In this document: positions 1 to 64,000 of the stretch, one piece after another
How the letters are laid out: every line of letters begins with the position of its first letter
How positions within the stretch are numbered: position 1 is the stretch's first letter
DNA from: a virus
Virus record (IMG/VR): IMGVR_UViG_3300032235_000623
Location: 44,850 to 108,849 of that record
Reading direction: 5' to 3' (one strand)
DNA length: 64,000 bases
The notes under the pieces: generated by a model
Seen by the model: only the letters and a program-made list of their open reading frames with translations
Databases searched by the model: none
What the model was told of the DNA's origin: nothing
Made by a program: the position numbers and the translations under genes

Positions 1-48
1 GAATTATTAATTTAATTAAATATATTTATCAGGTATAATATATCTATA

Positions 49-369
49 ATGAAAATAGATATAGCTACCCTTATTTTGTCATTACTTGCAGCAATTTTGA
101 GCGGAATGGGAACCGCCATAATTGCTGGAATTAAAGACTCAAAAAAGGAAAAGGTTAGACGCCAAGAGCGTGACCAAGACCATCTTAAAATGGAAATAAA
201 AGATTTAAAAATTCAATTATATGAGCTAGAAAAGCAGTTGACTGAATGGAAAGATAAATATTATCATGCAATTCAGCAATTAATTGAAGTTAAGTCTGAA
301 TTAGAACAAACATTAATTCAATTAGACCATATTAATATACATGTGGAAGAGCAGTCTAGCAATCAATAA
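49..369 (+). CDS. Small membrane-anchored coiled-coil protein
   Basis: The 106-residue product has one hydrophobic N-terminal segment (about residues 5-26), a short basic stretch (KDSKKEKVRRQER) and then a heptad-like charged helix to about residue 95. This suggests a single-pass inner-membrane protein with a cytoplasmic coiled coil. A TATAAT lies at 34-39, so the leader is very short. I do not recognise a family. Spanin-like or immunity-type membrane proteins are possible but unsupported. The gene is first in a run of co-directional small genes. Confidence 0.7.
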   Translation: MKIDIATLILSLLAAILSGMGTAIIAGIKDSKKEKVRRQERDQDHLKMEIKDLKIQLYELEKQLTEWKDKYYHAIQQLIEVKSELEQTLIQLDHINIHVEEQSSNQ

Positions 370-379
370 ATAAAAATAG

Positions 380-385
380 TACAAT
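380..385 (+). promoter_or_regulatory. -10 box TACAAT, leaderless start
   Basis: TACAAT lies exactly six bases before the ATG at 392, so transcription should begin on or next to the start codon. No Shine-Dalgarno sequence is present. No good -35 is seen. Confidence 0.5.
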
Positions 386-391
386 AGAAGC

Positions 392-958
392 ATGACTTGT
401 ATTGTAGCCGTTATCCATGAAAACAAAGTTTATCTTGGCGGAGATTCCGCTGCATCAGACGACAAAACTGGGCTCATAGTTCAAAGAACTGATCCAAAAG
501 TTTTTAAGGTTGGACAATTCGGTATTGGGTTCACAGATTCTTTTAGAATGGGACAGATACTTCAGTATAATTGGACGCCACCTAAGTATGTTCCAACAGT
601 TGGCAATAAAAATTTAGATAAATTTATGCGAACTAAATTCGTTGATTCAATCAAGGAAGTATTCAAAGAACATGGATACGGAAACTTTGGATCCAACACT
701 GAAGATGGAGATGAGGGTGGCATATTCCTTGTGGCGGTAGCTGGAACTGGAAGAATATTCACTATAGATTTAGACTATCACATCGGAGAGGCTGACGTAA
801 TGTACATGGCTGAAGGAAGTGGTCAGCAAGTCGCATTGGGATCATTATTCTCAACAGCACAAGTAAAAACACCACGTAAGCGTGTCAGAATGGCCCTAGA
901 AGCCTCAGCAAAATTTATTATGAGCGTACGTGGCCCCTTTACAATAATAGAAGTATAA
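392..958 (+). CDS. Proteasome-like Ntn-hydrolase
   Basis: The 188-residue product begins MTCIVAV and continues with a GGDSAAS motif at about residues 17-23. This is the pattern of the proteasome beta/HslV-like Ntn fold, in which removal of Met1 exposes a catalytic threonine (here Thr2). A Gly/Asp-rich segment near residues 103-110 and an ALGS-like segment near 148-151 fit the family. Its role in a phage is unknown; processing of phage or host proteins is possible. It lacks a long propeptide, so no autoprocessing would be needed beyond Met removal. The start fits a leaderless mRNA. Confidence 0.75.
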   Translation: MTCIVAVIHENKVYLGGDSAASDDKTGLIVQRTDPKVFKVGQFGIGFTDSFRMGQILQYNWTPPKYVPTVGNKNLDKFMRTKFVDSIKEVFKEHGYGNFGSNTEDGDEGGIFLVAVAGTGRIFTIDLDYHIGEADVMYMAEGSGQQVALGSLFSTAQVKTPRKRVRMALEASAKFIMSVRGPFTIIEV

Positions 959-966
959 AGTATAAT
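938..966 (+). promoter_or_regulatory. Sigma70-type promoter TTTACA-N17-TATAAT
   Basis: TTTACA at 938-943 and TATAAT at 961-966 are separated by 17 bp. The ATG at 973 is six bases after the -10 box, so the mRNA should be leaderless. The -35 lies inside the end of the Ntn-hydrolase gene. Confidence 0.75.
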
Positions 967-972
967 TAAACT

Positions 973-1188
973 ATGAAGGATCCCAAGGATATCAATCACT
1001 TAAAGCCCAATTATGATAAAGCTATGGATATTCGTGGTGTCCCAACACATGTGTGTCCCTGCGGATGTGAAGTGTTTAACTTAAAAGTAATTTTTCATAA
1101 CTATGAGATAGCAAGTTACTTTATAGATATGGAATGTGCGAGCTGTGGAACAATCGCAACAGCGCCAACCCCCTTAGATATGGAATAG
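973..1188 (+). CDS. Small zinc-ribbon-like protein
   Basis: The 71-residue product has two Cys pairs, CPCGC near residue 28 and CASCG near residue 55, spaced like a zinc ribbon. There is no catalytic motif. The function is unknown; a DNA- or protein-binding adaptor is likely. It has its own leaderless promoter and is followed by another tiny gene. Confidence 0.65.
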   Translation: MKDPKDINHLKPNYDKAMDIRGVPTHVCPCGCEVFNLKVIFHNYEIASYFIDMECASCGTIATAPTPLDME

Positions 1189-1193
1189 TATAA

Positions 1194-1364
1194 ATGAGAA
1201 AATCTGAAAGAATGCTCAATCTAGAATTAGAAATTTATAAGTTAAGAATAGAATTAGATTTAGTTTATGAAATATTAAACAATATTGTTGCAGCAAACGA
1301 AGCTGCAAGCATAGAAGCTGGCAAGTGGTATGTAAGAAGACCACGATTCGATTCAGAAAATTAG
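1194..1364 (+). CDS. Small helical hypothetical protein
   Basis: This 56-residue ORF starts ATG AGA AAA and ends TAG. The product is mostly charged and leucine-rich (residues 8-36 look like an amphipathic helix) with a basic C-terminal end containing WYVRRPR. It fits the gap between neighbours on the same strand. No family is recognised. Confidence 0.55.
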   Translation: MRKSERMLNLELEIYKLRIELDLVYEILNNIVAANEAASIEAGKWYVRRPRFDSEN

Positions 1365-1366
1365 TA

Positions 1367-1395
1367 TTGACAGAACTCAATAATTATTGTATTAT
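1367..1395 (+). promoter_or_regulatory. Sigma70-type promoter TTGACA-N17-TATTAT
   Basis: A perfect TTGACA (1367-1372) and TATTAT (1390-1395) are 17 bp apart. The -10 ends six bases before the ATG at 1402, predicting a leaderless subtilase mRNA. This excludes the in-frame TTG at 1387, which would overlap the -10 box. Confidence 0.85.
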
Positions 1396-1401
1396 TCATT
1401 T

Positions 1402-2337
1402 ATGAAAAAAACACTAACTGCTATTGCTGTGATTGCGATTTCGGCGGTATCGCTTCCAGCTAATGCAGCACTAAAAAACTCTACCGCCCAGTTACCAACA
1501 CTTGCTATCATCGATACTGCTCTAGATACTTCAATTCCATCTATTAAAGAAAAACTGATCGGAGAAGTTTGTATCCTGGATTGGAATTCATGCCCTAATG
1601 GACAACCTTTTATGGAGGGTACAGGGGCATCAGTGCTTCCAATGAATATTTTATCAACTAATAACTTTAACCATGGTACACAGATGGCTTCTGTAGCAGT
1701 AAAAAATAATCCAAACATGAATATTCTATTTATTAGAATTATTGGTCATACTGCTGACGGTCGTAGACAAGTAACAAGAGCCAACCTTGTCCCTAGAGTT
1801 TTAGAGTGGATTAATGCAAATAAAGATAGATATAATGTTCAATCTATTGCAATGTCACAAGGTCATCACAATCTAGTAAAAACTGGTGATTATTGCCCTA
1901 AAAATGTCGAGCTAGATGTTGCATTAGAAAAGCTAAATTCTGCTAACATTCCAGTGATGTTCGCTGTTGGAAATGATAGAGACTACTCAAGAATTGACTG
2001 GCCAGCATGCCACATGTCTCCAAACGTTTTTGCTATAGCTGGGTCAGAAAACCACAACGCCCCAGCAACCTATAATAATCACGATTCAACTAGAACAGAC
2101 TTTTTTGATTATGGAAATCAGCAAGTTGTTAGACCTGGAAATATTCAGGCGTACGCTGCTGGATCATCTGTAGCAAATGTTTCGTTTGCTGCAAAATGGT
2201 TGGGTATCAAAACTTCTAAATCATATGTTTCTATATCTGATATTTCTAATGTTATTAAAAATACATCTTTGTCAATCAAGAACTCACGTGGGGTATCTGG
2301 ACTTCTAATTGATTATGGAAAGGCTACAAATGGCTAA
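1402..2337 (+). CDS. Secreted subtilisin-like serine protease (S8)
   Basis: The 311-residue product begins with a typical signal peptide (basic MKK, hydrophobic core, ANA-A cleavage near residue 22). The catalytic triad of the S8 family is readable: Asp38 in AIIDTALD, His91 in NHGTQMAS and Ser256 in AGSSVAN, with the oxyanion Asn191 in VGND. The Ser motif is GSSVA where GTSMA is usual. The mature protein is compact with no obvious propeptide or cell-wall anchor. A secreted protease is unusual cargo for a phage. It could act in the envelope, on superinfecting phage, or after lysis. The last bases overlap the next start codon. Confidence 0.85.
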   Translation: MKKTLTAIAVIAISAVSLPANAALKNSTAQLPTLAIIDTALDTSIPSIKEKLIGEVCILDWNSCPNGQPFMEGTGASVLPMNILSTNNFNHGTQMASVAVKNNPNMNILFIRIIGHTADGRRQVTRANLVPRVLEWINANKDRYNVQSIAMSQGHHNLVKTGDYCPKNVELDVALEKLNSANIPVMFAVGNDRDYSRIDWPACHMSPNVFAIAGSENHNAPATYNNHDSTRTDFFDYGNQQVVRPGNIQAYAAGSSVANVSFAAKWLGIKTSKSYVSISDISNVIKNTSLSIKNSRGVSGLLIDYGKATNG

Positions 2338-2539
2338 AGATTTAACGGTGCTTGAAGAAATCATAGGTGAGGTTGCAGAAGATGTCTATAATAAATGGGC
2401 ACTTGCTTTGCCAGAAGAACAGAAGACAGATGATGCTCTATCTGCATTAAGCAAGAATGCTTATGAAGTCACTGTAATGATTATTCAGAACTTTATGAAG
2501 CGTTTTAACGAAGCAGCAGAAGAGCTAAAAGATAAGTAA
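2330..2539 (+). CDS. Small acidic helical protein
   Basis: The 69-residue product is acidic and all-helical in appearance with no Cys or known motif. The ATG at 2330 overlaps the protease stop by eight bases and follows GGAAAGG, so translational coupling is likely. A hairpin follows the stop at 2545-2570. Function unknown. Confidence 0.65.
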   Translation: MAKDLTVLEEIIGEVAEDVYNKWALALPEEQKTDDALSALSKNAYEVTVMIIQNFMKRFNEAAEELKDK

Positions 2540-2544
2540 AATTA

Positions 2545-2570
2545 TGGGGGAGGGTATTGACTCTCCCCCA
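2545..2570 (+). terminator. Hairpin, probable terminator
   Basis: TGGGGGAG (2545-2552) pairs with CTCCCCCA (2563-2570) and is followed by ATTATTT. The U-tract is weak. A hairpin with the same GGGGGAGA/TCTCCCCC core recurs at 36049-36073. Confidence 0.6.
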
Positions 2571-2591
2571 ATTATTTAGTAGGATATGGGT

Positions 2592-3065
2592 ATGCAAACA
2601 TTTCTTCCACACAAAGACTTTTCCGAGACAGCAAAACATTTAGACCGTAAGCGTTTAATCAAGCAGAGTGTAGAAAACCTTCAGGTACTTAAGTCTCTCT
2701 CTGGACACTACGATAAAACTGGTGCTTGGGTAAACCACCCAGCAGTAAAGATGTGGCGTGGTCACGAAGACTGGCTATTCTTATATAACGAGGCAATTGT
2801 AAGAGAGATTATTCTTAGAGGGTATAAGAATAGCACAAGAGAAACATTTGACTCAATCTATCAAGAGAATTTTATTGCTCTTGAGTCTGATTCACCTTGG
2901 TGGCTTGGTAATGAGAGCCTCCACTACTCTCATAAGGGTAGATTATACGAAAAAGATCAAGAATCATATTATTTCTATGCGGAATTTGCTGATTATAAGG
3001 AATTAGGATATACTTGCTGCGTGTCCTGCAACTATTACTGGCCTACTCATGTGGAGAATCTATGA
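2592..3065 (+). CDS. Pyrimidine-dimer DNA glycosylase family protein
   Basis: The N-terminus MQTFLPHKDFSETAKHLDRK is followed by RLIKQ and, further on, NHPAVKMWRGHEDWL. These match the short MSM/Pyr_excise (PF03013) family, which excises UV-induced pyrimidine dimers. The product is about 157 residues. The ATG at 2592 is preferred over 2586 because AGGA at 2581-2584 is then seven bases away and the family's usual N-terminus begins there. The C-terminal extension has extra Cys residues (CCVSC). It probably repairs phage DNA damaged by sunlight in surface water. It overlaps the thioredoxin start (ATGA). Confidence 0.85.
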   Translation: MQTFLPHKDFSETAKHLDRKRLIKQSVENLQVLKSLSGHYDKTGAWVNHPAVKMWRGHEDWLFLYNEAIVREIILRGYKNSTRETFDSIYQENFIALESDSPWWLGNESLHYSHKGRLYEKDQESYYFYAEFADYKELGYTCCVSCNYYWPTHVENL

Positions 3066-3367
3066 TAGTAAACGACGAAAATTTCGATAATACTATCAGT
3101 TCACACAGGCTTGTAATGATAGATTTTTGGGCTGAATGGTGCAGACCTTGCAAAATTTTTAGTCCAATTATTGAAGAAGTCTCAAACGAGACTGGAATAT
3201 GGCTTGGAAAGATTAACATTGACGATAATCAAATTAAGCCAGCAGAGTACGAAGTATCTTCTATACCAACAACTATTTTATTTCAAGATGGTGTTCCAGT
3301 AAAAAGAATTATAGGCGCAAAGCCAAAGCATGTAATGTTACAGGAGCTTTCAGAATGGGTGAACTAG
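3062..3367 (+). CDS. Thioredoxin
   Basis: The 101-residue product has the thioredoxin fold in full: FWAEWCRPCK with the redox pair Cys27/Cys30 (WCRPC, where WCGPC is commonest), the KINIDDN strand and the cis-proline segment SIPT. The start overlaps the previous stop (ATGA). It may reduce the phage ribonucleotide reductase encoded at 28573 or other phage oxidoreductases. This link is inference. Confidence 0.9.
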   Translation: MIVNDENFDNTISSHRLVMIDFWAEWCRPCKIFSPIIEEVSNETGIWLGKINIDDNQIKPAEYEVSSIPTTILFQDGVPVKRIIGAKPKHVMLQELSEWVN

Positions 3368-3528
3368 ATTTTAATAGCTGGATAAAATATGGCTATGAAA
3401 AGGGGTGGACTTCTGATGTATTTTGTAATACTCATGATGGCCCACCTATGAATGATATAGAGATGCAAGAATGGGAAGATGGAGGAGATCCGTGTTCCTT
3501 CCACATTCGTTTGTGGGAATTAGACTAA
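3355..3528 (+). CDS. Small hypothetical protein
   Basis: The 57-residue product starts at ATG 3355, overlapping the end of the thioredoxin gene by 13 bases in another frame. It is rich in Trp, Asp and Gly (GWTSDVFCNTHDGPPM), a pattern seen in small phage proteins with no known role. The stop is followed by a short gap and then the leader of the secreted-protein gene. Confidence 0.55.
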   Translation: MGELDFNSWIKYGYEKGWTSDVFCNTHDGPPMNDIEMQEWEDGGDPCSFHIRLWELD

Positions 3529-3578
3529 AATTCTGTGCCTAACAATGGGGGCAGATAAATTAAGGAGAAAGAAATTAA

Positions 3579-4685
3579 ATGAAGTCATTTAATAAAATCG
3601 CACTAGCCATGGTTGCAGCCATGGCTATGGGCACAATCGTAGCAACACCTGCAAGTGCTGCTGTAATGACAGTCGCTGTAACTCTTGATGGAACGGCTAA
3701 TACAACCGCTTCCTCAGTTTCTACACCTGCTGCATTGCCAGTTCCTGCAGACAACTCAGTTGATGCTGCTGACGCACTTAAGTTTGTAGCAACAGTTGAC
3801 ACAGGAACATCAGTTTCTGTAACAGCAACAAATGCAACAATCGTGTCTGCACTACACACATCTGCTGCACCAGTCGGAGCATCATCAGGATCATCATCTT
3901 TGACAATTGCTACTGGTACAGGAACAACTGCAACATTTTATGTCTACACAAAGACAACAGCAATTGGTACAGTTGTAGTTACAAACCAGGGAACACAACT
4001 TACATACTACGTACAGGGTACTGCTGGCAAGATTAATAACCTTGCTGTTTCAGCACCAGCAAACGGTGCTGCTGGAACAAAGCAGGATATTACAGTTACT
4101 GCAACAGACGTATTCGGAAACAAGGTTTCTGGTAAGTCAATTACAGCAACAGTATTTGCTTCAACAGCAACACTTGATACAGCAACAGCAACAACTGGTG
4201 CTACTCTTTCAGACTTTGGAGTTGCAAAGTTTTCTGCAACACTTCCAACAACTGGAACACGATCACTTATTACATTTGCACCAACAAACTCAGGAGATGC
4301 AACATCTGCTGATGTAACTGGTTTAACTGCTCGTACTCTTGCACCTTTTGCAGAGATTGCAGTTCGTGATCTAGTATCAGAACTTGCTGCACAGACAGCT
4401 GCTAAGACAGCTGCTGAAAGAGCTCTTGCAGATGCAGTAGCAAAGGCTGCATCTGATTCAGCAGCAGCAAAGGCTGCAGCAGAAGCAGCAGCTCTAACAG
4501 CTGCAGCAGAAATTGCTAAGCTAAAGGCAGAAGCTGTAACAGCAAAGCTTGCACACGATGCAGAAATTGCTAAGCTAAAGGCGGATAATGCGGTAGCGAT
4601 TAAGGCAATCAAGGATGCTTTCAATAAGTTGGCTCGCCAATGGAATGCAAAGAATCCAAAGTCAAAAGTTACTCTAGTAAAGTAA
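3579..4685 (+). CDS. Secreted Ig-like / Ala-rich coiled-coil protein
   Basis: The 368-residue product has a signal peptide ending near residue 27 (ASAA), a Thr/Ala/Val-rich beta region to about residue 255 (including VTATDVFGNKVSGKSITATV, typical of bacterial Ig-like domains), and a strongly helical Ala/Lys heptad region from about 265 to 350. The end is basic. It has a good Shine-Dalgarno (AAGGAG). The overall design recalls abundant secreted or surface proteins of low-GC aquatic Actinobacteria, so horizontal acquisition is plausible. It may decorate the infected cell surface. Function unproven. Confidence 0.7.
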   Translation: MKSFNKIALAMVAAMAMGTIVATPASAAVMTVAVTLDGTANTTASSVSTPAALPVPADNSVDAADALKFVATVDTGTSVSVTATNATIVSALHTSAAPVGASSGSSSLTIATGTGTTATFYVYTKTTAIGTVVVTNQGTQLTYYVQGTAGKINNLAVSAPANGAAGTKQDITVTATDVFGNKVSGKSITATVFASTATLDTATATTGATLSDFGVAKFSATLPTTGTRSLITFAPTNSGDATSADVTGLTARTLAPFAEIAVRDLVSELAAQTAAKTAAERALADAVAKAASDSAAAKAAAEAAALTAAAEIAKLKAEAVTAKLAHDAEIAKLKADNAVAIKAIKDAFNKLARQWNAKNPKSKVTLVK

Positions 4686-4691
4686 TTTAAT

Positions 4692-4725
4692 AATAAAGGG
4701 GCAGGGGAGACCTTGCCCCTTTATT
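4692..4725 (+). terminator. Rho-independent terminator
   Basis: A perfect 12-bp stem, AATAAAGGGGCA (4692-4703) with TGCCCCTTTATT (4714-4725), has a 10-base loop. It ends the transcript of the secreted-protein gene. The right arm also carries the TTGCCC that could serve as -35 for the next gene. Confidence 0.85.
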
Positions 4726-4741
4726 GTATTAATGATAGAAT
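4713..4741 (+). promoter_or_regulatory. Promoter TTGCCC-N17-TAGAAT, leaderless
   Basis: TAGAAT at 4736-4741 is six bases before the ATG at 4748, the spacing repeated at many genes here. TTGCCC at 4713-4718 is 17 bp upstream but lies in the terminator arm. Confidence 0.5.
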
Positions 4742-4747
4742 ATGGAT

Positions 4748-4903
4748 ATGGATTTAGATAGTTTATATGTTTTTATAAAAAAACAGTCTATAAATGATAT
4801 TATTAAAGACTTAGAAGACTTAGAATTTCCACCAGAGTGGAGACCAAGAGACGTTCTTGGGTTTGTGATCAGAAAATTGCAAGAAAAGGAAATGCAATGT
4901 TAA
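4748..4903 (+). CDS. Small acidic hypothetical protein
   Basis: The 51-residue product (MDLDSLYVFIKKQSIND...) has an acidic, helical first half and a basic end (RPRDVLGFVIRKLQEKE). Two in-frame ATGs exist (4742, 4748). I choose 4748 because the -10 box then sits six bases upstream as in neighbouring leaderless genes. The stop overlaps the start of the next gene. Confidence 0.55.
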   Translation: MDLDSLYVFIKKQSINDIIKDLEDLEFPPEWRPRDVLGFVIRKLQEKEMQC

Positions 4904-5136
4904 AAAATATTAGTAAAAAAATAAATAAATGGCTTTCACCTACAACTTATGTTGATTTGGATGTAATCCTTGAAGATATCAATGCTGAAAAGGTTGTTAA
5001 GAAGACAGCTAAGAAGGCACCAGTAAAGAAAACTGCTTCTAAGAAGGCTCCTGCAAAGAAGGTTGCTAAGAAGGCTCCTGCGAAGAAGAAGCCAGCAGCT
5101 AAGAAGGTAGCAAAGAAAGCGCCTGCTAAGAAGTAA
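4897..5136 (+). CDS. Lys/Ala-rich histone-tail-like protein
   Basis: The 79-residue product has a short N-terminal part and, from about residue 35, imperfect repeats of KKAPAKK/KKVAKKAP. Such tails occur in eukaryotic H1-like and actinobacterial HU-type nucleoid proteins and bind DNA nonspecifically. The globular HU domain is absent, so it is either a stand-alone tail or a compaction peptide. It overlaps the previous stop and is followed without a gap by the DUF2061 gene. Confidence 0.65.
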   Translation: MLKNISKKINKWLSPTTYVDLDVILEDINAEKVVKKTAKKAPVKKTASKKAPAKKVAKKAPAKKKPAAKKVAKKAPAKK

Positions 5137-5337
5137 ATGGAATCTAAAAAGCGAAGTATTATCAAAGCCATTACATGGCAATTTGTTCACCTAGGATTCG
5201 TGGCTGGCTTAATATACATATATACACGTGAGTGGGAGTATGCATCACTTGGGGCTATAGGCTACCTAGCCTGGGAATCAACAGCCTATTATTTTCATGA
5301 GCGGGCATGGATAAGATTTGGAAATAATATCAAGTAA
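5137..5337 (+). CDS. DUF2061 membrane protein
   Basis: The 66-residue product matches the DUF2061 pattern: KRSIIKAITWQ at the start, two hydrophobic segments (about 14-31 and 35-52) and the closing YYFHERAW. These are small bacterial membrane proteins of unknown role. The ATG directly follows the preceding TAA, and its own stop overlaps the next ATG, so it belongs to a coupled operon. Confidence 0.8.
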   Translation: MESKKRSIIKAITWQFVHLGFVAGLIYIYTREWEYASLGAIGYLAWESTAYYFHERAWIRFGNNIK

Positions 5338-5459
5338 TGGATTTATTAGATATTTGCGAAATAAAGGATTGTAATAGTCAGGCTGAGCGCATAACAAGCA
5401 CTGAAACAAAGATAATCCAAGTATGCATAGAATGCTACAATAAAAAATATAAAAAATGA
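5337..5459 (+). CDS. Tiny Cys-pair protein
   Basis: The 40-residue product has Cys7/Cys12 and a CIEC pair at 31-34, suggesting a minimal zinc site. The start overlaps the DUF2061 stop (TAATG). Function unknown. Confidence 0.5.
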   Translation: MDLLDICEIKDCNSQAERITSTETKIIQVCIECYNKKYKK

Positions 5460-5466
5460 TATAATG

Positions 5467-5472
5467 TATAAT
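5467..5472 (+). promoter_or_regulatory. -10 box TATAAT
   Basis: TATAAT with a leader of roughly 45 bases before the ATG at 5522. The leader holds an imperfect GAAGG/CCTTC hairpin and then an AGGAG ribosome-binding site, so unlike many neighbours this mRNA is leadered. Confidence 0.45.
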
Positions 5473-5521
5473 ATGGAAGGATTTCTAGACCCTTCTAAAT
5501 AAACCCTATAGGAGATAAGAA

Positions 5522-5683
5522 ATGTCAGATGGAAAGAATTTAACAGGTTTTGGCGAGACAAAGCCAGCAGGCGTAACACCATGGAACAACAACGAGCAGT
5601 ATGCTCAGGATCCAAAGGCTGCATTCCCTGCAACAGATAAGTCATCACAAGACGGCGCTGGACTTAACAACGGCGGTAAGTAA
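5522..5683 (+). CDS. Small hydrophilic hypothetical protein
   Basis: The 53-residue product is Gly/Asn/Pro-rich and probably disordered (FGETKPAGVTPWNNNEQ). It has a clear Shine-Dalgarno (AGGAG, eight bases upstream). No family is recognised. Short disordered proteins of this kind are sometimes abundant in actinophage virions or early infection. Confidence 0.6.
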   Translation: MSDGKNLTGFGETKPAGVTPWNNNEQYAQDPKAAFPATDKSSQDGAGLNNGGK

Positions 5684-5685
5684 TA

Positions 5686-5841
5686 ATGTGCGTAGAATGT
5701 GGCTGCCAAATGGTTGGCAGCGAAACTGGTATTGTTGGAATTAACGGTGGCATGTTAGACGTATCTACAGACGGAGATTCTGGACTAACACTAAACATGA
5801 CAGCAAACCGTGAACAAAGAGAAAGATTCATTAACGAATAA
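5686..5841 (+). CDS. Small CxxCGC protein
   Basis: The 51-residue product starts MCVECGCQMVG, a Cys motif often found at the N-terminus of tiny actinophage proteins, and ends with a charged helix. The stop overlaps the next ATG (TAATG). Function unknown. Confidence 0.6.
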   Translation: MCVECGCQMVGSETGIVGINGGMLDVSTDGDSGLTLNMTANREQRERFINE

Positions 5842-6053
5842 TGTCTGAAAACGGATCAGAGACCGTTACCGCTTCAAATGCAGAGCCATCTGGAGCGGTA
5901 ACTTCTACCGAAGCTACTAGAAAAAACCCTAGTCAGGGTAAATTTAAGTCTGGAATTAATAAAAAAGTTCCGATGAAGGTAGATGTAAATAAGCACGGAA
6001 TTAGAAGAGAGACTAGCATCCAGCCTAAAAAGGTTGGAAGAAAAAAGGTTTAA
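5841..6053 (+). CDS. Small basic disordered protein
   Basis: The 70-residue product has a Ser/Thr/Glu-rich N-terminal half and a strongly basic C-terminal half (GKFKSGINKKVPMK... KKVGRKKV). It may bind nucleic acid. It is translationally coupled to the preceding gene. Confidence 0.55.
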   Translation: MSENGSETVTASNAEPSGAVTSTEATRKNPSQGKFKSGINKKVPMKVDVNKHGIRRETSIQPKKVGRKKV

Positions 6054-6085
6054 TCTAACCTTTGTAACTAGAAAAGAGAGTATCT

Positions 6086-6790
6086 TTGTACATAGTAACT
6101 GGATCAGGATCTGGCATAGGTAAATCAGTATATAAAACTTTAAAAGAAACTGATCCAGTTATTGGTATTGATATTTTGCAATCAGACATTGTTTGTGATC
6201 TATCTTACGAAAAAAATATAAAAGAATTAGTATCCGAAATAACAAATTCCAATAAAGAAATAAGTGGTGTCATCACATGTGCTGGAGTTGTTGGTGGAGA
6301 TAGTGTAATATCAACTAATTATTTTGGATCTATCAGACTTGTAGAATACTTATATGCCCATTATGGCAAAATAAATGCAATACTAATTGGGTCTATTATA
6401 TTTACACACACAAAAGTTAATAATGAGTTAATAGATTTATTGCTAGATGGTAGTGAATCAGATGCAATATATTTTGCAAGGAAGAATAATCTTACAGATA
6501 CAGAGATATATGCATCCTGCAAGCTAGCCCTTAATTTTTGGGCAAGACGTTTTATTAAGAATAACCCAAACTCTAGAATAAACGTCATACATCCATCATT
6601 AACTAAAACTGGAATGACAGAAAAGTATTTAAAGAGTGAAGTTATAAAAATTATTTTTGCTGAAGATATACATAAGGCATATTTGGGCGAGCCAGAAGAA
6701 GTATCTGGCTTAGTATGCTATCTAATAAAAAATTCAAAGTTTGTAAATGGACAATCTATATTTATAGATGACGGTGTGTACAGTGTGTAA
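6086..6790 (+). CDS. Short-chain dehydrogenase/reductase (SDR)
   Basis: The 234-residue product has the Rossmann TGSGSGIG nucleotide motif at residues 5-12, DLS after beta-3 at about 38, CAGV (the NAG-type motif) near residue 65 and the catalytic YASCK (YxxxK) near residue 152. It should oxidise or reduce a small-molecule alcohol or ketone with NAD(P)(H). The start is TTG at 6086, placed five bases after AAGAGAG. It opens a cassette with a P450, a flavin monooxygenase, an SGNH-like protein and a 2OG oxygenase. The substrate is unknown. Confidence 0.8.
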   Translation: MYIVTGSGSGIGKSVYKTLKETDPVIGIDILQSDIVCDLSYEKNIKELVSEITNSNKEISGVITCAGVVGGDSVISTNYFGSIRLVEYLYAHYGKINAILIGSIIFTHTKVNNELIDLLLDGSESDAIYFARKNNLTDTEIYASCKLALNFWARRFIKNNPNSRINVIHPSLTKTGMTEKYLKSEVIKIIFAEDIHKAYLGEPEEVSGLVCYLIKNSKFVNGQSIFIDDGVYSV

Positions 6791-6872
6791 GACATGCGGA
6801 AACTGCTCTCAAGAGCACAATAAAACAATTGATGATGCAGTAGATAATATCTTAGATTCGAGTATAATATAA
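6783..6872 (+). CDS. Possible tiny Cys-rich protein
   Basis: A 29-residue frame starting GTG encodes a CKTCGNC cluster and an acidic helix (TIDDAVDNILDSS). An upstream GTG at 6774 is an alternative. It overlaps the SDR stop. The Cys motif resembles other tiny genes in this window, but the length makes this uncertain. Confidence 0.4.
   Translation: MCKTCGNCSQEHNKTIDDAVDNILDSSII
6863..6868 (+). promoter_or_regulatory. -10 box TATAAT, leaderless start
   Basis: TATAAT is exactly six bases before the ATG at 6875. No Shine-Dalgarno and no convincing -35 are present. Confidence 0.5.
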
Positions 6873-6874
6873 GA

Positions 6875-7108
6875 ATGAAAAGAAAGCTATTAGATGGGTC
6901 TGCGGTAGACTCTTTAGAAAGCCCTGTACAGTTAGTTATTCATACTAAGGCTCCACAAAAATGGAAGATAATAGATATGGAAACTGGCGAAGAGTACATT
7001 GGTTCAGAAATATCGCATCCAGTTTTTAGCAAAACATTAAAAAGTAAGGTTTTAGCTGGTCATATCGGATCGTGGAAAAAAATAAAATTTAGGAATAAAA
7101 ATGAGTAA
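6875..7108 (+). CDS. Small beta-rich hypothetical protein
   Basis: The 77-residue product contains WKIIDMETGEEYIGSE, a beta-hairpin-like stretch common in small phage proteins that follow a small RNA or enzyme gene. It starts at a leaderless promoter and overlaps the next gene by eight bases. It sits inside the oxidative cassette, but no functional link is visible. Confidence 0.6.
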   Translation: MKRKLLDGSAVDSLESPVQLVIHTKAPQKWKIIDMETGEEYIGSEISHPVFSKTLKSKVLAGHIGSWKKIKFRNKNE

Positions 7109-7232
7109 ATATTCTATTAAAAAAGAACAAAAGTGCTACTACTGCACTGAGGAAGGTCTTTATTTTGACTATGCTGATTATAGATGTATAAGTGTTTGTA
7201 AAAATCATTTAAATATGGAAGCCTCAAGCTAA
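7101..7232 (+). CDS. Tiny zinc-finger-like protein
   Basis: The 43-residue product has CYYC near residues 12-15 and two later Cys plus a His (CISVCKNH), enough for one zinc site. Its stop overlaps the P450 start (TAATG), so it is probably translated together with the P450. Confidence 0.55.
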   Translation: MSKYSIKKEQKCYYCTEEGLYFDYADYRCISVCKNHLNMEASS

Positions 7233-8479
7233 TGTCAATTCAAAATAATTTAAAAAAAGCTGGTCCAGAATTTCTTTTAAATTTAAAAAAACAAAATGGT
7301 GAAGTATTTTGGATACAGGATTATTTATTTGCATTCAATGAAAACTACGTAAATGAAATTTATGTTAAGCAGTACAACAACTTTACAAAAGCTGGCGGAT
7401 GGCATAAGATTAAAGAGGGAATAGGATCAGGGTTGCTCACTAGTGAAGAGCCAAAGCACCTAGTCAATAGAAGAATACTAAACCCTGCATTTCATGTGAA
7501 TAAGATTAATAAGCATATTGATGAAATGCGTTCAATAATTTCAAAAGAATTAAGTAATTTACAAAGTCAGAGTGAATTTAATATATCAGATTATTTTTTA
7601 AACTTGAGCTATATAGTATTAACTAATACCTTATTTAATGATAAAAACCTATCTGAATCAAAAGAATTTAAAGATATATTTTATTCAATTATGAAGAAAA
7701 CTGTTGATGACGAAGATCCGCACCATGAATCTTTGGAAGAGTATAGGAGCAGTTTATATAATTTAATATCAAAAGTAGTTTTGGATAGAGTCTCTAACGA
7801 AGAACATAATGATGACTTCCTAGACCTATTAATTGAATCATTCAATGATGGCGAGATGTCATTGCATGAAATAGTGGATGAGATACTCAGTATGCTACTT
7901 GCTGGACATGAAACAACGGCTAACGTCGTATCATGGGCAATATGTCATGTGTCATTAAATCAGGAAATAAAGAATAATATAAAAATAGAATCAGACTTAT
8001 TTATAAATAAAATAAATACCAATGGAGTTCTTGATTCTTTAAAGGATTTAACAAATTCAGAATATGCTATAAAGGAAACATTAAGACTCTATCCTCCAGT
8101 CTGGTCTAGCCCAAGGGAGGCAATTAGTGATTGCTATATAGAGGACACCTTCATTCCAAAGGGAACAAAAATTATATTAAGCTCATATGTTTCCCATAGA
8201 GATGAAAAGTATTTTGATGATCCAGAATTATTTATGCCAGATAGATGGGATAATAATTTTGAGGACACCCTACCTCAAGGCTCATACTTTCCATTCCATC
8301 TTGGTCCAAGAAAGTGTATCGGATATCGTTTTGGAGAAATACAGGCAAAAATTACATTACTAGAATTTTTTAAAAACTTTGAGATTGATTTATTGAACGG
8401 AATGCCTAAAGGTGTGCCATATGCAACATATAGAATATCTGAAAATTTCTGTGTTGAATTAAGAAAGAGTGATCAGTGA
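7232..8479 (+). CDS. Cytochrome P450
   Basis: The 415-residue product has all the P450 hallmarks: AGHETT of the I helix (224-229), the ExxR pair ETLR (282-285), PDRW of the PERF region (336-339) and the haem loop FHLGPRKCIG (355-364) with thiolate ligand Cys362. The length is normal for a soluble bacterial P450. It should hydroxylate or epoxidise a hydrophobic substrate using electrons from a ferredoxin or reductase. None is encoded nearby, so host partners are implied. It is coupled to the preceding tiny gene and overlaps the flavin monooxygenase. P450s in phages are rare. Confidence 0.93.
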   Translation: MSIQNNLKKAGPEFLLNLKKQNGEVFWIQDYLFAFNENYVNEIYVKQYNNFTKAGGWHKIKEGIGSGLLTSEEPKHLVNRRILNPAFHVNKINKHIDEMRSIISKELSNLQSQSEFNISDYFLNLSYIVLTNTLFNDKNLSESKEFKDIFYSIMKKTVDDEDPHHESLEEYRSSLYNLISKVVLDRVSNEEHNDDFLDLLIESFNDGEMSLHEIVDEILSMLLAGHETTANVVSWAICHVSLNQEIKNNIKIESDLFINKINTNGVLDSLKDLTNSEYAIKETLRLYPPVWSSPREAISDCYIEDTFIPKGTKIILSSYVSHRDEKYFDDPELFMPDRWDNNFEDTLPQGSYFPFHLGPRKCIGYRFGEIQAKITLLEFFKNFEIDLLNGMPKGVPYATYRISENFCVELRKSDQ

Positions 8480-9264
8480 AGATTCATTACATGACAGACT
8501 CAGGAAACGATCTATCTGAGCTATCAAATATCCTAGATGATGCAGGCTACTACTCTCTCCTTCTGGTATATCATTCAACAAAACCAGATGCCTGGATTAA
8601 ATGTGCTAATGCTTTAAATAAAAAACATAAGTTTAAGTACATGATAGCCATGAGGCCGTATGCAATTAGCCCAGAGTACTTTTCTATGATGTGCAACGCA
8701 TTTAATGAGCTGTCTCCAAACAGGATAATGTTTAACATAGTAGCTGGAGACTTACATAAAGAAGAGAAAAGCGTAGAGCATGCTTTATTTATCGGCGACC
8801 TTATAGAAACATCAGAAAAGAGAGTAAAGTATACTGCTGAATGGATAAAGAAATTAAAAGAAATTAATAAGATAAGGCCATTCCCAGAGATAGTAATGTC
8901 TGGGTTTTCTGATAAAACATTAGAAACTGCTGCAGAGTTTGCGGACTATAATTTATGTATGATTGATACATACAAAGAGCATACAGATAGATTTAATAAA
9001 AATAAAAATAGAATGGTTTCTGCTCAGATTATAATAAGGGATACGTATGAGGAAGCAAAAGAGTTTGCTGATAAATATGTGCCAGAAGAGCACAAAAGAA
9101 GGTGGACAATTTTTGGAACAGAGTCTGACATTATTAATGAGTTTGAATATCTTGAGTCTATTGGGGTCACAGACATAATGCTTAGATCGCATAATTCAGA
9201 TTTAAAGGTTAATTTAACTCACAATTTTGTAAAAAAATATAACTCAAGAGAAATGGTACAATAA
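8476..9264 (+). CDS. Luciferase-like (LLM) flavin monooxygenase
   Basis: The 262-residue product starts at a GTG overlapping the P450 stop (GTGA). The segment PDAWIKCANALN, AMRPYAISPEYFS and the following LSPNRIMFNIVAGD correspond to the (beta/alpha)8 core of the bacterial-luciferase/alkanesulfonate monooxygenase family (SsuD-type), which uses FMNH2. It is shorter than SsuD (about 380 residues), so the insertion loops or the last barrel elements are reduced. A flavin reductase is not seen. Together with the P450 and SDR it suggests stepwise oxidation of one metabolite. Confidence 0.82.
   Translation: MKIHYMTDSGNDLSELSNILDDAGYYSLLLVYHSTKPDAWIKCANALNKKHKFKYMIAMRPYAISPEYFSMMCNAFNELSPNRIMFNIVAGDLHKEEKSVEHALFIGDLIETSEKRVKYTAEWIKKLKEINKIRPFPEIVMSGFSDKTLETAAEFADYNLCMIDTYKEHTDRFNKNKNRMVSAQIIIRDTYEEAKEFADKYVPEEHKRRWTIFGTESDIINEFEYLESIGVTDIMLRSHNSDLKVNLTHNFVKKYNSREMVQ
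9257..9262 (+). promoter_or_regulatory. -10-like TACAAT before SGNH-like gene
   Basis: TACAAT ends five bases before the ATG at 9268, close to the six-base leaderless spacing seen elsewhere. No ribosome-binding site is visible. It overlaps the end of the LLM gene. Confidence 0.35.
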
Positions 9265-9267
9265 GAT

Positions 9268-9948
9268 ATGACTAAAATTTATGCAATAGGTGACTGCCAC
9301 CTATCAAGAGTGCAGGAACATTATAATCCAAGCGAAAGCGATGTGGATTTTGTTATATGGGGCAAGGCTGCGAAGAAGATATGGGACATTAATTTTGCAG
9401 AGATGCTGACGCTGGACGAGGTATCCTCTGGTAAAGAGCAGCAAAGATTTGATGGAGACGGTGTAACGCTATTTAGCCAAATTAAAGATGAAGATATATT
9501 GTTCGCATGGTTTGGATATGTTGATATTAGAACATTTTTATCTAAATATAACAATGCTGATGAGGTTGCTAAAAGGTATGTAGATCAGCTTAAATCTTAT
9601 TTTAAAAATTCTTTAATTGTTATTATAGAGCCTCTACCTCAGTTTACTGAAATGTTATTAAAGTACGAAGGTATTAGTCCATCATATACATATGAAGAAA
9701 GATTGAACCAAAATAAACTCTTTATAGAGTCTTTGCACAAATATGCATCAGATGCAGGAATTACACATTTTATAACTCAAGACGATATAAAAAAGGCCAT
9801 AGGAAGCGATGAGTTAACGCCTGCTATGACTCACACAAAAGCCCCTCACCCAGTTGATGGCTTGAAGGACGAATATAACCAAAATATATTTTTCTTGTTT
9901 GAAAGATATGCCAAAAAAATTATAGAGGAGAACTTTAATGACAACTAA
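9268..9948 (+). CDS. SGNH-hydrolase-like protein
   Basis: The 226-residue product begins IYAIGDCHLSR, which looks like the block-I loop of SGNH/GDSL hydrolases with Cys where the nucleophilic Ser is usual (GDS to GDC). A beta strand IIEPLP near residue 120 and a C-terminal HPVDGL near 190 could supply the late Asp/His block in altered form. It could be an O-acyl esterase or a non-catalytic relative. It overlaps the following 2OG oxygenase start by 11 bases, so they are co-translated. Confidence 0.6.
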   Translation: MTKIYAIGDCHLSRVQEHYNPSESDVDFVIWGKAAKKIWDINFAEMLTLDEVSSGKEQQRFDGDGVTLFSQIKDEDILFAWFGYVDIRTFLSKYNNADEVAKRYVDQLKSYFKNSLIVIIEPLPQFTEMLLKYEGISPSYTYEERLNQNKLFIESLHKYASDAGITHFITQDDIKKAIGSDELTPAMTHTKAPHPVDGLKDEYNQNIFFLFERYAKKIIEENFNDN

Positions 9949-10489
9949 CCACGAAATGGTAACAGATAAAATTGTACAGTTTAATGATGTATTTGAGGAC
10001 TTGGATGCTGTAGTTTCCAAGGTAGAGTCTGGATCCTGGGAGCACTGGGGTAGAGCAAATAATGAACGTGTTGGAACATTAAGATGGATCTATAAGATAG
10101 AAGGCTATCTTTATAATGAAATTAATTCAGCTGTTACAAAAGCAGCAGACGAATATTTTGAGAACCAATCTATTAAAAAGAATGAGTATATGTTTTCGAA
10201 CAGCTCATATCATATTAGAAAATGGGATGCACCAATGAGAGGCATGGAGCCTCATTCAGACTTTTCAGCAAATGAGGATGGAAGCAGAAGCAACCCCTCA
10301 TACACCATATGTGGTTATATCACAGAGGATTACGAGGGCGGGCACCTAGAATTTCCTAAGCACAACATATCTATTAAGCCAAAAGCTGGATCTATTATAA
10401 TATTTCCATCTGATGAATGGCACGGAGTTTCTGATGTAATAAGCGGAAATAGAATGATGTTTAGCTTATTTATACATAAAACCCATTGA
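9938..10489 (+). CDS. 2OG-Fe(II) oxygenase (prolyl-4-hydroxylase-like)
   Basis: The 183-residue product has a double-stranded beta-helix core with the iron ligands His106-Ser-Asp108 (PHSDF) and His162 (EWHGV). Arg172 (GNR) is placed to bind 2-oxoglutarate. DYEGGHLEFP between them is the conserved strand seen in every paralogue in this window. A GAGGAG ribosome-binding site precedes the ATG. It closes the oxidative cassette. The substrate may be a protein side chain or a small molecule. Confidence 0.88.
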   Translation: MTTNHEMVTDKIVQFNDVFEDLDAVVSKVESGSWEHWGRANNERVGTLRWIYKIEGYLYNEINSAVTKAADEYFENQSIKKNEYMFSNSSYHIRKWDAPMRGMEPHSDFSANEDGSRSNPSYTICGYITEDYEGGHLEFPKHNISIKPKAGSIIIFPSDEWHGVSDVISGNRMMFSLFIHKTH

Positions 10490-10514
10490 CAAAACTTCAG
10501 TTATTTTATATGAT
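10486..10514 (+). promoter_or_regulatory. Sigma70 promoter TTGACA-N17-TATGAT
   Basis: TTGACA (10486-10491) and TATGAT (10509-10514) are 17 bp apart, and the ATG at 10521 is six bases after the -10. This is one of the clearest leaderless promoters in the window. Confidence 0.85.
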
Positions 10515-10520
10515 TATCTC

Positions 10521-10607
10521 ATGTCCATAAAAGAATATAACTCATCCTACTCTGAATGCGAGTGTGGAAAGATAATGTGCCCTAAGTGCTCAGAGGTAGG
10601 TAGATAA
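10521..10607 (+). CDS. Tiny Cys-rich peptide
   Basis: This 28-residue ORF encodes two CxC/CxxC pairs (CECGKIMCPKC), a minimal zinc site. Its strong leaderless promoter argues that it is real. The stop overlaps the next ATG (TAATG), so it may also serve as a leader coupling translation of the next gene. Confidence 0.6.
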   Translation: MSIKEYNSSYSECECGKIMCPKCSEVGR

Positions 10608-10885
10608 TGATAAGCTTAGTTGACTGGTTTATTAACAGATTATTTAGTAATAGATACCTTAGAGAGGCTATCTTTGCTGAGGTACATTTCTATGATCATA
10701 TAGAGGCAGCTCTAAAAGAGCCTACAACAAACCTATCCTGGGAAGAAGGCGGACTTTGGTATGGGTATACCTTTAATGAAATGCATAAGTTATATCTATT
10801 TGATGATACTGGATATGAGACAATGACAGAACTCTGGGACAACCTATGGACCAGAGACATGGAGCACGGATTGAGTTATAGATGA
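10607..10885 (+). CDS. Hypothetical protein
   Basis: The 92-residue product is acidic and aromatic-rich (LSWEEGGLWYGYTFNEMHKLYLFDDTGYETMTELWDNLW is represented by its Trp/Tyr/Asp pattern from about residue 46). No known motif. It is coupled to the preceding peptide and overlaps the membrane-protein gene by four bases. Confidence 0.6.
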   Translation: MISLVDWFINRLFSNRYLREAIFAEVHFYDHIEAALKEPTTNLSWEEGGLWYGYTFNEMHKLYLFDDTGYETMTELWDNLWTRDMEHGLSYR

Positions 10886-11178
10886 CAGAGTACTGGTCGT
10901 ATCTCTTAGCAGCAATTGGCGTTACAGGCATATTCTTTGTTGGTCGAAAGACCATTTGGGGATGGCTGATCTTATTATTAAATGAATGTATATGGATAGC
11001 ATACGCATTAGCCACGGATCAATATGGGTTCATTATCATGGCTACAGCCTATTCTGCTGTATATATTAAATCTTTTATATCTTGGAAGAAAGAAGAAAAA
11101 GAAGAACATATCTCACAATATGAGATTAATACTCATGGTCAAATAGATCATAGATATATACATATTGATCGCAATTAG
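10882..11178 (+). CDS. Small multi-pass membrane protein
   Basis: The 98-residue product has about three hydrophobic segments (roughly 5-20, 25-45, 48-67) and a charged His/Glu-rich cytoplasmic tail. The helix pattern (GWLILLLNECIWIAYALATDQYG) resembles half of a PnuC-like transporter and small actinophage membrane proteins, but similarity is weak. The start overlaps the previous stop (ATGA). Confidence 0.65.
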   Translation: MTEYWSYLLAAIGVTGIFFVGRKTIWGWLILLLNECIWIAYALATDQYGFIIMATAYSAVYIKSFISWKKEEKEEHISQYEINTHGQIDHRYIHIDRN

Positions 11179-11648
11179 TGAAGCGCAAAAGTAGAGAGCA
11201 GAATTTCGAATATATGACAAAAAAAGAGATCATATTCGCCTTATATAATCAAGGCATGTCGTACCGACAAATCAAAGAGCAAACTGGCTTTTCAAAAGGC
11301 ACCATTTCCTATCATTTGGGCGAAGGGGTCAAAGAGAGGGCAATGGATCGGCGGAAGCAGGATAGACATAAAATTACCACCTATATCAGAGAAGAAAAGG
11401 TGGGCAAGGTATGTATGGACTGCAGAGAAGATTATCCCCATTGGATTCTAGAATTTGACCATAGACCAGGGGAGGAAAAGAAATTTACCATTGGTACCCA
11501 TAATATCGCTAGAGACAAATCACTAGATGAAGTTAAAGATGAAATAGCTAAATGTGATATCGTATGTGCTAATTGCCATAAGAATAGGACATACTGGAGA
11601 AAGCTCAAGAATGGAGTCTATCCAGCAACCAAGGAACTATACGACTAG
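11178..11648 (+). CDS. HTH-HNH endonuclease
   Basis: The 156-residue product has an N-terminal helix-turn-helix (about 13-50, GMSYRQIKEQTGFSKGTISY) and a C-terminal HNH-type zinc domain: CMDC, LEFDHRPG with the catalytic His, and CANCHKNRTYW. Such proteins are free-standing nicking or homing endonucleases or packaging nucleases. The start is a GTG overlapping the preceding TAG. With its DNA-binding domain a homing role is likely; no intron or intein target is visible nearby. Confidence 0.85.
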   Translation: MKRKSREQNFEYMTKKEIIFALYNQGMSYRQIKEQTGFSKGTISYHLGEGVKERAMDRRKQDRHKITTYIREEKVGKVCMDCREDYPHWILEFDHRPGEEKKFTIGTHNIARDKSLDEVKDEIAKCDIVCANCHKNRTYWRKLKNGVYPATKELYD

Positions 11649-11649
11649 G

Positions 11650-12177
11650 ATGAACTCTTGGCAATATGGGCTTACAGCCCAAGAAGAAGCCTTGTGTGTA
11701 GAGGTAGGATATCAGCGTCAAAAGCCATACTTTGGCGATCCTAGCAAAAACATTAATTATGCTGAAGGTGACCTATGGGAGATGTGGCAGCATGTCATAT
11801 GTGCAGGGTCTGAGCTAGCATTTGCCAGAATGATGGGTAATAAGGAATTTGTACCTCATGTGAACAAATGGAAGACTGAATTAGATATCCCAGGTGTTGG
11901 TGAGATAAGATACTCGTTTAATCCAGATGGTGGACTTAGATTCACAAATAGGGATAATCCTGATCTCAAATATGTATTATTAATTGACGGGATGGCTATC
12001 AAAAATAGGACGGGGAAGAACGAAGAAAGACGAAGTACTCCCTATAAAGCTATAGGATGGCTATATGGACATGAATGTATGAAGGATGAATATCTATCTA
12101 AATACAATAATAGAACATGGGTTGTACCTCAGAGCAAATTAAAACCTATGCCTAACCATATTAAACCAGTTGACTAG
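11650..12177 (+). CDS. Conserved actinophage-type hypothetical protein
   Basis: The 175-residue product starts MNSWQYGLTAQEEALC, carries GSELAFARMMG near residue 55 and ends with a pattern of type Y-V-L-L-I-D-G, G-W-L-Y-G and VVPQSKLKPM. The same architecture occurs in hypothetical actinophage proteins, and the central Glu/Asp strands (GEIRYSF) hint at a PD-(D/E)XK-like fold. No function is proven. The ATG at 11650 follows the nuclease stop directly. Confidence 0.6.
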   Translation: MNSWQYGLTAQEEALCVEVGYQRQKPYFGDPSKNINYAEGDLWEMWQHVICAGSELAFARMMGNKEFVPHVNKWKTELDIPGVGEIRYSFNPDGGLRFTNRDNPDLKYVLLIDGMAIKNRTGKNEERRSTPYKAIGWLYGHECMKDEYLSKYNNRTWVVPQSKLKPMPNHIKPVD

Positions 12178-12188
12178 AATATATATAG

Positions 12189-12194
12189 TATAAT
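12189..12194 (+). promoter_or_regulatory. -10 box TATAAT, leaderless start
   Basis: TATAAT is six bases before the ATG at 12201. A CAGTTGACTAGAAT block lies just upstream (12168-12181) and is repeated before the methyltransferase gene at 24317. Confidence 0.6.
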
Positions 12195-12200
12195 ATAGAT

Positions 12201-12353
12201 ATGAGCATACTCGACAATTTAGAAGCATATCTAGAATTAGAAGAATTAGATCCACTTGGTAAATCTTGGAAAGATGCACCAGATTGGTGTGACGATTGTG
12301 TAGCAAATCCTGGAGAGAAATGTCCAGATTGTGGCTATACACATAATTGCTGA
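12201..12353 (+). CDS. Small zinc-ribbon protein
   Basis: The 50-residue product has an acidic helix (LEAYLELEELDPLG) followed by CDDC...CPDCGYTHNC, a zinc ribbon. It is the last + strand gene of the left arm and is followed by a terminator. Function unknown. Confidence 0.65.
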   Translation: MSILDNLEAYLELEELDPLGKSWKDAPDWCDDCVANPGEKCPDCGYTHNC

Positions 12354-12421
12354 AGCTCCACAAAATAGGACATATTAGCTCCTAGCTCCTATATCCCCCT
12401 CCTAATTATCTCCTCTCTATG

Positions 12422-12440
12422 AGCCTCCTAGAGGCTTTTA
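12422..12440 (+). terminator. Rho-independent terminator
   Basis: AGCCTC (12422-12427), a CTA loop and GAGGCT (12431-12436) followed by TTTT end the left-arm transcript. Confidence 0.7.
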
Positions 12441-12830
12441 AAGTGGAGTAAAGTGGAGTATTGTGGAGAATATTACTATCAATTCATGTCTAATTACTAT
12501 TATTATATATAGATAAAGATATATGAGTAATTGAACACCATCTCACAATATGGACGTAATCCCAATTTGAGCAATTTGCAGCATATTCTGCCATTTCTGT
12601 CAATAGTGGCATATTCAGGCAATTTTGTCAAGCCTTCGTAAAGGAAAAATTGTGCCCATTTCGCCAAAAATTTGATCCAAATTCTGACAGATATTATATC
12701 TATTTTATTATATTGTTATAACATTTTGTTATATTCTATATTCATTTTGTCTTATTCTGATCAAAATTTCAGGGACATTTTATAAGCTGTCGTAAACGAA
12801 TTATTTGGCCCATAATTTTTTCATAGAAAA
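12441..12830. other. Non-coding AT-rich convergence region
   Basis: No convincing gene is present. It holds three spaced GTGGAG words (12443-12474), two copies of the dispersed 31-bp element (12628 and 12767) and long A/T stretches. It separates the converging left arm and the - strand block. A replication or packaging role is possible but untested. Confidence 0.5.
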
Positions 12831-12831
12831 A

Positions 12832-12882
12832 GGACCTATACATCCAAAATGTACATCATGTACAAATCGGACATATAGGTCC
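12832..12882 (-). terminator. Concentric palindrome, probable - strand terminator
   Basis: GGACCTATA (12832-12840) pairs with TATAGGTCC (12874-12882). Exactly centred inside lies the perfect dyad TGTACAT-C-ATGTACA (12850-12864). In the - direction the outer stem is followed by TTTTT, so it can terminate the gene ending at 12906. The inner palindrome may also bind a protein. Confidence 0.65.
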
Positions 12883-12905
12883 AGTGGAAATATGTTTATT
12901 TAGTT

Positions 12906-13313
12906 TTATGGACCAACTGTTGCAACTGCCTGGAAATGAGCTGTTTCTCCATGGTAGTCTCCATGTAGCCATTTCTTATCAGATTCTTGATATAGGTTCT
13001 CAATTGATTTAGTTTTATGTTGTTTTACATTAGGGATTTTGATATTATTAAATTCCCGCTTTTCTTTAACTAAGTTAATTGCTTTATGTAGGTTATTGGC
13101 TAGGATTAAGCCTTCGCTTGTATTGCCTTCCGCCAACTCAACATCATATCGTTGCTTCATTGAGAATACGATATTTACAACGAGTTCCATTACCTTATCA
13201 ACTGTATAAATTGGCTGATTAGATAAATGCCGTGCCACCGCTGCCGTGTTGAAGAAATGGTCTTCGACACATGAAGCAACTGTGTCTGCTAGTTTTGTTT
13301 CTCTTGGTTGCAT
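12906..13313 (-). CDS. Hypothetical protein
   Basis: The 135-residue product is helical in its first 95 residues (VASCVEDHFFNTAAVARHLSNQ...) with a His-rich C-terminal end. A ribosome-binding site AAAGG and a promoter of the block's shared type precede it. It is the last gene of the - strand block. Family not recognised. Confidence 0.6.
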   Translation of the reverse strand: MQPRETKLADTVASCVEDHFFNTAAVARHLSNQPIYTVDKVMELVVNIVFSMKQRYDVELAEGNTSEGLILANNLHKAINLVKEKREFNNIKIPNVKQHKTKSIENLYQESDKKWLHGDYHGETAHFQAVATVGP

Positions 13314-13342
13314 TTGTTTCCGCCTTTTCTATAGAACCGTTG

Positions 13343-13364
13343 ATTATATCAGAAAGGGCTGACT
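13343..13364 (-). promoter_or_regulatory. AGTCAG-N10-TATAAT promoter
   Basis: TATAAT (- strand, 13348-13343) is ten bases from AGTCAG (13364-13359), a variant of the block's TGTCAG box. The box lies inside the terminator hairpin of the upstream gene. Confidence 0.65.
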
Positions 13365-13377
13365 TGCGCCAGCCCTT
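13354..13377 (-). terminator. Hairpin terminator overlapping a promoter
   Basis: AAGGGCTG/CAGCCCTT, an 8-bp stem with 8-base loop followed by TTCT in the - direction, ends the gene at 13392. It contains the upstream box of the next promoter. Confidence 0.7.
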
Positions 13378-13391
13378 CCCACATTATGAGA

Positions 13392-13538
13392 TTACTTCTT
13401 TGAGCTTGGGGTTTCTGCTGTAAACTTGATACCCTGCTTCTCTGCCTCTGCAAGTACGTTCTTTGCAGCTGATGAGAAACGACCACGGCGGCCTACAGAG
13501 ATTCCCTTTGATACTAGATATTCACGCTTTGTTGTCAT
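13392..13538 (-). CDS. Small basic RGRF-motif protein (Lsr2-tail-like)
   Basis: The 48-residue product has REYLVSKGISVGRRGRFSSAAKNVL, close to the C-terminal DNA-binding motif (RGR) of actinobacterial Lsr2 and to tiny actinophage proteins of the same design. It could bind AT-rich DNA through the RGR loop. A canonical promoter (TTTACA-N17-TATAAT) and a GAAAGG ribosome-binding site drive it, unlike the rest of the block, so it may be expressed early. Confidence 0.65.
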   Translation of the reverse strand: MTTKREYLVSKGISVGRRGRFSSAAKNVLAEAEKQGIKFTAETPSSKK

Positions 13539-13571
13539 TTGATTTGATCCTTTCATGATCGGTTGTTATAT

Positions 13572-13602
13572 ATATTATATAAGATATTCACGAATTTGTA
13601 AA
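13572..13602 (-). promoter_or_regulatory. Canonical promoter TTTACA-N17-TATAAT
   Basis: On the - strand TTTACA is followed after 17 bases by TATAAT, upstream of the 13538 start. Positions are approximate to a few bases. This is a standard sigma70 spacing and lacks the TGTCAG box used by neighbours. Confidence 0.55.
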
Positions 13603-13664
13603 TACCCTCGTAACTATTTTTTTTATCCCTTATATGTTTATTTAGTTATATTAAATTAGTTATA

Positions 13665-13835
13665 TTAATTAACTAATTCGTAGTCATATGGGTCAATAGA
13701 GTTATCTATCTCTAATTGGATCCATTCTGTTCTATCTGCAGCATCAGCCTTTTCATAGGCCTCCTGCAAGCTTTCCGCCTCCACCTCCAGATAATACTTG
13801 TCTACAAGGTCTCCGAATATTTTGAATTTAGTCAT
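13665..13835 (-). CDS. Small beta-rich hypothetical protein
   Basis: The 56-residue product (MTKFKIFGDLVDKYYLEVEAESLQEAYEKADA) looks like a small alpha/beta DpdA-type or phage accessory domain with one strand pair and a helix. The ATG at 13835 follows GAGGAGGAAGAGG and overlaps the preceding stop region. Function unknown. Confidence 0.6.
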   Translation of the reverse strand: MTKFKIFGDLVDKYYLEVEAESLQEAYEKADAADRTEWIQLEIDNSIDPYDYELVN

Positions 13836-14157
13836 CCTCTTCCTCCTCATCTTCTTCAAACATTAAGTCTGTCATAATATCATTATCTGTCATCCAGTCA
13901 CGTACATCTTCGTAGTGCTGTTCTGCCCCGTATTCTAGAGAGAACCCGTGTCCGTTTTTAACAGACTCACACAGCCTGTCCCATACCTCATCCTCTGACA
14001 TCTCAAAGCGGTACTCCTCATCGGCCATAAAACCCTTGATTGTGCTCCAGGTCCATAGCCAAACCAGGGATAGCCCCAGGTCCGTTGTATCTAGGATATC
14101 GAGACATTGGTTTAGTTTATCTTTATCTTGTGGCTTCACGTTGCTTGGTCCTTTCAT
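13828..14157 (-). CDS. Acidic hypothetical protein
   Basis: The 109-residue product is acidic, ending in a run of Asp/Glu. A hydrophobic Trp-rich segment (LGLSLVWLWTWSTIKGF) sits at about 28-44. No known family. It overlaps both neighbours, so it is part of one translated unit beginning at 14413 or 14616. Confidence 0.6.
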   Translation of the reverse strand: MKGPSNVKPQDKDKLNQCLDILDTTDLGLSLVWLWTWSTIKGFMADEEYRFEMSEDEVWDRLCESVKNGHGFSLEYGAEQHYEDVRDWMTDNDIMTDLMFEEDEEEEDD

Positions 14158-14413
14158 TAATTGAGAATGCTAATTGATAAGTTAATCCATATACAGCAGT
14201 CAAGGCGTCCATATAGCCTTCGTTGTACAGCCGCTCCACAGTGTCATCGTAGTCTTCATCTGAGCCCAATTCATTTGAGTTCTGTAGAAGAGGAACGAGG
14301 ACCTGCTCGCATTCATACATCATGTTCTTCAATTCACCATGCAGAATGTCTGTCCCTGACTCACCAAGGTCGACGAGTTTCTGCAGGCGTGGTTCTAGTT
14401 CTGTAGTGTTCAT
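14123..14413 (-). CDS. Helical acidic hypothetical protein
   Basis: The 96-residue product is helical and acidic. Its ATG is six bases from the -10 box of a TGTCAG-type promoter, so its transcript would be leaderless. It also overlaps the stop of the upstream gene (ATGA), meaning it can be made both by coupling and from its own promoter. Confidence 0.65.
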   Translation of the reverse strand: MNTTELEPRLQKLVDLGESGTDILHGELKNMMYECEQVLVPLLQNSNELGSDEDYDDTVERLYNEGYMDALTAVYGLTYQLAFSINERTKQREATR

Positions 14414-14616
14414 TGGGCCATTATATCCTCTGCCACTGACAAAAAGTGGCGGGTAGCAATAATCTGTCCATTGATAGAGATATCCTCAATCTCTAAAGAC
14501 TGATACTCATTTGATTCCATTTCTTCAAATAAATCCATTTCAGCCTGTAGAGCCTCAGAATCTTGCTCTAAACTAATTAGATGTAACTTCATATATTCGA
14601 TTAATTGATTAGACAT
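14410..14616 (-). CDS. Helical hypothetical protein
   Basis: The 68-residue product is glutamate-rich and helical (LISLEQDSEALQAEMDLFEEME). Its stop overlaps the next start. An ATGAGGTAG leader supplies a plausible ribosome-binding site. Function unknown. Confidence 0.6.
   Translation of the reverse strand: MSNQLIEYMKLHLISLEQDSEALQAEMDLFEEMESNEYQSLEIEDISINGQIIATRHFLSVAEDIMAQ
14420..14441 (-). promoter_or_regulatory. TGTCAG-N10-TATAAT promoter, leaderless
   Basis: TATAAT (14425-14420) and TGTCAG (14441-14436) are ten bases apart, and the ATG at 14413 is six bases beyond the -10. A GCCACT/AGTGGC hairpin (14432-14450) overlaps the box. The promoter lies inside the upstream gene. Confidence 0.75.
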
Positions 14617-14722
14617 TTACTACCTCATATCTTTGAGTTAATCTATCATAATATCTAGCAGCCTGACATGTGCAACTAAATATACCTGGTACATCTGAAC
14701 ATTCCCATTTATGTTCATGCAT
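14609..14722 (-). CDS. Tiny Cys-containing protein
   Basis: The 37-residue product (MHEHKWECSDVPGIFSCTCQ...) has three Cys and two His, compatible with a zinc site. AGAAGGG precedes the ATG. The stop overlaps the following start. Confidence 0.5.
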   Translation of the reverse strand: MHEHKWECSDVPGIFSCTCQAARYYDRLTQRYEVVNV

Positions 14723-14879
14723 GATCGAAATACCCTTCTGCCCATAGGCCTTGTAAGAAATCATGAGCCATAACTAAATAATTATGAATTGCAGGATTAT
14801 CATCAGCATTGACCAATAGGTCAGCTTGATAAACACCATACGTCATATCTGCTAAATCTTTTTGTGTGTAGCCCAACAT
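14715..14879 (-). CDS. Small hypothetical protein
   Basis: The 54-residue product starts MLGYTQKDLADMTYGVYQAD. The ATG at 14879 is chosen because it overlaps the upstream stop as TAATG; a longer frame from 14933 would overlap that gene heavily. It is alpha-helical. Function unknown. Confidence 0.6.
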   Translation of the reverse strand: MLGYTQKDLADMTYGVYQADLLVNADDNPAIHNYLVMAHDFLQGLWAEGYFDHA

Positions 14880-15046
14880 TATTTTACTTCCCAATACTCT
14901 AGTATTAGATTTAATGCAGAATGGATATTGCAATCACAATCCCCACCCATGTTATCCATAAATTCTAGATGACTATAATTGTCATCATAGATTTCATCTA
15001 CTAATTGACCTACTGTCATTGCTCTTAGTTTGCTAATAGTTCTCAT
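14879..15046 (-). CDS. Small acidic hypothetical protein
   Basis: The 55-residue product (MRTISKLRAMTVGQLVDEIYDD... CDCN) is acidic and ends in a hydrophobic helix (HSALNLILEYWEVK). It overlaps both neighbouring genes by a few bases, typical of this densely packed unit. Confidence 0.6.
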   Translation of the reverse strand: MRTISKLRAMTVGQLVDEIYDDNYSHLEFMDNMGGDCDCNIHSALNLILEYWEVK

Positions 15047-15816
15047 GCTTCCACCTTTTCTGTAGATTCCAATAATACACTATGGGTCTGACATTCTTTC
15101 ATAGCCTCTTCATCCTGCCAAGAGCCTTGGTTGCATTCTGAGCAGAATTCACCACAGTCATCTTCACAATAATCTAATGTATTAAATGATTGGCAAGCAT
15201 AGCAGCGATTCTCATATTCTAGAATCTCTTTTACTTCACCACGGACAATCTCATATTCCCCACCCCAACCTGTTTCTTCCTCATACTCCAATGTGAGCAG
15301 GCAGTTTGGAACAAGATTAGATAGTTTAGTTAGAATAGTTACAGCAGGTGACCATGCAGTCTCATATTTATAGACAACCCAGTTGTCATCACCATCTGAC
15401 TTATATTCAATTATTTCTGTGTTTGGATACTTGTCATCATCAGATACAGCCACATCCCATTTGGTGCCCCAATTAGAATTATTCCATGAGTACCAATCCT
15501 TTTGAGTCTTAGCAAACTCAACAGATTTAGCAAACCAATTAGGGTCCTTCATATCTACACCATCACGTGCAGGCTGGCAGGCATACTCCTCATCAGTAAT
15601 ACCTTCATCTTTATATGAGTGGATATTAAAGAAAGCAAAGACAGGATTAGAATAAGTTACTTCTTTAAATTTGGTGGGGAAACCCATAGATGAAATATCA
15701 CCCATACCATGTGTCTCAATAGCCAATGTAAAAGGCTTATTCAATCTATCTTTAATCATATCTACCTCAGACTTAGGTCCTTGGATAGTCAATGTGTTAT
15801 ATACCCAATTTGGCAT
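15043..15816 (-). CDS. Api92/DUF1281-like phage protein
   Basis: The 257-residue product starts MPNWVYNTLTIQG, the signature of the Api92-like ferredoxin-fold family of phage and plasmid proteins. It has an aromatic, acidic central part (WSPAVTILTKLSN) and a C-terminal zinc-like region with about eight Cys (CYACQSF... CEDDCGEFCSEC). The ATG at 15816 overlaps the upstream stop (TAATG). Function in the family is unknown. Confidence 0.7.
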   Translation of the reverse strand: MPNWVYNTLTIQGPKSEVDMIKDRLNKPFTLAIETHGMGDISSMGFPTKFKEVTYSNPVFAFFNIHSYKDEGITDEEYACQPARDGVDMKDPNWFAKSVEFAKTQKDWYSWNNSNWGTKWDVAVSDDDKYPNTEIIEYKSDGDDNWVVYKYETAWSPAVTILTKLSNLVPNCLLTLEYEEETGWGGEYEIVRGEVKEILEYENRCYACQSFNTLDYCEDDCGEFCSECNQGSWQDEEAMKECQTHSVLLESTEKVEA

Positions 15817-15977
15817 TATCGGCACACTCGCTTTGTTACATATTTGTAATATGTATATGCTTTAGAAGATTTATCCTTAACTTGATATCTCTTATATGTA
15901 CATACCTCAGCATTTGCTGGGGCGGAAACAATAGGAAGTAATCCTAGTATAATACCTGCGATAATAGTTTTACGCAT
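15816..15977 (-). CDS. Small secreted Tyr/Lys-rich protein
   Basis: The 53-residue product has a clear signal peptide (MRKTIIAGIILGLLPIVSAPANA) and a short basic mature part with two Cys (CTYKRYQ... VCR) that could form a disulfide. Export would place it in the envelope or medium. It has a TGTCGG-type promoter and AAAGGA before the ATG at 15977. Superinfection exclusion or envelope binding is possible. Confidence 0.7.
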   Translation of the reverse strand: MRKTIIAGIILGLLPIVSAPANAEVCTYKRYQVKDKSSKAYTYYKYVTKRVCR

Positions 15978-16004
15978 TTTATATCCTTTCGTTGATATAA
16001 GAGA

Positions 16005-16026
16005 ATTATACATTGGACCACCGACA
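16005..16026 (-). promoter_or_regulatory. TGTCGG-N10-TATAAT promoter
   Basis: TATAAT (16010-16005) with TGTCGG (16026-16021) ten bases upstream, serving the secreted protein and the Api92-like gene. Confidence 0.75.
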
Positions 16027-16060
16027 AATGGAATAGATATGCTGTGTGAATTGGACCACA

Positions 16061-16134
16061 TTGTTAGGTTTTGATCAAAGCTTGTTAGGTTTAATTAGAT
16101 CTATTGTTAGATTTTATCAATCATTGTTAGGTTT
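16061..16134. repeat. Four TTGTTAGGTTT iterons
   Basis: Copies begin at 16061, 16082, 16104 (TTGTTAGATTT) and 16124, spaced 21, 22 and 20 bp, about two helical turns. They sit between a promoter and a TGTGA-N6-TCACA dyad. They could bind a phage initiator or regulator. Confidence 0.75.
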
Positions 16135-16149
16135 GTGGTCAATATCACA
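16134..16149. promoter_or_regulatory. Crp/GlxR-like dyad
   Basis: TGTGGTCAATATCACA, one mismatch from TGTGA-N6-TCACA, directly abutting a copy of the dispersed 31-bp element. Confidence 0.55.
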
Positions 16150-16223
16150 GAATTTCAGGAGATTTTGACTTGACCTCGTAAAAGAAATAATGTACTCTCT
16201 TGTCTTTGTGGGCATAAAAAGAT

Positions 16224-16254
16224 CCCCCGCCGATACCGCAGTATCAAGCGGGGG
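16224..16254 (-). terminator. Strong terminator
   Basis: CCCCCGC/GCGGGGG encloses GATAC/GTATC and is followed by ATCTTTTT in the - direction. It would end the transcript that passes 16370-16255. Confidence 0.85.
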
Positions 16255-16370
16255 AATTATAGTAGGGCTGCCTGGCCAAACGAAAGGAATTAAGTAAATG
16301 CCTGCGTACTTAGCGACTTGGCGAATGCCTTAGTAGCCGCACCCCACATCCAAAGACAAACTAGTTGCCT
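16224..16370 (-). ncRNA. Candidate structured non-coding RNA
   Basis: An extended -10 (TGATATAAT, - strand, ending at 16377) follows the stop region of the 16383 gene, and a strong terminator ends the segment about 150 bases later. No ORF fills it. The RNA is GC-richer than the surroundings and folds locally: GCGGCU with AGUCGC encloses GGC-AUUC-GCC. It could instead be a long 3' UTR. Confidence 0.5.
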
Positions 16371-16376
16371 AGGATT

Positions 16377-16385
16377 ATTATATCA
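16377..16385 (-). promoter_or_regulatory. Extended -10 TGATATAAT
   Basis: TGA-TATAAT on the - strand, matching the extended -10 words before 36472 and 41340. It overlaps the stop codon of the 16383 gene. Confidence 0.45.
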
Positions 16386-16787
16386 TACTGGAAGAAGTTC
16401 GTCCGAATACTTTTCACAGAATGCGGACAGGTCCATGGTAAATAAAGCCTCATTCTTCATTCCACGTACCTTGTTTGACTGATTCCTAAAGTCATCTTGC
16501 TCATGAAGACTAAAGGTTTGGTCCTTCCAATTAATTACAGGAATCTTGTGCTCATTGTCTGATAGAGAGTTGACCTGTAGACCCCAGCCAGTCTCCATAT
16601 TCCATTGGTCACCAATTAGACGTGATGTAGCAATGCGTGTTGCATATGAATCATCGTTCCAACGTGCTCGTGCATGGACTACAGCATCCGCTAAATTCTT
16701 TAGCATGTCATAGCCAGCCCAGTGTCCGTATAGTACAATTGTCTCTCCGCTATCCTGTACGAATACGAAGTTTGCTCTGTTACCCAT
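16383..16787 (-). CDS. Conserved phage hypothetical (MGNRANFVF)
   Basis: The 134-residue product begins MGNRANFVFVQDSGETIVLYGHWAGYDM, a start I associate with a recurrent family of actinophage proteins of unknown role. It is alpha/beta with a Trp-rich middle. It is coupled with the DUF7455-like gene upstream, with one base between them. Confidence 0.65.
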   Translation of the reverse strand: MGNRANFVFVQDSGETIVLYGHWAGYDMLKNLADAVVHARARWNDDSYATRIATSRLIGDQWNMETGWGLQVNSLSDNEHKIPVINWKDQTFSLHEQDDFRNQSNKVRGMKNEALFTMDLSAFCEKYSDELLPV

Positions 16788-16788
16788 T

Positions 16789-16995
16789 TTATTCCGCCGT
16801 TTCTAGTTGAGGTGTTTCTTCTGTCTTATTCAATTCTATAATTTCATATGACACCTTGTCAAGTGCCTCTTTATTTTTATTGTAGTGGTGCCCGCAGAAA
16901 GCTAGCTCGCCTTCTACTAATTTAATTAAATACATAGCTTGGGCGGACCCACATTGGTCGCAGCCAATCCATCTATTTAAATCGTCTGTGCTCAT
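16789..16995 (-). CDS. DUF7455-like zinc protein
   Basis: The 68-residue product shows CDQCGSAQAMYLIKLVEGELAFCGHHYNK arranged as the CDxC...CGHH pattern of the actinobacterial DUF7455 family. The four ligands probably bind zinc. Members are widespread in Actinobacteria and their phages, supporting the host inference. The start overlaps the upstream stop. Confidence 0.75.
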   Translation of the reverse strand: MSTDDLNRWIGCDQCGSAQAMYLIKLVEGELAFCGHHYNKNKEALDKVSYEIIELNKTEETPQLETAE

Positions 16996-17138
16996 ATATT
17001 ATTCTCTTCGATCATATCAGCAAGACGGTCAAGCAACCAGGTATCGATATCGTTAATATCAATCTCTCGTAACTTTTCTATGATTTCTTCACGAGCAAAT
17101 TTATACCCGTCATCAAATCCATCTTTATAATCTGACAT
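16992..17138 (-). CDS. Small acidic helical protein
   Basis: The 48-residue product (MSDYKDGFDDGYKFAREEIIEKLREI...) is a charged helical peptide. The DGFDDGYKFAREE start is common in small phage proteins. AGGAG-like sequence (TAGGAGATAAT) precedes the ATG. Function unknown. Confidence 0.6.
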   Translation of the reverse strand: MSDYKDGFDDGYKFAREEIIEKLREIDINDIDTWLLDRLADMIEENNI

Positions 17139-17146
17139 ATTATCTC

Positions 17147-17350
17147 CTAATAACCTGTTGTTTCATATTCGCTAAAATAAGTTTCAGTTAAGTTAAACTT
17201 ATCTCTAATGCGACTTACTTTCTCAATACTACCAGTTCCAATGTTGAAAGTCAACGGTCCAATTAGTTGAGGGTCAAGTCCAGTTATCTCGGCATCCCAG
17301 AAGGCCCTTTGCAGGGCCAACTGAGATGGAGCGGTGAGTTCAAAATACAT
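17147..17350 (-). CDS. Small hypothetical protein
   Basis: The 67-residue product (MYFELTAPSQLALQRAFWDAEITGLDPQ...) appears alpha/beta. Its ATG overlaps the stop of the 17350 gene, so it is coupled. No family is recognised. Confidence 0.6.
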   Translation of the reverse strand: MYFELTAPSQLALQRAFWDAEITGLDPQLIGPLTFNIGTGSIEKVSRIRDKFNLTETYFSEYETTGY

Positions 17351-17814
17351 TAGTAAGCCTCACGAACATGGCAGACTTCTTGCTCATCAATAACGATGTT
17401 GCCATCCTGTGCATCGACATATAGCGCATCTGTAATTTCTGATTCAAGGTCATAATCTTCTAATAGATTTAGTGTAATTGTTCCGCTAACTTCAACAGTT
17501 GCGGTAAATTCCACATCCTTGGTTAATTCAATGCCAAGCGCTTCAGCAATTGACTGCAAAGTATCTTGGTCGTCTGAATCAGCATATGACTCAAGAATAA
17601 TATCTTTAACTGTATTAATCTTAGACTGAAGCAGGCTAACAGTTTTCTGTGACTGTCGTCCATTGTGCAGGTCCCACTCAAGAGATGCAACCTTTGATGT
17701 TGTATATTCAGGGTCAGAATATCCGTGAATAACTTTATATGTAACTAGTAAATCAGGATTGTAAGCAACTGCAGGTGAATGAAATGCATCTGAGCCAATT
17801 GTTGTTGTTTCCAT
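17350..17814 (-). CDS. Internal-start form (METTTIGSDAF)
   Basis: An in-frame ATG at 17814 has its own TGTCAG-N10-TACAAT promoter (17846-17867) and a GAAAGAGGAAA ribosome-binding site. It gives a 154-residue protein without the Cys-rich part. The remainder is acidic with beta and helix segments (VEVSGTITLNLLEDYDLE). Two products from one frame are therefore likely. Confidence 0.6.
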   Translation of the reverse strand: METTTIGSDAFHSPAVAYNPDLLVTYKVIHGYSDPEYTTSKVASLEWDLHNGRQSQKTVSLLQSKINTVKDIILESYADSDDQDTLQSIAEALGIELTKDVEFTATVEVSGTITLNLLEDYDLESEITDALYVDAQDGNIVIDEQEVCHVREAY

Positions 17815-18006
17815 CGTTTCCTCTTTCGTTGTAGTTATAGGTGGTATTGTAGCATCTTCCACTGACAATAATGTGCAATTAGAGTTGCAACGACATGTGA
17901 GGTCCATCACACCCGCTGGCCATCCATATCCATCTTTAATTGTATATTCGATTAAAGCATCACAGTCTCCCGTGCATACCCAGGTGTATTTCTGATATGT
18001 TGTCAT
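17350..18006 (-). CDS. Cys-rich N-terminal form of a nested gene
   Basis: Starting at ATG 18006 the frame gives 218 residues: an N-terminal zinc-like domain (WVCTGDCDALIEY... TCRCNSNC) followed in frame by the product of the internal start at 17814. A TGTCAG-N10-TACAAT promoter ends seven bases before the ATG, so the long form should be leaderless. The Cys motif occurs in actinophage proteins of unknown role. Confidence 0.6.
   Translation of the reverse strand: MTTYQKYTWVCTGDCDALIEYTIKDGYGWPAGVMDLTCRCNSNCTLLSVEDATIPPITTTKEETMETTTIGSDAFHSPAVAYNPDLLVTYKVIHGYSDPEYTTSKVASLEWDLHNGRQSQKTVSLLQSKINTVKDIILESYADSDDQDTLQSIAEALGIELTKDVEFTATVEVSGTITLNLLEDYDLESEITDALYVDAQDGNIVIDEQEVCHVREAY
17846..17867 (-). 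promoter_or_regulatory. TGTCAG-N10-TACAAT promoter (internal)
   Basis: TACAAT (17851-17846) and TGTCAG (17867-17862) are ten bases apart inside the coding region of the long form and drive the internal start at 17814. Confidence 0.7.
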
Positions 18007-18013
18007 GGCGAGT

Positions 18014-18035
18014 ATTGTACAGGACCCCACTGACA
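18014..18035 (-). promoter_or_regulatory. TGTCAG-N10-TACAAT promoter
   Basis: TACAAT (18019-18014) and TGTCAG (18035-18030). The ATG at 18006 is seven bases after the -10, so the mRNA is nearly leaderless. Confidence 0.75.
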
Positions 18036-18062
18036 TTTACAAGGATTTTCGGGAAAAAGCTT

Positions 18063-18078
18063 TGTGATACGTAACACA
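18063..18078. promoter_or_regulatory. Crp/GlxR-like dyad
   Basis: TGTGATACGTAACACA, a near match to TGTGA-N6-TCACA, 27 bp upstream of the TGTCAG box at 18035. Confidence 0.5.
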
Positions 18079-18131
18079 TTTTTTTGGCCTTCAGATCTGG
18101 GGGCATCTCATTATCTGAGATTCAAATCTTG

Positions 18132-18205
18132 CGATCTGTATGGGACTTGAACCCACGACCTCTACCGTGACAGGGTAGCGCTCTAACCAACTGAGCTAAC
18201 AGACC
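18132..18205 (-). tRNA. tRNA-Asp(GUC)
   Basis: The 74-nt - strand sequence folds as a full cloverleaf: acceptor GGTCTGT/ACAGATC, D-stem GCTC/GAGC, anticodon stem CTACC/GGTAG with loop CTGTCAC (anticodon GTC), T-arm GTGGG-TTCAAGT-CCCAT and discriminator G. CCA is not encoded. It lies between the DUF932 gene and the nested gene. Confidence 0.95.
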
Positions 18206-18211
18206 AAATGG

Positions 18212-18234
18212 TGAGCAGTTTTAAATCTTGCTCA
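18212..18234 (-). terminator. Hairpin between DUF932 gene and tRNA
   Basis: TGAGCA/TGCTCA with an 11-base loop. It has no U-tract in the - direction, so it may be a processing site and not a terminator. Confidence 0.35.
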
Positions 18235-18246
18235 GGATTTTATTAT

Positions 18247-19254
18247 TTAGAAGGCTTTAACCAACTTCATAATTTTATTTTTTTCTGCAGTTAAGATTGG
18301 GTCAAAACCGCTTGCACCCGCCATTAGGGATTCAGAATTTCCACGTGATGTGCGGAAATAATCTAGACGTTCAGTTAGCGCATTGAATGCACCCCACTTT
18401 GTGCCCTTGATATTAGCGTTAGTTGGTGAGTTATGATACAAGTCATCAAGAAGAACAACTTTGTTTTCCCACTTTGTGAGAGCAATTTTAGATGCATCTT
18501 CTTTTGGCTTTGGATAAATTGTCTGAATCAACTTTGAAAATTCGGCGTTAGTAATCTCTTGCTTGAAGAGTTCCTGCGCTTCTTTTTCAAATTCATCAAA
18601 GTAACCAAGTGCAAGACCAAGAGTCTCACGAGCAACTTGAATGCGACCTTCTACAGATTGCGTGTGGCGAATCTTGAAAGATTGCTTTGCATTACGCATT
18701 GCAAGATTCAAAGTGTTTTGGCATACAACACGAACAGGGGTAATTGCTGCTTGAACAGCAACAGAACCGTCGTGTGATGTCCATACAATTAAATAAAGTT
18801 TAGTTGCATCGTTAGCGCCTTGTGGGTCAAGCACCATTGTGCGAGGAATATCCACAGTGCCGAAAACAACTTTGCCCTTTTTCAATGAGCCAGCAGATTC
18901 CCAACGGCAGTCAGCGTTGGCATCATGAATTGCATCAGCGAATGCAAACAATTCTTCATTCTGCACAGGCTTGTAGCGCTTTCCAACAGTTGCAAGAACA
19001 TCAGTCCCGCCATTGAATGGATTAGTGCGAACAACTAAAGATGAATTTGAAACATCGTTCCAAGATTCGTCAATGTGATTTGTGATTGGAGATAAACGAA
19101 CATCCCAATTTGCTAACTTTGCTTCTTCAAGCATTGTTGCAGTTGTAACTTCCTCATCTTGTGAGAAGATACGATTTGCAAGGTTGTGCCATGCAGGAGC
19201 GCCACGAAGAGCAAATGCAACTTCGCCGTTTTCGACTTCGAGATTGTGAGCCAT
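18247..19254 (-). CDS. DUF932 phage/plasmid-like protein
   Basis: The 335-residue product matches the DUF932 (phage/plasmid-like, TIGR03299) family: MAHNLEVENGEVAFALRGAPAWH at the start, then RYKPVQNEELFAFADAI and TPVRVVCQNTLNLAM in the middle. The role in the family is unclear, although it is often near replication or transfer genes. The ATG at 19254 follows a GAAAGGAAAA ribosome-binding site and the shared promoter type. It is the largest gene of the - strand block. Confidence 0.88.
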   Translation of the reverse strand: MAHNLEVENGEVAFALRGAPAWHNLANRIFSQDEEVTTATMLEEAKLANWDVRLSPITNHIDESWNDVSNSSLVVRTNPFNGGTDVLATVGKRYKPVQNEELFAFADAIHDANADCRWESAGSLKKGKVVFGTVDIPRTMVLDPQGANDATKLYLIVWTSHDGSVAVQAAITPVRVVCQNTLNLAMRNAKQSFKIRHTQSVEGRIQVARETLGLALGYFDEFEKEAQELFKQEITNAEFSKLIQTIYPKPKEDASKIALTKWENKVVLLDDLYHNSPTNANIKGTKWGAFNALTERLDYFRTSRGNSESLMAGASGFDPILTAEKNKIMKLVKAF

Positions 19255-19284
19255 ATTTTTTCCTTTCGGTTGATTGATTTGGCA

Positions 19285-19306
19285 ATTATAGCAGGGGGGT
19301 CTGACA
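19285..19306 (-). promoter_or_regulatory. TGTCAG-N10-TATAAT promoter
   Basis: TATAAT (19290-19285) and TGTCAG (19306-19301), ten bases apart, upstream of the DUF932 gene. Confidence 0.8.
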
Positions 19307-19344
19307 TTGTAAAGGATTAAAGATAAGATGTCCGAATTGTCTAA

Positions 19345-19360
19345 CGTGATCAATCTCACA
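19345..19360. promoter_or_regulatory. Crp/GlxR-like dyad
   Basis: CGTGATCAATCTCACA, one mismatch from TGTGA-N6-TCACA, 38 bp upstream of the promoter box and immediately next to the dispersed 31-bp element. Confidence 0.6.
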
Positions 19361-19372
19361 AAATTTTGGGAG

Positions 19373-19404
19373 TTTTCCACAGCTCGTCGTAAGCCTGTGG
19401 ATAA
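19373..19404. other. Inverted DnaA-box pair
   Basis: TTTTCCACA (19373-19381) and TGTGGATAA (19396-19404, the complement of TTATCCACA) face each other. A similar pair is at 21569-21599. DnaA binding is plausible but the pair could also act as a hairpin. Confidence 0.5.
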
Positions 19405-19461
19405 CCCCTCAGTTGTTGCGGGCACAATTTGAGGGGCGGGAAAAAGATCCCGCCCCAAGCT

Positions 19462-19719
19462 TTAAACTAGTCCCAACTCTTCAGAAGTTAGTTTATATTT
19501 ATTGTGTTTGTTTACTGTTTCCATTGGTAGAAAGATTGCTAGCGTCTTCTGCTTCTTCTTATTATCATAAACATAAGCACGAACAGTGCCAGCAAATCTA
19601 CGTAGGTTTGAGAATACCATTTCAGATAGATATTCTCTATTTACTCCCTCATCAGAATAAATAGTTAAATCATTTGCTTTGTTATCATCATAGATTTCAA
19701 CTCTAAAACGATTTTTCAT
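19462..19719 (-). CDS. Hypothetical protein
   Basis: The 85-residue product starts MKNRFRVEIYDDNKANDLTIY and is beta-rich in its first half (an IYDD...VYDN repeat-like strand pattern). CAGAAAGTAATC precedes the ATG as a weak ribosome-binding site. I do not see the TGTCAG promoter here. No family is recognised. Confidence 0.6.
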   Translation of the reverse strand: MKNRFRVEIYDDNKANDLTIYSDEGVNREYLSEMVFSNLRRFAGTVRAYVYDNKKKQKTLAIFLPMETVNKHNKYKLTSEELGLV

Positions 19720-19813
19720 TTGATTACTTTCTGTTAGTAGTTATTTTGGTTGAGCAGTTTAGCACTTGACTTACTCAGGTCAGGGTTCTTTTGCTTTAGA
19801 GTATTCTAACATA

Positions 19814-19837
19814 GGGGGCTAGTTTTGTCTAGCCCCC
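19814..19837 (-). terminator. Perfect 9-bp hairpin, probable terminator
   Basis: GGGGGCTAG (19814-19822) pairs with CTAGCCCCC (19829-19837). It follows the stop of the 19844 gene on the - strand; the U-tract is poor. Confidence 0.6.
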
Positions 19838-19843
19838 ATTTTA

Positions 19844-20260
19844 TTAGAGATACTTAGCAATTTGCTTCATAGTAGAAGCATTTACTGTTTCCTCATCTGT
19901 CATCTTGAGAATTGTTAGGGCATTTGTGATGTCCTCTACAATTTCATTGTATGTGTGTTGGTGCATGATTGTGAAATCACGCTCAGGCTCTTTAGGGAAA
20001 TCGCTTTCCTTTACAATTAAATCAAAATCAACATTGAGAGAGTTGTTCCAAGAGCGATAGTTTGTGCGGAAGTTTTCAGCCTTCTTGATGTTTGCAATAG
20101 CAAAATCCTGAACTTCCTTACGCCACTTTTCTCTTGACTTCTCATACTTCGCTTCGTTTGCACCCTGCTCAGCATAGTCTTTCTTGATTGTTGCCAACTT
20201 TGTTTCCAAAGCCTTGATTACCTTTGGTGTTGCCACCTTTACTGTGATTGCTCTTGACAT
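19844..20260 (-). CDS. Coiled-coil hypothetical protein
   Basis: The 138-residue product (MSRAITVKVATPKVIKALETKLATIKKDY...) is basic and helical through residue 70 and then acidic. The ATG at 20260 follows an AAAAGGAAAAA ribosome-binding site. The design suggests an assembly or DNA-associated factor, but no family is identified. Confidence 0.6.
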   Translation of the reverse strand: MSRAITVKVATPKVIKALETKLATIKKDYAEQGANEAKYEKSREKWRKEVQDFAIANIKKAENFRTNYRSWNNSLNVDFDLIVKESDFPKEPERDFTIMHQHTYNEIVEDITNALTILKMTDEETVNASTMKQIAKYL

Positions 20261-20291
20261 AGTTTTTCCTTTTCTATTTGGTTGAGGTTTT

Positions 20292-20313
20292 AGTATAACA
20301 TAGGGGTCTGACA
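20292..20313 (-). promoter_or_regulatory. TGTCAG-N10-TATACT promoter
   Basis: TATACT (20297-20292) and TGTCAG (20313-20308). GGGGT/ACCCC flanks the box, making a small hairpin whose loop holds it. Confidence 0.75.
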
Positions 20314-20388
20314 AACCCCGTAGGGTGAGAGTTCTTACTTACGACATTGGGCGAGAACACTCTCTAAACTGCCCCTGTTTCGATTTAC

Positions 20389-20532
20389 TTACTCAGCGTA
20401 TGCAGAAGTCCAACGCTCTGTGCCATTTACATCTAGCAAGATACGATTAACTCCGCTTGGGTGATTATCAACCGCTTTGATAATACCTGTGATACCGCTT
20501 GCTGTTGTTGTGTATGTCTGACCGATTTCCAT
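20389..20532 (-). CDS. Small beta-barrel-like protein
   Basis: The 47-residue product (MEIGQTYTTTASGITGIIKAV... RILLDVNGTERWT) looks like a small SH3-like beta barrel. A GGAGAAAC ribosome-binding site precedes the ATG at 20532. Similar small barrels in actinophages have no known role. Confidence 0.6.
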   Translation of the reverse strand: MEIGQTYTTTASGITGIIKAVDNHPSGVNRILLDVNGTERWTSAYAE

Positions 20533-20562
20533 TTGTTTCTCCTTTGTTTGTTTGTTGGTAGT

Positions 20563-20584
20563 ATTATAGCCTATGCCACTGACA
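20563..20584 (-). promoter_or_regulatory. TGTCAG-N10-TATAAT promoter
   Basis: TATAAT (20568-20563) and TGTCAG (20584-20579), upstream of the gene at 20532. It lies at the end of the neighbouring coding region. Confidence 0.75.
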
Positions 20585-20587
20585 TTT

Positions 20588-20875
20588 TTAGTCTTCTTCG
20601 GTGTAATCTTCCTCACACCAGGCGCTTAGGTGGTGCTGTTCAATAATTGCCCAGGCAGGCGCTGTATCCATGCCTCGATAAGATACTCCTTCAGGCATTG
20701 AGATTTCACGATTTAGATCGTCTTCCCAGTATGCATCTATAGCATCTATGCAAGGTTGCACCATTGATAGCGGGACGGGTGGATAGTGATTACCCTGTAA
20801 GTGATAACCAATTGAAGCTTCTAGGCTTAAGCCCAATTCATCTGTTGCTAATTCATAAGCAAGATTACTTCCCAT
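20588..20875 (-). CDS. Acidic hypothetical protein
   Basis: The 95-residue product is acidic with a Pro/Tyr-rich middle (GYHLQGNHYPPVPLSMVQPCIDAIDAYW is its visible pattern from about residue 22) and a DxxxEED tail. This family recurs in actinophages as a hypothetical protein. It overlaps the 20865 gene by eleven bases. Confidence 0.6.
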   Translation of the reverse strand: MGSNLAYELATDELGLSLEASIGYHLQGNHYPPVPLSMVQPCIDAIDAYWEDDLNREISMPEGVSYRGMDTAPAWAIIEQHHLSAWCEEDYTEED

Positions 20876-21137
20876 TTATAACCTCGTTTCCAATAGTTTC
20901 CATTTCGTCAATAGACTCCATAAGTTCTTTTACTTGACTTTCGGTAAGTAGAATTTTAGTTGCCTTATCTACTGCAAGGCTAGCGATAGCGCATGAGTAA
21001 AGATAAATTCCTTTAGCAAATTCTTCATTACTCATTTCGTTATGATTATGTGTTAGGTATCCAGCAAGCCCCATAACTTCTTCGTCCATTATAGAGTCGC
21101 TAGTTGCTTCGATTAGAGCATAAGCGGTTGATAGCAT
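20865..21137 (-). CDS. Helical hypothetical protein
   Basis: The 90-residue product is helical and acidic (MLSTAYALIEATSDSIMDEEVMGLAGY...). It has a GAAAGGGAAAAA ribosome-binding site and the shared promoter type. Its gene is co-transcribed with 20588. Function unknown. Confidence 0.6.
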   Translation of the reverse strand: MLSTAYALIEATSDSIMDEEVMGLAGYLTHNHNEMSNEEFAKGIYLYSCAIASLAVDKATKILLTESQVKELMESIDEMETIGNEVINGK

Positions 21138-21163
21138 TTTTTCCCTTTCGTTTGTTTTATGGA

Positions 21164-21185
21164 ATTATAGCAGGTGGGTCTGACA
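21164..21185 (-). promoter_or_regulatory. TGTCAG-N10-TATAAT promoter
   Basis: TATAAT (21169-21164) and TGTCAG (21185-21180). The box lies across the loop of a perfect 10-bp hairpin (21173-21197). Confidence 0.8.
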
Positions 21186-21197
21186 AGCAGACCCACC
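21173..21197 (-). terminator. Hairpin fused to a promoter
   Basis: GGTGGGTCTG (21173-21182) pairs perfectly with CAGACCCACC (21188-21197). It follows the 21205 gene and overlaps the promoter of the next gene. Confidence 0.65.
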
Positions 21198-21204
21198 CTA
21201 TCAA

Positions 21205-21456
21205 TTATGCTAGGGCTATGTAAGCCTGAGAGTAGCCTTCATTTACACGGTCAAGTTCATCCTGAATTTCAGACTTAGACATTAGAGAAACTTTGCCGAT
21301 TAACTCACGAATAGCGCCTTCGTTCATCTGATTAAAGATAGCGGTTGGCATTTTGCTTACTTGCTGATACATTGAACCTTCGATATCCAGTTTAGATACG
21401 AATTCTACGCCATCAACTGTGAATGGAAATAATGCCCATCTAGTCATATCTTTCAT
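21205..21456 (-). CDS. Hypothetical protein
   Basis: The 83-residue product (MKDMTRWALFPFTVDGVEFVSKLDIEG...) has a beta-rich start and a helical, Met-rich remainder. A GAAAGGTAAAAC ribosome-binding site is present. It opens a unit read from the promoter at 21487-21508. Confidence 0.6.
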   Translation of the reverse strand: MKDMTRWALFPFTVDGVEFVSKLDIEGSMYQQVSKMPTAIFNQMNEGAIRELIGKVSLMSKSEIQDELDRVNEGYSQAYIALA

Positions 21457-21486
21457 TGTTTTACCTTTCGTTTGTGTTATGCGAGT

Positions 21487-21508
21487 ATTATAGCGGAATG
21501 CTCTGACA
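21487..21508 (-). promoter_or_regulatory. TGTCAG-N10-TATAAT promoter
   Basis: TATAAT (21492-21487) and TGTCAG (21508-21503), with a Crp-like dyad 34 bp further upstream. Confidence 0.8.
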
Positions 21509-21541
21509 AATCATAATCCATTTACGGCGTGTCGCAGCTTT

Positions 21542-21557
21542 TGTGATAAACCTCACA
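21542..21557. promoter_or_regulatory. Crp/GlxR-like dyad
   Basis: TGTGATAAACCTCACA matches TGTGA-N6-TCACA perfectly. It abuts a copy of the dispersed 31-bp element and the DnaA-box pair. Confidence 0.7.
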
Positions 21558-21568
21558 AATTTTCAGGG

Positions 21569-21599
21569 TTTTCCACAGGTACCCGTAAATTGTGGATAA
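21569..21599. other. Inverted DnaA-box pair
   Basis: TTTTCCACA (21569-21577) and TGTGGATAA (21591-21599) repeat the arrangement at 19373, including flanking ACCC and a following GCGGGCA word. Confidence 0.5.
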
Positions 21600-21636
21600 C
21601 CCCCACGCCTTTGCGGGCATTTAGTTGAAATTTCAA

Positions 21637-21792
21637 CTAATTAAAAAATGGAGCTACAAGATCACAATAAGTTTTTAAATATTTTTCTTTTTTGTGTTTT
21701 GTTTTGCGTGTGTATTTTTTCTTTGAGGGGATCGGAGTCGCCGCATTACTGCGGCGCAACTCCTGAACCTTCTTTACTTTTTCTGTTGCCAT
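21637..21792 (-). CDS. Small very basic protein
   Basis: The 51-residue product is Lys/Arg-rich (KKYTRKTKHKKEKYLK), suggesting nucleic-acid binding. The ATG at 21792 follows GAGAGGATAAA and the frame continues to a stop just before the DnaA-box region. Function unknown. Confidence 0.55.
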   Translation of the reverse strand: MATEKVKKVQELRRSNAATPIPSKKKYTRKTKHKKEKYLKTYCDLVAPFFN

Positions 21793-21793
21793 T

Positions 21794-21991
21794 TTATCCT
21801 CTCGAATTAAAACTAGGAACTTGATAACCACTCGCCTCATGAAATTTTGTTACGTTAAAATTTGGATTTTCTTTTGCACACAATTCTGAAAAATCTAAAA
21901 CCATTTTAGAAAAAACAGCGGGATGAGTTTTGTTAGAATTATACTTAAGAATTTCAGCGATAGCCTCGAAGTGCTTGCGTGTCATTGTCAT
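21794..21991 (-). CDS. Small hypothetical protein (TRKHFEAIAEILK)
   Basis: The 65-residue product begins MTMTRKHFEAIAEILKYN, a start that recurs in many actinophage small proteins. It is helical with a conserved His-Phe. The stop lies next to the basic gene's ATG and the start overlaps the 21988 stop. Role unknown. Confidence 0.65.
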   Translation of the reverse strand: MTMTRKHFEAIAEILKYNSNKTHPAVFSKMVLDFSELCAKENPNFNVTKFHEASGYQVPSFNSRG

Positions 21992-22194
21992 ACTGTTACA
22001 ACCTTTCGTCCTTCACGATAGAAAATTTTTGTGTAGCATTTTGCAGATGGTGTAAAGATATTTACAGTTGAGTATTCGTTAGCGAAACCCCAATCTGTGA
22101 AAGCAAAAAAATCTTTCCATGCTGCCATTTCATCATCATATTCATGAGACCAATGCGGAGCATTTGAATCATAAGCCAAAGTAATTTTATACAT
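21988..22194 (-). CDS. Small hypothetical protein
   Basis: The 68-residue product (MYKITLAYDSNAPHWSHEYDDEMAAWKDFFAF...) is aromatic and alpha/beta. The ATG at 22194 overlaps the preceding stop as TAATG. A longer frame to 22221 is rejected for that reason. Confidence 0.6.
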   Translation of the reverse strand: MYKITLAYDSNAPHWSHEYDDEMAAWKDFFAFTDWGFANEYSTVNIFTPSAKCYTKIFYREGRKVVTV

Positions 22195-22325
22195 TAGATA
22201 TTCCAATCGTCTAGAGCACACTCACACGCTTCTACATCATAATTATTTTCATCTCCCCAAAATAGGAAACCTGCACCACCGCACTCATCACAAGCAACGG
22301 CAATAATTTCTTTTAAGTCTGACAT
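22194..22325 (-). CDS. Tiny DnaJ-like zinc protein
   Basis: The 43-residue product has CDECGGAGF and a later CEC, like one half of a DnaJ zinc finger. GGAAAACTA precedes the ATG. It is driven by the TGTCGG-type promoter at 22353-22374 or coupled to the upstream ORF. Confidence 0.55.
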   Translation of the reverse strand: MSDLKEIIAVACDECGGAGFLFWGDENNYDVEACECALDDWNI

Positions 22326-22438
22326 TAGTTTTCCTTTCGTTCTGTTGTTGAAATTGTAGCAGATAGCACCGACAAGGCTTCGGATTTGCTTGCTTGGCGT
22401 GTCGCTAGGATATGAGCCTTAAATTCTTCTAGGTTCAT
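22325..22438 (-). CDS. Possible 37-residue protein
   Basis: The frame MNLEEFKAHILATRQASKSE... overlaps both neighbours as TAATG. It contains the promoter of the next gene, so either it is real with an embedded promoter or it is a chance frame. Confidence 0.4.
   Translation of the reverse strand: MNLEEFKAHILATRQASKSEALSVLSATISTTERKEN
22353..22374 (-). promoter_or_regulatory. TGTCGG-N10-TACAAT promoter
   Basis: TACAAT (22358-22353) and TGTCGG (22374-22369), upstream of the zinc protein at 22325. Confidence 0.7.
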
Positions 22439-22560
22439 TAGAGAGCACCTTCCTGAAATAACTCGATTTCGATATCTAACTTTTTTTCATCTGATAATTC
22501 ATCGAACGAAACCCAGCCTGCGCCTTCTTCGTCCATTTTAAAAAATTCAATGTATCCCAT
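22438..22560 (-). CDS. Small acidic protein
   Basis: The 40-residue product (MGYIEFFKMDEEGAGWVSFDE...) is acidic and amphipathic. It lies between coupled small genes. Function unknown. Confidence 0.5.
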   Translation of the reverse strand: MGYIEFFKMDEEGAGWVSFDELSDEKKLDIEIELFQEGAL

Positions 22561-22562
22561 TA

Positions 22563-22766
22563 TTATTCACCTACCTTTACTGCAACTGTTCGGAAAGTTG
22601 TGCGGAAAGAGTTTTTAGGTTGAACCTCGACAAGATAAGAATCGCAACCTTCATACCAAACCGCTTTAGGGTGAGGTTCTGCGTTAATGATAATTCCCTC
22701 AAGAGTCTTTGAGAAATATTGCTTACCTACTAAGAGGTTCTGGACTGAATATACATTTGCTGACAT
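22563..22766 (-). CDS. Small beta-rich protein
   Basis: The 67-residue product (MSANVYSVQNLLVGKQYFSKTLEGIIINAEPHP...) is beta-rich and resembles the design of the 20389 protein (a turn-rich barrel). The ATG at 22766 follows CGAAAGGCGGAC. It has the shared promoter type. Function unknown. Confidence 0.6.
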   Translation of the reverse strand: MSANVYSVQNLLVGKQYFSKTLEGIIINAEPHPKAVWYEGCDSYLVEVQPKNSFRTTFRTVAVKVGE

Positions 22767-22799
22767 GGTGTCCGCCTTTCGTTTGTTTCTATATCTGGA

Positions 22800-22821
22800 A
22801 TTATACACGAACGGACTGACA
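22800..22821 (-). promoter_or_regulatory. TGTCAG-N10-TATAAT promoter
   Basis: TATAAT (22805-22800) and TGTCAG (22821-22816), with two Crp-like dyads 48 and 71 bp upstream. Confidence 0.8.
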
Positions 22822-22868
22822 TTTTCCAATTTGGCAAGGGTTTGTCTCAATATGTGGAGCGTGGGCTA

Positions 22869-22884
22869 TGTGATAAGCATCACA
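22869..22884. promoter_or_regulatory. Crp/GlxR-like dyad 1
   Basis: TGTGATAAGCATCACA, a perfect TGTGAT-N4-ATCACA palindrome, first of a tandem pair 23 bp apart. Confidence 0.7.
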
Positions 22885-22891
22885 CGCCTAA

Positions 22892-22907
22892 TGTGATAAC
22901 CATCACA
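22892..22907. promoter_or_regulatory. Crp/GlxR-like dyad 2
   Basis: TGTGATAACCATCACA, second of the tandem pair. The intergenic region here carries no gene. Confidence 0.7.
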
Positions 22908-22926
22908 CCAAAATGTCCGTTTTGTC

Positions 22927-23038
22927 TGTCAAATCGACACGCCGTAGAATTTGGGGCTTTTGATAACGATTACGTAACGACACGCCCGACGCCGCAGTAT
23001 TTGCGGGCCAGCTTGATTTTGTCAAGTCGACACGCCGT
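22927..23038. repeat. TGTCAA(A/G)TCGACACGCCGT direct repeats
   Basis: Nineteen-base copies begin at 22927 and 23020, with a shorter CGACACGCCCG at 22978. Related GGCGTGTCGC words occur at about 21525 and 22396. They lie in a gene-free regulatory region. Confidence 0.6.
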
Positions 23039-23041
23039 TAG

Positions 23042-23164
23042 TTAGCGAAAATCTTTTATGACTTCCCTCACATCTTGTTTTAATTCGTGCCACATCATGC
23101 GCCCCATATATAGGGCGGGGATCGCAAGGGCTAATTGTACTAGTGTGGTTAGTAGTCTATTCAT
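23042..23164 (-). CDS. Small membrane-anchored protein
   Basis: The 40-residue product has a hydrophobic N-terminal half (LLTTLVQLALAIPALYMG) and a charged tail. Its start overlaps the upstream stop (TAATG). It may be a single-pass membrane peptide. Confidence 0.55.
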   Translation of the reverse strand: MNRLLTTLVQLALAIPALYMGRMMWHELKQDVREVIKDFR

Positions 23165-23352
23165 TACTTATCTCCAAACATATCGAAAACTTCATCTAGT
23201 TGTTCATCTGTTAAGTGGTCAATACTAATAGCCTTAGTAAATCCGAACACATCTTCTTCTTCTGCCATTAGATTTTCATACATTTCTTCTTCTGCTAGGT
23301 GTGCGTACTGGTCGCTTACATCTGCTTGAATAGTATCCCATTTAGTCATCAT
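23164..23352 (-). CDS. Acidic hypothetical protein
   Basis: The 62-residue product is rich in Asp, Glu and Met (AEEEMYENLMAEEEDVFGF). It overlaps both neighbours. Such acidic proteins can be DNA mimics, but no evidence is available here. Confidence 0.6.
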   Translation of the reverse strand: MMTKWDTIQADVSDQYAHLAEEEMYENLMAEEEDVFGFTKAISIDHLTDEQLDEVFDMFGDK

Positions 23353-23507
23353 TACTTATTTACCTCTACTTCTCTAACGATAAAGGAAAACCCTTTACCT
23401 AATTTGTTTAGTTCTTCAATTACGGCTAAGATTTCTTCGGGCTTATTAGCCTTGTTATTAACGCTTAGTAGTTGAGAGCCTTGCCATAGTGAGTAAGTGA
23501 TAGTCAT
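23352..23507 (-). CDS. Small hypothetical protein
   Basis: The 51-residue product (MTITYSLWQGSQLLSVNNKANKPEEILAVIEELN...) has a strand-helix pattern. It starts after a CGAAAGAAGAAAAC ribosome-binding site and overlaps the next gene. Function unknown. Confidence 0.55.
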   Translation of the reverse strand: MTITYSLWQGSQLLSVNNKANKPEEILAVIEELNKLGKGFSFIVREVEVNK

Positions 23508-23543
23508 TCGTTTTCTTCTTTCGTTAGTTTGTTTAATAAGATT

Positions 23544-23565
23544 AAGGTACTACATAGGGCTGACA
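23544..23565 (-). promoter_or_regulatory. TGTCAG-N10-TACCTT promoter (weak -10)
   Basis: TGTCAG (23565-23560) is ten bases from TACCTT (23549-23544), a poorer -10 than in the other copies. A Crp-like dyad starts 28 bp upstream. Confidence 0.55.
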
Positions 23566-23593
23566 TTTGCAACCCTAAAGGGGGTGTGTTGCG

Positions 23594-23609
23594 TGTGAGT
23601 TACCTCACA
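23594..23609. promoter_or_regulatory. Crp/GlxR-like dyad
   Basis: TGTGAGTTACCTCACA fits TGTGA-N6-TCACA exactly. It overlaps the stop codon of the 23605 gene. Confidence 0.6.
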
Positions 23610-23760
23610 GGCAGTTTATACACTCACAACCCTTAGAGCGGATAAGGTAGGCTAACACCTCTTTACGGGTATAAGCGTCTAGACCATAGGAGGACTTAAC
23701 GCCTCCATTGTGGTATTCATGCACGATAGTGCTAAATAGTGTTTCTGTTAGTTGAGTCAT
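23605..23760 (-). CDS. Small hypothetical protein
   Basis: The 51-residue product (MTQLTETLFSTIVHEYHNGGVKSSYGLDAYT...) ends CECINCL. The ATG at 23760 follows CGAAAGGAGTCACAA. No promoter of the shared type is seen immediately upstream, so it may be read from 24062-24083. Confidence 0.6.
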   Translation of the reverse strand: MTQLTETLFSTIVHEYHNGGVKSSYGLDAYTRKEVLAYLIRSKGCECINCL

Positions 23761-23830
23761 TTGTGACTCCTTTCGTTTATTTATTAGGATAATCTTTTCA
23801 TACTTATTTAATTTTTTCAAGTCTATTTGG

Positions 23831-23846
23831 TGTGGTGTCTATCACA
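23831..23846. promoter_or_regulatory. Crp/GlxR-like dyad
   Basis: TGTGGTGTCTATCACA, one mismatch from consensus, spanning the stop of the 23842 gene. Confidence 0.45.
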
Positions 23847-24012
23847 CTAGGCTAGGGGACTTATCGTAGGTGTAGCCTACGCCTGTCTCATAGTATGCGA
23901 ACATCTGTTCGGTTTTATGAGTTCTATCTACTGTGCAGAACATGTCCTGCGGTTCGCCTGTCCAATTACAGGAGAGGCACTTACTTACTAGGTGTGATAA
24001 TACTTTTGTCAT
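23842..24012 (-). CDS. Small CxxC protein
   Basis: The 56-residue product has CLSCNWTGEPQDMFC near residues 12-26, a plausible zinc site. It is the first gene of the - strand block. Ribosome-binding site AGAAAGGTCAGAAA precedes the ATG. Function unknown. Confidence 0.6.
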   Translation of the reverse strand: MTKVLSHLVSKCLSCNWTGEPQDMFCTVDRTHKTEQMFAYYETGVGYTYDKSPSLV

Positions 24013-24061
24013 TTTCTGACCTTTCTAGTTAATCACCTTGATTAACTTTCTTTATACTATA

Positions 24062-24083
24062 ATCATATAACGGGGGTCTGACA
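24062..24083 (-). promoter_or_regulatory. TGTCAG-N10-TATGAT promoter
   Basis: TATGAT (24067-24062) and TGTCAG (24083-24078). This is the right-most promoter of the block. Confidence 0.75.
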
Positions 24084-24141
24084 AAAATCAAGTCGCAACA
24101 CGGATAAATCGGACATTTTGAAAACTAATTTCAAAAAACCC

Positions 24142-24157
24142 TGTGATATGCCTCACA
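24142..24157. promoter_or_regulatory. Crp/GlxR-like dyad
   Basis: TGTGATATGCCTCACA matches TGTGA-N6-TCACA, 58 bp upstream of the last promoter box. The divergent region to 24340 holds no gene. Confidence 0.65.
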
Positions 24158-24318
24158 AACATGGGCGCACTATCCGAAATGTCCGAATTTCTACAGGTGT
24201 GTATCATACAAATAAAAAATTTATTAACATTTTTAGAAATCTGATTTTGCAGCTGATCGCAAAAACGCAAAATTCAAAAAAATATTTTTATTAACATTTC
24301 ATAAACTTGAAATATCAG

Positions 24319-24345
24319 TTGACTAGAATTTAATTGATATATAAT
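24319..24345 (+). promoter_or_regulatory. Promoter TTGACT-N15-TATAAT, leaderless
   Basis: TATAAT (24340-24345) is six bases before ATG 24352. TTGACT lies 15 bp upstream within CAGTTGACTAGAATT, a block shared with 12168. Confidence 0.65.
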
Positions 24346-24351
24346 AGATAC

Positions 24352-25089
24352 ATGTCACTTACAGAAACAATATACACAAGAATCGACGGGTTCATAAACG
24401 ATCTGCCAATCTACTTTTTAAATCACGGTTACTCTCCAGCATACTCAGAGTTTGAAGGTGTGCAATTTAAGCATCAGCTCAGCCTATACAAGAAGACTAT
24501 CGATGGACTATCTCTGGACAATAAGTCTATTTTAGAAGTTGGCTGTGGAAGAGGCGGTGGATCAAAATGGATCTCAGATACATATAATGTAAACATGTAT
24601 GGATGTGATATAACTCCAGTACATATAGCTGTGTGTAAGAAAAATGAAAAGGAAAACTTACAATACACTGTTGCAAATGCAGATGAATTGCCATACAAGG
24701 CAGAATCTATGGATGTCATATTTTCAATAGAAGCATCTCAAGCATTTCAAGATCTAAAAGCATTTTTTGAAAAAGCATTTAACATACTAAAGAGTGATGG
24801 AAAAATAATAATTGTCGACATGTACCCTATTAGCAATGTTGATCGAAATAAGATGATGCGGGATTTAGATACTTATAAAGACATAGCTTCACTTTGGTTT
24901 AAAGATGTCGAAATTGAAATTATTACAGATAATGTTAAGCAAGCTTTGCTAGAAGATACACAGTTAATGAAAAACTATATTAAAGACGATAAGGTTTCAT
25001 TCTTTGCTGTAGAAAATGCTAAAGACTCATATAGCAGATATGCTAATTCAGATATCGGATATTTTAAGTTAACTGGAAATAAAATTTAA
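24352..25089 (+). CDS. SAM-dependent methyltransferase
   Basis: The 245-residue product has a class I methyltransferase core: ILEVGCGRGGGSKW (motif I, near residue 62), CDITPVH (motif II), NADELPYKAESMDVIFSIEASQAF (motifs III-IV) and LKSDGKIIIVDMY (post-motif). It resembles small-molecule (UbiE/sterol type) enzymes more than DNA methylases, as no DPPY-like motif is present. The start at 24352 is supported by the leaderless promoter. It could act with the phage oxygenases on a metabolite. Target unknown. Confidence 0.85.
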   Translation: MSLTETIYTRIDGFINDLPIYFLNHGYSPAYSEFEGVQFKHQLSLYKKTIDGLSLDNKSILEVGCGRGGGSKWISDTYNVNMYGCDITPVHIAVCKKNEKENLQYTVANADELPYKAESMDVIFSIEASQAFQDLKAFFEKAFNILKSDGKIIIVDMYPISNVDRNKMMRDLDTYKDIASLWFKDVEIEIITDNVKQALLEDTQLMKNYIKDDKVSFFAVENAKDSYSRYANSDIGYFKLTGNKI

Positions 25090-25096
25090 TTACCTA

Positions 25097-25126
25097 TTGA
25101 CTACTGAATTTTTTTAGTGTTATACT
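25097..25126 (+). promoter_or_regulatory. Extended -10 promoter without a following start codon
   Basis: TTGACT (25097-25102), an 18-bp spacer and TGT-TATACT (25118-25126). No start codon or ORF follows, so it may drive an untranslated RNA through 25133 and beyond. Confidence 0.55.
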
Positions 25127-25132
25127 TCATAC

Positions 25133-25225
25133 TGGTTTGTGGGGGCTTACACTGGGAACTCAGTTATACTAAGTGTCGCTTCTCTCTATTCTCAACATTG
25201 TAGCAATTTTTTCAATGGGGGGAAA
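25133..25225 (+). ncRNA. Possible untranslated RNA
   Basis: The region after the promoter has no useful ORF. ACACT/AGTGT and ACTG/CAGT can pair, and ATTGTAGCAAT followed by TTTTTT could end it. Evidence is limited to promoter plus weak structure; it may simply be the leader of the tRNA transcript. Confidence 0.35.
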
Positions 25226-25317
25226 GGGGGGCTTTCCTAAAAATCATAGTTGCCTAAGTATCTATATAATACATATAAGATATATCTATAATTATAGTCA
25301 ACTGAAATATTAAATGA

Positions 25318-25323
25318 TATACT
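25318..25323 (+). promoter_or_regulatory. -10 box TATACT
   Basis: TATACT is six bases before the ATG at 25330, with TAGTCA at 25295-25300 as a weak -35 (17-bp spacer). It would serve both the small ORF and the tRNA. Confidence 0.5.
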
Positions 25324-25329
25324 AATAAC

Positions 25330-25416
25330 ATGAAACTCATACTGACAATAGGAATCGTAGCTATCATTGTCCATATATGCGGATTACTAATCCAACTATA
25401 TGGACCACTAGCTTAA
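25330..25416 (+). CDS. Possible 28-residue membrane peptide
   Basis: ATG at the predicted transcription start opens a hydrophobic 28-residue frame (LILTIGIVAIIVHICGLLI). The frame ends inside the tRNA gene, so translation and tRNA processing would compete. It may be a real micro-protein or a chance frame in the tRNA leader. Confidence 0.35.
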   Translation: MKLILTIGIVAIIVHICGLLIQLYGPLA

Positions 25417-25476
25417 TCAGGTTAAAGCAATTGTCTTATATACAATCGAGTTTCGGTTCAAATCCGAAGTGGTCTA
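25402..25476 (+). tRNA. tRNA-Ile(UAU)
   Basis: The 75-nt sequence folds completely: acceptor GGACCAC/GTGGTCT, D-arm GCTT/AAGC with GG in the loop, anticodon stem ATTGT/ACAAT with loop CTTATAT (anticodon TAT), five-base variable loop, T-arm TTCGG-TTCAAAT-CCGAA, discriminator A. It reads AUA, a codon very common in these AT-rich genes. CCA is not encoded. A CAGAGAT/ATCTCTG hairpin follows at 25496. Confidence 0.9.
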
Positions 25477-25546
25477 CAAATAAAACGGGGGGATTCAGAG
25501 ATATCATCTCTGGTCTAAATAACCCATGCTAGAGAAAAGGCTTCTA

Positions 25547-25789
25547 ATGGGGTTTATAGACCTTAGTACCAATAAGTCCACATATGGACTACCAAATGAG
25601 ATCCTTCTAGTCCAAGAGGCTTTGAAAGCCTTTACTGACTATATCGAATCTAAATTGTCAGAATGTGACCAAGTAGAGTATAATGAGGATAGAATATGCG
25701 ACCTAACTTGGAAGCATGATGATTGTAGAGTATTAATGGATATTCTATTTGATCTCACATTAGAGGAAAAGTATAGGAGTAAATGGTAA
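25547..25789 (+). CDS. Hypothetical protein
   Basis: The 80-residue product is acidic and helical (EALKAFTDYIESKLSECDQVEY...). ATG 25547 is chosen because AAAAGG is six bases upstream; an in-frame ATG at 25526 lacks a site. No family is recognised. It precedes the pair of 2OG oxygenases. Confidence 0.55.
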   Translation: MGFIDLSTNKSTYGLPNEILLVQEALKAFTDYIESKLSECDQVEYNEDRICDLTWKHDDCRVLMDILFDLTLEEKYRSKW

Positions 25790-25841
25790 ATGGTCTCTTC
25801 TACTTCCGCCGCACTTTTTTCGCACTTCAATGAGGATATAT

Positions 25842-26387
25842 ATGCCTATTGAGAGTTTAACTAATACAATTAAGATATATAAGAAGTATTTCACCGAATA
25901 TGACTGCAAACACATAATGGATACTTTTGGAGACTCAGGGGAAGAAACCGTACCATTCCTAGAGTTTCACTGGGGAGAGCAGTCAGTAGAAGGATTGAAT
26001 CAGGAAAAAAACAATATTATCTATGAGTTCTATAAATTCTTTAAAGATGAGATAGAAAAAGAATTTGTCATTGACAATATAGAGTTAGAAAGAGTATTCT
26101 TGCAGACCATGAAGCCTGGTGGTCAACTATCAGAGCATTTAGATGGTGAGCATAGATTTGCTGTTCTTGGATATATCAACTCAGACTATGTTGGAGGAGA
26201 GCTCTACTTCTCAAGAGATAATCTTTCCATAACCCCAGATACTGGGGATGTTTTGTTCTTTCATGGAGGATCAAAGAATCCTCATGCGGTAAAACCTCTA
26301 CTATCTGGCAATCGTACAAGTTTAATAATGTTTTTTACAAATAAAGGTGAAAAAGAAAAATATTCAATATTGGGAAATAAGCTGTAG
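25842..26387 (+). CDS. 2OG-Fe(II) oxygenase
   Basis: The 181-residue product carries the iron facial triad His99-Leu-Asp101 (EHLDGEH) and His148 (NPHAV) and the 2OG-binding Arg158 (GNRTS) on a beta-helix core with VGGELYF. It is a compact prolyl-hydroxylase-like enzyme. TGAGGA five bases upstream of ATG 25842 fixes the start. It is paired with the next oxygenase, suggesting related substrates. Confidence 0.88.
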   Translation: MPIESLTNTIKIYKKYFTEYDCKHIMDTFGDSGEETVPFLEFHWGEQSVEGLNQEKNNIIYEFYKFFKDEIEKEFVIDNIELERVFLQTMKPGGQLSEHLDGEHRFAVLGYINSDYVGGELYFSRDNLSITPDTGDVLFFHGGSKNPHAVKPLLSGNRTSLIMFFTNKGEKEKYSILGNKL

Positions 26388-26402
26388 GCAAGGGAGCTAA
26401 AT

Positions 26403-26996
26403 ATGTTTTATAATGATGAGAATGTTGTAAAGATTAAAGAAGAAGGCGTCTGGCTATATAGAAATTTTATTAGTCCAGAAGAATGCGCTGCCATAGTTAA
26501 TAAAGCTTCAGAACTCAGCGATTTAGACTGGCAAGACGGATGGGCAAGACATCAAGGAACACTATTCTATACAAATAATCCAGAATCTGAGAAGGCAATA
26601 GCTGAGTGGTGGAATGATAAAGTCAGTCCTCCAGTATTAATCCCAGAGGTTACAAAGGTTAACCAAAAGCTAAAGTCACTATTTACACCTGAGCTATTTT
26701 TCCTACCAGAGTACAAGGTTGTAAGACTTAAGCCTGGACAGAATATGAAGGCGCACAGAGACAATAGATCTGCTAATTTAAAAGCAGATGTAAAACAAGA
26801 ATTTACTATTAACTGTGCATATACACTATACCTAAATGAATTAAGTGGCGGAGAAATTAACTATCCAGAATTAGGATATACTCATACACCACAACCAGGT
26901 GATTTGATCATACACTCAGGTCTAGTCTTGCATGAAGTTTTTGATGTGATAGATGGATTTAGATATACGATAACAGGTTGGTTATTAAATAAATAA
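26403..26996 (+). CDS. 2OG-Fe(II) oxygenase
   Basis: The 197-residue product has His118-Arg-Asp120 (AHRDN), His177 (LHEVF) and Arg187 (GFRYT). The strand SGGEINYP matches its paralogues. The N-terminal GVWLYRNFISPEEC is the usual entry helix of the family. It lies 15 bases after the previous oxygenase and ends inside a strong terminator. Confidence 0.88.
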   Translation: MFYNDENVVKIKEEGVWLYRNFISPEECAAIVNKASELSDLDWQDGWARHQGTLFYTNNPESEKAIAEWWNDKVSPPVLIPEVTKVNQKLKSLFTPELFFLPEYKVVRLKPGQNMKAHRDNRSANLKADVKQEFTINCAYTLYLNELSGGEINYPELGYTHTPQPGDLIIHSGLVLHEVFDVIDGFRYTITGWLLNK

Positions 26997-27030
26997 GCCA
27001 TACATAAGGCGGATTATGTATGGCTTATTT
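26991..27030. terminator. Bidirectional terminator, 17-bp perfect stem
   Basis: AAATAAGCCATACATAA (26991-27007) pairs with the complementary arm 27014-27030 around a six-base loop. It can end the + strand oxygenase transcript and the - strand small RNA. Confidence 0.85.
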
Positions 27031-27069
27031 GCACATATAGTGCAACAGGGAGTAAAAACTCAAACCTGC
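26991..27069 (-). ncRNA. Candidate structured small RNA
   Basis: A TTGACT-N17-TATAAT promoter (- strand, 27104-27076) is followed by about 80 bases with no ORF and then the strong terminator. The RNA would fold into nested CAGG/CCTG and GAGT/ACTC stems, a perfect TTGCAC/GTGCAA hairpin and the terminator stem. It lies antisense to the end of the oxygenase gene. Target unknown. Confidence 0.6.
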
Positions 27070-27075
27070 TGATTA

Positions 27076-27104
27076 ATTATAGGTTATCTTTTAAATAAAG
27101 TCAA
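27076..27104 (-). promoter_or_regulatory. Promoter TTGACT-N17-TATAAT
   Basis: TTGACT (27104-27099) and TATAAT (27081-27076), spacing 17. It overlaps the stop of the small gene at 27084 and points into the candidate small RNA. Confidence 0.75.
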
Positions 27105-27239
27105 TATCTTTTTTTTGATTTTAAGGAGCCTTGCTTCTACACTTTGTTCCATTTGACCACCTGGAGTTTCCTCCCTGTAATGTTCAGTTTGGAAATATGG
27201 GCTATGCATATGTTGCGAGAAGTGATTCCTTGGACTCAT
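27084..27239 (-). CDS. Small basic hypothetical protein
   Basis: The 51-residue product (MSPRNHFSQHMHSPYFQTEHYREE... KIKKKILTLFKR) is His/Tyr-rich and ends in a cationic helix. TATAAT lies seven bases before the ATG, so the mRNA would be nearly leaderless. It follows the 27248 gene by eight bases. Function unknown. Confidence 0.5.
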   Translation of the reverse strand: MSPRNHFSQHMHSPYFQTEHYREETPGGQMEQSVEARLLKIKKKILTLFKR

Positions 27240-27247
27240 ATAATATA

Positions 27248-27466
27248 TTATACATCATTTTCAGACCTTAAGGATGGACTTGGGCCAAGAAGGTATCCAT
27301 CTTCATGATACTTAACCATTTTTTCGGTATCTTCTTCTCCAACTATTTTAGTTGAAAGTAAAACAAGTATATCGTATATACGGTGAAGCATTATATAATT
27401 CACCATTGAAAGATTTTCCTCTATAGGCCTAGAGTTTTCATCTTCCGTCATCTTGTAGGTACCCAT
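27248..27466 (-). CDS. Small hypothetical protein
   Basis: The 72-residue product is acidic with a helical middle (NYIMLHRIYDILVLLSTK). ATG 27466 or 27451 could be the start; neither has a clear ribosome-binding site. It overlaps the preceding gene. Confidence 0.55.
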   Translation of the reverse strand: MGTYKMTEDENSRPIEENLSMVNYIMLHRIYDILVLLSTKIVGEEDTEKMVKYHEDGYLLGPSPSLRSENDV

Positions 27467-27629
27467 CTAAATCGTTAATTATTTCATCAAGGGTCATTCC
27501 GTTTTCCTTTGATGTTTCTATATACTTCTTAAATTCTTTGATTGCTTTTTTAGCCATAGGCATTACTGGCATATGCATACATGGGATTCCCATACCTATA
27601 GAACGTGCCAAGTCTTTATCGTAATTCAT
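27438..27629 (-). CDS. Small helical protein
   Basis: The 63-residue product has a Met/Pro-rich stretch (GIPCMHMPVMPMAKKA) and an acidic helix. It is coupled to both neighbours. Function unknown. Confidence 0.55.
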   Translation of the reverse strand: MNYDKDLARSIGMGIPCMHMPVMPMAKKAIKEFKKYIETSKENGMTLDEIINDLDGYLQDDGR

Positions 27630-27828
27630 TTTCTACCAACTTTTTTATTTTGCTATAAAATAATAACCCAATATTATTTTTGTAATTACATGAAAGGCAA
27701 TATAAATATATAACATCGTCAATACTCTGGTTAACAGAAAGAGGGCCTTGATCTAAAGGACATTCTATCCTAGGAACAAGACCCTCTTCAGCTAAAGCTA
27801 AGTATTTTGATACGTATTGTATCTTCAA
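27616..27828 (-). CDS. Small zinc-like protein
   Basis: The 70-residue product has ECPLDQG and LYCLSCNYKN, a possible zinc-binding pair. The same pattern is common in small phage proteins. It overlaps the next gene by 14 bases and is 15 bases from the lysozyme-like gene. Function unknown. Confidence 0.6.
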   Translation of the reverse strand: MKIQYVSKYLALAEEGLVPRIECPLDQGPLSVNQSIDDVIYLYCLSCNYKNNIGLLFYSKIKKLVENELR

Positions 27829-27843
27829 TTACTTCCTCTTATT

Positions 27844-28410
27844 CTAATTTGGAAATTTTGACAGCCACTCAGCTGCTTTAGGTGTTAACCCTTTCCAAGC
27901 TGACCAATCAGTACCGCCATCGGTCATGTAGTACGTTATCTCTGCGTTTATTACTGGATCAAATAAGAGTACATTTGATGCCAGGTTAAATTTTTCTTTA
28001 CGATCAATGCCGAGTTTTCCCAACATATTAATCTGAAAAATTCCATAGGAACTGTCTCCAGTATTCCTGTTACCATTGTAAGCCATTGGTCTTCCATTGG
28101 ATTCCCGCTTAGCAATAGCCCAAGCCGTTTTAAGGGCTTTTCCTTCAAAACCTACAGACCATAACAACTTTTTAAGTTCTTCATCTGTAAGCATCTCAGA
28201 AGGCTTGTATACAGTATTGCTGTATTTCTCTAAGGTTTCTTTCTTTAATTGTGTTTCATCTAAAGCAGTAAGTGATTTGTTTTCACTTGATGCTTCCAAA
28301 GCTAGAGACTCTGTTGGTCCAGGTTGAACACCAAATAAAAATAGTAATAATACTATTATTGATGTCCAACTATGAGCAACATCGCTCAGTCTTTGCTTTA
28401 TTTTCTCCAT
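27844..28410 (-). CDS. Membrane-anchored lysozyme/transglycosylase-like protein
   Basis: The 188-residue product has an N-terminal hydrophobic segment (about 14-35, IIVLLLFLFGV) acting as signal or anchor. A C-terminal SLT/lysozyme-like domain follows: AIAKRESNGRPMAYN with the likely catalytic Glu, and GDSSYGIFQINML. It should cleave peptidoglycan, as an exported endolysin or an infection-stage muralytic enzyme. ATG 28410 is preferred over 28416 because GAGGAGG then has good spacing. It diverges from the ribonucleotide reductase gene. Confidence 0.82.
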   Translation of the reverse strand: MEKIKQRLSDVAHSWTSIIVLLLFLFGVQPGPTESLALEASSENKSLTALDETQLKKETLEKYSNTVYKPSEMLTDEELKKLLWSVGFEGKALKTAWAIAKRESNGRPMAYNGNRNTGDSSYGIFQINMLGKLGIDRKEKFNLASNVLLFDPVINAEITYYMTDGGTDWSAWKGLTPKAAEWLSKFPN

Positions 28411-28443
28411 AGGCATTTCCTCCTCTAGAGATAACGTTATACA

Positions 28444-28473
28444 ATAATAACATTAGGATCATAAATATGTCAA
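28444..28473 (-). promoter_or_regulatory. Promoter TTGACA-N18-TATTAT
   Basis: TTGACA (28473-28468) and TATTAT (28449-28444) drive the lysozyme-like gene cluster on the - strand. Confidence 0.7.
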
Positions 28474-28572
28474 GCCAGTCAACTAAAAAAAGTTTTTAAA
28501 AGGTCTTTTTTTAATAAAAATCTTTTGGTAGAATTGTCTTTCTATAAATAATTAGAAGGAGAGGCGGACATA

Positions 28573-30507
28573 ATGTCTTATACAATTAAAAACCCGTATG
28601 AAAATTTTATTGCGTTGTCAAGATACGCAAGATGGATTCCAGAAGAAAATAGAAGAGAAAAATGGTCTGAGACCGTAGATAGATATTTTAACTTTATGTT
28701 AAATCATTTATCAGAAAACCATAACTATGCACCAGATAGCAAGCTGGTAGAAGAATTAAAAGAAGCAGTCTACTCTAGAAATGTTATGCCATCAATGCGA
28801 TCAGTAATGACAGCAGGTGCTGCATTAGATAGAGATCATGTGGCAGGATATAACTGTTCATTTGTTCCAGTAGACTCACCAAGATCATTTGATGAAACTA
28901 TGTACATTCTTATGTGTGGAACTGGAGTAGGATTTTCTGTTGAGTATAAGTATGTCAATAAGCTTCCTGCCGTTCCAGAGACATTTGAGAAGTCAACAAC
29001 AGTTATTACTGTTGAAGACTCTAAGCAGGGATGGGCAAAGGCGTACCGTGAGCTCCTAGCTCTACTTTGGTCTGGGCAAATTCCAGCAGTTGATGTGAGC
29101 AAGCTTCGTCCAGCTGGAGCACGTTTAAAGACTATGGGTGGAAGATCATCTGGGCCACAGCCACTGATTAATCTTTTTGATTTTACTATTGCTAAGTTTA
29201 AGTCAGCATCAGGTCGTCAGCTTAAGCCAATTGAAGCACATGACATTATGTGCAAGATTGGTGAAATCGTTGTAGTTGGCGGAGTTCGTCGTTCTGCTAT
29301 GATTTCTCTTTCTAATATTAATGATATTGAAATGGCACAGGCTAAGTCTGGAAATTGGTGGGAAAATAATTCACAACGTGCACTTTCAAATAATTCTGTT
29401 GCTTATTCTCGTAAGCCAGATATGGAGCAGTTTATTGCAGAATGGAAGTCTTTGTATGACTCGAAATCTGGGGAGCGTGGCATTTATAACGTCGCAGCAG
29501 CGCAGGCGCAGGCAGCTAAATATGGTCGCAGAGACCCTGAAGTCCATTATGGAACGAACCCATGTTCAGAAATTATTTTACGTCCTTATCAGTTTTGTAA
29601 CCTTTCAGAAGTCGTATTACGTGAAAAGGACACAGTTGAAGATGTTGCAAATAAAGTTAAGCTTGCAACAATTCTTGGGACATGGCAATCAACACTAACA
29701 GATTTTAAGTATCTTCGTAAAATTTGGAAAGACAATACAGAAGAAGAGAGACTCCTTGGCGTTTCTTTGACAGGACAGTTTGGCCACAAGTTTTTCTCTG
29801 GTAAAGAAAATCTTGCAAAGCTAGAAGAAACTCTTAACGGTCTTCGTGAGTACGCAAGAACAATGAACTCTGAAGAGGCGGGGAAAATTGGGATTCCTGA
29901 GTCTGCAGCTATTACATGCGTAAAGCCTTCTGGAACAGTGTCTCAATTGGTCGGGGTGTCTTCAGGAATGCATGCTTGGCATTCTGATTATTATATTAGA
30001 ACAGTACGTGGTGATAAAAAAGATCCTCTTTCGACTTTCCTAAAAGAAGTTGGGATTCCAGTAGAGGATGATTTCATGAAGCCAAACGATACTTATGTAT
30101 TTTCTTTTCCAGTAAAGGCACCAGAAGGAGCAATTACTAGAAATCATTTAACAGCAATTGAGCATTTAAACACTTGGCTAGTTTATCAACGTGCTTGGTG
30201 TGAACACAAACCATCAATTACAGTTTCTGTAAAAGAAGATGAATGGATGGAGGTAGGTGCTTGGGTATATAAGCACTTCGACGAGGTATCTGGAATATCA
30301 TTCTTGCCTCATTCTGATCACTCGTATAAGCAGGCTCCGTATCAAGAAGTATCAAGAGAAGAGTATGAGGATTTACTGAGCAGAATGCCATCGGAAATTA
30401 GATGGGAAGATTTATCTTTCTACGAAACAGAAGATGGAACAAGCGGAACACAAACATTAGCATGCACCTCTGACGGTAATTGCGAGATTGTGGATATATC
30501 AGCTTAG
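28573..30507 (+). CDS. nrdJ: B12-dependent ribonucleoside-triphosphate reductase
   Basis: The 644-residue product is a class II (adenosylcobalamin) reductase of the monomeric RTPR type. Key residues are visible: Cys95 (GYNCSF) and Cys342 (QFCNL) as the substrate-reducing pair, NPCSEIIL with the thiyl-radical Cys331 and Glu333, and a C-terminal Cys631/Cys637 shuttle (CTSDGNC). It makes dNTPs for phage replication and needs host B12. The phage thioredoxin (3062) may re-reduce it. AAGGAG gives the start. It is somewhat shorter than the 739-residue Lactobacillus enzyme. Confidence 0.94.
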   Translation: MSYTIKNPYENFIALSRYARWIPEENRREKWSETVDRYFNFMLNHLSENHNYAPDSKLVEELKEAVYSRNVMPSMRSVMTAGAALDRDHVAGYNCSFVPVDSPRSFDETMYILMCGTGVGFSVEYKYVNKLPAVPETFEKSTTVITVEDSKQGWAKAYRELLALLWSGQIPAVDVSKLRPAGARLKTMGGRSSGPQPLINLFDFTIAKFKSASGRQLKPIEAHDIMCKIGEIVVVGGVRRSAMISLSNINDIEMAQAKSGNWWENNSQRALSNNSVAYSRKPDMEQFIAEWKSLYDSKSGERGIYNVAAAQAQAAKYGRRDPEVHYGTNPCSEIILRPYQFCNLSEVVLREKDTVEDVANKVKLATILGTWQSTLTDFKYLRKIWKDNTEEERLLGVSLTGQFGHKFFSGKENLAKLEETLNGLREYARTMNSEEAGKIGIPESAAITCVKPSGTVSQLVGVSSGMHAWHSDYYIRTVRGDKKDPLSTFLKEVGIPVEDDFMKPNDTYVFSFPVKAPEGAITRNHLTAIEHLNTWLVYQRAWCEHKPSITVSVKEDEWMEVGAWVYKHFDEVSGISFLPHSDHSYKQAPYQEVSREEYEDLLSRMPSEIRWEDLSFYETEDGTSGTQTLACTSDGNCEIVDISA

Positions 30508-30510
30508 TAG

Positions 30511-30557
30511 TATAATATATTTGGGGTAAAACCCAAATTCCTGGGCAGAGTGCCCAG
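30511..30557 (+). promoter_or_regulatory. TATAAT and two-hairpin 5' leader
   Basis: TATAAT (30511-30516) is followed by ATTTGGG/CCCAAAT (30519-30538) and CTGGGCA/TGCCCAG (30541-30557), then TAGGAGG and the ATG at 30572. The tandem perfect hairpins suggest control of holin translation or mRNA stability. Confidence 0.6.
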
Positions 30558-30571
30558 AAATAGGAGGTCTT

Positions 30572-30799
30572 ATGAAACAAGATCTAAATAATGATGGAAA
30601 GGTAACAATGCAAGAAAAAATTCTAGCAGCGTTAGCAAGCTACGGACGCCATTTCTTAGGTGCCGCAATTGCTCTCTATATGACTGGTAATACAGACCCA
30701 GGAGATTTGATTAAGGGAGGAATTGCAGCAGTACTGCCAGTAATTCTTAAGGCCCTTAATACAAATGAGCCAGCTTTTGGATTTACCAAGAAACCGTAA
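30572..30799 (+). CDS. Holin-like membrane protein
   Basis: The 75-residue product begins with an EF-hand-like loop (DLNNDGKVTMQEK) and has a hydrophobic region (about 23-62) that could form two short helices. The segment SYGRHFLGAAIALYMTGNTDP with AVLPVILKALN matches small actinophage holin or holin-like proteins. It probably permits lysis together with the lysozyme-like protein at 27844. AGGAGG gives the start. Confidence 0.7.
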   Translation: MKQDLNNDGKVTMQEKILAALASYGRHFLGAAIALYMTGNTDPGDLIKGGIAAVLPVILKALNTNEPAFGFTKKP

Positions 30800-30819
30800 G
30801 TATTAGTTGATTAGGATAG

Positions 30820-30845
30820 CTCCTATGCTAAAATAAGCATAGGAG
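30820..30845 (+). terminator. Rho-independent terminator
   Basis: CTCCTATGCT (30820-30829) pairs perfectly with AGCATAGGAG (30836-30845) and is followed by TTTTCCTTTT. It separates the holin-like gene from the virion genes. Confidence 0.9.
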
Positions 30846-30870
30846 TTTTCCTTTTAGGAGATTTTTGCAA

Positions 30871-31221
30871 ATGGCAGTACAAAAGAATTTCGAAGTAGAT
30901 CAAAATGCTACTTTCACCTTTGAGGTTCAATATACCGAAGAGGATGAAGTAACGCCTATTGATCTCACTGGCGCAACCGCTAAAATGCAGGTGCGTGACA
31001 CAAAGGGCGGAACAAAGTTAGCATTTACGCTAACTTCTCCATCTGGTGGAATTACAATTGACGAGCCAAATGGAAAGTTGACTATAAAGATCACTCCTAC
31101 TCAAACCAATAAAATGTTTTATCCAAAATCTGCATATGACATAATGGTAGTTGATTCAAATGGTAACAAAACAAAGTTGCTAGAAGGATTTATGACACTG
31201 AGTAGGAGTGTGACTATTTAA
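30871..31221 (+). CDS. Tail/baseplate protein, BppU-like Ig fold
   Basis: The 116-residue product shows the pattern DLTGATAKMQVRDTKGG...GGITIDEPNGKLTIKITPTQT...YDIMVVDSNGNKTKLLEGFMTLS. This is common in phage tail and baseplate upper proteins. It is an early gene of the virion region. TAGGAG precedes the ATG (a TTG at 30865 is a less likely start). Its stop overlaps the next ATG. Confidence 0.75.
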   Translation: MAVQKNFEVDQNATFTFEVQYTEEDEVTPIDLTGATAKMQVRDTKGGTKLAFTLTSPSGGITIDEPNGKLTIKITPTQTNKMFYPKSAYDIMVVDSNGNKTKLLEGFMTLSRSVTI

Positions 31222-31670
31222 TGGCCGATGTAATTAAGGTTGTAGAGCAAAAAAATAAAGTAATCATTTCATCTCCAGGATCTCAAGGTCCAAGAGGTAA
31301 AACAATACTTAATGGATCTGGTGCACCTGCAAATAATTTAGGACTAGAGGGCGATTTTTATTATGATAAAGATTCTGCTGCATTTTATGGTCCAAAGTTA
31401 TCAGACCTAACATGGGTTGGTGCAACAGTTATAGAGTTTGCAACAACAGAGAATGTCTCTTATACAACATCTTGGGAGCTATCTCAATTAGTTGGTCCAG
31501 TAAATGGGGAATACTCCATACAAATAACACATAACTTAGGATACAGTCCAAGTGTAACAATTAAGTCAAGTTCTGGTGACGTAGTAGAAACTGGAATAAA
31601 TTATGATTCGCTTAATCAGTTAACTCTTGTAATGGCACAGCCGTTTTCTGGAACAGTATACCTATCATAA
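31221..31670 (+). CDS. Tail-fibre-type structural protein
   Basis: The 149-residue product has a short collagen-like GSQGPRGK and a C-terminal beta module (QITHNLGYSPSVTIKSSSG) shared with the next protein. It probably trimerises in a fibre. Overlaps the preceding gene. Confidence 0.7.
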   Translation: MADVIKVVEQKNKVIISSPGSQGPRGKTILNGSGAPANNLGLEGDFYYDKDSAAFYGPKLSDLTWVGATVIEFATTENVSYTTSWELSQLVGPVNGEYSIQITHNLGYSPSVTIKSSSGDVVETGINYDSLNQLTLVMAQPFSGTVYLS

Positions 31671-31682
31671 GGAGATAAAAAA

Positions 31683-32963
31683 ATGGCAAGAAAATTTTTG
31701 GTAAGCGTCGACCTAAATAAAAATGAACTTCTAAATGCCAGAATTCAGAATTTAGGTAGTGCCCCATCAAGTCCAGTATCAGGACAAATTTATTTTGATA
31801 CAAACGATAATGTTTTATATTTTTATAACGGAACTTCTTGGGTCCCAGCATCTGGAGCAACAGATGTAATTCAAGAGGTTATAGGTTCTTCTGTTATAGG
31901 AGGAACAGGATTAACAGCCACATATGACAACGTATCTGGCGAAACAACTATTTCTTTAGATGACACAGCTGTAACAACTGGAAGCTATGGTTCAAGCACA
32001 GAGATTCCAACATTTACCGTAGACGCACAAGGTAGACTTACTGCAGCTGGAAGCACAACAATCTCTACAGATTTAGCAGTTTCCGCAGATTCTGGATCAG
32101 ATACTATATCTCTTCTTTCAGAAACCCTAACTATTTCTGGCGGAGAAGGAATTGATACATCTGTTGAGTCTGGAACAATTACAATTTCTGGAGAAGATGC
32201 TTCAGGAACTAATAAGGGTATTGCTAGCTTCAACACAACAGATTTTTCTGTATCTAATGGCCATGTAAGTTTAGCAAAAGACCCAGTAATTACACTTTCT
32301 GGAGATGTTGCTGGTTCTGCAACAATGACAAACCTTGGCGATGTCACAATAACAACAACTGTACAGCCAAACTCAGTAGCACTTGGCACAGATACAACTG
32401 GTAACTATATTGCAACAATTTCAGGAACAGCTAATGAAATTACAGTAACAGGATCAGGATCAGAGTCAGCAGCGGTAACAATTGGATTGCCAGACGACGT
32501 AACAGTTTCTGGAAACTTAACAGTTAATGGTAACCTTGATGTTGCAGGATCAATTAATTCTGTAAATACAACAGAAGTAAATATAGTTGACAATAAGGTT
32601 GTATTAAATTCAAATGTTACAGGTTCTCCTACAGCAAATGCTGGAGTTAGAGTTGAGCGTGGAACATCAACAGATGTTGAACTTCTTTGGAATGAGACAT
32701 CAGATCAGTGGACATTGACAAATGATGGAACTAACTATCATGAAATAACAAGAAAGTACAAGCAAACACTTTCTACATCTGCAACATCATATACTGTTAC
32801 ACACAATCTAGGAACTCAAGATGTTATTGTACAAATTTATGAAGTTGCATCACCATACCAGCAAATTTTTGCTGATGTAGAGCATACAAGCTCAAGCACA
32901 GTAACAGTAAAATTTGCATCTGCTCCAACAGCTGGAGAATATAGAGTAGTTATCATAGGATAA
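31683..32963 (+). CDS. Tail fibre protein
   Basis: The 426-residue product is Thr/Ser/Gly-rich and beta-structured throughout (TGTTATYDNVSGETTIS-type strands). It ends in the YTVTHNLGTQDVIVQIYE module of receptor-binding fibres. The N-terminal MARKFLVSVDLNKNELLNARIQNLG is typical of fibre attachment in aquatic phages. AAGGAG precedes the ATG. Confidence 0.8.
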   Translation: MARKFLVSVDLNKNELLNARIQNLGSAPSSPVSGQIYFDTNDNVLYFYNGTSWVPASGATDVIQEVIGSSVIGGTGLTATYDNVSGETTISLDDTAVTTGSYGSSTEIPTFTVDAQGRLTAAGSTTISTDLAVSADSGSDTISLLSETLTISGGEGIDTSVESGTITISGEDASGTNKGIASFNTTDFSVSNGHVSLAKDPVITLSGDVAGSATMTNLGDVTITTTVQPNSVALGTDTTGNYIATISGTANEITVTGSGSESAAVTIGLPDDVTVSGNLTVNGNLDVAGSINSVNTTEVNIVDNKVVLNSNVTGSPTANAGVRVERGTSTDVELLWNETSDQWTLTNDGTNYHEITRKYKQTLSTSATSYTVTHNLGTQDVIVQIYEVASPYQQIFADVEHTSSSTVTVKFASAPTAGEYRVVIIG

Positions 32964-32973
32964 GGTAGTAATA

Positions 32974-33348
32974 ATGGCCAAATTTAAATCATTATTAAAC
33001 TTAGTAACACTTTCAGTAGACCCATCATCTGGGTCTGCTGGAGATGTTTACTTTAATGTAGTTTCAAAAAATTTGAAGATACATAATGGTTTAGTTTGGG
33101 TTGACTTAACACCTAGTTCAAAAGATCCTGCTCCATTCTATATGCACACTCATACTTATGATGGAGATGTTCATACAATTACAATTGATGACATGATTAC
33201 GTTTGACAATGATTTAAATAATGAAGCATCAGTTGTGGAACAAATCCCTGCTATAATTGGATTTGACGGCGGTAGTCCAAATTCAATATACGACGATGTT
33301 TCTTATAAAGAGTTAACATTGTTAGACGGAGGCGAAATTGGCAACTAA
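32974..33348 (+). CDS. Small virion structural protein
   Basis: The 124-residue product contains SAGDVYFNVVSKNLKIHNGLVWVDL, a head-domain motif of fibre proteins, and a His/Asp-rich middle (HTHTYDGDVHT) that may bind metal. It ends where the next gene's ribosome-binding site begins. Confidence 0.65.
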   Translation: MAKFKSLLNLVTLSVDPSSGSAGDVYFNVVSKNLKIHNGLVWVDLTPSSKDPAPFYMHTHTYDGDVHTITIDDMITFDNDLNNEASVVEQIPAIIGFDGGSPNSIYDDVSYKELTLLDGGEIGN

Positions 33349-34555
33349 TTTCCCAACAAGTTTAGACAACTTATCAAATCCAGATGGAACAGACAGCCTA
33401 CAAGGACACGCACAGCTTCATGCTAATGTAAATGATGCAATTGAAGCTATTCAGTCTAAAATCGGAGTAGATGGTTCAGAAGATACAACGTCTTTAGATT
33501 ACAGAGTATCTCAGTTAGAAATATCTCCAGTAGATATTGAGCAAGTACAGGATGCAATTGCAGCAGCATTTGCTGCTGGAGATCAATCACAGGTTACAGT
33601 ATCTTATAATGATGCTTTAAACTCATTAACGCTTTTAGTAAATGCTGCAGAAACAGCAGGATATACAAGCACAGTTAAACACTATGTAAAAAATTCTTCA
33701 GGGTCAACAATAACTGCTGGCACTCCAGTGTATACATCTGGAGCAAATGGTGCAAATATTCTTGTTTCAAAAGCATCTAATGTTGGAGAGTCAACTTCAA
33801 GCAAAACGTTTGGCTTGCTTGCACAAAATTTAGCTCAAAATGGTATTGGATTTGTAGTTACTGAGGGATTACTTTCAGGTCTAAATACTAGCTCAGCCAA
33901 TGCTGGTGATCCAGTATGGCTTGGAGTAAATGGATCTGTTATATACGGGTTATCTAATAAGCCAATAGCTCCAGCACACCTAGTATTTTTAGGTATTGTA
34001 ACTAGAGCACACGCACAAAATGGTCAGATTTTTGTTAAGGTTCAAAATGGATTTGAACTTAACGAATTACACGATGTAGATTTAGATTACTCTAATCCTC
34101 CATCCGACGGAGATGTGCTTGCTTATAATGCAACTACAGGAATGTGGACAAATTCATCTGAATTTGTAACACAAAGTTATGTAGACGATGCTATTTCTAC
34201 AGTAGGAGACTCAGTAGATTCTGTAACAACCTTACTAGGGCTAGAGGGTAACAATGATACTGTTATTACTGGGATAGAAAATGAGACTGAGGTAGATACT
34301 TTTGCAGTTTCAGATTTTAGAACAGTTAAGTATCATTTGCAAATATCAAGAAATTCAGAGTTTTATGTTTCTGATTTCTTGTTGTTAGCAGATGGAACAA
34401 ATGTAAATGTAGTTGAGTCAAACGTAATATCAAACACATCTTCAGATCTTGCAAATGTAAATTTTGAAGAAAATTCAGGTATAATTAGTCTATATGTGAC
34501 ACCTGTTGGATCTGCTGTAACAGCAAGATTTATCAGAATGTCATTAAAGGCTTAA
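33338..34555 (+). CDS. Tail fibre / structural protein
   Basis: The 405-residue product starts at TTG (GGAGG six bases upstream) and begins MATNFPTSLDNLSNPDGTDSLQGHAQLHANVNDAIEAIQ, a helical head module of fibres. A beta region follows (TAGTPVYTSGANGANILVSKAS) and then a C-terminal module of SDFLLLADGTNVNVVES type that recurs in the next protein. Probably a receptor-interaction or baseplate fibre. Confidence 0.75.
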   Translation: MATNFPTSLDNLSNPDGTDSLQGHAQLHANVNDAIEAIQSKIGVDGSEDTTSLDYRVSQLEISPVDIEQVQDAIAAAFAAGDQSQVTVSYNDALNSLTLLVNAAETAGYTSTVKHYVKNSSGSTITAGTPVYTSGANGANILVSKASNVGESTSSKTFGLLAQNLAQNGIGFVVTEGLLSGLNTSSANAGDPVWLGVNGSVIYGLSNKPIAPAHLVFLGIVTRAHAQNGQIFVKVQNGFELNELHDVDLDYSNPPSDGDVLAYNATTGMWTNSSEFVTQSYVDDAISTVGDSVDSVTTLLGLEGNNDTVITGIENETEVDTFAVSDFRTVKYHLQISRNSEFYVSDFLLLADGTNVNVVESNVISNTSSDLANVNFEENSGIISLYVTPVGSAVTARFIRMSLKA

Positions 34556-34570
34556 TAAGGGGGTTGCACA

Positions 34571-36034
34571 GTGGCAACATTAAATAAAAACTTTAGAATT
34601 AAAAATGGCTTGGTAGTTGAAGGATCAACGGCTACCGTAAATGGTCAAAATATATTAACAGAGACAGGTTCTGATCAATATATTATCAATCTCATTGGTG
34701 GCACAGCAACAGATGCAAATACTCCTAGTGCAGTTGTAAAGCGTGATGCAAATGGTGATTTTGCTGCAGGCACAATTACAGCAGATCTCGCTGGTAATGC
34801 AGACACAGCAACAACACTTGAGACTTCACGTACAATTGAATTAACTGGAGATGTAACAGGCTCTGTTTCATTTGATGGTTCACAAAATGTTCAAATTCAA
34901 GCAGTCATAGACGGGTCGTTTGCTACAAATTCAGAAGTAACATCAGCAATTGAAAATGCAGCAGGCTCATACCTTGATTGGGATGGACAATCTCAGCTTA
35001 ATGTTAATACACAAGAAATTGCTCAGGCATTTGGTCAGACATTTGATTCTTATGGGTCAGCAGATGATGCAGAAACAGCAGCAAACTTATATACAGATGG
35101 CCGTGAAACTGCCATCACGACTGCTTATCAGGACTACGCTGATCAGGCAGAGGTTGATGCTAAGGCATACACAGATGCTCGTGAAACAGCAATTACATCT
35201 GCATACCAGTCATACGCTGATACAGCAGAACAAGATGCTAAGGACTATGCAGATGATTTAATTAATGATGCATCAAACCTTTCAACAGAAGTTTGGTCAG
35301 CATACAAGACAAATACAGAAATTGGTCTTGCAGAACAAAGAGCAAAGGATCACGCAGATGATGCTGTAGCAGGACTTGTTGGTTCAGCTCCAGAGGTTTT
35401 GGATACAATTCAAGAATTGGCAACAGCACTTGAAAATAATCCAGACATTATTGCTGATCTTGAAAATGTTGCAGCAGGTAAGCAAAATACACTAACTCCA
35501 GGCGCAAATATTGATATCTCAAACGATACAATTTCTGTAACTGGACTTGATGCAGCAGACATTTCAGACTTTAACCAAGCAGCACTTTCTGCAACATCAG
35601 CAGCATACGATCCATCTGGTGCAGCAGCAGATGCTCAGACAAACGCTGAGGCAACTGCACAGGCAGCACTTGATGATGTATTAGATGCTACAACAGCATT
35701 TACTGCACTTAATGTAAACGATGAGGCTAAGCAATTTGCTGCAAGCTCAACATCATTAGGGTCAGTAGTTGTAACAGCTTATGAGTGGGCAAAAGCTGAT
35801 TATCGTTCAGCAAAGGCACTTGTAAAGATTGACAACGGAACACATAATGAAATATCAGAAATTCTACTCACACTAGATTCATCAGATAACGTATCAATTA
35901 CAGAATATGCAATTGTAGGTACTAACGGATCTAGAGGAACAATCACAGCAGATGTTTCAGGTTCAAATGTTAGAATTCGTGTAAATCCAGTAAACGATTC
36001 AACAATTAAAATTACTGGAACACTGCTTAAATAA
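34571..36034 (+). CDS. Tail fibre protein
   Basis: The 487-residue product starts at GTG (after AAGGGGG) and has FRIKNGLVVEGSTATVNG at residues 8-25, a long helical Ala/Asp/Thr repeat (YTDARETAITSAYQSYADTAEQDAK) around 170-260, and the shared C-terminal module. The helical part suggests a trimeric coiled-coil shaft. Confidence 0.78.
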   Translation: MATLNKNFRIKNGLVVEGSTATVNGQNILTETGSDQYIINLIGGTATDANTPSAVVKRDANGDFAAGTITADLAGNADTATTLETSRTIELTGDVTGSVSFDGSQNVQIQAVIDGSFATNSEVTSAIENAAGSYLDWDGQSQLNVNTQEIAQAFGQTFDSYGSADDAETAANLYTDGRETAITTAYQDYADQAEVDAKAYTDARETAITSAYQSYADTAEQDAKDYADDLINDASNLSTEVWSAYKTNTEIGLAEQRAKDHADDAVAGLVGSAPEVLDTIQELATALENNPDIIADLENVAAGKQNTLTPGANIDISNDTISVTGLDAADISDFNQAALSATSAAYDPSGAAADAQTNAEATAQAALDDVLDATTAFTALNVNDEAKQFAASSTSLGSVVVTAYEWAKADYRSAKALVKIDNGTHNEISEILLTLDSSDNVSITEYAIVGTNGSRGTITADVSGSNVRIRVNPVNDSTIKITGTLLK

Positions 36035-36048
36035 TTAAATAAAAGGCT

Positions 36049-36073
36049 TGGGGGAGAGCCTAAATCTCCCCCA
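36049..36073. other. GGGGGAGA hairpin
   Basis: TGGGGGAGA (36049-36057) pairs with TCTCCCCCA (36065-36073). It lacks a U-tract on the + strand. It shares its core with the hairpin at 2545 and may attenuate or stabilise mRNA. Confidence 0.5.
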
Positions 36074-36102
36074 CAAATAAAAATTCGGGGGATAGGGAAC
36101 TC

Positions 36103-36441
36103 GTGACAACAAACAATAAAGATTTTAAAGTTAAGAATGGCCTTGTAGTTGAGGGTAATCAAATAACGCTTGGAGATACTCCAGTAGCCTTCAATACCTC
36201 CACAAGCAAATTAGAAATTTATATTAACGGTTCTTGGCAGCCAATAGCTTTTACATCAGAAATTCCAGATGTTCCAGAAATTACATTTATGGATATCGGA
36301 TTGGCCATTGACTACGATGGAGAACCAGTATATACAGTTCAGGCAAATGGTGTAGTTACCACAGCCACAAAATTCGCAGATGGGGGAACTCCATCAACAT
36401 CTTCTTTCGGTATTACCTTTGATTCAGGTACTATCGGTTAA
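36103..36441 (+). CDS. Short fibre-family protein
   Basis: The 112-residue product starts at GTG and has FKVKNGLVVEG, the same head motif as the 34571 protein, followed by a short beta region. It looks like a partial duplicate or accessory fibre module. GGGGGATAGGG precedes the start. Confidence 0.7.
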   Translation: MTTNNKDFKVKNGLVVEGNQITLGDTPVAFNTSTSKLEIYINGSWQPIAFTSEIPDVPEITFMDIGLAIDYDGEPVYTVQANGVVTTATKFADGGTPSTSSFGITFDSGTIG

Positions 36442-36451
36442 GAAGATAAAA

Positions 36452-36460
36452 TGATATAAT
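36452..36460 (+). promoter_or_regulatory. Extended -10 TGATATAAT
   Basis: TGA-TATAAT followed by AAGGAG and the ATG at 36472, giving a leader of only a few bases. It matches the extended -10 at 41310. Confidence 0.55.
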
Positions 36461-36471
36461 AAGGAGTAATT

Positions 36472-38826
36472 ATGGCAACAGTAAGAATTCAATTAAGAAG
36501 AGGCACAGCAGCAGAATGGACAGCTGCAAATCCTGTATTGGCCGCAGGCGAAATGGGTCTGGAGACAGACACAGGCGATTTTAAATTTGGTGATGGCTCA
36601 TCAGCCTGGGGTGCTTTAAGCTATTCTCTAGGCAATGCAATTGATGACTATATCCCGCTTTCAGAAAAGGGTAATCCAGATGGAGTTGCAACACTTAACT
36701 CACAAGGATTAATTCCTGTAGAGCAGTTGCCAGCAGCTGCAGCCCTAGAAGTTGAGGTAGCATCTTCAATTTCAGATCACAATTCAGATACCACAAACGT
36801 ACACGGTATTACTGATACATCTATTCTTGTAACAACAACAGGAAATCAAACTTTAACCTCTAAGAGCTTGACATCACCAGCTCTTACAGGAACACCAACT
36901 GCCCCTACTGCAAATGTTGGAACAGACACAACTCAAATTGCAACAACAGCATTCGTTCAGGATGCAATTGAGGCAGTTGTTGGAGCAGCACCAGAAGCAT
37001 TGAACACCTTAGCAGAAATTGCTACATCCCTAAATGATGACGCAGATCTAGCTGGTACACTAACCACATCAATTGGTACAAAGGTCTCAAAGGCTGGAGA
37101 TACAATGAGCGGGGTTCTTGATATGGGCTCTAACAAGGTAACAAACCTTGGAACACCTACATCAAATTTTGATGCTGCAAGCAAGTATTATGTAGATTCA
37201 AGAGTAGCTGGAGATGTCGGCGACCACAATGATTTAACAACAAATGTACATGGTATTGGAGACACAGCTGATCTAGTTTTGACATCAGACTCTAGACTAT
37301 CAGACGAAAGAACACCACTTAATGATTCTGTAAGCACTGCAAAGCTAAGCAATAATGCAGTTGCAACAGCAAAGATTGAAAATGGCGCAGTTTCAGCAGA
37401 TAAAATTGGAACAGATGCCGTAACAGAAGTTAAGATAATTAATGGAGCAGTTACAGCAGCAAAGATTGCTGACTACGCAGTTACAACAGAAAAAATTGCT
37501 GATTTAAATGTAACAGAGTCAAAACTTAATACAGGATCTGTAACTGAAGACAAAATTGCAACAGATGCAGTAACAGAATTAAAGATTGCTGACGGTTCAG
37601 TAACATCTGCTAAAATTGCATCAAGCGGAGTAGAGACAGCAAATATTGCTGGTCTAGCCGTAACAGATGCAAAGATTGCTGACGATGCAGTTACAACAGC
37701 AAAAATTGCTGATTCAAACGTAACAGAGTCAAAGATTAATACAGGAGCAGTAACTGAAGGTAAAATTGGAGCTGGCGCAGTAACAGAATTAAAGATTGCA
37801 GATGGCTCAGTAACCTCAGCAAAGATTGCTAATGGAACAATTGTCGATGGAGACATTTCAACAGTAGCAGCAATTGCTCAGTCAAAGATTGATGGACTTA
37901 CATCTGATCTTGCTGCCAAGGCGCTAGATTCAGATTTAGATGCACACACATCAGCAACAACTTCAGTTCATGGCATTGCTGACACTTCAGTACTTGCAAC
38001 AGATTCTGAAGTAGCTGCTGCACAGACTGCAGCGCAAAATTTTGCAACATCTGCAATCTCAACACACAATTCAGACACAACAAATGTGCATGGAATAGTT
38101 GATACGAGCAAGCTTGTTACAACAGATGCACAGTCTACAACTTTAGATGGAGCATTAACAGTTCAGGGAGACCTTACTGTTAATGGTACAACATTTAGCG
38201 CATCTGCAACATCTATTACAATTGAAGATAATATGGTTCAGCTTGCTCATCAAAATTCAGCAAATACAGTAGACTTAGGTCTTGTAGTTGCATATAACGA
38301 TGGAACAGCTAAGCATGCAGGTATTGTAAGAGATGTATCTGACTCTAAGTGGAAGCTTTTCAAGGGTGTTACAACAGAGCCATCAACTACAGTTGACTTT
38401 ACACAAGGATCACTCGATGACCTTGCAGTAGCAGGACTTACTGCAACAACAGTAACACCATCATCTGGTGTAGTGTTTACAGATGGAACACAGACAAAAG
38501 CTGGAGTACCATCAATAACACCAATAACAGAAAAGACATCAAACTATACACTTTCAAGTCTTTCTGAAAGAGACACTCTTATTGAGGTAAACCACACAGG
38601 AGGATCTGCCGTAACTATCACAGTTCCAGCTGACTCTTCAGTAAATTACCCAGTAGGAACATCCATAGATATTTTAAGAACAAATACTGGAGAAGTAACA
38701 ATTGCTGGCTCAGGTGCTACAATTAATGCTACACCAGGCTTAAAGTTAAGAGCTCAGTGGTCAAGCGCAACTCTATTTAAGAGAGCAGCAAACACATGGG
38801 TATTATTCGGAGATCTAAAGGCATAA
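36472..38826 (+). CDS. Large tail fibre with 10-residue repeats
   Basis: The 784-residue product starts with VRIQLRRGTAAEWTAANPVLAAGEMGLETDTGDFKFGDG, a fibre-head or tropism-determinant N-terminal module. It has HNSDTTNVHG repeats, and at about residues 286-470 many decapeptides of form (T/D)AVTxAKIADG, which probably form a regular beta or coiled shaft. It ends in a beta tip. Likely the main receptor-binding fibre. Repeat-rich DNA here can expand or contract. Confidence 0.82.
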   Translation: MATVRIQLRRGTAAEWTAANPVLAAGEMGLETDTGDFKFGDGSSAWGALSYSLGNAIDDYIPLSEKGNPDGVATLNSQGLIPVEQLPAAAALEVEVASSISDHNSDTTNVHGITDTSILVTTTGNQTLTSKSLTSPALTGTPTAPTANVGTDTTQIATTAFVQDAIEAVVGAAPEALNTLAEIATSLNDDADLAGTLTTSIGTKVSKAGDTMSGVLDMGSNKVTNLGTPTSNFDAASKYYVDSRVAGDVGDHNDLTTNVHGIGDTADLVLTSDSRLSDERTPLNDSVSTAKLSNNAVATAKIENGAVSADKIGTDAVTEVKIINGAVTAAKIADYAVTTEKIADLNVTESKLNTGSVTEDKIATDAVTELKIADGSVTSAKIASSGVETANIAGLAVTDAKIADDAVTTAKIADSNVTESKINTGAVTEGKIGAGAVTELKIADGSVTSAKIANGTIVDGDISTVAAIAQSKIDGLTSDLAAKALDSDLDAHTSATTSVHGIADTSVLATDSEVAAAQTAAQNFATSAISTHNSDTTNVHGIVDTSKLVTTDAQSTTLDGALTVQGDLTVNGTTFSASATSITIEDNMVQLAHQNSANTVDLGLVVAYNDGTAKHAGIVRDVSDSKWKLFKGVTTEPSTTVDFTQGSLDDLAVAGLTATTVTPSSGVVFTDGTQTKAGVPSITPITEKTSNYTLSSLSERDTLIEVNHTGGSAVTITVPADSSVNYPVGTSIDILRTNTGEVTIAGSGATINATPGLKLRAQWSSATLFKRAANTWVLFGDLKA

Positions 38827-38836
38827 GGAGCAAACA

Positions 38837-40198
38837 ATGGCAATTAATAAAAGATCGGGTACAGGTTCTTCAGCACAAGATAACTTTATTGGACCAAATC
38901 CAGTAACAGGTCTAACAGCTACAAATGTAGGGTCTGGTAGATCATACAACGATGGCAGAATTGACTTATCTTGGACAAATCCTACAAATGGCAATACGCC
39001 AACAGGATATAAGATTATTAGAGGCGGTACAGAAATTGCAACTGTTTCTCATCCAAATAATACTTATTCAAATACAGGCTTATCGTCTAATACAGGCTAC
39101 TCTTATGTAGTTCGTGCTTACGATGATTATGCTACATCTGCTGATTCAAATACAGCAACAGCAACCGCAACAACAGTTCCAGCTACAATGAGCTCTCCAA
39201 CTGCCACCGCAGGAGTAGACAAAGATACGCTTTCTTGGTCAGCGCCTGCAGATGGTGGATCAGCCATCACGCTATATAGATGGACATCAAGCGACGGAAA
39301 GTCTGGAACATTTTCAGCAGGCTCAACATCTGGTGATGTATCTCAAGAAGCAAATACGGCTCAAACATATCAGATTAGAGCAGAGAATCTAAATGGAGCA
39401 GGAGTATATTCAGGAAATTCAAATTCTGTAACTACACAGGCACCAAGCTTCTTCGGACCTCCTAGCTTCTTCTCGCCTCCAGGATTCTTCGGACCACCAA
39501 ACTTCTTCGGTCCTCCAGGATTCTTCGGACCACCAAACTTCTTTGGTCCTCCAAGCTTCTTCGGTCCTCCAGGATTCTTCGGTCCTCCAGGATTCTTCGG
39601 TCCTCCAGGATTCTTCGGTCCTCCAGGATTCTTCGCACCACCATCATTCTATAAGAGCGTTGGAATCAATACTCTTCTTAGAACACCTACAGGAATGATT
39701 TCTGCAGGACAAATTGAGGTGGGAGATGAAGTTATAGGATTGCGTATCCCAGGGATACCAGATAACTTCTGGCTTCTAGATGACGGATCAGGTGGAACAT
39801 ATTCTGATTATGTTATTACTCAAGAACAGATTGATAATGCAGAAGAAACTGTTGTTACTGTTCAAGGAAAAGCTCTTCACGAGAATTCTGGAGCAGTAGT
39901 AGTAAATGGTGATATTTATACACTTCATCACTATATCTTGGCTAAAAGAGATAATGATATTAGAGTCTTAAACGTTTCTGATTTAGTCAATACAGATTTA
40001 GTTTATAATTATCAGACAAAAGATTTTGTTGCTATAGAGTCTCTTGAAACAAACTCTGAGATAACAATTCAGTCATATTCTATAAACGTAGAGCCTTGGG
40101 ACTTCTACTTTACAGAAAACGGTCTAACTTTTGACATGCAAGCTCTTTCAGAGCATCTGTTTGGATCAAACGATCCAGATGGCCCTGGCCCCCTATAA
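38837..40198 (+). CDS. FN3 - FFGPPG repeat - Hint-like tail protein
   Basis: The 453-residue product has two FN3-like domains (about 20-110 and 115-200), eleven hexapeptide repeats FFGPPG/N/S (205-270) and a C-terminal domain (about 274-435) with Hint-type blocks: [13 protein letters not shown]...VGDEVIG, a TLHH motif at 362-365, [12 protein letters not shown] and a closing YFTENGLTF strand. Block A starts with Ser274 in place of Cys and the terminal HN is missing, so splicing is unlikely, although N-terminal cleavage is possible. It precedes the oxygenase cluster. Gly-Pro-Pro repeats resemble prolyl-hydroxylase substrates. Confidence 0.75.
39449..39646 (+). repeat. Eleven tandem 18-bp repeats (FFGPPG)
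   Basis: Eleven consecutive 18-bp units, TTCTTCGGTCCTCCAGGA with variants, encode FFxPPx hexapeptides without interruption. Several adjacent units are identical, suggesting recent slippage or gene conversion. Confidence 0.95.
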
Positions 40199-40199
40199 T
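40194..40199 (+). promoter_or_regulatory. -10 box TATAAT at gene junction
   Basis: TATAAT overlaps the stop of the FN3/Hint gene and lies eight bases before the GTG at 40208, compatible with a two-base leader. Confidence 0.4.
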
Positions 40200-40207
40200 C
40201 AATATAG

Positions 40208-40750
40208 GTGAAATTTAAAATAACCAGTACTGGTGAGGAGATAGAGAAATCTATCTCCTATCAGTCTTTTCCAGATGAACTTTATAAAGAAGGAATTTGG
40301 GGTCATTTTGCATTTATAGAAAATAGAGAAATGAATATACGGGTAATATGTTCTGCTTATAATAATGATAGATATTTACCAGGTACTGTTGTTGTTTCTA
40401 ATAAAATATTTAATGATTTCCCTATTGCTCAGAGTGCTTGGAATATAAATAATAAAATTAGCCGTATGTACGTAGACCCATTTTATAGAAGCAAAAAAGT
40501 TGCAACATATAGTGTTATAACAAATGACATGTTGGCTAGAAAAATGGGTTACGAGATATGGTCCAACATATATGGAGAAAGAGGCGGAACCCTTGCGGGA
40601 GACCAACTATATAATAGAATATACGAGCTAGGTTTTGAGAATGTGAAAGTAGATATAGATCCTAATGACATTTTCCAGTATAGAAATTTTTCTCATCCAA
40701 TACACTACATAGATAAGAGGCCAGTATACGATGAATCAACTTTACAGTAA
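40208..40750 (+). CDS. GNAT-like acetyltransferase (tentative)
   Basis: The 180-residue product has ISRMYVDPFYRSKKVATYSVITNDMLARKMGYEIWSN, laid out like the beta4-alpha3 acetyl-CoA loop of GNAT proteins (VDPxxRxxxV) with a later YxxxGFE. A GTG start follows TATAG. It may modify a tail protein or a metabolite. The assignment is tentative because the usual Q/RxxGxG/A motif is degenerate. Confidence 0.5.
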   Translation: MKFKITSTGEEIEKSISYQSFPDELYKEGIWGHFAFIENREMNIRVICSAYNNDRYLPGTVVVSNKIFNDFPIAQSAWNINNKISRMYVDPFYRSKKVATYSVITNDMLARKMGYEIWSNIYGERGGTLAGDQLYNRIYELGFENVKVDIDPNDIFQYRNFSHPIHYIDKRPVYDESTLQ

Positions 40751-41303
40751 AACAAAGTTTATAAAAAAGAATATTGATATTGATTTTGATTTAGAAGACA
40801 TTAAAAATATGTCTTTTAAAAAAGATGAGTTGTTTTTTGTTAAAGATGGCGACCTTAACAAGGAAAATGAAATTATCCATAAATCAAAAAATATATTTAC
40901 AACATACTCTAGCAGCTCATATAGTTTATATAAAGGTATATCTTATTTGTTAAGAGAAGCTTGTCTTTTGTATGACATAAATAAAGATGTACAGGACTAT
41001 ATGATCTACGGCAAGATTTCAAAGTATGGGGATTATAATAAAGGAATATGGTATGATTTCCCAGGAATTAATATACCATACCTTCACGGATTCTTTTTCT
41101 TTGACTCCAGCTATGAGGTAAACTTTAAGAATCAAAATAATTTAGTTACAGAAAAAGTAGAAGGCAATACAGTTATTATTAACAAGCCAACTGATTTAAT
41201 AAATATTAAATCAGAAAAAGACTCAGAAATTATTGAGTTCTATATAGTTCCAAACGATATGCTTAAACATAATGAACCAGGTGTATGGGTTCCAATTCTA
41301 TAG
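40731..41303 (+). CDS. Hypothetical protein, possible beta-helix fold
   Basis: The 190-residue product is Lys/Asp/Tyr-rich. Its second half (FFFFDSSYEVNFKNQNNLVTEKVEGNTVIINKP) has the strand spacing of the jelly-roll paralogues nearby but no His-x-Asp. It overlaps the preceding gene by 20 bases. Unknown function. Confidence 0.5.
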   Translation: MNQLYSKTKFIKKNIDIDFDLEDIKNMSFKKDELFFVKDGDLNKENEIIHKSKNIFTTYSSSSYSLYKGISYLLREACLLYDINKDVQDYMIYGKISKYGDYNKGIWYDFPGINIPYLHGFFFFDSSYEVNFKNQNNLVTEKVEGNTVIINKPTDLINIKSEKDSEIIEFYIVPNDMLKHNEPGVWVPIL

Positions 41304-41309
41304 TAGAAA

Positions 41310-41318
41310 TGATATAAT
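41310..41318 (+). promoter_or_regulatory. Extended -10 TGATATAAT
   Basis: TGA-TATAAT, leader about 15 bases with AGAGG before the ATG at 41340. It may drive the whole oxygenase cluster. Confidence 0.55.
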
Positions 41319-41339
41319 ATACAAAAGAAAAGAGGCAGT

Positions 41340-42038
41340 ATGTTAGAAAATGCAGAATTTTTAGCCATGGGCGTTGTTGTCTATAGAAATGCTTTTAAGG
41401 ACAGCGCAGAATATATTCAGAGAATTGAGAGTGCTCTTGGTTCAGAAGAAAATACAAAGTACGGTTGGAAGCCAGGTTATACTGGGTACGGAGCAAAAAA
41501 TCTAAATTATAGAGACTGTGTAGATTTTAAGATTAAATATAATCAGGATGGCTCACTTAGTGCACATATGGACTGTGTTCAAAAAGATGACTTAACTGAT
41601 ATTGATAGAGATTTAATTAGAATTTGGGAAGATGCATATTACGCACAACTTGGTCCAGTAGACGACTATCGTAATATGTTTGGGCTTGCACCATTGAAGT
41701 ATTGGGAATCATTTAATTTTATTAAGTATGGTCCAGGACAGCACTTCCAGGTTCACTCAGATCATGGATATTCATATACATGTGTGCTTTCTTCAGTAGG
41801 ATATCTGAATGATGATTATGAGGGCGGAGAGTTGTTCTTTGACAAGCTAAATCTTAAGATTAAGCCAAAGGCTGGAGATCTTTATCTTTTCCCATCATCA
41901 TATGTATATTCACATGCAGCAATGCCAGTTACATCAGGGACAAAGTACTCTATAGTAACGATGTTAGATTACTTAGAAACAGCACACACTCCAGAATACA
42001 GGGATCTAGAGTCTAGATATTCTAAAAGCCTATTGTAA
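41340..42038 (+). CDS. 2OG-Fe(II) oxygenase
   Basis: The 232-residue product carries His139-Ser-Asp141 (QVHSDHG) and His192 (YSHAA), with Lys202 (GTKYS) where most paralogues have Arg. Lys at this place is the 2OG anchor in collagen prolyl-4-hydroxylases. NDDYEGGELFF is conserved. It is the first gene of the tail-linked oxygenase run. Confidence 0.88.
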   Translation: MLENAEFLAMGVVVYRNAFKDSAEYIQRIESALGSEENTKYGWKPGYTGYGAKNLNYRDCVDFKIKYNQDGSLSAHMDCVQKDDLTDIDRDLIRIWEDAYYAQLGPVDDYRNMFGLAPLKYWESFNFIKYGPGQHFQVHSDHGYSYTCVLSSVGYLNDDYEGGELFFDKLNLKIKPKAGDLYLFPSSYVYSHAAMPVTSGTKYSIVTMLDYLETAHTPEYRDLESRYSKSLL

Positions 42039-42733
42039 TGTATTCAATTACAGGGTATCAGATATCTGAATCTGCTGATATCTATCCTTCCCCAGTAAAA
42101 AGAGACTGGATGGATAGTACTCATGATAGGCATGCCTATAATTGTTTTCCAGTAACCATAACAAATTCTTTAGGCTGGAGCGTATCATTTCCAGAAGAGA
42201 TATCATTTATTTGGGATGGAATATCTGATAGCTCATCCGAACACGTCAAGGTGCTATCTGGAGAGAAATATGTGTCTACAAGACGTGCAAATGGCACTAT
42301 AAGCTTTAATGCAGGACTTGGATTTCAAACAGATTCAAATTTAAGTCTTTTATGCATACCAACTCCAAATTTGTTTACAAGAGGCGCACAGTGTTTTACA
42401 ACATTAATCAGCACTTCTTTTTTTCATGGAGATTTTCCAATTGTATGGAAAATTACTGAGCCTATGCACAAGATCACCATTCCAGCAAATACGCCAATTG
42501 CAAATATCATTCCAATATCTTTAACTGAGTTGCAAGGTTCAGAAATTAATTTTAAAAGTCTAGAAGAAATGCCTCCAAGCAAATGTGATGACGCAACAAC
42601 AATGAAGGCTATAAACGATATAGTTTCTTCTGGAAATTGGACAAATTTTTATAGGGATGCAGTAGATGCTTGTGGCAATTCCATTGGGGAGCATGAAGTA
42701 AAGTCGATAAGATTAAGAGTTAATAATGCCTAA
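42038..42733 (+). CDS. DUF6065-like hypothetical protein A
   Basis: The 231-residue product shares a layout with the next gene: Pro-rich N-terminus (SADIYPSPVKRDW), LLCIPTPNLFTRG, and MHKITIPANTPIANIIPISL. In the paralogue the matching part is LYVHPLNRFDLPF and EGLIPKGTPFVQIIPFK. I recall this from DUF6065-like beta-sandwich proteins beside oxygenases, but it is only a recollection. It overlaps the oxygenase stop. Confidence 0.5.
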   Translation: MYSITGYQISESADIYPSPVKRDWMDSTHDRHAYNCFPVTITNSLGWSVSFPEEISFIWDGISDSSSEHVKVLSGEKYVSTRRANGTISFNAGLGFQTDSNLSLLCIPTPNLFTRGAQCFTTLISTSFFHGDFPIVWKITEPMHKITIPANTPIANIIPISLTELQGSEINFKSLEEMPPSKCDDATTMKAINDIVSSGNWTNFYRDAVDACGNSIGEHEVKSIRLRVNNA

Positions 42734-43439
42734 AATAACATTTCATTCAAATAAAGTATATAATCAACCAGGAGATCAACTAAATCCACAGCCAGCAAAA
42801 AAAGCTGTCCCCCAGTGGTTTTCTGAATCTAGCAGATATTGGTTTCCAGAAAATAAAGATTCTCTTTCGTTTAAAGCATGCCCAGCTTTAGTTGACGCAT
42901 TTTTATGCGGGTATGTTTTAAAAACACCATGCGATATTTATTTTTATAAAGAGTCGTACTCAGACGTATTTAAACATACAGATACATTTAAAGTTGTAAA
43001 AGAGCCAGGGTATGATGATTTTTGTTGTTCAAGACCAGACATGCAAGGTTTTCCAAAGCCCCATGGATTTGATAAACACTTCCACTGGTTTCCTAATTGG
43101 ATGCCAGGCCTAGAGCCTGGTTATAGTGCTTTATATGTACATCCACTAAATCGTTTCGATCTACCGTTCACTACCATCTCTGGTATAATTGATAACGATA
43201 AGATGGATACTCCTGGCTTAATGCCATTTTTCTTAAAAGAAGGTTTTGAGGGGTTGATTCCAAAAGGAACTCCCTTTGTTCAAATAATTCCTTTCAAGAG
43301 AGAAGACTGGGAGTCAGAAGAAAAGATGTACTCAATAGAAGAGATTTACGAAAGACATAATTATCAAGCAAATAAATTTAGAGTCCCAGAAGGCGGGGCT
43401 TATAAGAAAAAAGTTTGGTCAAGAAAGAGGTACGATTAA
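42726..43439 (+). CDS. DUF6065-like hypothetical protein B
   Basis: The 237-residue product has QPAKKAVPQWFSESSRYW, a Cys/aromatic middle and HPLNRFDLPFTTISG followed by KGTPFVQIIPFKRE. It is a paralogue of the preceding protein. The family may be a cupin-like or jelly-roll partner of 2OG enzymes. It overlaps neighbours on both sides. Confidence 0.55.
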   Translation: MPKITFHSNKVYNQPGDQLNPQPAKKAVPQWFSESSRYWFPENKDSLSFKACPALVDAFLCGYVLKTPCDIYFYKESYSDVFKHTDTFKVVKEPGYDDFCCSRPDMQGFPKPHGFDKHFHWFPNWMPGLEPGYSALYVHPLNRFDLPFTTISGIIDNDKMDTPGLMPFFLKEGFEGLIPKGTPFVQIIPFKREDWESEEKMYSIEEIYERHNYQANKFRVPEGGAYKKKVWSRKRYD

Positions 43440-44158
43440 TGAATATGAAGGTTTGGGATACAAGCGGTAACCTAGCAAACTATAATGCAAAATCTATAAC
43501 TCCATCAGGATTTTTTGGAACTTCAGATAAAAATATTGTAGAGGTTGAAAACTTTATAACAGAAGAAGAAAACGAAGTGTACCTAGAATTTGCAAGAAAA
43601 AATTCTTCTTTTGACGATACTCCAACTGAGTTTAATGAAAATGGAAATGTTATATATGATGAAAGACCGTGGGTTAACAGAGTAGCTACTGGGGATAACT
43701 TATTAAAAAATGGAGCACACGTCATACCAGTTTTAACAAAAATGGTAGAGCGTTTTCAAAAGGTTATTGAGGAGTTCTTTGAAGTAGAGGTAATACCAAC
43801 TGGACCAGCTATTGTTAGATGGCCAGTAAATGCTAGACAAGAGCCTCATGCTGATAAAGAGTTGCATGAAGGTCCAGATGCAGGTAAGCCAAATTCTTTC
43901 CCATGGTATGATCTTGGAACTGTATTTTATTTTAATGATGACTATGAAGGCGGAGAATTATACTTTCCAAAACAAGGAATTGAGTTCAAGCCAAAAGCAC
44001 GAGCTGTTTATTTCTTCCCAGGTGATATGAATTATATACATGGAGTTAGACCAATAACTAAGGGTTGTAGGTATACTGCTCCATATTTTTGGACGATTAC
44101 AAAGTTGCCAGAAAAGTATAACGGCCCAAAGGAGTTTAAGTATGAGCCAAATAACTAA
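43439..44158 (+). CDS. 2OG-Fe(II) oxygenase
   Basis: The 239-residue product has His137-Ala-Asp139 (EPHADKE), His201 (YIHGV) and Arg211 (GCRYT) with NDDYEGGELYFP between them. The ATG at 43439 overlaps the previous stop (TAATG), so an upstream in-frame GTG/ATG is rejected. Prolyl-hydroxylase-like. Confidence 0.9.
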   Translation: MNMKVWDTSGNLANYNAKSITPSGFFGTSDKNIVEVENFITEEENEVYLEFARKNSSFDDTPTEFNENGNVIYDERPWVNRVATGDNLLKNGAHVIPVLTKMVERFQKVIEEFFEVEVIPTGPAIVRWPVNARQEPHADKELHEGPDAGKPNSFPWYDLGTVFYFNDDYEGGELYFPKQGIEFKPKARAVYFFPGDMNYIHGVRPITKGCRYTAPYFWTITKLPEKYNGPKEFKYEPNN

Positions 44159-44861
44159 GCATAAAGAAGAATGTTTTACCATTGAAAACTTTTTAACAGA
44201 GCATGAGTGCAAAGCAATAATAGCTTATACAGAGTGGCTTGTAGCAAACAATATACTTGAGTGGAACCAAATCTCATTCTATGATTCATATGCTATGGGT
44301 TTTTGGCCATATGACGATAATCTTGAATACTTTGGATTACCAAAAAATTATTTCCATGATGTTTTAAAATTAAAAATTAAAGATGCTTGTGAAAATGTTC
44401 TAGGTAAAGATGTAGCAGAAGTTAGCTATCATGCCCAAAAATGGTTGCCAGGGGCATACGCATCTTTTCATTCAGACAACTCTGACGAAGATGGTAACCC
44501 AACAGAATTTGAAAGAAGTAAGTATGCTGCATTTATATATTTAAATGAAGACTTCTCTGGAGGTTATTTAAACTTTAAGCATCATGATGTTCATATAGAT
44601 CCAAAACAAGGCATGTTAGCTATATTTGCTGGAGGACATACTAATGAGCATGAGGTCACTAAGGTTCACGGTGGAACAAGATATACAATTGGATCTTTTT
44701 GGGATAACGCTGATATAGAGTACACTGAAGAGCAGATTAAAGAGCGTGAAGAAAGACTAAAAAAGACTAGAGCGGATCAAGATGAAATGTATAGAAAGTG
44801 GCAAGAAGAAAAAGAAAATGGCATTGTCCAAGAGTACACTGGAAAGTATGGTGAGAAGTGA
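44142..44861 (+). CDS. 2OG-Fe(II) oxygenase
   Basis: The 239-residue product has His110-Ser-Asp112 (SFHSDNS), His170 (NEHEV) and Arg180 (GTRYT), with NEDFSGGYLNF as the conserved strand. A long charged C-terminal helix (190-239) is unique among the paralogues and may bind a partner. It overlaps both neighbours. Confidence 0.9.
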   Translation: MSQITKHKEECFTIENFLTEHECKAIIAYTEWLVANNILEWNQISFYDSYAMGFWPYDDNLEYFGLPKNYFHDVLKLKIKDACENVLGKDVAEVSYHAQKWLPGAYASFHSDNSDEDGNPTEFERSKYAAFIYLNEDFSGGYLNFKHHDVHIDPKQGMLAIFAGGHTNEHEVTKVHGGTRYTIGSFWDNADIEYTEEQIKEREERLKKTRADQDEMYRKWQEEKENGIVQEYTGKYGEK

Positions 44862-45715
44862 ATAAGATAGAGATCTATCCAAGGGTGGTTGTTTATAAAA
44901 ACACATTGCCAAGATGGAAAGAGTATATAGAATTATTGAAAAGATCAGAGTCTGAGCCACCAAGATATTATTTCCAAGACTGGGAAGACTGGTATGGATT
45001 TGGCAGAATGATGAATCTATCAATGAAGCATCCAGGTGTGCCTTACGAAGTAAACTCTGATGATGAATATGCATTGCTTCAAAAAGATTTTCTGCAAGAT
45101 GTAACTAATGCATACTACGCAGCAAGCGCAGACTACGTACAGACATATGGTATATCTTTACCTAATTGGGTAAATAATGGAATATCTATTTGCAAGTATT
45201 GGGAAAGCCCAAAACAAAATACAATGGCAATGCATTATCACACAGACTATGTTGGTGCTAATGCATCCGCCCCAGGCAAAAAATTTGCTATAACGTGCAC
45301 AATTTATATAAATGACGACTACGATGGTGGCGGATTATCGTTTTTGAGAGAAGATACTGGAGACGTTATTGACTATAAGCCAGAAGCTGGCGACATAGTT
45401 GTGTTCCCATCAGGAGACCCAGTAACTGGGGCATCTCATTATTTTCACGGTGTTGATAGAGTCGATAATGGCGAAAAGTACTTCATTAGATGCTTTTGGT
45501 CTTATGAGTTTGAAGGCACAAAAGAGTGGCACGAAGGTGTAGAAAAATATGGTCAGGATGTATGGGAAGAAATGCAGCTTGAAAATATGAAGCAGGAGAT
45601 AAAGTCTGGTAAGTGGCATAGGTATCTAGTCATGCCTGGGGAAGAGGATCCAAAAATAGAAAAATCTACTCCATTCTTTTTAAGGAGCAATGATGCTTAT
45701 AAAAAGATTAGATGA
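44858..45715 (+). CDS. 2OG-Fe(II) oxygenase
   Basis: The 285-residue product is the longest copy: His128-Thr-Asp130 (MHYHTDY), His197 (HYFHGV) and Lys207 as the likely 2OG anchor, with NDDYDGGGLSF. An extended N-terminal part and a C-terminal KSGKWHRYLVMPGEE segment are added. Start is GTG overlapping the previous stop. Confidence 0.88.
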   Translation: MNKIEIYPRVVVYKNTLPRWKEYIELLKRSESEPPRYYFQDWEDWYGFGRMMNLSMKHPGVPYEVNSDDEYALLQKDFLQDVTNAYYAASADYVQTYGISLPNWVNNGISICKYWESPKQNTMAMHYHTDYVGANASAPGKKFAITCTIYINDDYDGGGLSFLREDTGDVIDYKPEAGDIVVFPSGDPVTGASHYFHGVDRVDNGEKYFIRCFWSYEFEGTKEWHEGVEKYGQDVWEEMQLENMKQEIKSGKWHRYLVMPGEEDPKIEKSTPFFLRSNDAYKKIR

Positions 45716-46307
45716 AAATATTGTTTACTATGAGAATGTTTTAGAAAATCCATATTCTTTTTTAGAAAAAATTGAAGAGCTAGATTCAAGTAATTCAAAC
45801 ATATCGCATTTAAGTAAGTGGGAAAAGTGGAGTGCTAGTAATTCAGATAAGCAGTATGGAATTACTAAAAATGGAACATTTTCTAATATGCAGTATGTTA
45901 CAGAAGCAGACATAGAGACATCTTTTATATCTTATAAGATAAAAGCAATAACAGACCTATGTTTTGCAAACTATAGACACCTTACTGGAGCAGAAATGCT
46001 AAAGCTGCCAGATTATTTTAGTATTAGAAAATATGATACTGGTGCAGATATGGGCAGACATGTTGACTCTGAAGATCCAACCGATAAGTCTCACCCAGTT
46101 GTTTCTGGAGTGCTTTATCTAAATGATGATTATGAAGGCGGAGAAATTTATTTTCCAGAACAGAATATAAAGATTAAGCCTTCTGCGGGAAGCATGATAA
46201 TGTTTCCTTCCTATCGTCCATATTTTCATCATCCGTTAGAGATAACTAACGGTAATAAATACATGGTACCATTCTTCTGGTACCCATTAGAAACGGTTTG
46301 GGAATAA
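45690..46307 (+). CDS. 2OG-Fe(II) oxygenase
   Basis: The 205-residue product has His124-Val-Asp126 (RHVDSED), His180/His181 and Lys190 (GNKYM), with NDDYEGGEIYFP. TTTTAAGGAGC precedes the ATG. It is the last intact copy of the run. Confidence 0.88.
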   Translation: MMLIKRLDENIVYYENVLENPYSFLEKIEELDSSNSNISHLSKWEKWSASNSDKQYGITKNGTFSNMQYVTEADIETSFISYKIKAITDLCFANYRHLTGAEMLKLPDYFSIRKYDTGADMGRHVDSEDPTDKSHPVVSGVLYLNDDYEGGEIYFPEQNIKIKPSAGSMIMFPSYRPYFHHPLEITNGNKYMVPFFWYPLETVWE

Positions 46308-46314
46308 ATGAATA

Positions 46315-46974
46315 ATGAAAGCAAAACAAAATTTTTGGTCAGCGCTATACGAAAGGTCACAGCCTAAAATGATGTACTTACCTAACATACTAGATGACAA
46401 ATGTGTTTATTTTAGAAATACAATTTCAGAGCCACATAAACTAATAGAGTTTATTGAAGAGTGCGAAAACGATAAGTCTACTCATAAATATATATCAAAC
46501 TGGGCGAGTCTTAGTAACGGAGTAGAATTTAAAAAGTTTTTATTAGAAGATGGTGAAATGTCTGAAAGAATGAAGCAGAAAGTTCTATATATTTACAATA
46601 GCTTTCAGGCAGGAATTAATTATTGCAAAGAACACTATTCTAATTTTGCAATGAAGGATACAACATCAACAAAACCACTGTATCTTTTTAAGTCAAAGCC
46701 ATTAAGTAGTGTTCAAAGAGATCAAGAGTATAGTATTCCTTCAGGCCCAGAGTCTGTGTCAGTTTACCTAATGATGAATACAGAGGCAGATGGTAGAGCT
46801 TTTTGCGTAAACAAAGAAAGAAGCATCTACATATATCCTGAGCCTTGGAGCATAATTATGATTCCAGATAATCTTTCTCATTCAGAAGGAATTAATGCCA
46901 ATAATGATTTGTATTACTTAAAAACAAAGTTTGAGTTAGGTCCAGAAAAGCTGCAATGCAGTAATCTGCTATAA
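46315..46974 (+). CDS. Degenerate 2OG-oxygenase-like protein
   Basis: The 219-residue product keeps the strand order of its neighbours (PGPESVSVYLMMNTEADGRAFC, then EPWSIIMIPDNLSHSEG) but the first iron ligand is lost: the HxD position reads Gln134-Arg-Asp136. His189 remains. It is probably inactive, acting as a binding or scaffold subunit, or is decaying. Open reading frame is intact. Confidence 0.65.
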   Translation: MKAKQNFWSALYERSQPKMMYLPNILDDKCVYFRNTISEPHKLIEFIEECENDKSTHKYISNWASLSNGVEFKKFLLEDGEMSERMKQKVLYIYNSFQAGINYCKEHYSNFAMKDTTSTKPLYLFKSKPLSSVQRDQEYSIPSGPESVSVYLMMNTEADGRAFCVNKERSIYIYPEPWSIIMIPDNLSHSEGINANNDLYYLKTKFELGPEKLQCSNLL

Positions 46975-46975
46975 T
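46970..46975 (+). promoter_or_regulatory. -10 box TATAAT, leaderless start
   Basis: TATAAT overlaps the preceding stop and lies six bases before the ATG at 46982. Confidence 0.6.
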
Positions 46976-46981
46976 AAAACT

Positions 46982-48664
46982 ATGTCTTATTCCAGAAACG
47001 TATTAAAAGATTACCCTATTGGGTTTTGGGAGCTTTCCGAAAATGCCTTAGACGGCTCTGGCTGCGGTAATGACGCAGTGGTTTCTGGAACGCATTATAT
47101 AGATGGATTTAGCCTTCATCCTTCAATTGGTGGGTATACAAGAATTAAAGGAAACTCTTATGTTTCCATGCCAATAGATAAAGATTACTATTCGGATACA
47201 AACCTTCCACCAATTGCAAACTCTTCAAGCTCCAGAAATGAATTTTCTTTAGAGCTTTGGTTTAAAGCAGAAGATAACCTTATTAGTGAAACTCCTTTAT
47301 TCGCAGATGTAAATGCAGATACGGGTATATTCTACGAGCAGGGAAATATTATTTTTAAGGTTGAAGGAGAATCTGTAGAGTATACGCTAACAGAGATCAA
47401 CAGAGCACATCATGTAGTTGGTGTATATTCTGGCAATGATATATCAATATTCATCAATGGCGATATTGCAGCAAATAAAATTTTAAATAGCTTCAGGTTT
47501 AGCTCTGAAGATGTTGATTTTCAGGTTGGTCCAGTAGTAGATAGCAATGCCTCATTTCTAGTAAATGGGGTAGCTGTATATAGATATGCACTTAGCCTAA
47601 ATCAAATATATGATCATTTTTATCAGGTAAACAATATTCCGCCAATTCAAATTGCTGATCCAGACAACGGATTTATATTCCAGATCAAGAATAGCGCAAG
47701 TGGGAAAAGGTTTACATTTGATTACCCAATAAATAAAAATTGGTCAGACGTTGTAGAAAGCCCTGTAGAATTTAATGATGCTAAAGGGTATGTAGAACTA
47801 GGCAAAGCGGACGGGGAAGTCTCTAAGGAGCTCCTAGACGTTATATCAGTACCTTCTATTGAAGAGTACGAACACTCTATTATAGAGTGGGTTGGAGATA
47901 ATGGGGTATCCGTAAAGATATCACAAAATAATGTTGACTTTTATGACTGTATAAATGGAATGCCTTTACCAATTCAAGATAATACTAAATCTATTATTTA
48001 TTTAAAGATAATATTCCAATCATCTAATGCACAAAGATTTAATCCAAGACTATATTCATTATCCATTTCTTTCTTTAATGGATTAAGGCTGTACGCATCT
48101 AATAGTGCTGACTACATATCCTCTTCTTCTACGGGAGGAAGTGACTTTGGTTTCACGTGGAACAATTGGCCAATTCTTTCAAGATATAGCCTTAATGGTT
48201 TAAGGGCAGGATCAGAGTTTAGCATTTATACAGATAAGGACGTATATTCCCTTGAGATGTTCTACACACCAACCGAATTGTCTGAGAGCTCATTATTTGA
48301 CCAGCTATCCTGGAACGGGGCGGGAGCCCTAAGCAAATCAAACATCCTAGCCCTATATATCAATGGAGAAGATAAGACATCAGAAACCTCAGTATCTGGC
48401 TTATTTATACCTGGAGAGATATATCACGTAGTAGCAGTATTAAATAATTCAATGACAGGGGAGATTGTCTTCAATGGGGACAATGAGGCCCTATATCAAT
48501 ACATTACGATATATGAGAGCCAATTGAGTTCAGGTACTGCCCAGGCTCATTATGAGTTGTATACTAATAGTGTCTCTACTATTGCCGACGGCTCGTCACT
48601 TGCACTGACAGAAAACTCTGTAAATTACTACAATAATGATTGGGTTGTAATACAAAGCATATAA
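46982..48664 (+). CDS. LamG/concanavalin-like structural protein
   Basis: The 560-residue product begins YPIGFWELSENALDGSGCGNDAVVSGTH, then FSLELWFKAEDN and HHVVGVYSGNDISIFING. This is the core of a LamG-like carbohydrate-binding jelly roll (about 1-215). A second beta domain of similar type is near 370-510. It likely binds glycans on the host surface as a virion tip or decoration protein. Confidence 0.78.
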   Translation: MSYSRNVLKDYPIGFWELSENALDGSGCGNDAVVSGTHYIDGFSLHPSIGGYTRIKGNSYVSMPIDKDYYSDTNLPPIANSSSSRNEFSLELWFKAEDNLISETPLFADVNADTGIFYEQGNIIFKVEGESVEYTLTEINRAHHVVGVYSGNDISIFINGDIAANKILNSFRFSSEDVDFQVGPVVDSNASFLVNGVAVYRYALSLNQIYDHFYQVNNIPPIQIADPDNGFIFQIKNSASGKRFTFDYPINKNWSDVVESPVEFNDAKGYVELGKADGEVSKELLDVISVPSIEEYEHSIIEWVGDNGVSVKISQNNVDFYDCINGMPLPIQDNTKSIIYLKIIFQSSNAQRFNPRLYSLSISFFNGLRLYASNSADYISSSSTGGSDFGFTWNNWPILSRYSLNGLRAGSEFSIYTDKDVYSLEMFYTPTELSESSLFDQLSWNGAGALSKSNILALYINGEDKTSETSVSGLFIPGEIYHVVAVLNNSMTGEIVFNGDNEALYQYITIYESQLSSGTAQAHYELYTNSVSTIADGSSLALTENSVNYYNNDWVVIQSI

Positions 48665-48727
48665 TTTTGTCATTAGGTGTGACAAGATATGGACTTTAGC
48701 ACTATAAAGTGGTAGAATAGTCAACAT

Positions 48728-49075
48728 ATGGATATCAAAAGAACTGGTTTTAAAATCAATGATCACGAGACAACCCTCGGAATATATGTCTGGGAAATGC
48801 CAGATGGACGCTGGATTGGCGACGATGACGGAAACTTTCTTTCTATAACTGCAAAAGAAGGCAATAGAGAAAGAATGAATTTGTTAGCAGATGCTGTTAG
48901 GTCTTACGGAATCTACGAAGGCAAGCCAAAGTTCCTTTCTGGCAGAAGAAAGATTGATGACGAAGAATTTGAGTATCAGCAACAAAGATTAAGATGGGGC
49001 CTAACTCCAGATCCTTTGGACATCGGAGTTTATAAAGATGAAATGAAGGCTCTAAAGAATAGCGGTGGAAAATGA
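48728..49075 (+). CDS. Conserved small protein before port portal
   Basis: The 115-residue product (MDIKRTGFKINDHETTLGIYVWEMPDGRWIGDDDGNFLSI...) is alpha/beta and acidic. TAGAAT (48713-48718) lies nine bases upstream. Its stop overlaps the portal start, so it may assist portal or packaging. Family not named. Confidence 0.6.
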   Translation: MDIKRTGFKINDHETTLGIYVWEMPDGRWIGDDDGNFLSITAKEGNRERMNLLADAVRSYGIYEGKPKFLSGRRKIDDEEFEYQQQRLRWGLTPDPLDIGVYKDEMKALKNSGGK

Positions 49076-50655
49076 TAGAATTTGAAGACGACATGGGTAG
49101 CTCTAACGAAGTAGAAATAACAAACACTTCTGACTGGATGAAGTTTTCTTCTGCACCAGTTCAGAAAACAAATGATCCGTTCCGTGTAGAGAATGACGAC
49201 CTGCTAAAGATTTCTGGAATCTCTCCAACCTTCAGAAGAAAAGTAAGTAGAGATTTACAAAAACGATTTGCAGGAATTGACGGTGCTGAAACTCAGCAAA
49301 ACCTACTTCAGCAAGCGGTAACTGGCTATGCAATGTTTGATTTGGTTGAGCCACCGTACAACCTAGAGTACCTATCTTCAATTTATGAAATTTCCCCATA
49401 TAATTACGCTGCTATTAATGCCAAGGTTGCAAACATTGTTGGCTTAGGTTTTGATTTTATTGAGAGCAGAAAAACAAACGATGCTTTGGATGAAATTGAA
49501 GATGATAAGCAATTAGAAAGAGCAAGAAGAAAGCTTAGTAGAATCAGACAAGATCTTCATGAGTGGCTGGAAGATTGTAACGAAGAAGAAACATTTAAAG
49601 AAACATTAATAAAGTTCTACACCGATGTAGAAGCAACAGGAAACGGGTACTTAGAAATAGGTAGAACCACATCTGGAAAGATTGGTTATATTGGACATAT
49701 TCCAGCAAAGACAATGAGAGTTCGTCGTCTTCGTGACGGATTTATTCAGTTGCTTTATGGAAAGGCAGTTTACTTTAGAAACTTTGGAGATCAGGAAACA
49801 CCAAATCCGATTGCAGGTGGATTAGATAGACCTAACGAAATTATTCATTTAAAGAAGTACACTCCAAAGAATAACTATTATGGAATTCCAGATATCATTG
49901 CTGCACAGAATGCGATGGCAGGTAATGAATTTGCTGGAAAGTACAACTTGGACTATTTTGAAAATAAGGCTGTACCAAGATATATTATTACAGTCAAGGG
50001 TGCAAAGCTTTCATCTGAGTCAGAGAGAAAGCTTCTTGAGTTTTTCCAAGTTGGACTAAAGGGCAAAAATCATAGATCTTTGTATATACCCCTTCCAGCA
50101 GACTCACCAGATTCTAAGGTTGAATTTAAGATGGAGCCAATTGAGGCGGGTTCACAGGAGTCATCATTTAACGTTTATAGAACTGCAAACAGAGATGAAA
50201 TATTAATGGCTCACAGAACTCCAATTAATAAAATTGGTACACCAGCTGGAGTTAATTTAGCTACAGCAAGAGATGCAGATAAGACTTTTAAAGAGCAGGT
50301 ATGTAGACCAGCTCAAGAAAATCTTGAGAAGAAATTAAATAAAATCATTGAAGAAATGACAGATGCGCTTAAATTAAAATTTAATGAGCTTACTCTTACA
50401 GATGAAGATACTCAGTCAAAAATTGATGAAAGGTATTTGCGTTTCCAGGTTTTGACTCCGAATGAAATTAGACTTAGAATGGGCTTAGTCCCTAGAGAAG
50501 GCGGAGACAGCCCTGTTGACTTACAGGCGCAGGCAGCTGAAGTAAAATCTCAAGCATTACAAACTAGAACTAGAGACCAGGAAAGATCTGCAAATTCCCC
50601 AGATTCTTCAGGAGAAGGTAGAAATGCAAAGGGAGACGGAAGACAGGTCGAGTAG
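49072..50655 (+). CDS. Portal protein
   Basis: The 527-residue product has the layout of actinophage/SPP1-type portals: ISPYNYAAINAKVANIVGLGFDFIE near 110, YLEIGRTTSGKIGYIGHIPAKTMRV near 190, IIHLKKYTPKNNYYGIPDIIAAQNA near 260 and GLVPREGG near the end, with a disordered Arg/Ser C-terminus. It forms the dodecameric DNA channel at the capsid vertex. It precedes the protease and capsid genes. Confidence 0.92.
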   Translation: MIEFEDDMGSSNEVEITNTSDWMKFSSAPVQKTNDPFRVENDDLLKISGISPTFRRKVSRDLQKRFAGIDGAETQQNLLQQAVTGYAMFDLVEPPYNLEYLSSIYEISPYNYAAINAKVANIVGLGFDFIESRKTNDALDEIEDDKQLERARRKLSRIRQDLHEWLEDCNEEETFKETLIKFYTDVEATGNGYLEIGRTTSGKIGYIGHIPAKTMRVRRLRDGFIQLLYGKAVYFRNFGDQETPNPIAGGLDRPNEIIHLKKYTPKNNYYGIPDIIAAQNAMAGNEFAGKYNLDYFENKAVPRYIITVKGAKLSSESERKLLEFFQVGLKGKNHRSLYIPLPADSPDSKVEFKMEPIEAGSQESSFNVYRTANRDEILMAHRTPINKIGTPAGVNLATARDADKTFKEQVCRPAQENLEKKLNKIIEEMTDALKLKFNELTLTDEDTQSKIDERYLRFQVLTPNEIRLRMGLVPREGGDSPVDLQAQAAEVKSQALQTRTRDQERSANSPDSSGEGRNAKGDGRQVE

Positions 50656-50708
50656 TCCTACTCAACCACTATTTGCCTTTTGATATATACCATAATAAAA
50701 TTAAGCAT

Positions 50709-52079
50709 ATGAATATCGAAAAATCTTCTTGGTCTTCTAATGGCGATGCCATTAATTTGTCGGTTCCGTTTACTAAAGTTAACCGTGAGCGTAGAACCGT
50801 ATCTGGATTCGCCACACTAGACAATATTGATCAAACAGGTGATTTGGTTACAGCTGAAGCTAGCCTTGAGGCTTTTGAAAAGTTTAGAGGAAACATTCGT
50901 GAGATGCATGGGCCAAACGCAGTTGGCAAGATGCTATCTTTTAGACCAGAGACTTTTTACAACCCTGAAACAAAAGAGATGCACACTGGCGTCTATGTAG
51001 ATGCATATGTTTCAAAGGGAGCACAAGATACCTGGGAGAAAGTTCTAGATGGAACTCTCTCAGGTTTTTCTATTGGCGGAAAGATTATCGAATCAGATAA
51101 CGAAGTAAATAAATCAACAGGACAATCAGTTAGATTTATTAAAAAGTATGCGTTGCTAGAGTTATCACTTGTTGATTCACCAGCAAACGAATTGTGCAAC
51201 GTATTGTCTATTTCAAAGTCAAATGGACAAATGGTATTTAAAGGTATTGCAGTAGAAACACAAACAGAAAATATTTTTTATTGTGAAGATAGCGATTCAG
51301 TTTTTCTATCTTCAGAAGAAACATTTAGCTCACCAGTAACTGGCAAAGATGCAGTTCTAATTGGTTGGGTTGAAAAGAATGATAGCAACAAGGCTAAAGA
51401 AATAGATAAGATTCTTGATTCGTTTAAGAATTCAAGATTACCGTTGCCTGATACACATATCGCAAAACAGGCAATCGGAGAAGGAGGTAATGAAGTGGAA
51501 AACGTAGAAAATACAGAGACTGTAGAAAAGCTACGGGTGCCAGAGGCTGCTGATAAAGTAGAACCAAAGGAAGAAGCTGCTGCAGTTGCAGAAGTTGAAA
51601 CACCAGTTGCTGAAGAAGCTTCTGCTGACGACTCATCTGAAGATGTTGTCGAAGAAGTAGCTACAGAAGACACTTCTGCCGAAACTCTCGAAAAAGCAGC
51701 CGACGTATCAGAAGTTGAGGTTGATGAACCTGATTTTGCAAAGATGCTCGGTGATCTTAAGGGATTCTTTGCGGAAACTCTTAATAAGGCGTCAGAAACT
51801 AATGCTGCACAGGTAACAGAGATTAAGTCTACTGTTGAAACCTTCAGCAAGAGTGTTGATACAAGAATTTCGGAGTTAGCAGAACAACATACTGCTTTGT
51901 CAAAGGCAGTTGACGAAATAAAGAACACAATCTCTACTGTAGAGAAGCGTGTTGACGCAGTAGAATCAGATACTGCAATTAAGAAGTCCTCAGACCTCGG
52001 CGGGTCTCAGGAGATTACAATCCAAAAGTCTAGATGGAACGGTTCTTTCCTCGGTTCTGTCAATGAACTATTTAACTAA
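50709..52079 (+). CDS. Prohead protease with scaffold-like C-terminus
   Basis: The product (about 456 residues from ATG 50709) has an HK97-type prohead protease domain: VSGFATLDNIDQTGD, EMHGPNAVGK with the catalytic His, SGFSIGGKI and ELSLVDSPAN with the catalytic Ser. A second half (about 250-456) is Glu/Ala-rich coiled coil and likely serves as scaffold before self-cleavage. The in-frame ATG at 50673 is less likely because it lies far from conserved sequence. Confidence 0.9.
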   Translation: MNIEKSSWSSNGDAINLSVPFTKVNRERRTVSGFATLDNIDQTGDLVTAEASLEAFEKFRGNIREMHGPNAVGKMLSFRPETFYNPETKEMHTGVYVDAYVSKGAQDTWEKVLDGTLSGFSIGGKIIESDNEVNKSTGQSVRFIKKYALLELSLVDSPANELCNVLSISKSNGQMVFKGIAVETQTENIFYCEDSDSVFLSSEETFSSPVTGKDAVLIGWVEKNDSNKAKEIDKILDSFKNSRLPLPDTHIAKQAIGEGGNEVENVENTETVEKLRVPEAADKVEPKEEAAAVAEVETPVAEEASADDSSEDVVEEVATEDTSAETLEKAADVSEVEVDEPDFAKMLGDLKGFFAETLNKASETNAAQVTEIKSTVETFSKSVDTRISELAEQHTALSKAVDEIKNTISTVEKRVDAVESDTAIKKSSDLGGSQEITIQKSRWNGSFLGSVNELFN

Positions 52080-52096
52080 AGGTAGGTGAAAATATA

Positions 52097-53155
52097 ATGA
52101 GCAATGAAACATTAGAAAAAGCAGTTGCAGCTAATACAAACGTAGTAGCAAACATGACTGGTTCCGTTGGTGCCGATTCAGGCATCCACGTTGGCTCAGA
52201 GGGTAAAGGTGGTCTTCTCAATCCTGAGCAGTCTGCACGATTCCTCGACTACATGTTCGACGCAACCGTAATCGGTAAAGTGGCTCGTACTGTTCGCATG
52301 AAAGCGGACACCACTGAAATCGATCGCATTGGTGTTGGCGAGAAGCTTATGAAGTTAGCTACTGAGGCAGATAATACTGCATCAAACTCAGCAGTTACAT
52401 TCTCTAAGATCTCTCTTACAACCAAGAAGCTTCGCCTAGATTGGGAACTTTCGACTGAATCTCTTGAAGACAATATCGAAGGTCCAGATCTAGAAGATCA
52501 TATTGCCAGAATGATGGCAACACAGGCAGGTAACGATATTGAGGATGTTCTCCTTAATGGTGATACCTCTCTAACAGGAGATGCACTTTACAAGTCATTC
52601 GATGGTGCTGTTAAGCTTTCAAAGGCTAACGGACACGTTGTTGACGCAGAGGGTGCAGGAATTTCACGTGCTGTATTTAACAGCGCATTGAAGGCACTTC
52701 CACGTAAGTACAAGCAGCGTCGCTCAGACTTAAGATTCCTTTCAGGTTCAAACTTGATCCAGGATTACTTATACTCAGCGTCAGTACTTGGCGATTACGG
52801 CTCAAATAACCCACAGGACATCGCTTCAAGCGTAATCCGTGGTGCAGGCGTACAGCCACTAGGTGGCCCAGCAGGATATGTCGCTCCATTTGCGTTCGGC
52901 ATTCCAGTAGTTGAAGTTCCACTTCTTCCAGAAGCACAGGACGGAGACTACGATGACGCTACAGGTCAGCACGGTGATATTCACTTGACATTCCCAAATA
53001 ACGTTGTTATTGGTATCAAGCGTGACGTCACAGTCTACCGCTTCTTCTGGCCACGTAAGGACTCAATCGAGTACACAATGTATACTCGTGTTGGTGTTCA
53101 AATCGAGCAGGCAGACGCTTGGGTCGTTGTTAAGAACGTAAAGGTTGCTTCCTAA
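52097..53155 (+). CDS. Major capsid protein (HK97 fold)
   Basis: The 352-residue product has an N-terminal arm, GGLLNPEQSARFLDYMFDATVIG, the E-loop region KLRLDWELSTESLEDN, and DVTVYRFFWPRKDSIEYTMYTRVGVQI near the C-terminus, as in actinophage capsids. AGGTAGGTGAAAAT precedes the ATG. A terminator follows. Expected to be the most abundant virion protein; codon usage here is richer in C-ending codons. Confidence 0.92.
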   Translation: MSNETLEKAVAANTNVVANMTGSVGADSGIHVGSEGKGGLLNPEQSARFLDYMFDATVIGKVARTVRMKADTTEIDRIGVGEKLMKLATEADNTASNSAVTFSKISLTTKKLRLDWELSTESLEDNIEGPDLEDHIARMMATQAGNDIEDVLLNGDTSLTGDALYKSFDGAVKLSKANGHVVDAEGAGISRAVFNSALKALPRKYKQRRSDLRFLSGSNLIQDYLYSASVLGDYGSNNPQDIASSVIRGAGVQPLGGPAGYVAPFAFGIPVVEVPLLPEAQDGDYDDATGQHGDIHLTFPNNVVIGIKRDVTVYRFFWPRKDSIEYTMYTRVGVQIEQADAWVVVKNVKVAS

Positions 53156-53180
53156 TTTTTAGGAATTAAACTGCTGAAAG

Positions 53181-53210
53181 GCCCCTAAATTAATTTTTAG
53201 GGGCTTTTCC
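53181..53210 (+). terminator. Rho-independent terminator
   Basis: GCCCCTAAA (53181-53189) pairs with TTTAGGGGC (53196-53204), followed by TTTTCC. It ends the capsid transcript. Confidence 0.9.
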
Positions 53211-53224
53211 TTTTAATCGAGTAA

Positions 53225-53233
53225 TGCTATAAT
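53225..53233 (+). promoter_or_regulatory. Extended -10 TGCTATAAT
   Basis: TGC-TATAAT follows the capsid terminator and precedes the connector genes; the leader holds GGGAG before the ATG at 53259. Confidence 0.55.
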
Positions 53234-53258
53234 TTATTTAAGTAGAATGGGAGATTTT

Positions 53259-53660
53259 ATGTCATTTGAGACATTAAAAGTATCTGAATTAAGAACAGTA
53301 GCCGAAGAATTCGGCGTTGAGACAGAGGGACTAAAAACTAAGTCCGACATAGTTGCAGCGTTAGCTGAAGAGGGAATTACCTGGACATTGTATCAAGATA
53401 CAATTAAAAAGATTGAGGAAGAGTCCGTGCCAGTAGAGCAAGAAGTATTACCTAAGTTTGATTCTACAAAAGAAATTTCTGAGGATCAAGTACTAGTTAG
53501 AATGACAAGAGCTAACTTCAGATACGATATACTAGGTAAGACATTTACAAGAGAACATCCTTTTGTAGCAATGACAAAAGAAGATGCTCAAAAAATTTTT
53601 GATAAGGAGGAGGGCTTTAGACTAGCAACTCCAACAGAAGTTAGAGAGTTTTATAGCTAA
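53259..53660 (+). CDS. SAP-like domain virion/connector protein
   Basis: The 133-residue product starts MSFETLKVSELRTVAEEFGVETEGLKTKSDIVAALAEEG, a SAP/Rho-N-like helix-loop-helix found in small proteins following actinophage capsid genes. GGGAG five bases upstream supports ATG 53259 over 53247. A C-terminal beta part (VRMTRANFRYDILGKTF) follows. Confidence 0.7.
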   Translation: MSFETLKVSELRTVAEEFGVETEGLKTKSDIVAALAEEGITWTLYQDTIKKIEEESVPVEQEVLPKFDSTKEISEDQVLVRMTRANFRYDILGKTFTREHPFVAMTKEDAQKIFDKEEGFRLATPTEVREFYS

Positions 53661-53669
53661 GCCTATACA

Positions 53670-54653
53670 ATGGCAGAGGTATTAAGAAATACAAACTCGC
53701 CAGTTTACCATCAGGTATTCTGGAAAGGTGATGTTTTAGATGCTGACAGTTTACCTGTTGTTTCTTTGTATGACATAACCGAAGACCCATTTAGTGATTC
53801 TCCTGTAGAGAGTTATTACTTGTTAGACATAGACGCAGAAAAAGATGAAACAAATATAGGTCTGTATGCGGTCTATTTGCCTTTACTTTACACATCAGGT
53901 AATGCTACTCTAAGACTTGTATGGAAGTATGAAATAGATGGCGAAGAGGTAGAGTATAGTCATGATGTTTTTATTGTGACTCCATATGCCGATATATATC
54001 AAGCAAGCAGGATGCTGGGGGTTAGCTCAGATCCTTCTGACCCAGATTATAAATCATACAAAGAGCTTGCTGCTGCGGAAAGATATGCAAGAAAGAAAAT
54101 AGAACATGCCACTCGTCAAAAGTTTTATTTGTATAATGAAAAATTTAGAATAGTCGGTTATGGTTCAGACTCTCTTCCGCTTCCCGAAAAGATATTCAGA
54201 TTAAGAAAAATTTACATGAATGACGTATTGATGATTGATAATACTGTCACACCAAATGTAAATAATTTTGGTTTTGATGTTGATATTTCAGAGACAGGAT
54301 TTGCTCTTAGAGTAAATAAGGCTACTCAGCTAGACAACACTGTTTATGTTGCTAACGGAATGGTTCCTCCAACAATACATGACTCATACGGTGTTTTCAG
54401 AAATAACGTGCACTACGATGTTGAAGCAAATTTTGGTTGGAAAAAAGTTCCAGATGAGATAGAGTTAGCGACAATAGAACTCATGAAAGATTTCTTCTCA
54501 AAAGATACCTTATGGAAAAACCAGTATATCAAGAACATAAAGACATTCGACTGGAACTTTGAGTATAACTCAGAAGTATTCTCTGGCACAGGTAATGCTT
54601 ATGCAGATAAGCTAATTTCAGATTATATTTTGGACAAGGTTGAAATAATATAA
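53670..54653 (+). CDS. Head-tail connector (adaptor)
   Basis: The 327-residue product has an N-terminal beta domain and a helical adaptor region: YADIYQASRMLGV...SYKELAAAERYARKKIEHATRQKF, followed by LPLPEKIFRLRKIYMNDVLMID. This is the usual pattern of gp6/gp15-type adaptors. It forms the ring below the portal. Confidence 0.82.
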   Translation: MAEVLRNTNSPVYHQVFWKGDVLDADSLPVVSLYDITEDPFSDSPVESYYLLDIDAEKDETNIGLYAVYLPLLYTSGNATLRLVWKYEIDGEEVEYSHDVFIVTPYADIYQASRMLGVSSDPSDPDYKSYKELAAAERYARKKIEHATRQKFYLYNEKFRIVGYGSDSLPLPEKIFRLRKIYMNDVLMIDNTVTPNVNNFGFDVDISETGFALRVNKATQLDNTVYVANGMVPPTIHDSYGVFRNNVHYDVEANFGWKKVPDEIELATIELMKDFFSKDTLWKNQYIKNIKTFDWNFEYNSEVFSGTGNAYADKLISDYILDKVEII

Positions 54654-55081
54654 TGTCATCTGTAGTTGATGCTGTCCTTTCAATGAAGATGGATATTTAC
54701 AAACAGGTTGACTCACAAGACCCTAATACAGGTGCATTAAAAAAAGAATGGATTTTTGATAGAACTGTAGATTGCCATGCAAAAGGTGTTATTAGTAATT
54801 CTGCAACCTCTAGATCAAGCGATAGGCAAACGTTTGATAACAAATATTCTAATGAACAGGTAATCCAGGTCAGAACATCTGGCAGGGTTACAGCAAGAGA
54901 AAAAGTTACTAATATCAGAAACAGAGAAGGCATCAACATCTGGACTGAAATTAATTTTCCAAGCGACACACCAACTGTTTTTGAAATTGTAGGAACAACG
55001 CCAATTACTGATCCATTTGGAAGAGTGGTAGGATATAATTCTTCTATGAAGAGGTCGGAGAATCAACAAATTGGCATCTAA
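54653..55081 (+). CDS. Head-closure (stopper) protein
   Basis: The 142-residue product lies between adaptor and neck genes and shows the small beta-barrel pattern of stoppers (DPNTGALKKEWIFDRTVDCHAKGV...GTTPITDPFGRVVGYNSSMKR). It probably plugs the portal after packaging. It overlaps the adaptor by one base. Confidence 0.7.
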   Translation: MSSVVDAVLSMKMDIYKQVDSQDPNTGALKKEWIFDRTVDCHAKGVISNSATSRSSDRQTFDNKYSNEQVIQVRTSGRVTAREKVTNIRNREGINIWTEINFPSDTPTVFEIVGTTPITDPFGRVVGYNSSMKRSENQQIGI

Positions 55082-55853
55082 TTTTTTATTTGTAAATATA
55101 GCAAGTGGGCTTGAGCCATTAATGCAAGCACCACAGCATAGTCATGTCAAGCAGTCAATTGTTGCACAGATATCTGCAGCAGTATATTATCAAGCAAAAG
55201 TTTTAGAAAAACTAGAGGATAGCAAAGCTTTTAAAAGGCAGTTTAGCACAGTTATATTTAATCAAATTGAAAAAGAGTTTGGAGAGTACATTGATGCTAA
55301 AGCAAGAACATCACCAAAGTCATTACACCATGTTTACGAGTGGCAAAAAATTGGAAAAGAAGATGCAAGACTTTTTAAATTAAAGCAACTCGAAGGACCA
55401 GGGATATCTTTTAGAATATCTACAGACTTAATGCCATCAACTTCTTTTGTGCCAACTGGAAAAGGCAAGCATAGGCATGTTTTTGTGAATAAGGCATCCG
55501 TTATGGAAGCTGGAAATCCAGTCACTATTTCTCCAAAGTATTCAGAACGATTAGTTTTTGAGGTAGATGGAGATGTTGTATATATGCCAAAGGGAGCTTC
55601 AGTAAAAGTTAATAGGCCAGGCGGATCTGGTGCAAAGAACCAGTTCTTCTTAGCGACTAGCCAATATTTTAAGAGCAACATGGTAAATTTAGCAATTAAG
55701 AATTCAGGGTTTCAAAGATTATTTAATATGTCTTTAAAGAAAGCAATGTCTGTTCCTTCAGATATTAAAACAGTTAAATACAAGTTTAGTCCTAATATAA
55801 TTAAGAGCCAGGCTGACTTTGCTGTTGATTACGCATTTGGGGGTGTATCATGA
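55071..55853 (+). CDS. Neck / tail-completion protein
   Basis: The 260-residue product starts at TTG and overlaps the stopper stop by 11 bases. It is helical to about residue 80 and then beta-rich (ISFRISTDLMPSTSF...). The gene position corresponds to HK97 gp10-like tail-completion proteins. Homology is not certain. Confidence 0.65.
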   Translation: MASNFLFVNIASGLEPLMQAPQHSHVKQSIVAQISAAVYYQAKVLEKLEDSKAFKRQFSTVIFNQIEKEFGEYIDAKARTSPKSLHHVYEWQKIGKEDARLFKLKQLEGPGISFRISTDLMPSTSFVPTGKGKHRHVFVNKASVMEAGNPVTISPKYSERLVFEVDGDVVYMPKGASVKVNRPGGSGAKNQFFLATSQYFKSNMVNLAIKNSGFQRLFNMSLKKAMSVPSDIKTVKYKFSPNIIKSQADFAVDYAFGGVS

Positions 55854-56362
55854 GTCCAGACTACAATATAGATGCAATGTACGAGGTAAGAAAATTTTTG
55901 TGGCAGGGTCTACAGGATAATAACCTAATAGATAGAGATGATTACTACAGCGATAATTTAGGAGAGTATATTAACCCTATTATCCCAGTACAACAATTAG
56001 CAGAAATGAATCAGTTTTTAAGTGGTAAAACTCATATTGTTTATGACAAGATTGGTTTGTCGTATGAGCAAAACTGGCTAATATGTTGCGAGCAGCTTTT
56101 ATTTACAATATATTCAACAGATTTTGCTGAGATAAATAAAATTAGAAATTACATGCTGGATCAGTTCAGGAGAATGGATGAGTCAGCCAGGGATTTAAAT
56201 TATTGGGAGGATGTCTCAGATAAGGTTAAATTCCACAGTATTTTTGTTGCTGACATATCTCCAACATCCCCCTCAGAGGAGCTACAAGGCTTTCTGGCAG
56301 GAGATGTAATCTTGGAGGTCAAATACTCTAGGATTACGGACCGTAACGGCAGATTCGCTTAA
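55850..56362 (+). CDS. Tail terminator protein
   Basis: The 170-residue product occupies the slot just before the tail tube and has the alpha/beta design of tail terminators (YEQNWLICCEQLLFTIYSTDFAEINKIRNYMLDQF; LQGFLAGDVILEVKYSRI). It would cap the tail tube and join it to the head. It overlaps the preceding gene by four bases. Confidence 0.75.
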   Translation: MSPDYNIDAMYEVRKFLWQGLQDNNLIDRDDYYSDNLGEYINPIIPVQQLAEMNQFLSGKTHIVYDKIGLSYEQNWLICCEQLLFTIYSTDFAEINKIRNYMLDQFRRMDESARDLNYWEDVSDKVKFHSIFVADISPTSPSEELQGFLAGDVILEVKYSRITDRNGRFA

Positions 56363-56421
56363 ATTGCTTTAGACAACTAAATATTGTAAAATTGTCTATA
56401 GAGGAAAGGGCCTAGCCAGCC

Positions 56422-56450
56422 ATTTATATATATAAATTATTTCATGAAAT
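56422..56450. repeat. Two adjacent perfect palindromes in the tail-tube leader
   Basis: ATTTATATATATAAAT (56422-56437) and ATTTCATGAAAT (56439-56450) sit directly before AGGAGG and the ATG at 56465. They may fold over the leader or bind a regulator. Confidence 0.6.
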
Positions 56451-56464
56451 AGGAGGTTAACTTC

Positions 56465-57199
56465 ATGGCACAAAATACAGGTAATGCTAAAAACATTCTC
56501 GTAGGTGCTTCACCATTGTTCCTTTCTGTAGATGACTCTACAGTTACAGGCTACGATGACAGCATGGAGGCTGGTGTTCTTAATGCATTTACTGCAGATA
56601 AGAATACTTATGTCCCAGCATTTGATACTGCAAAGTCTTATATCGAGACACTAAACGCAGTTGATACAACTACAGCTTCAACTGGTGGCACACCAGTAAC
56701 AAAGGGCGCAGCATACCGTAACGTTGGTTATACAAACAACGGTCTTCAGATCACTTATAACCCAACATACGATTCAGTAACAGTAGATCAGCTTCTTGAT
56801 ACAGCAAAGCTCTTCAAGTCAGCGATGGAAGTTATGATTGCAACAGAAATGTCCGAAGGTACTCTTGAGAATATTCTCGTTGTATTCGGTCAGGGTAAGG
56901 AAACTCTAAGCGAGGTAGATGGAAACGATGTTCTCGGTCTTGAGGCAGGTGCACTTGGTGCAGCTCCAACTGAGCGTCAGCTTATTGCTATTGGACAGGC
57001 TCCAACAGTTGTAGGTCCAAATACAGAGCGTGTATACTATGCACGTCGAGTATTGTCAGTACAGCAGTCACAGTTCTCTTTGGCTCGTACAAATCCAACT
57101 ACATTCCCAGTAACATTCCGTCTTCTACCATCTGGTGAGTCATCTCACGCAGGTTCAGAATACGGTAAGATTATTGACCGTGCTTGGACACCAGCATAA
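56465..57199 (+). CDS. Major tail (tube) protein
   Basis: The 244-residue product is beta-rich and ends FRLLPSGESSHAGSEYGKIIDRAW, matching actinophage tail tubes. It has the best ribosome-binding site of the region (AGGAGG) and codon usage like the capsid gene, consistent with high expression. A terminator follows. Confidence 0.88.
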   Translation: MAQNTGNAKNILVGASPLFLSVDDSTVTGYDDSMEAGVLNAFTADKNTYVPAFDTAKSYIETLNAVDTTTASTGGTPVTKGAAYRNVGYTNNGLQITYNPTYDSVTVDQLLDTAKLFKSAMEVMIATEMSEGTLENILVVFGQGKETLSEVDGNDVLGLEAGALGAAPTERQLIAIGQAPTVVGPNTERVYYARRVLSVQQSQFSLARTNPTTFPVTFRLLPSGESSHAGSEYGKIIDRAWTPA

Positions 57200-57220
57200 T
57201 AATTAATTTTAATTATTAAT

Positions 57221-57248
57221 ATAAAGCCCCCAGAAATGGGGGCTTTAT
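57221..57248 (+). terminator. Rho-independent terminator
   Basis: ATAAAGCCCCC (57221-57231) pairs perfectly with GGGGGCTTTAT (57238-57248). It ends the tail-tube transcript. Confidence 0.88.
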
Positions 57249-57270
57249 ACTTGTAACGGTATAATCATTA

Positions 57271-57279
57271 TGTTATAAT
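57271..57279 (+). promoter_or_regulatory. Extended -10 TGTTATAAT
   Basis: TGT-TATAAT follows the tail-tube terminator and precedes AAAGGAGG and the TTG start at 57306. Confidence 0.55.
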
Positions 57280-57305
57280 AATTGAGACAGCCAAAGGAGG
57301 ATAAA

Positions 57306-57632
57306 TTGGCAACTACAGTATATGATACAGAAGAAATTGTATTACAGAATGGCGTAAGAGTAACACTCAAGCCTTTAACAATCAAGCAGTTAAGAAAGTT
57401 CATGATTGTTGTAAACAAACTTCAGGATACAAGCACAGAAGATGAAAGCCTTAATACATTATTAGAGGCATGCGCTATTGCACTAGAAAAGCAATTAGAA
57501 GATGTAACAATTGAGTTACTAGAAGATATTTTAGACGTACCTACTATCAATCGCATTCTTGAAGTTTGCGGGGGAATTAAGATGGACGACCCAAACCTTC
57601 TAGCGGCGGCGGTTCTGGCTGGTCAGAACTAG
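57306..57632 (+). CDS. Tail assembly chaperone (gpG-type)
   Basis: The 108-residue product starts at TTG 57306, eight bases after AAAGGAGG. It has VRVTLKPLTIKQLRKFMIVVNKLQ and an acidic helical middle, and ends KMDDPNLLAAAVLAGQN, the usual design of the short chaperone. The slippery CCCAAAC at 57590-57596 lies near its end and allows synthesis of the longer fusion. Both forms should guide tape-measure folding. Confidence 0.88.
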   Translation: MATTVYDTEEIVLQNGVRVTLKPLTIKQLRKFMIVVNKLQDTSTEDESLNTLLEACAIALEKQLEDVTIELLEDILDVPTINRILEVCGGIKMDDPNLLAAAVLAGQN

Positions 57633-57958
57633 ACCTTGCCGCATTAGAAGGAGAGATTTTTCTTTTAGGACACTGGAAGAATTACGAAGAACTAGAAGAT
57701 AATCTCTCAATGCCAGAGTTAATACAAACAGTCAAAGCTATGCAGAAGACTGAAGAAGAGAAAAGAAGATTCTTAGCTTCTCTTCAAGGCATAAGCTTAG
57801 ATGAAGAAAAAAATGAAGATGCTCCAACTTTTGAAGATGTAAGAAAGGATTTAGGAATAAAAGCGAGTGGTGATGACGTAGTTTCACTACAAGGTGATTT
57901 TGCTAGAGAAGCTGGTTTTGGAATTGGAATGGGCTTGGGGTACAGTAGGAGTAATTAG
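57306..57958 (+). CDS. Tail assembly chaperone, -1 frameshift product (gpGT-type)
   Basis: Read as 57306-57596 joined to 57596-57958. After the -1 slip on C-CCA-AAC the frame continues PSSGGGSGWSELDLAALEG... to SRSN, about 217 residues in total. The extension is helical and acidic. The second frame is open only from 57581, so the shift must occur between 57581 and 57632. The stop overlaps the tape-measure GTG. Confidence 0.85.
57590..57596 (+). other. Programmed -1 frameshift heptamer CCCAAAC
   Basis: In frame 0 the codons are GAC CCA AAC CTT, so C-CCA-AAC fits X-XXY-YYZ. Slippage gives CCC AAA then CCT. It sits at the usual place between the two chaperone frames. Confidence 0.85.
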
Positions 57959-60900
57959 TGGCTGAAGAAAATATTATCACTAATATTACGGCAAGGGCTG
58001 ACTTTTCCGATCTTATAAAAGATCTTGGTAGGGTAACAGCCTCTCTGTCGTCCCTACAGCAAACTGTTGGGGCAACTAACAAAGCAATTGCAAGTCAGAT
58101 AGATTCTATAAATAGAGGTTTTGCTAACACAGTAAGAAGTACTGGGCAATTTTCTTCACACTACGTTTCTCTTTCTTCAGATGTTGATAAGTTTGGTAGA
58201 AGCTTAGACTCTGGAAGACTAAAGCTAAAAGATTATTATAGAAATTGGCAAGAACACACAAGAACATCTGGCGGATTAATTAGAGATCTTGCTAAGCAGC
58301 AAGTTCAATTACAAAATGCAATACTTCAACCGTTGGGTCGTAATGCTCAAGGTTTAATGCAATTTAACGTACATGTTCCTAGAGGCTTAGATGTAATTAA
58401 AAATAAAACAGCAATAACAACCCAAGAGCTAAAGATTATGAATAAGGTTGTTCAGGACGGTGCTGTTCAGCTTATTAACTGGGGTAAAAATACTCAGTGG
58501 GCTGGTCGTCAGCTTACAGTTGGTCTTACGCTTCCATTAGCTGCATTTGGTAAAGCAGCAGCAGATGCATTCAGAAGTGCGGATCAAGAACTAACTAGAC
58601 TTACTAAGGTTTATGGAGATATAGCAGGAGCAACTTCTGCAGATTTATCTAAAATTAGAAATGAAGTATCTAAGACTGCAAAAGATTTAGCTTCAACAAT
58701 GGGTGTTAATTTTCAGGAGACTATAGCCCTAGCTGCTGATATAGCAGCAACTGGAAAAACTGGAAATGAATTATTGTCTTCTGTTTCGGAAACAACAAGA
58801 CTTGCAGTTCTTGGTGAAGTAGATAGACAAGAGGCCATGAAAGCAACTCTTGCTATACAGTCTGCATTTAAATCAAATACAGAAGAGCTTTCAGAATCAA
58901 TTAACTTTCTTAACGCTGTAGAAAACCAAACATCTACTACTCTTAACGACTTGGTAGAGGCTATCCCTAAAGCTGGACCAGTTATCAAGGGACTAGGCGG
59001 TAGCGTACAAGACTTAGCACTTTATCTAACAGCTATGCGTGAGGGTGGAGTATCTGCATCAGAAGGTGCTAATGCATTAAAATCTGCACTTGCATCTTTG
59101 ATTAACCCAACAGATGTTGCTGTTGCTAAGTTTCAGGGTTTCGGAATTGACTTACTTGGAATTGTAAATGATAATGCAGGTAATGTAACTCAAACGCTTA
59201 TGACTCTTCAGTCAGCACTTGATAAATTAGATCCTTTACAAAAACAACAAGCAATTGAACAGCTATTCGGAAAGTTTCAGTTTTCAAGACTTAATGCTTT
59301 ATTTGAGAATCTAGGTAGACAGGGTAGCCAGACACTACAAGTTCTAGACCTAATGAAAGCAAGCGCTGGTGATTTAGAAAATGTTGCTAGCCGAGAGTTA
59401 GCTATGGTTACAGAATCAGCAGCTGGAAAGTATAAGAGAGCTGTAGAGTCTTTAAAGGCAGACATGGCTGGAGTCGGAGAGCAGTTCCTTAATATTGGTA
59501 CAACAATAATTGGTGTACTTGATAGTATTATTGATTTCGGTAAAAAGCTACCAGAACCATTAAAGAAACTACTAGCATTTGGTACTGCATTCACAGCAAT
59601 GGTTGGACCTGTTATTATGCTTACTGGTTTGCTAGCAAACTTCTTTGGCTACATAGCAAAAGGTATTTTCCACTTTAAGGCATTCTTTAAGGGTGGAGAA
59701 GGTTGGAGATTATTAACTCCAGAAATCCTAGCTGCTGAACAAGCAGGATCTTTAGCAGAGCAGACATTCTATAGCGATGCTCAAGCTGCAACAATATTAA
59801 AGAAGGCTCTTGCAGATCTTTCTATGGAGTATGACTCGCTAGCAGCTAGACTAGCTTCTGGAAAAATCTCAGTAGGCCCAGCCATAACAACAGCAGCAGG
59901 AAATATTTTACAGCCAGGTGCTCCAGGTTACAGGCCAGTCAACCCTAACCACCCATTAGTTGGCGGAATGGCAAGCTCGCATTTAAATCCAAGAGATCCA
60001 AATAATCCAGCAAGTATATTTGGTCTGGTTCCTGGAGCAAGCGGAGTTAATCAAAAAATTGGAAGAACTCCACAGATAATGATGACTGAAAGACTGCCAG
60101 ACTATGAAGGAGTAACTTCTGTTGGTGGAGTCTCAACAGGAGTAGTTGCTTCAGAAGCATCAAGATACCAAGCGTTAATGGCAACACTTGGAATGCAGTC
60201 TGAAAAAGAAATTGAGGATTTAAAGAAAACTATTAGAATGGGTGGAGCTGTAAGCTCAGACTTTATTCAAACATTTGATGATATTCTTCCTATAACAACA
60301 CAGATTACTCAAAATGTTGCAGCGCAATCTGCTGCCGTTGTATCAGAGTTAAGAGCAGGTAAACTTACTGTAGATCAAGCAAAAGCAAAAATTATTGCAT
60401 TGAATGCACAGCTTGAGGCAGACTTAGGCTCAGCAATGACGTCTTATGCAACAACAACAGGAAGAACTTTAGATCTAACAAGAGTTCCTTTAATTGATCA
60501 GCCAGTTGTTGATGCAACTGGTAAGTCAAATATGAGAGCACTATTTAGAAAAGGAAGAATGCGTGACATCATGCAGGCTCTTGGTAGAGCTACACGCACA
60601 AGAACAATGGGTGCTCCATATAGCATCGAAACAACAAATCTTCCGAAGTATAATACTGGAGGACAGGTATACGTATCACCTGGCACTATAGTACCAGGCC
60701 CTAATGTCAATGCTGATGTGGTTCCAGCAATGCTTACACCAGGAGAGTTTGTTGTTAATAGAGAAGCAACAGCAGCTAATCTTCCGTTATTGCAGTCTAT
60801 AAACGGTAATGGGTCAGCTGGCCCAGGATATAACATGGGTTCAGATGATGCAATACAAGGGTCTTCTGATAATATAAGAAGTAGATATAGCGGAAGACAA

Positions 60901-63900
60901 TTAGCTCACCTTACAGATGCAATAACTGGAGATACATTGACTGCTGATCAAAAGGCAAGACTTATGAGACAGTTTGGCTTAAGCTTTGATCAGGTTTCAC
61001 AAAAGTCTACCAGAGTTAATAGCTCAATGATTGCAGCATATGATGCATTCTTTAATCAGGGAACTAATAATGGTAATTTAAATATAAATAAAGCAATTGA
61101 TTATTTAAGCGGAAGACCAGTTCTTGATCCAAAGTTTGCCAAAGGAATGGTTGTTCATAATCCACTTATTGCTTATGAGGGGTTAATGTCTGACCTTGGT
61201 ATACCTGTAAGAGAAAGATCAGCTTTTGCCCAAGCTTTAGATAGATCAATTGTTAGCAGACTACGTGCACTATCTGAGTCAGGAGTAGAGTTTTTAGCAG
61301 ATCAGCCAAATTCTCCAAAGCAAGTAGGTGCCTCTGTTATAGGAGATGCAATAACAGACGAAATAGTAAAGTCAAAAAATCCTAAAATCATTCAAGCTCT
61401 AGATAGATTAAAAAGACCAGGAGAAGTTAGAGTTTACAATGAAAGAAGAGGCACAAGCGATAGGTTCTTCCCTAAGACAACAAGTAGAGTAAGCACACTT
61501 CTTGCATCAATTATTGCTAAAAGAAAAATGCCTCAAGTTTCAGATTCAGTTGCATCTGTATTCCCAGGAGTTAGAACAAGCATTGCACAAGAGCCAGAGC
61601 AGGTTAAGAGAGCCCCAGCCCTACCTAGAGGCACATTTACTCCAGGTGCCTATAGAGGATTCTATCCTAGAAGAAACCGTGGTGGAATAATAGGATTAAA
61701 TACAGGAGGCATGGTCCCTAGATATAATAATGGTGGAAGAATTGTTAGTTTAGGTATGCCAACTATGGGTGCGCCAAAAACTTGGTCTGGAGACCATGCT
61801 CCAGCTTCAAGTCAGTTTAAGGAAATGGGCGGTCCTATGATGGCAGGCTTCGGCTTGCAAATGGCTGGACAGATGGTTGGAGGCCAAGCTGGAAATGCAA
61901 TAATGATGGGCGGTCTCGCCATGCAGTTAGCACCATTTGCTGGAATGCTGAAGAAGGTTACATCAGGAATAACTTCATTCAAGTCGTTAGCAGTTGGCGC
62001 ATTTAATTTAGTTACAAAATCGGTTGGCTTACTAAGAGCAGCACTTGTATTTCTAACAGGCCCTATAGGATTAACAATTGCTGGAGTAACAGCAATGGCA
62101 GCAGTCTTATTAAACTTGAAAAAGAATGCAGAAGAGGCTGGTAAAGCAAATAGACTTGCTCTTGGAGGAACATCTGAATCTTTTGCTTCAGTAGGTATAA
62201 AAAATTATAAGACTGTAGCGGATAGACTTAAAGAGATTAATGATCAGATGGAGCTTAATAGGGTTAAGGCAAAATCTATTGCAGACTCATATACACAAGC
62301 TGGACCTACTGGAGTTACCCTTTCAATTAAGCAGCTAAATGAAGCTATTAAGAATGCAAGAGCAAACCAGAAGGAGTATGTAGATGCATTTAATAGCATA
62401 GATCCTTCTAAGGTTGTAAACTATGCTTCGCAAATTAAAGCTCAGTTTGTAGCTATGGGAATGAGTGCAGAGCAGGCATCAAATCAAATTTTTGCAATTA
62501 TAAAGGCTTCAGATAAAGCATCACAAGCATTTTCTGCAGTAACATCTTCACAGTTTAGAAATATAAAAGACCAAGCATCTGCGCTAGAATCATTATTTAA
62601 TACTTTAATTAAAGCTTCAGGAAGCTCATTGTTTAATGCAGAAGAGTTTACTCAAGGATTAGATACTCTTGTATCTTCTGTGATTGCCTATAGAGATTCA
62701 TTAATTGGTACAAAAGATGCAGCAAAGAATATCTTAGATGAATCAGAAGCAACAAAGAAGGTCATGGATGAGATTAGCAAGATTAAGAATTCAGATGCTA
62801 AGCTAAGTGCTGATGTAATAAAGGGCCTAAAGGAACAAAGTTTAACATACGCAACAATTTTAAATTCAGCAGAAAGCCTTGAAAGCGTAACTGCTAAAAT
62901 TTTATTATATCAATCAGGCTTGTCTAACATAGTTGACCTAGCATCAATAGGTGCTCAGGCTGCAGTAACAATGGCAAAGAATTTATCAACAATACAGTCT
63001 GGAATTAATACTATAACTGAAAGTACAGACTCAAAGGTAAACCCACTGTCTGGACTTGCAACGGCAATTGATAAAGCTGACAAGGCGCAGCTTGGCTTTA
63101 ATAATAAAATTAAAGCAGCTAAAAAACTTGATGAAGATTACTACAAGAATAAAATTAAGGCTATCGATAAGGTTATTGAAAAAATTCAAGAAGAAGCCGA
63201 TGAAAGAATTAAGGCTATTCGTGCAGAGCAAGATGCTAGAAATATTGCCACCGATATCCAGCAGGAGCAATTAAAGTATCAGCAAGCTTTAATGGCTGGA
63301 GACATGGAATCAGCAGCCAGTGCACAGTTAGAAATTCAAAGACTTATAAAACAAAAGCAAGAAGAAGATGCTATTGCTGCAATTGAAAAGAAAGCTGCAG
63401 CAGATCTAAAGAAGCAACGAGATGAGCAAGAGAGGCTAGCAGAGCTTGACGAAAAAAGAAAGAAGGGTCTTGAAAACCTTAAAACTCAATCTGATTTAAA
63501 TAACACTTCTTCTTCTGAAATGAAGTCTGCTAGAGATAGGCTAGAAGCATTAATAGCGCCGTACTCAGGTCAGGATATTAAAGATGTTCCAAGCAGTGTA
63601 AGAGAGCAAGTTGTAGCAATTTTAGAAGAAATGAAAAATAGCACAAATAAAGCTCTTAGAGACGAATACTTTAAACTATTTAATGAGTTTAGAGGAAAAG
63701 CTGGCAAGGGACCTCAAGATATTGCTACACCTTTGATTAAGTCTTTCTTAAAGGCTATAGATAATTTTGGAAGCCAAGCTGGTAATTCAGACTTCTTGAA
63801 CGCAGTAAGACAGTTTGCATTAGCTGTTGAAAAGTTCTCAGGTAAAACAGGATTACCATTCTTCAAGCCTTCCGCTGGAGATTATAAGAATAATAAATTT

Positions 63901-64000
63901 AGTTTTGATACTACATATATGCAATTTACTGACTCTACAGGAAAGAAAACAATTCAGTCAATGATTGCGTCATATGATTATGAAAATGCATATAATAAGT
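57958..64000 (+). CDS. Tape measure protein (partial, runs off window)
   Basis: The frame from GTG 57958 is open to the end of the window (over 2,010 residues). It has a PhageMin_Tail region (GPVIKGLGGSVQDLALYLTAMREGGVS near residues 340-370), hydrophobic segments near residues 535-565 and 1350-1380, the motif VPAMLTPGEFVVNREA near 925 and a long Ala/Lys coiled coil after 1,650. Its length sets the tail length; at about 1.5 angstrom per residue the tail would be at least 300 nm. A lysozyme-type insert is not seen. Confidence 0.93.
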   Translation, partial: MAEENIITNITARADFSDLIKDLGRVTASLSSLQQTVGATNKAIASQIDSINRGFANTVRSTGQFSSHYVSLSSDVDKFGRSLDSGRLKLKDYYRNWQEHTRTSGGLIRDLAKQQVQLQNAILQPLGRNAQGLMQFNVHVPRGLDVIKNKTAITTQELKIMNKVVQDGAVQLINWGKNTQWAGRQLTVGLTLPLAAFGKAAADAFRSADQELTRLTKVYGDIAGATSADLSKIRNEVSKTAKDLASTMGVNFQETIALAADIAATGKTGNELLSSVSETTRLAVLGEVDRQEAMKATLAIQSAFKSNTEELSESINFLNAVENQTSTTLNDLVEAIPKAGPVIKGLGGSVQDLALYLTAMREGGVSASEGANALKSALASLINPTDVAVAKFQGFGIDLLGIVNDNAGNVTQTLMTLQSALDKLDPLQKQQAIEQLFGKFQFSRLNALFENLGRQGSQTLQVLDLMKASAGDLENVASRELAMVTESAAGKYKRAVESLKADMAGVGEQFLNIGTTIIGVLDSIIDFGKKLPEPLKKLLAFGTAFTAMVGPVIMLTGLLANFFGYIAKGIFHFKAFFKGGEGWRLLTPEILAAEQAGSLAEQTFYSDAQAATILKKALADLSMEYDSLAARLASGKISVGPAITTAAGNILQPGAPGYRPVNPNHPLVGGMASSHLNPRDPNNPASIFGLVPGASGVNQKIGRTPQIMMTERLPDYEGVTSVGGVSTGVVASEASRYQALMATLGMQSEKEIEDLKKTIRMGGAVSSDFIQTFDDILPITTQITQNVAAQSAAVVSELRAGKLTVDQAKAKIIALNAQLEADLGSAMTSYATTTGRTLDLTRVPLIDQPVVDATGKSNMRALFRKGRMRDIMQALGRATRTRTMGAPYSIETTNLPKYNTGGQVYVSPGTIVPGPNVNADVVPAMLTPGEFVVNREATAANLPLLQSINGNGSAGPGYNMGSDDAIQGSSDNIRSRYSGRQLAHLTDAITGDTLTADQKARLMRQFGLSFDQVSQKSTRVNSSMIAAYDAFFNQGTNNGNLNINKAIDYLSGRPVLDPKFAKGMVVHNPLIAYEGLMSDLGIPVRERSAFAQALDRSIVSRLRALSESGVEFLADQPNSPKQVGASVIGDAITDEIVKSKNPKIIQALDRLKRPGEVRVYNERRGTSDRFFPKTTSRVSTLLASIIAKRKMPQVSDSVASVFPGVRTSIAQEPEQVKRAPALPRGTFTPGAYRGFYPRRNRGGIIGLNTGGMVPRYNNGGRIVSLGMPTMGAPKTWSGDHAPASSQFKEMGGPMMAGFGLQMAGQMVGGQAGNAIMMGGLAMQLAPFAGMLKKVTSGITSFKSLAVGAFNLVTKSVGLLRAALVFLTGPIGLTIAGVTAMAAVLLNLKKNAEEAGKANRLALGGTSESFASVGIKNYKTVADRLKEINDQMELNRVKAKSIADSYTQAGPTGVTLSIKQLNEAIKNARANQKEYVDAFNSIDPSKVVNYASQIKAQFVAMGMSAEQASNQIFAIIKASDKASQAFSAVTSSQFRNIKDQASALESLFNTLIKASGSSLFNAEEFTQGLDTLVSSVIAYRDSLIGTKDAAKNILDESEATKKVMDEISKIKNSDAKLSADVIKGLKEQSLTYATILNSAESLESVTAKILLYQSGLSNIVDLASIGAQAAVTMAKNLSTIQSGINTITESTDSKVNPLSGLATAIDKADKAQLGFNNKIKAAKKLDEDYYKNKIKAIDKVIEKIQEEADERIKAIRAEQDARNIATDIQQEQLKYQQALMAGDMESAASAQLEIQRLIKQKQEEDAIAAIEKKAAADLKKQRDEQERLAELDEKRKKGLENLKTQSDLNNTSSSEMKSARDRLEALIAPYSGQDIKDVPSSVREQVVAILEEMKNSTNKALRDEYFKLFNEFRGKAGKGPQDIATPLIKSFLKAIDNFGSQAGNSDFLNAVRQFALAVEKFSGKTGLPFFKPSAGDYKNNKFSFDTTYMQFTDSTGKKTIQSMIASYDYENAYNK

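Follow-up and report, generated by a model that had tools for sequence, protein, structure and literature searches.

Fifteen promoters of the form TGTCRG-N10-TANNNT lie on the minus strand of the virus record IMGVR_UViG_3300032235_000623, at positions 13343-24083 of the window (the 64,000-nucleotide stretch of DNA analysed, positions 44,850 to 108,849 of that record). They are probably sigma-A promoters of the PafBC (RecA-NDp) type, through which a block of mostly small phage genes would be switched on by host PafBC loaded with single-stranded DNA (ssDNA). In mycobacteria, PafBC is the principal activator of genes that respond to DNA damage. Each site stands just 5' of a gene and all belong to one block, as determined by scanning both strands of the 108,849-bp record.

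To score the record, a weight matrix was trained on the fourteen sites listed in the initial annotation and applied to both strands of all 108,849 bp. Fifteen matches reached at least 16.9, all in the minus-strand block, and the next-best score in the record was 12.1. Ten simulated genomes (Markov-1, dinucleotide-like) gave at most 1-2 matches each above thresholds of 12 to 17 (top score 17.7), and the reversed-pattern control gave 0 matches in the 108,849-bp record. The fourteen sites had been described correctly as to left ends, strand, box, ten-base spacing and -10. The fifteenth site, at 15072..15093 (-; TGTCAGACCCATAGTGTATTAT; TGTCAG-N10-TATTAT, start codon at 25 nt), is absent from the earlier list, where it was overlooked because its -10 is TATTAT.

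The block opens on the minus strand with TGTCAG-N10-TATGAT at 24062..24083, where the start codon lies 50 nt past the -10, and closes with AGTCAG-N10-TATAAT at 13343..13364, the least typical box and the single exception to TGTCRG among the 15 sites. Between them, also on the minus strand, the weight matrix identified TGTCAG-N10-TATAAT at 22800..22821, 21487..21508 and 20563..20584, TGTCAG-N10-TACAAT at 17846..17867, and two sites with the R = G form, TGTCGG-N10-TACAAT at 22353..22374 and TGTCGG-N10-TATAAT at 16005..16026; the closing site at 13343 was identified in the same way. The promoter at 23544..23565 (-) has the weak -10 TACCTT, which is identical to that of the recA promoters of acI bacteria described below. 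A further promoter at 19285..19306 (-) precedes the gene for a 335-aa DUF932 protein (18247..19254, -). Start codons follow all 15 sites, usually 25-50 nt past the -10 and with a GAAAGG-like Shine-Dalgarno sequence, and the -10 elements are mostly extended (TGn). Two promoters are leaderless, with TATAAT followed by ATG at 6 nt (14420..14441, -) and TACAAT followed by ATG at 7 nt (18014..18035, -).

Together the 15 promoters serve a block of some 35 genes, most of them small (12906..24012, -). The claim that the promoter controls the whole of this block holds in that most transcription units carry a box, but several inner genes come after a neighbouring gene and have no separate box. Some boxes overlap hairpins (21164, 20292, 14420 and 13343); the TGTCAG-N10-TATAAT site at 21164..21185 (-) has its box within the perfect hairpin GGTGGGTCTG-CTTGT-CAGACCCACC, and the TGTCAG-N10-TATACT site at 20292..20313 (-) overlaps a terminator-like hairpin, while most sites are free of hairpins. 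The leader AACGAAAGG is shared between sites.

The same promoter recurs in relatives of the virus. Across the records of 33 relatives, most of those bearing the block had 9-16 matches each, clustered on one strand, and the reversed control gave 0-2 matches per strand. In 11 relatives' blocks, 135 matches had exactly 10 nt from TGTCRG to the -10, no other single distance gave more than 14, and the matches always lay on one strand per block. The profile of the 135 distinct sites reads AAW-TGTCRG-W-SS-N5-TGn-TANAAT, with a box that is invariant except for R (TGTCGG in 32 of the 135) and an extended -10 TG at -15/-14 in 68-76% of sites, although this dinucleotide was outside the search pattern. 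After the box, T occupies -22 in 70% and G occupies -21 in 47% of these sites, and ACC/TCC is as frequent as TGG. The -35 hexamer is not conserved (positions -36 to -32 each hold ≤0.19 bit in the 135 sites), and a 4-of-6 match to it by position was present at 31 of the 135. An ordinary sigma70 -35/-10 arrangement is therefore ruled out as the general reading. These results uphold the initial view of a shared, activator-type promoter class confined to one block and one strand, whose box lies near -26 (roughly -28 to -23) and which lacks a conserved -35.

Among orthologues of the DUF932 gene, 26 of 27 distinct upstream regions retain the box despite diverging spacers. The remaining one (L265, on the divergent contig G071) has TTGACA-N17-GACAAT in its place; the same contig carries 25 boxes elsewhere, of which about 20 are TGTCAGTGG, the fuller consensus. 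About ten boxes persist in further contigs whose portal identity falls as low as 51%. Control of the block as a whole by SOS (LexA) was also considered and rejected, as an exact SOS box was present in only 3 of 11 blocks; the phage itself yielded a single SOS-like box.

The RecA-independent DNA-damage promoter consensus of Mycobacterium is tTGTCRgtg-8nt-TannnT (PMC5656591), which, rewritten from TGTCRG, gives N10 to TANNNT, the geometry of the phage sites. PafBC binding sites in M. smegmatis are closely similar to this RecA-NDp motif, and the promoter also occurs in other actinobacteria (PMC8223512). Structurally, the helix-turn-helix of PafB contacts the -26 motif, PafC engages sigma-A domain 4 where a -35 contact would otherwise be made, and the activator is switched on by ssDNA bound at its WYL domains (PMC11804915). 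The likeness to MotA-type sigma appropriation that had been drawn from the box position agrees with what is known of this promoter class. Titles and abstracts on PafBC with phage or prophage, a search that mostly leaves out subscription journals, contained no report of phage use of the class. The class itself is already known; its block-wide use by a phage did not turn up in the searched literature.

Several features place the virus among the actinophages. Its prohead protease is ~48-50% identical to those of Streptomyces phages of the Stanwilliamsviridae, and its gene order is theirs (small-gene minus-strand block, transglycosylase, RNR, portal, protease, capsid); no close DNA matches to the structural region were found in named phages. 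The DUF932 gene is 46-51% identical to a left-end gene of these Streptomyces phages (~51% for the 335-aa protein against Boydwoodruffvirinae), whose records contain the homologue twice, at the terminal repeats. Because of this position, the phage block is probably the counterpart of the terminal-repeat region of the Streptomyces phages. In the corresponding block of those Streptomyces relatives, TGTCRG boxes occur at control level only, and the promoters read GGG-TTGnnn ... TAGACT and show a weak TGYCCY at -28. The phage also encodes a WhiB family protein, and a WhiB gene is taken as an actinophage marker (PMC10202952). A phage RecA and a pyrimidine-dimer glycosylase are encoded as well, which is consistent with a sunlit, DNA-damaging habitat. 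The close relatives are IMG/VR contigs from samples that we take, from the sample numbers, to be fresh water. Overall, the virus looks like a lytic, freshwater, low-GC actinophage.

Because of this resemblance, acI (Nanopelagicales) actinobacteria were taken as candidate hosts, and seven acI genomes, six of them complete, were retrieved with a published 16S probe. TGTCAG-N10-TACCTT was found upstream of recA in 5 of the 7, immediately adjoining an SOS box. In 4 of these 5 a recA ORF was identified downstream; in the fifth (L166) the near-identical promoter and SOS box were present, but no recA ORF was called. In 2 acI genomes the box also stands 24 nt before carD. When the chromosomes were scored with the phage-site matrix, a recA, carD or island site ranked first in 5 of the 6 complete genomes, and recA ranked only third in IMCC26103. 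Few sites exceeded the control count in the acI chromosomes, and the host regulon therefore looks small or more degenerate. The idea that the phages and the IMCC19121 island share an ancestry was considered and rejected (protein matches weak, 22-28%).

An adjacent WYL pair (pafB, pafC) is present in all 6 complete acI genomes, each of which also has one HTH_PafC match. For one annotated pair, the best PDB matches were the PafB and PafC of solved structures, PafBC-RNA polymerase complexes included; TrmI and TatC are encoded nearby, and the PafB helix RMFERDK is nearly unchanged. An acI (Nanopelagicales) actinobacterium is the probable host of the phage.

The best reading of these data is that a lytic actinophage has placed its terminal-repeat-like small-gene block under the ssDNA-sensing activator of its host. 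By this reading, host sigma-A RNA polymerase would engage the extended -10 weakly, with no -35 to hold it. As ssDNA builds up, whether through replication or recombination of the phage, degradation of host DNA or UV damage, it would load host PafBC; the helix-turn-helix of PafB would then read TGTCRG at about -28 to -23, PafC would bridge to sigma-A domain 4, and the whole small-gene block would come on together. We infer host PafBC as the reader, ssDNA as the signal and the timing of the block. Several observations count against PafBC: the bases past the box vary in the phage (ACC/TCC/TGG) as compared with the published gtg; the Streptomyces relatives use sigma-A-like TTG..TAGACT promoters, though PafBC is reportedly widespread in actinobacteria; the acI chromosomes are poor in sites, with recA of IMCC26103 only third; and the phage WhiB and helix-turn-helix proteins could read the box instead.

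That last possibility is close to what the initial annotation had favoured, a phage activator or modified sigma factor as the simplest explanation. As an alternative to host PafBC, a phage helix-turn-helix protein or WhiB would read TGTCAG and appropriate sigma-A in the manner of T4 MotA/AsiA, and the likeness to the host system would be mimicry or coincidence. The phage does encode a WhiB family protein and helix-turn-helix proteins (weak HTH matches), and the weak TGYCCY at -28 in the Streptomyces relatives might be what is left of a phage regulator that is diverging. Stretches resembling sigma-70 region 4 scored 17.9 and 15.2 bits against a cut-off of 24.1, and a phage sigma factor was rejected as the reader on these sub-threshold scores. 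Such an activator would have to copy the box, the R ambiguity, the spacing and the promoter type of a system present in the candidate hosts, where the box also stands at the acI recA, and no candidate phage gene is tied to the block. We consider it unlikely, and the claim that it is the simplest explanation is not supported: the box, the R at its position 5 and the spacing are those of the published PafBC promoter; the candidate hosts own PafB/PafC and have the same box at recA/carD; and a search of the phage and 21 relatives for WYL (PafB/PafC-type) proteins found none. Neither MotA nor AsiA was among the Pfam matches listed for 80 phage proteins (one list giving the best 25 of 52 families).

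Near-identical sites, one per promoter, could also mean that TGTCAG serves chiefly as the operator of a repressor or superinfection-immunity protein acting on ordinary extended -10 promoters, and mycobacteriophage stoperators form a similar many-site arrangement. A repressor site needs no exact spacing, so the fixed distance to the -10 and the absent -35 suit an activator better, and the box is non-palindromic; this account is accordingly most improbable. Least credible of all is that the motif arose by chance or is an RNA or translation element of repeated leaders (a hairpin or start-associated sequence). It can draw on the boxes that overlap hairpins and on the shared leader, but simulated genomes and reversed patterns yield almost no matches, the hairpin is missing at most sites, the box falls upstream of the presumed transcript at leaderless sites, and it is largely refuted by the way the relatives' sites are distributed over strand, spacing and block.

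If host PafBC does read these sites, they would make it possible to test directly how ssDNA sensing lets phages time their genes. The sites are denser in the phage, with 15 in 11 kb, than in the candidate host, where 1.4 Mb contain about a dozen matches to the pattern. The broader proposal, that widespread lytic freshwater actinophages use PafBC as an infection-stage timer, with the block forming one PafBC regulon and infection diverting PafBC and RNA polymerase from host repair, is in our judgment evenly poised between true and false. For phages of a bacterial group that is among the most abundant in fresh water, the results suggest a defined target of regulation; they also supply more than 100 natural PafBC-type promoters, and a sequence signature by which such phages, and perhaps the hosts too, could be recognised.

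Compared with known systems, the phage sites are closest to the RecA-NDp (recA P1) type, with which they share TGTCRG, ten bases to TANNNT, the absence of a conserved -35 and a sigma-A-type -10. They differ in number and position (~15 in 11 kb, mostly before small phage genes of unknown role), in a more strongly extended -10 (TGnTATAAT), and past the box, where the RecA-NDp motif always has gtg/TGG and the phage sites have T/A followed by CC or GG. T4 middle promoters likewise have an activator box near -30 that stands in for the -35, with sigma region 4 redirected, but the MotA box sequence is other than TGTCRG, and the activator inferred here is ssDNA-sensing and belongs to the host. As with SOS-controlled (LexA-regulated) phage promoters, the phage would sense the DNA-damage state of its host, in this case by PafBC activation rather than LexA derepression, in a lytic-looking phage and across a whole block. 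The Stanwilliamsviridae (Samistivirus, Coruscantvirus) share homologous structural genes and a left-end minus-strand block of small genes with one promoter per gene, whereas their block promoters are TTGnnn..TAGACT, with TGTCRG at control level.

PafBC-type boxes, the TGTCRG element of the block promoters, also occur on the acI chromosome IMCC19121, where six of them lie inside 2.6 kb at ~822.7-825.4 kb (L170:6774-10252, L170 being a stretch of this chromosome). One 22-mer from this six-box stretch is identical to a phage site in the relative G029. The stretch is probably a mobile island controlled in the same way as the phage block. The divergent relative contig L265 (IMGVR_UViG_3300012665_000621) carries 25 boxes, ~20 of them reading TGTCAGTGG; in contrast, the promoter of its DUF932 gene is of the TTGACA-N17 type.

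Two promoters in the window (14420-14441 and 18014-18035) have an ATG 6-7 nt after the -10 element and are predicted to give leaderless mRNAs; a similar leaderless-looking arrangement was seen at 16 of the 135 block promoter sites in relatives. At four minus-strand promoters (window 21164-21200, 20292-20319, 14420-14450 and 13343-13375), a perfect or near-perfect hairpin has the box as its right arm, a layout that looks as if a terminator and a promoter overlapped there.

The SOS-like motif CGAACN4GTTCG has one exact match in the phage, CGAACATCTGTTCG (window 23898-23911), which is the reverse complement of the SOS box core at acI recA. Exact boxes are also present in two phage relatives (L090:11041 and L096:11408), ~150-165 nt past the first block promoter, as in the phage. 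Because the phage box falls within a coding frame, it may be a chance occurrence.

Proteins encoded by the phage (window and L007-L009) include a RecA of its own, a pyrimidine dimer glycosylase, a cytochrome P450, a luciferase-like monooxygenase, a carbamoyltransferase, an NMN transporter, Hsp20 and WhiB.

In the left 11 kb of the related Streptomyces phages L181, L183, L185 and L186, block promoters read GGG-TTGnnn-N17/18-TAGACT, and a weak TGYCCY stands where the phage box does, at -28.

Follow-up and report, generated by a model that had tools for sequence, protein, structure and literature searches.

Hydroxylation of proteins by prolyl hydroxylases is known mainly from eukaryotes and algal viruses. 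Paramecium bursaria Chlorella virus-1 (PBCV-1), an algal virus, also encodes such an enzyme, vCPH (5c5t), and evidence for 4-hydroxyproline in its viral proteins is mentioned as a cited result in a survey of Baltic Sea viruses (Eriksson et al. 1999, cited in PMC9301287). According to this survey, prolyl 4-hydroxylase ranks with the more abundant auxiliary genes in the water column, and its use by viruses "remains cryptic" (PMC9301287). Cyanophage 2OG-Fe(II) oxygenases (phrog_61) belong to the same superfamily as the enzymes described here and are 35-41% identical over about half of the protein or less, but many of them adjoin a primase-helicase and not a tail repeat. In the phages analyzed here, in contrast to PBCV-1, up to five orthologous enzymes adjoin one aromatic-diproline tail repeat. 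Such enzymes are thus paired with a definite, repetitive and tail-borne sequence as candidate substrate, and for this reason substrate, residue and purpose are directly testable. If the interpretation given below is true, a class of supposed metabolic genes would be re-filed as tail-building enzymes, and phages would possess a counterpart to this hydroxylation of proteins.

The window is a stretch of 64,000 nucleotides of the virus record IMGVR_UViG_3300032235_000623 (positions 44,850 to 108,849). Judged from portal similarity, backbone order and a WhiB gene, the virus is an actinophage relative of the Stanwilliamsviridae. The portal is 57% identical to that of the Streptomyces phages BillNye and StarPlatinum of this family, and the order of the backbone genes around the portal is the same. 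However, in these phages the interval from the RNR-like gene to the portal contains no block of FN3 tail and oxygenases. The phages bearing the repeat are freshwater viruses of bacteria.

Features of the tail-oxygenase block and its surroundings (positions within the window)
Feature	Position	Strand	Evidence
Upstream tail-fibre-type protein, Mtd_N domain	36472..38826	+	PF18454, E 2.2e-16
Tail protein: FN3 N-terminal part, FF(x)PP(x) array, C-terminal part	38837..40198	+	PF00041, 453 aa
FF(x)PP(x) array, residues 205-270	39449..39646	+	TRF and unit count
180-aa protein, no family assigned	40208..40750	+	gene maps of relatives
190-aa protein, no family assigned	40731..41303	+	homologs in PP-less relatives too
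OX1, core oxygenase, H139xD141...H192...K202	41340..42038	+	PF13640, 1.4e-15
DUF6065 protein, conserved, between OX1 and OX2	42038..42733	+	PF19541, 4.8e-31
phrog_7084 protein, faintly DUF6065-like	42726..43439	+	phrog_7084, 2.6e-32
OX2, core oxygenase, H145xD147...H209...R219	43415..44158	+	PF13640
OX3, oxygenase, H110xD112...H170...R180	44142..44861	+	PF13640
OX4, oxygenase, H128xD130...H197...K207	44858..45715	+	PF13640
OX5, oxygenase, H124xD126...H180	45690..46307	+	PF13640
OX6, degenerate oxygenase-like protein without HxD	46315..46974	+	23.6 bits
Laminin_G_3 (lectin-like) protein, end of block	46982..48664	+	PF13385, 1.1e-11
Portal protein, backbone marker for tree	49072..50655	+	phrog_12, 1.7e-55

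The tail protein, for which 51 relatives were found, contains an FN3 domain (PF00041, 1.2e-6) and is proposed as the candidate substrate of the oxygenases. A preliminary description of this DNA had counted eleven FFGPPG-type repeats in it and placed the enzyme run within 1.2 kb downstream. Both statements hold: the array consists of exactly eleven FF(G/S/A)PP(G/S/N) units, and the first oxygenase starts 1,142 nt past the tail stop. The unit string reads [42 protein letters not shown] x4 FFAPPS, and TRF detected the array independently (18-bp period, 10.4 copies, score 234). No unit departs from the Phe and Pro positions, while their codons differ (CCT/CCA, TTC/TTT). Position 3 of the unit is Gly in 9/11, Ser in 1/11 and Ala in 1/11 cases, and position 6 is Gly in 6/11, Ser in 3/11 and Asn in 2/11, which interrupts the Gly-X-Y run in some units. 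The array contains no Lys. By eye, the C-terminal part of the protein appears Hint-like. The Mtd_N protein is a conserved neighbour of the repeat gene with syntenic homologs in relatives. The 180-aa protein has no match in Pfam, PHROG or NCBIfam; it looks acetyltransferase-like by eye only and is missing from some relatives.

OX1 to OX5 match PF13640 with E values from 1e-15 to 3e-6 (28.7-58.5 bits, cut-off 27). The Fe(II) triad HxD...H is at least 90% conserved in all five ortholog groups. The basic residue at H+10, assigned to 2OG, is conserved in OX1 to OX4 (K202, R219, R180 and K207), and the Lys of OX1 matches the aligned stretch of the Bacillus anthracis prolyl 4-hydroxylase (P4H); across the OX5 group this position is less than 90% conserved. 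OX6, known from close relatives only (6 members), is probably inactive because it is a weak relative without the HxD motif. OX3 is present in essentially every cassette and OX4 is absent from 7/51 scored cassettes; the best explanation is that OX1 and OX2 form a core pair, which OX3, OX5 and usually OX4 join in larger cassettes. Three additional PF13640 matches in the genome all lie outside the tail-oxygenase block. For the DUF6065 protein, a PDB sequence search gave nothing significant, and the confidence of the structure model (pLDDT 35.8) was too low for use. The phrog_7084 protein is missing from some cassettes and shows a weak profile match to DUF6065 (probability 39).

Among solved structures, those nearest to the oxygenases are for the most part protein prolyl hydroxylases and collagen hydroxylases. 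The P4H of B. anthracis (3itq, 5hv0) is the closest solved sequence to OX1, OX2 and OX5 (7.6e-7, 1.9e-5 and 2.7e-4), the best match of OX3 is prolyl 3-hydroxylase 1 (0.0012), and the PDB search with OX4 gave no significant match (best E 0.4). OX1, the only enzyme modelled, is predicted by AlphaFold (pLDDT 85.5) to adopt the prolyl-hydroxylase fold with a double-stranded beta-helix. Its top structural match is an algal P4H with a Ser-Pro peptide (3gze, Z 18.3), and vCPH of PBCV-1 reached Z 16.0. The B. anthracis enzyme and the Pseudomonas putida P4H in complex with EF-Tu (4iw3) are also among the closest folds, although the OX1 model is about 20% identical to these two and the substrate here is putative. 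Most of the top structural rows are prolyl hydroxylases; PF13640 is a broad family, and PiuC-type enzymes, which it takes in, are present among the matches as well. By nearest solved structures, the enzymes most likely belong to the prolyl hydroxylases, in agreement with the preliminary description.

Repeat and enzymes were compared on a portal-protein tree of 68 non-redundant phages, with three or more oxygenases in the stretch from tail to portal counted as a cassette. The repeat FF(x)PP and the cassette agreed in 68/68 phages: 52 had both and 16 neither, the tails of the latter having FxPF or glycine-rich tips. Each trait requires 4 changes on the tree; the 3-4 independent contrasts are all concordant and too few for a sign test to reach 0.05. 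Because independent contrasts are few, shared descent of one module accounts for part of the pattern in the portal family. A search anchored on the FN3 tail, with a query built from PP-less tails and scoring of loci with enough flank, revealed 4-9 oxygenases in 8 kb beside every FF(x)PP tail with flank and 0-2 beside FxPF/FVPY tails (44-158 bits). In the search anchored on OX2, an FF(x)PP ORF was located upstream in 62/63 scorable loci, and the remaining locus is cut at the contig start. FFxPPxFF was found nowhere in 38 PP-less records, 37 of which have a PF13640 count of 0-2. The PP-less relatives kept the tail block and lack the cassette; one or two divergent oxygenases share the operon of some of these tails (L038, L371, L420-type). 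The preliminary description had suggested asking whether relatives lacking the repeat also lack the oxygenases, and whether oxygenase clusters are common without a PP-repeat protein. The former lack the cassette, and none of the latter was found among the scorable OX2-anchored loci.

In a pattern scan, 67/78 FF(x)PP ORFs had an oxygenase within 2 kb compared with 40% of other ORFs of the same loci, a control that is biased because the loci scored are the clusters themselves. For the other 11/78 no oxygenase starts within this distance; several of these are a second repeat protein in a cassette-bearing genome, and a few sit on fragments (L082, L122). Judged from the sequences, co-occurrence at one locus is near-perfect and the catalytic motifs are intact.

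The pairing extends to at least two phage groups and at least three scaffolds. A small protein of unrelated phages, which do not have this portal, has only the FF(x)PP array in common with the tail protein, and wherever enough flank is present, orthologs of OX2 (39-46%) and of OX1 (44-53%) adjoin its gene. Thus, at the level of sequence, OX1 and OX2 orthologs have re-associated with an unrelated scaffold bearing the same repeat. A third scaffold (L107/L490) has kept the full cassette. Phage isolate records contained no OX2 match over 80% of its length and no match to the tail protein or DUF6065. A scan of bacterial genomes for FF(x)PP gave mostly single units among the matches listed; a few longer runs among these look like antisense or low-complexity frames, and the scan gave nothing usable.

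Tails with the repeat nearly always have the adjoining enzyme set and relatives without the repeat do not; the enzymes therefore very probably modify the repeat in tail building. We consider it likely that the block encodes a hydroxylation system, probably prolyl, that is dedicated to the aromatic/diproline repeat of the tail tip, with OX1 and OX2 as its core. The block would be a tail-tip module that combines a virion protein as substrate with the enzymes that modify it. [FYW]F-(x)-PP units would be arrayed on this virion protein, and, still in the infected cell, the adjoining oxygenases would use Fe(II), O2 and 2-oxoglutarate to hydroxylate residues of the array, either ahead of assembly or in its course. 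The likeliest sites would be the prolines of the PP pair, and OX3, OX5 and usually OX4 would contribute extra specificities in larger cassettes. From the linkage we infer that the FF(x)PP repeat is the substrate; Pro is presumably the residue modified, different enzymes may take different repeat positions, and the modified array may serve the contact of the tail with the host. A more far-reaching version, which we put forward tentatively, is a maturation line in which up to five oxygenases each act on a different [FYW]F-(x)-PP(x) position and the chemistry of the array that contacts the receptor depends on the make-up of the cassette; the whole would be modular and would have spread across unrelated tail scaffolds and across phage families.

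It is rather unlikely that the repeat is the substrate with a main target other than proline (Phe or the x residues), or with several target residues and an enzyme for each, even though Phe is as invariant as Pro and a six-residue unit is accompanied by five distinct enzymes. OX3 also shows a sub-threshold match to the NCBIfam peptide-maturing oxygenase YhhC (23.8, cut-off 150). Position 6 is Gly in a mean of 13% in cassettes without OX4 compared with 54% (p about 0.002, uncorrected for kinship), a difference that is suggestive only, the set without OX4 comprising seven loci of about four lineages. However, among the nearest solved relatives, those whose protein substrate is known hydroxylate prolyl or lysyl residues, and the array has no Lys. 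We regard as improbable a modification of something else, such as another virion protein, a host glycan or a small molecule, with the linkage to the tail tip reflecting exchange of a host-range block. The related Streptomyces phages do miss FN3 tail and oxygenases as one unit, and further PF13640 genes occur in phage genomes distant from the block; yet PP-less relatives retain FN3 tail, neighbours and portal without the cassette, and the core orthologs rejoin the FF(x)PP array where an unrelated scaffold carries it.

Auxiliary metabolic genes acting on cellular 2-oxoglutarate or nitrogen status, a role proposed for cyanophage 2OG oxygenases (PMC3037559), are the least probable explanation. Phage 2OG oxygenases are usually filed under the PHROG category moron/AMG, but a metabolic role is at odds with the linkage to one repeat sequence, which it leaves unexplained, and these phages are akin to actinophages and not to cyanophages. 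Scarcely more probable is a collagen-type system, in which hydroxyproline would stabilise the array as a triple helix of the Gly-X-Y kind. Several units can be read as GPPGFF, and there is a Pfam match to PF01391 below threshold (21.6 bits, cut-off 27.2). Part of the units in the window nevertheless lack Gly at position 3 or 6, and in most relatives Ala or Ser stands in place of the Gly of the window, or no residue at all, with Gly at position 3 in only about 14% of the FF(x)PP units of relatives. The collagen reading fails because Gly is variable in relatives and Gly-free arrays (FFPPFFPFFPP and [FY]FPP) are still accompanied by the enzymes. Of the original proposal that the oxygenases hydroxylate Gly-Pro-Pro repeats, the association of enzymes and repeat is retained, whereas the Gly-X-Pro rationale is not, since Gly is in the minority in relatives.

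Inspection of the tail ORF, which lies in an IMG/VR virus record of 108,849 bp, bore out the eleven repeats of the preliminary description as well as an enzyme run starting within 1.2 kb of the tail gene. Position 3 of the Phe-Phe-(x)-Pro-Pro units, FF(x)PP, is occupied by Gly (nine), Ser (one) or Ala (one), position 6 by Gly (six), Ser (three) or Asn (two). The Phe and Pro positions are invariant, and the codons for them are variable. Genes for DUF6065 and phrog_7084 proteins are interspersed among the oxygenases OX1 to OX5; beyond them lie a sixth, oxygenase-like ORF that lacks HxD, then a lectin-like protein and finally the portal.

Coordinates of the features in the window
Feature	Position	Description
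Subtilase-family protein	1387-2337	PF00082
Putative oxidative cluster	7232-10489	Cytochrome P450 (PF00067, 8.8e-62) adjoining a luciferase-like monooxygenase (PF00296)
2OG oxygenase	9938	One gene of unknown family past the P450/luciferase-like pair
Tail ORF	38837-40198	FN3 domain and eleven FF(G/S/A)PP(G/S/N) units at residues 205-270
C-terminal part of tail protein	39650-40198	Worn Hint domain likeness, by eye; Ser in place of the expected Cys
OX1-OX5		Five PF13640 oxygenases, the first 1.14 kb downstream of the tail ORF

Viral contigs yielded 51 relatives of the tail protein, with FF-x-PP-x repeats in which x at position 3 is Ala, Ser, Gly, Thr or missing. An HMM was built from the five window enzymes and iterated. 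It detected four to six cassette oxygenases beside FF(x)PP tails with sufficient flank and zero to two weaker matches beside tails with FTPFG repeats instead; synteny is alike in both types of loci, except that the cassette is absent from the FTPFG type. For less biased tests, loci were anchored on the portal, a tail without FF(x)PP or OX2, using the best 80 per scan as samples. In the tail-anchored sample every FF(x)PP tail with sufficient flank, including Gly-free FFPPFFPFFPP arrays, is accompanied by the cassette, and FTPFG, FSPF or FVPY tails have zero to two weak oxygenases; in the portal-anchored sample, tails with glycine-rich tips likewise lack the cassette. Thus, the expectation that relatives without the repeat also lack the oxygenases held for the cassette. 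The reverse case, oxygenase clusters without a PP-repeat protein, was not found among the OX2-anchored loci, since 62 of the 63 scorable ones contain an FF(x)PP ORF upstream and the remaining one is cut at the contig start.

In a tree of 68 non-redundant portals, repeat and cassette agree in every row, with four changes needed per trait (Fisher's exact p = 7e-16, kinship ignored); the three to four independent contrasts are all concordant, a number too small for significance by themselves. FFxPPxFF occurs nowhere in the 38 PP-less records, which contain zero to two PF13640 genes in 37 cases and five in one. Among FF(x)PP phages, 19 records contain 1 to 12 such genes, the record with one being a 15-kb fragment. 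Within the operon of some FSPF/FTPFG tails (L420-L425, L441, L454, L038, L371) lie one or two divergent oxygenases, which may serve the single-Pro repeat.

A DNA pattern scan revealed, among the matches listed, further scaffolds that bear FF(x)PP arrays. The clearest is a protein of 132-150 aa whose N-terminal domain is unrelated, gave no match in a Pfam search and is PASTA-like by eye; in one variant the C-terminal end is an S74 tail-fibre chaperone (PF13884, 6.5e-10). The window-type portal is absent from these viruses. In 35 relatives, an OX2 ortholog encoded on the opposite strand comes after the array, at a distance that is often below 100 nt and never beyond about 2 kb; wherever the flank is long enough, a same-strand OX1 ortholog follows as well. 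Part of these arrays consist purely of [FYW]FPP units. OX1 and OX2 thus track the repeat, and neither the FN3 scaffold nor glycine. The collagen-type Gly-X-Pro rationale originally proposed for the array did not hold, as the cassette is also kept beside Gly-free arrays, and this framing should be abandoned.

Among the matches listed, 78 FF(x)PP ORFs have 2 kb of downstream sequence; an oxygenase starts there in 67 and in none of the other 11. Several of these exceptions are either long proteins whose genome carries an FN3 tail with cassette about 5.5 kb further downstream (both are seen in L066 and L132) or extra copies of the small gene, from records that also contain the OX2/OX1 pair (L092). 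Two fragments of 8.5 and 13.5 kb (L082, L122) carry an FF(x)PP ORF and no PF13640 gene.

Clustering yielded five orthologous groups: OX1, OX2 and OX3 are present in essentially all cassettes, OX5 in almost all and OX4 in the majority. HxD...H is kept in each of the five groups; at H+10, OX1 and OX4 have Lys, OX2 and OX3 Arg. Among solved sequences, OX1, OX2 and OX5 come closest to B. anthracis P4H and OX3 to prolyl 3-hydroxylase 1; lysyl hydroxylase LH3 and PiuC rank behind, and OX4 gave no significant match in this sequence search. The OX1 model (pLDDT 85.5) best matched an algal P4H with bound Ser-Pro peptide (Z 18.3, rmsd 2.3, 168 aligned), followed by Trichoplax PHD, EF-Tu P4H and PHD2, with PBCV-1 vCPH lower; rows within 1 Z count as tied, and the likeness concerns the fold, which is no proof of a common substrate. 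Cassettes without OX4 (L052, L058, L095, L119, L320, L353, L492) have a mean of 13% Gly at position 6 versus 54% (p about 0.002, kinship ignored), a hint that OX4 might read PP-G.

Taken together, FF(x)PP arrays and these oxygenases are strongly linked, and the linkage recurs in a second context. In the simplest mechanism, OX1 and OX2, with helpers, would hydroxylate the array, most likely on prolines. Cyanophage 2OG oxygenases have been linked to nitrogen status or DNA repair (PMC3037559). A Baltic survey described the way in which viruses use prolyl 4-hydroxylase as "cryptic" and mentioned both tail-fibre collagen and the enzyme of PBCV-1 (PMC9301287). The open-access literature searched contained no description of an FF(x)PP-linked cassette.

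The host is likely actinobacterial, since the portal shares about 57% identity with its counterpart in Streptomyces phages (Stanwilliamsviridae) and the record contains a WhiB gene. The phages BillNye and StarPlatinum have the same backbone (glycosyltransferase, RNR-like gene, endolysin, portal), whereas the tail/oxygenase block is absent at that place. For a phage, an oxidative cluster like that of the P450 region would be unusual.

Several tail proteins have a Hint/intein-like C-terminal part (L023, 2530-3012: PF13403 at 2e-4, below the cut-off, end LVHNK); that of the window's tail protein is possibly a worn autoprocessing domain. A long upstream protein of 500-800 aa (L126, L131, L132, L137) has the identical repeat and C-terminal end as FN3 tails (L022, L041, L027, L025), FGSRFIRSY or FGGGFIRIY, with some pairs within one genome, so the end seems to have been copied between two tail genes. 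Of the 35 small FF(x)PP genes, 15 (L552, L555-L563, L570, L572-L575; e.g. L557:5001-5640) have a reading frame that is broken at a single conserved site, GCN-C-GGA (e.g. GCAGCACGGAACAGC). In these, frame 0 reaches a stop some 22 codons in and the homologous domain and repeats carry on in the +1 frame, which looks like a programmed +1 frameshift; other relatives read through this region in a single frame.
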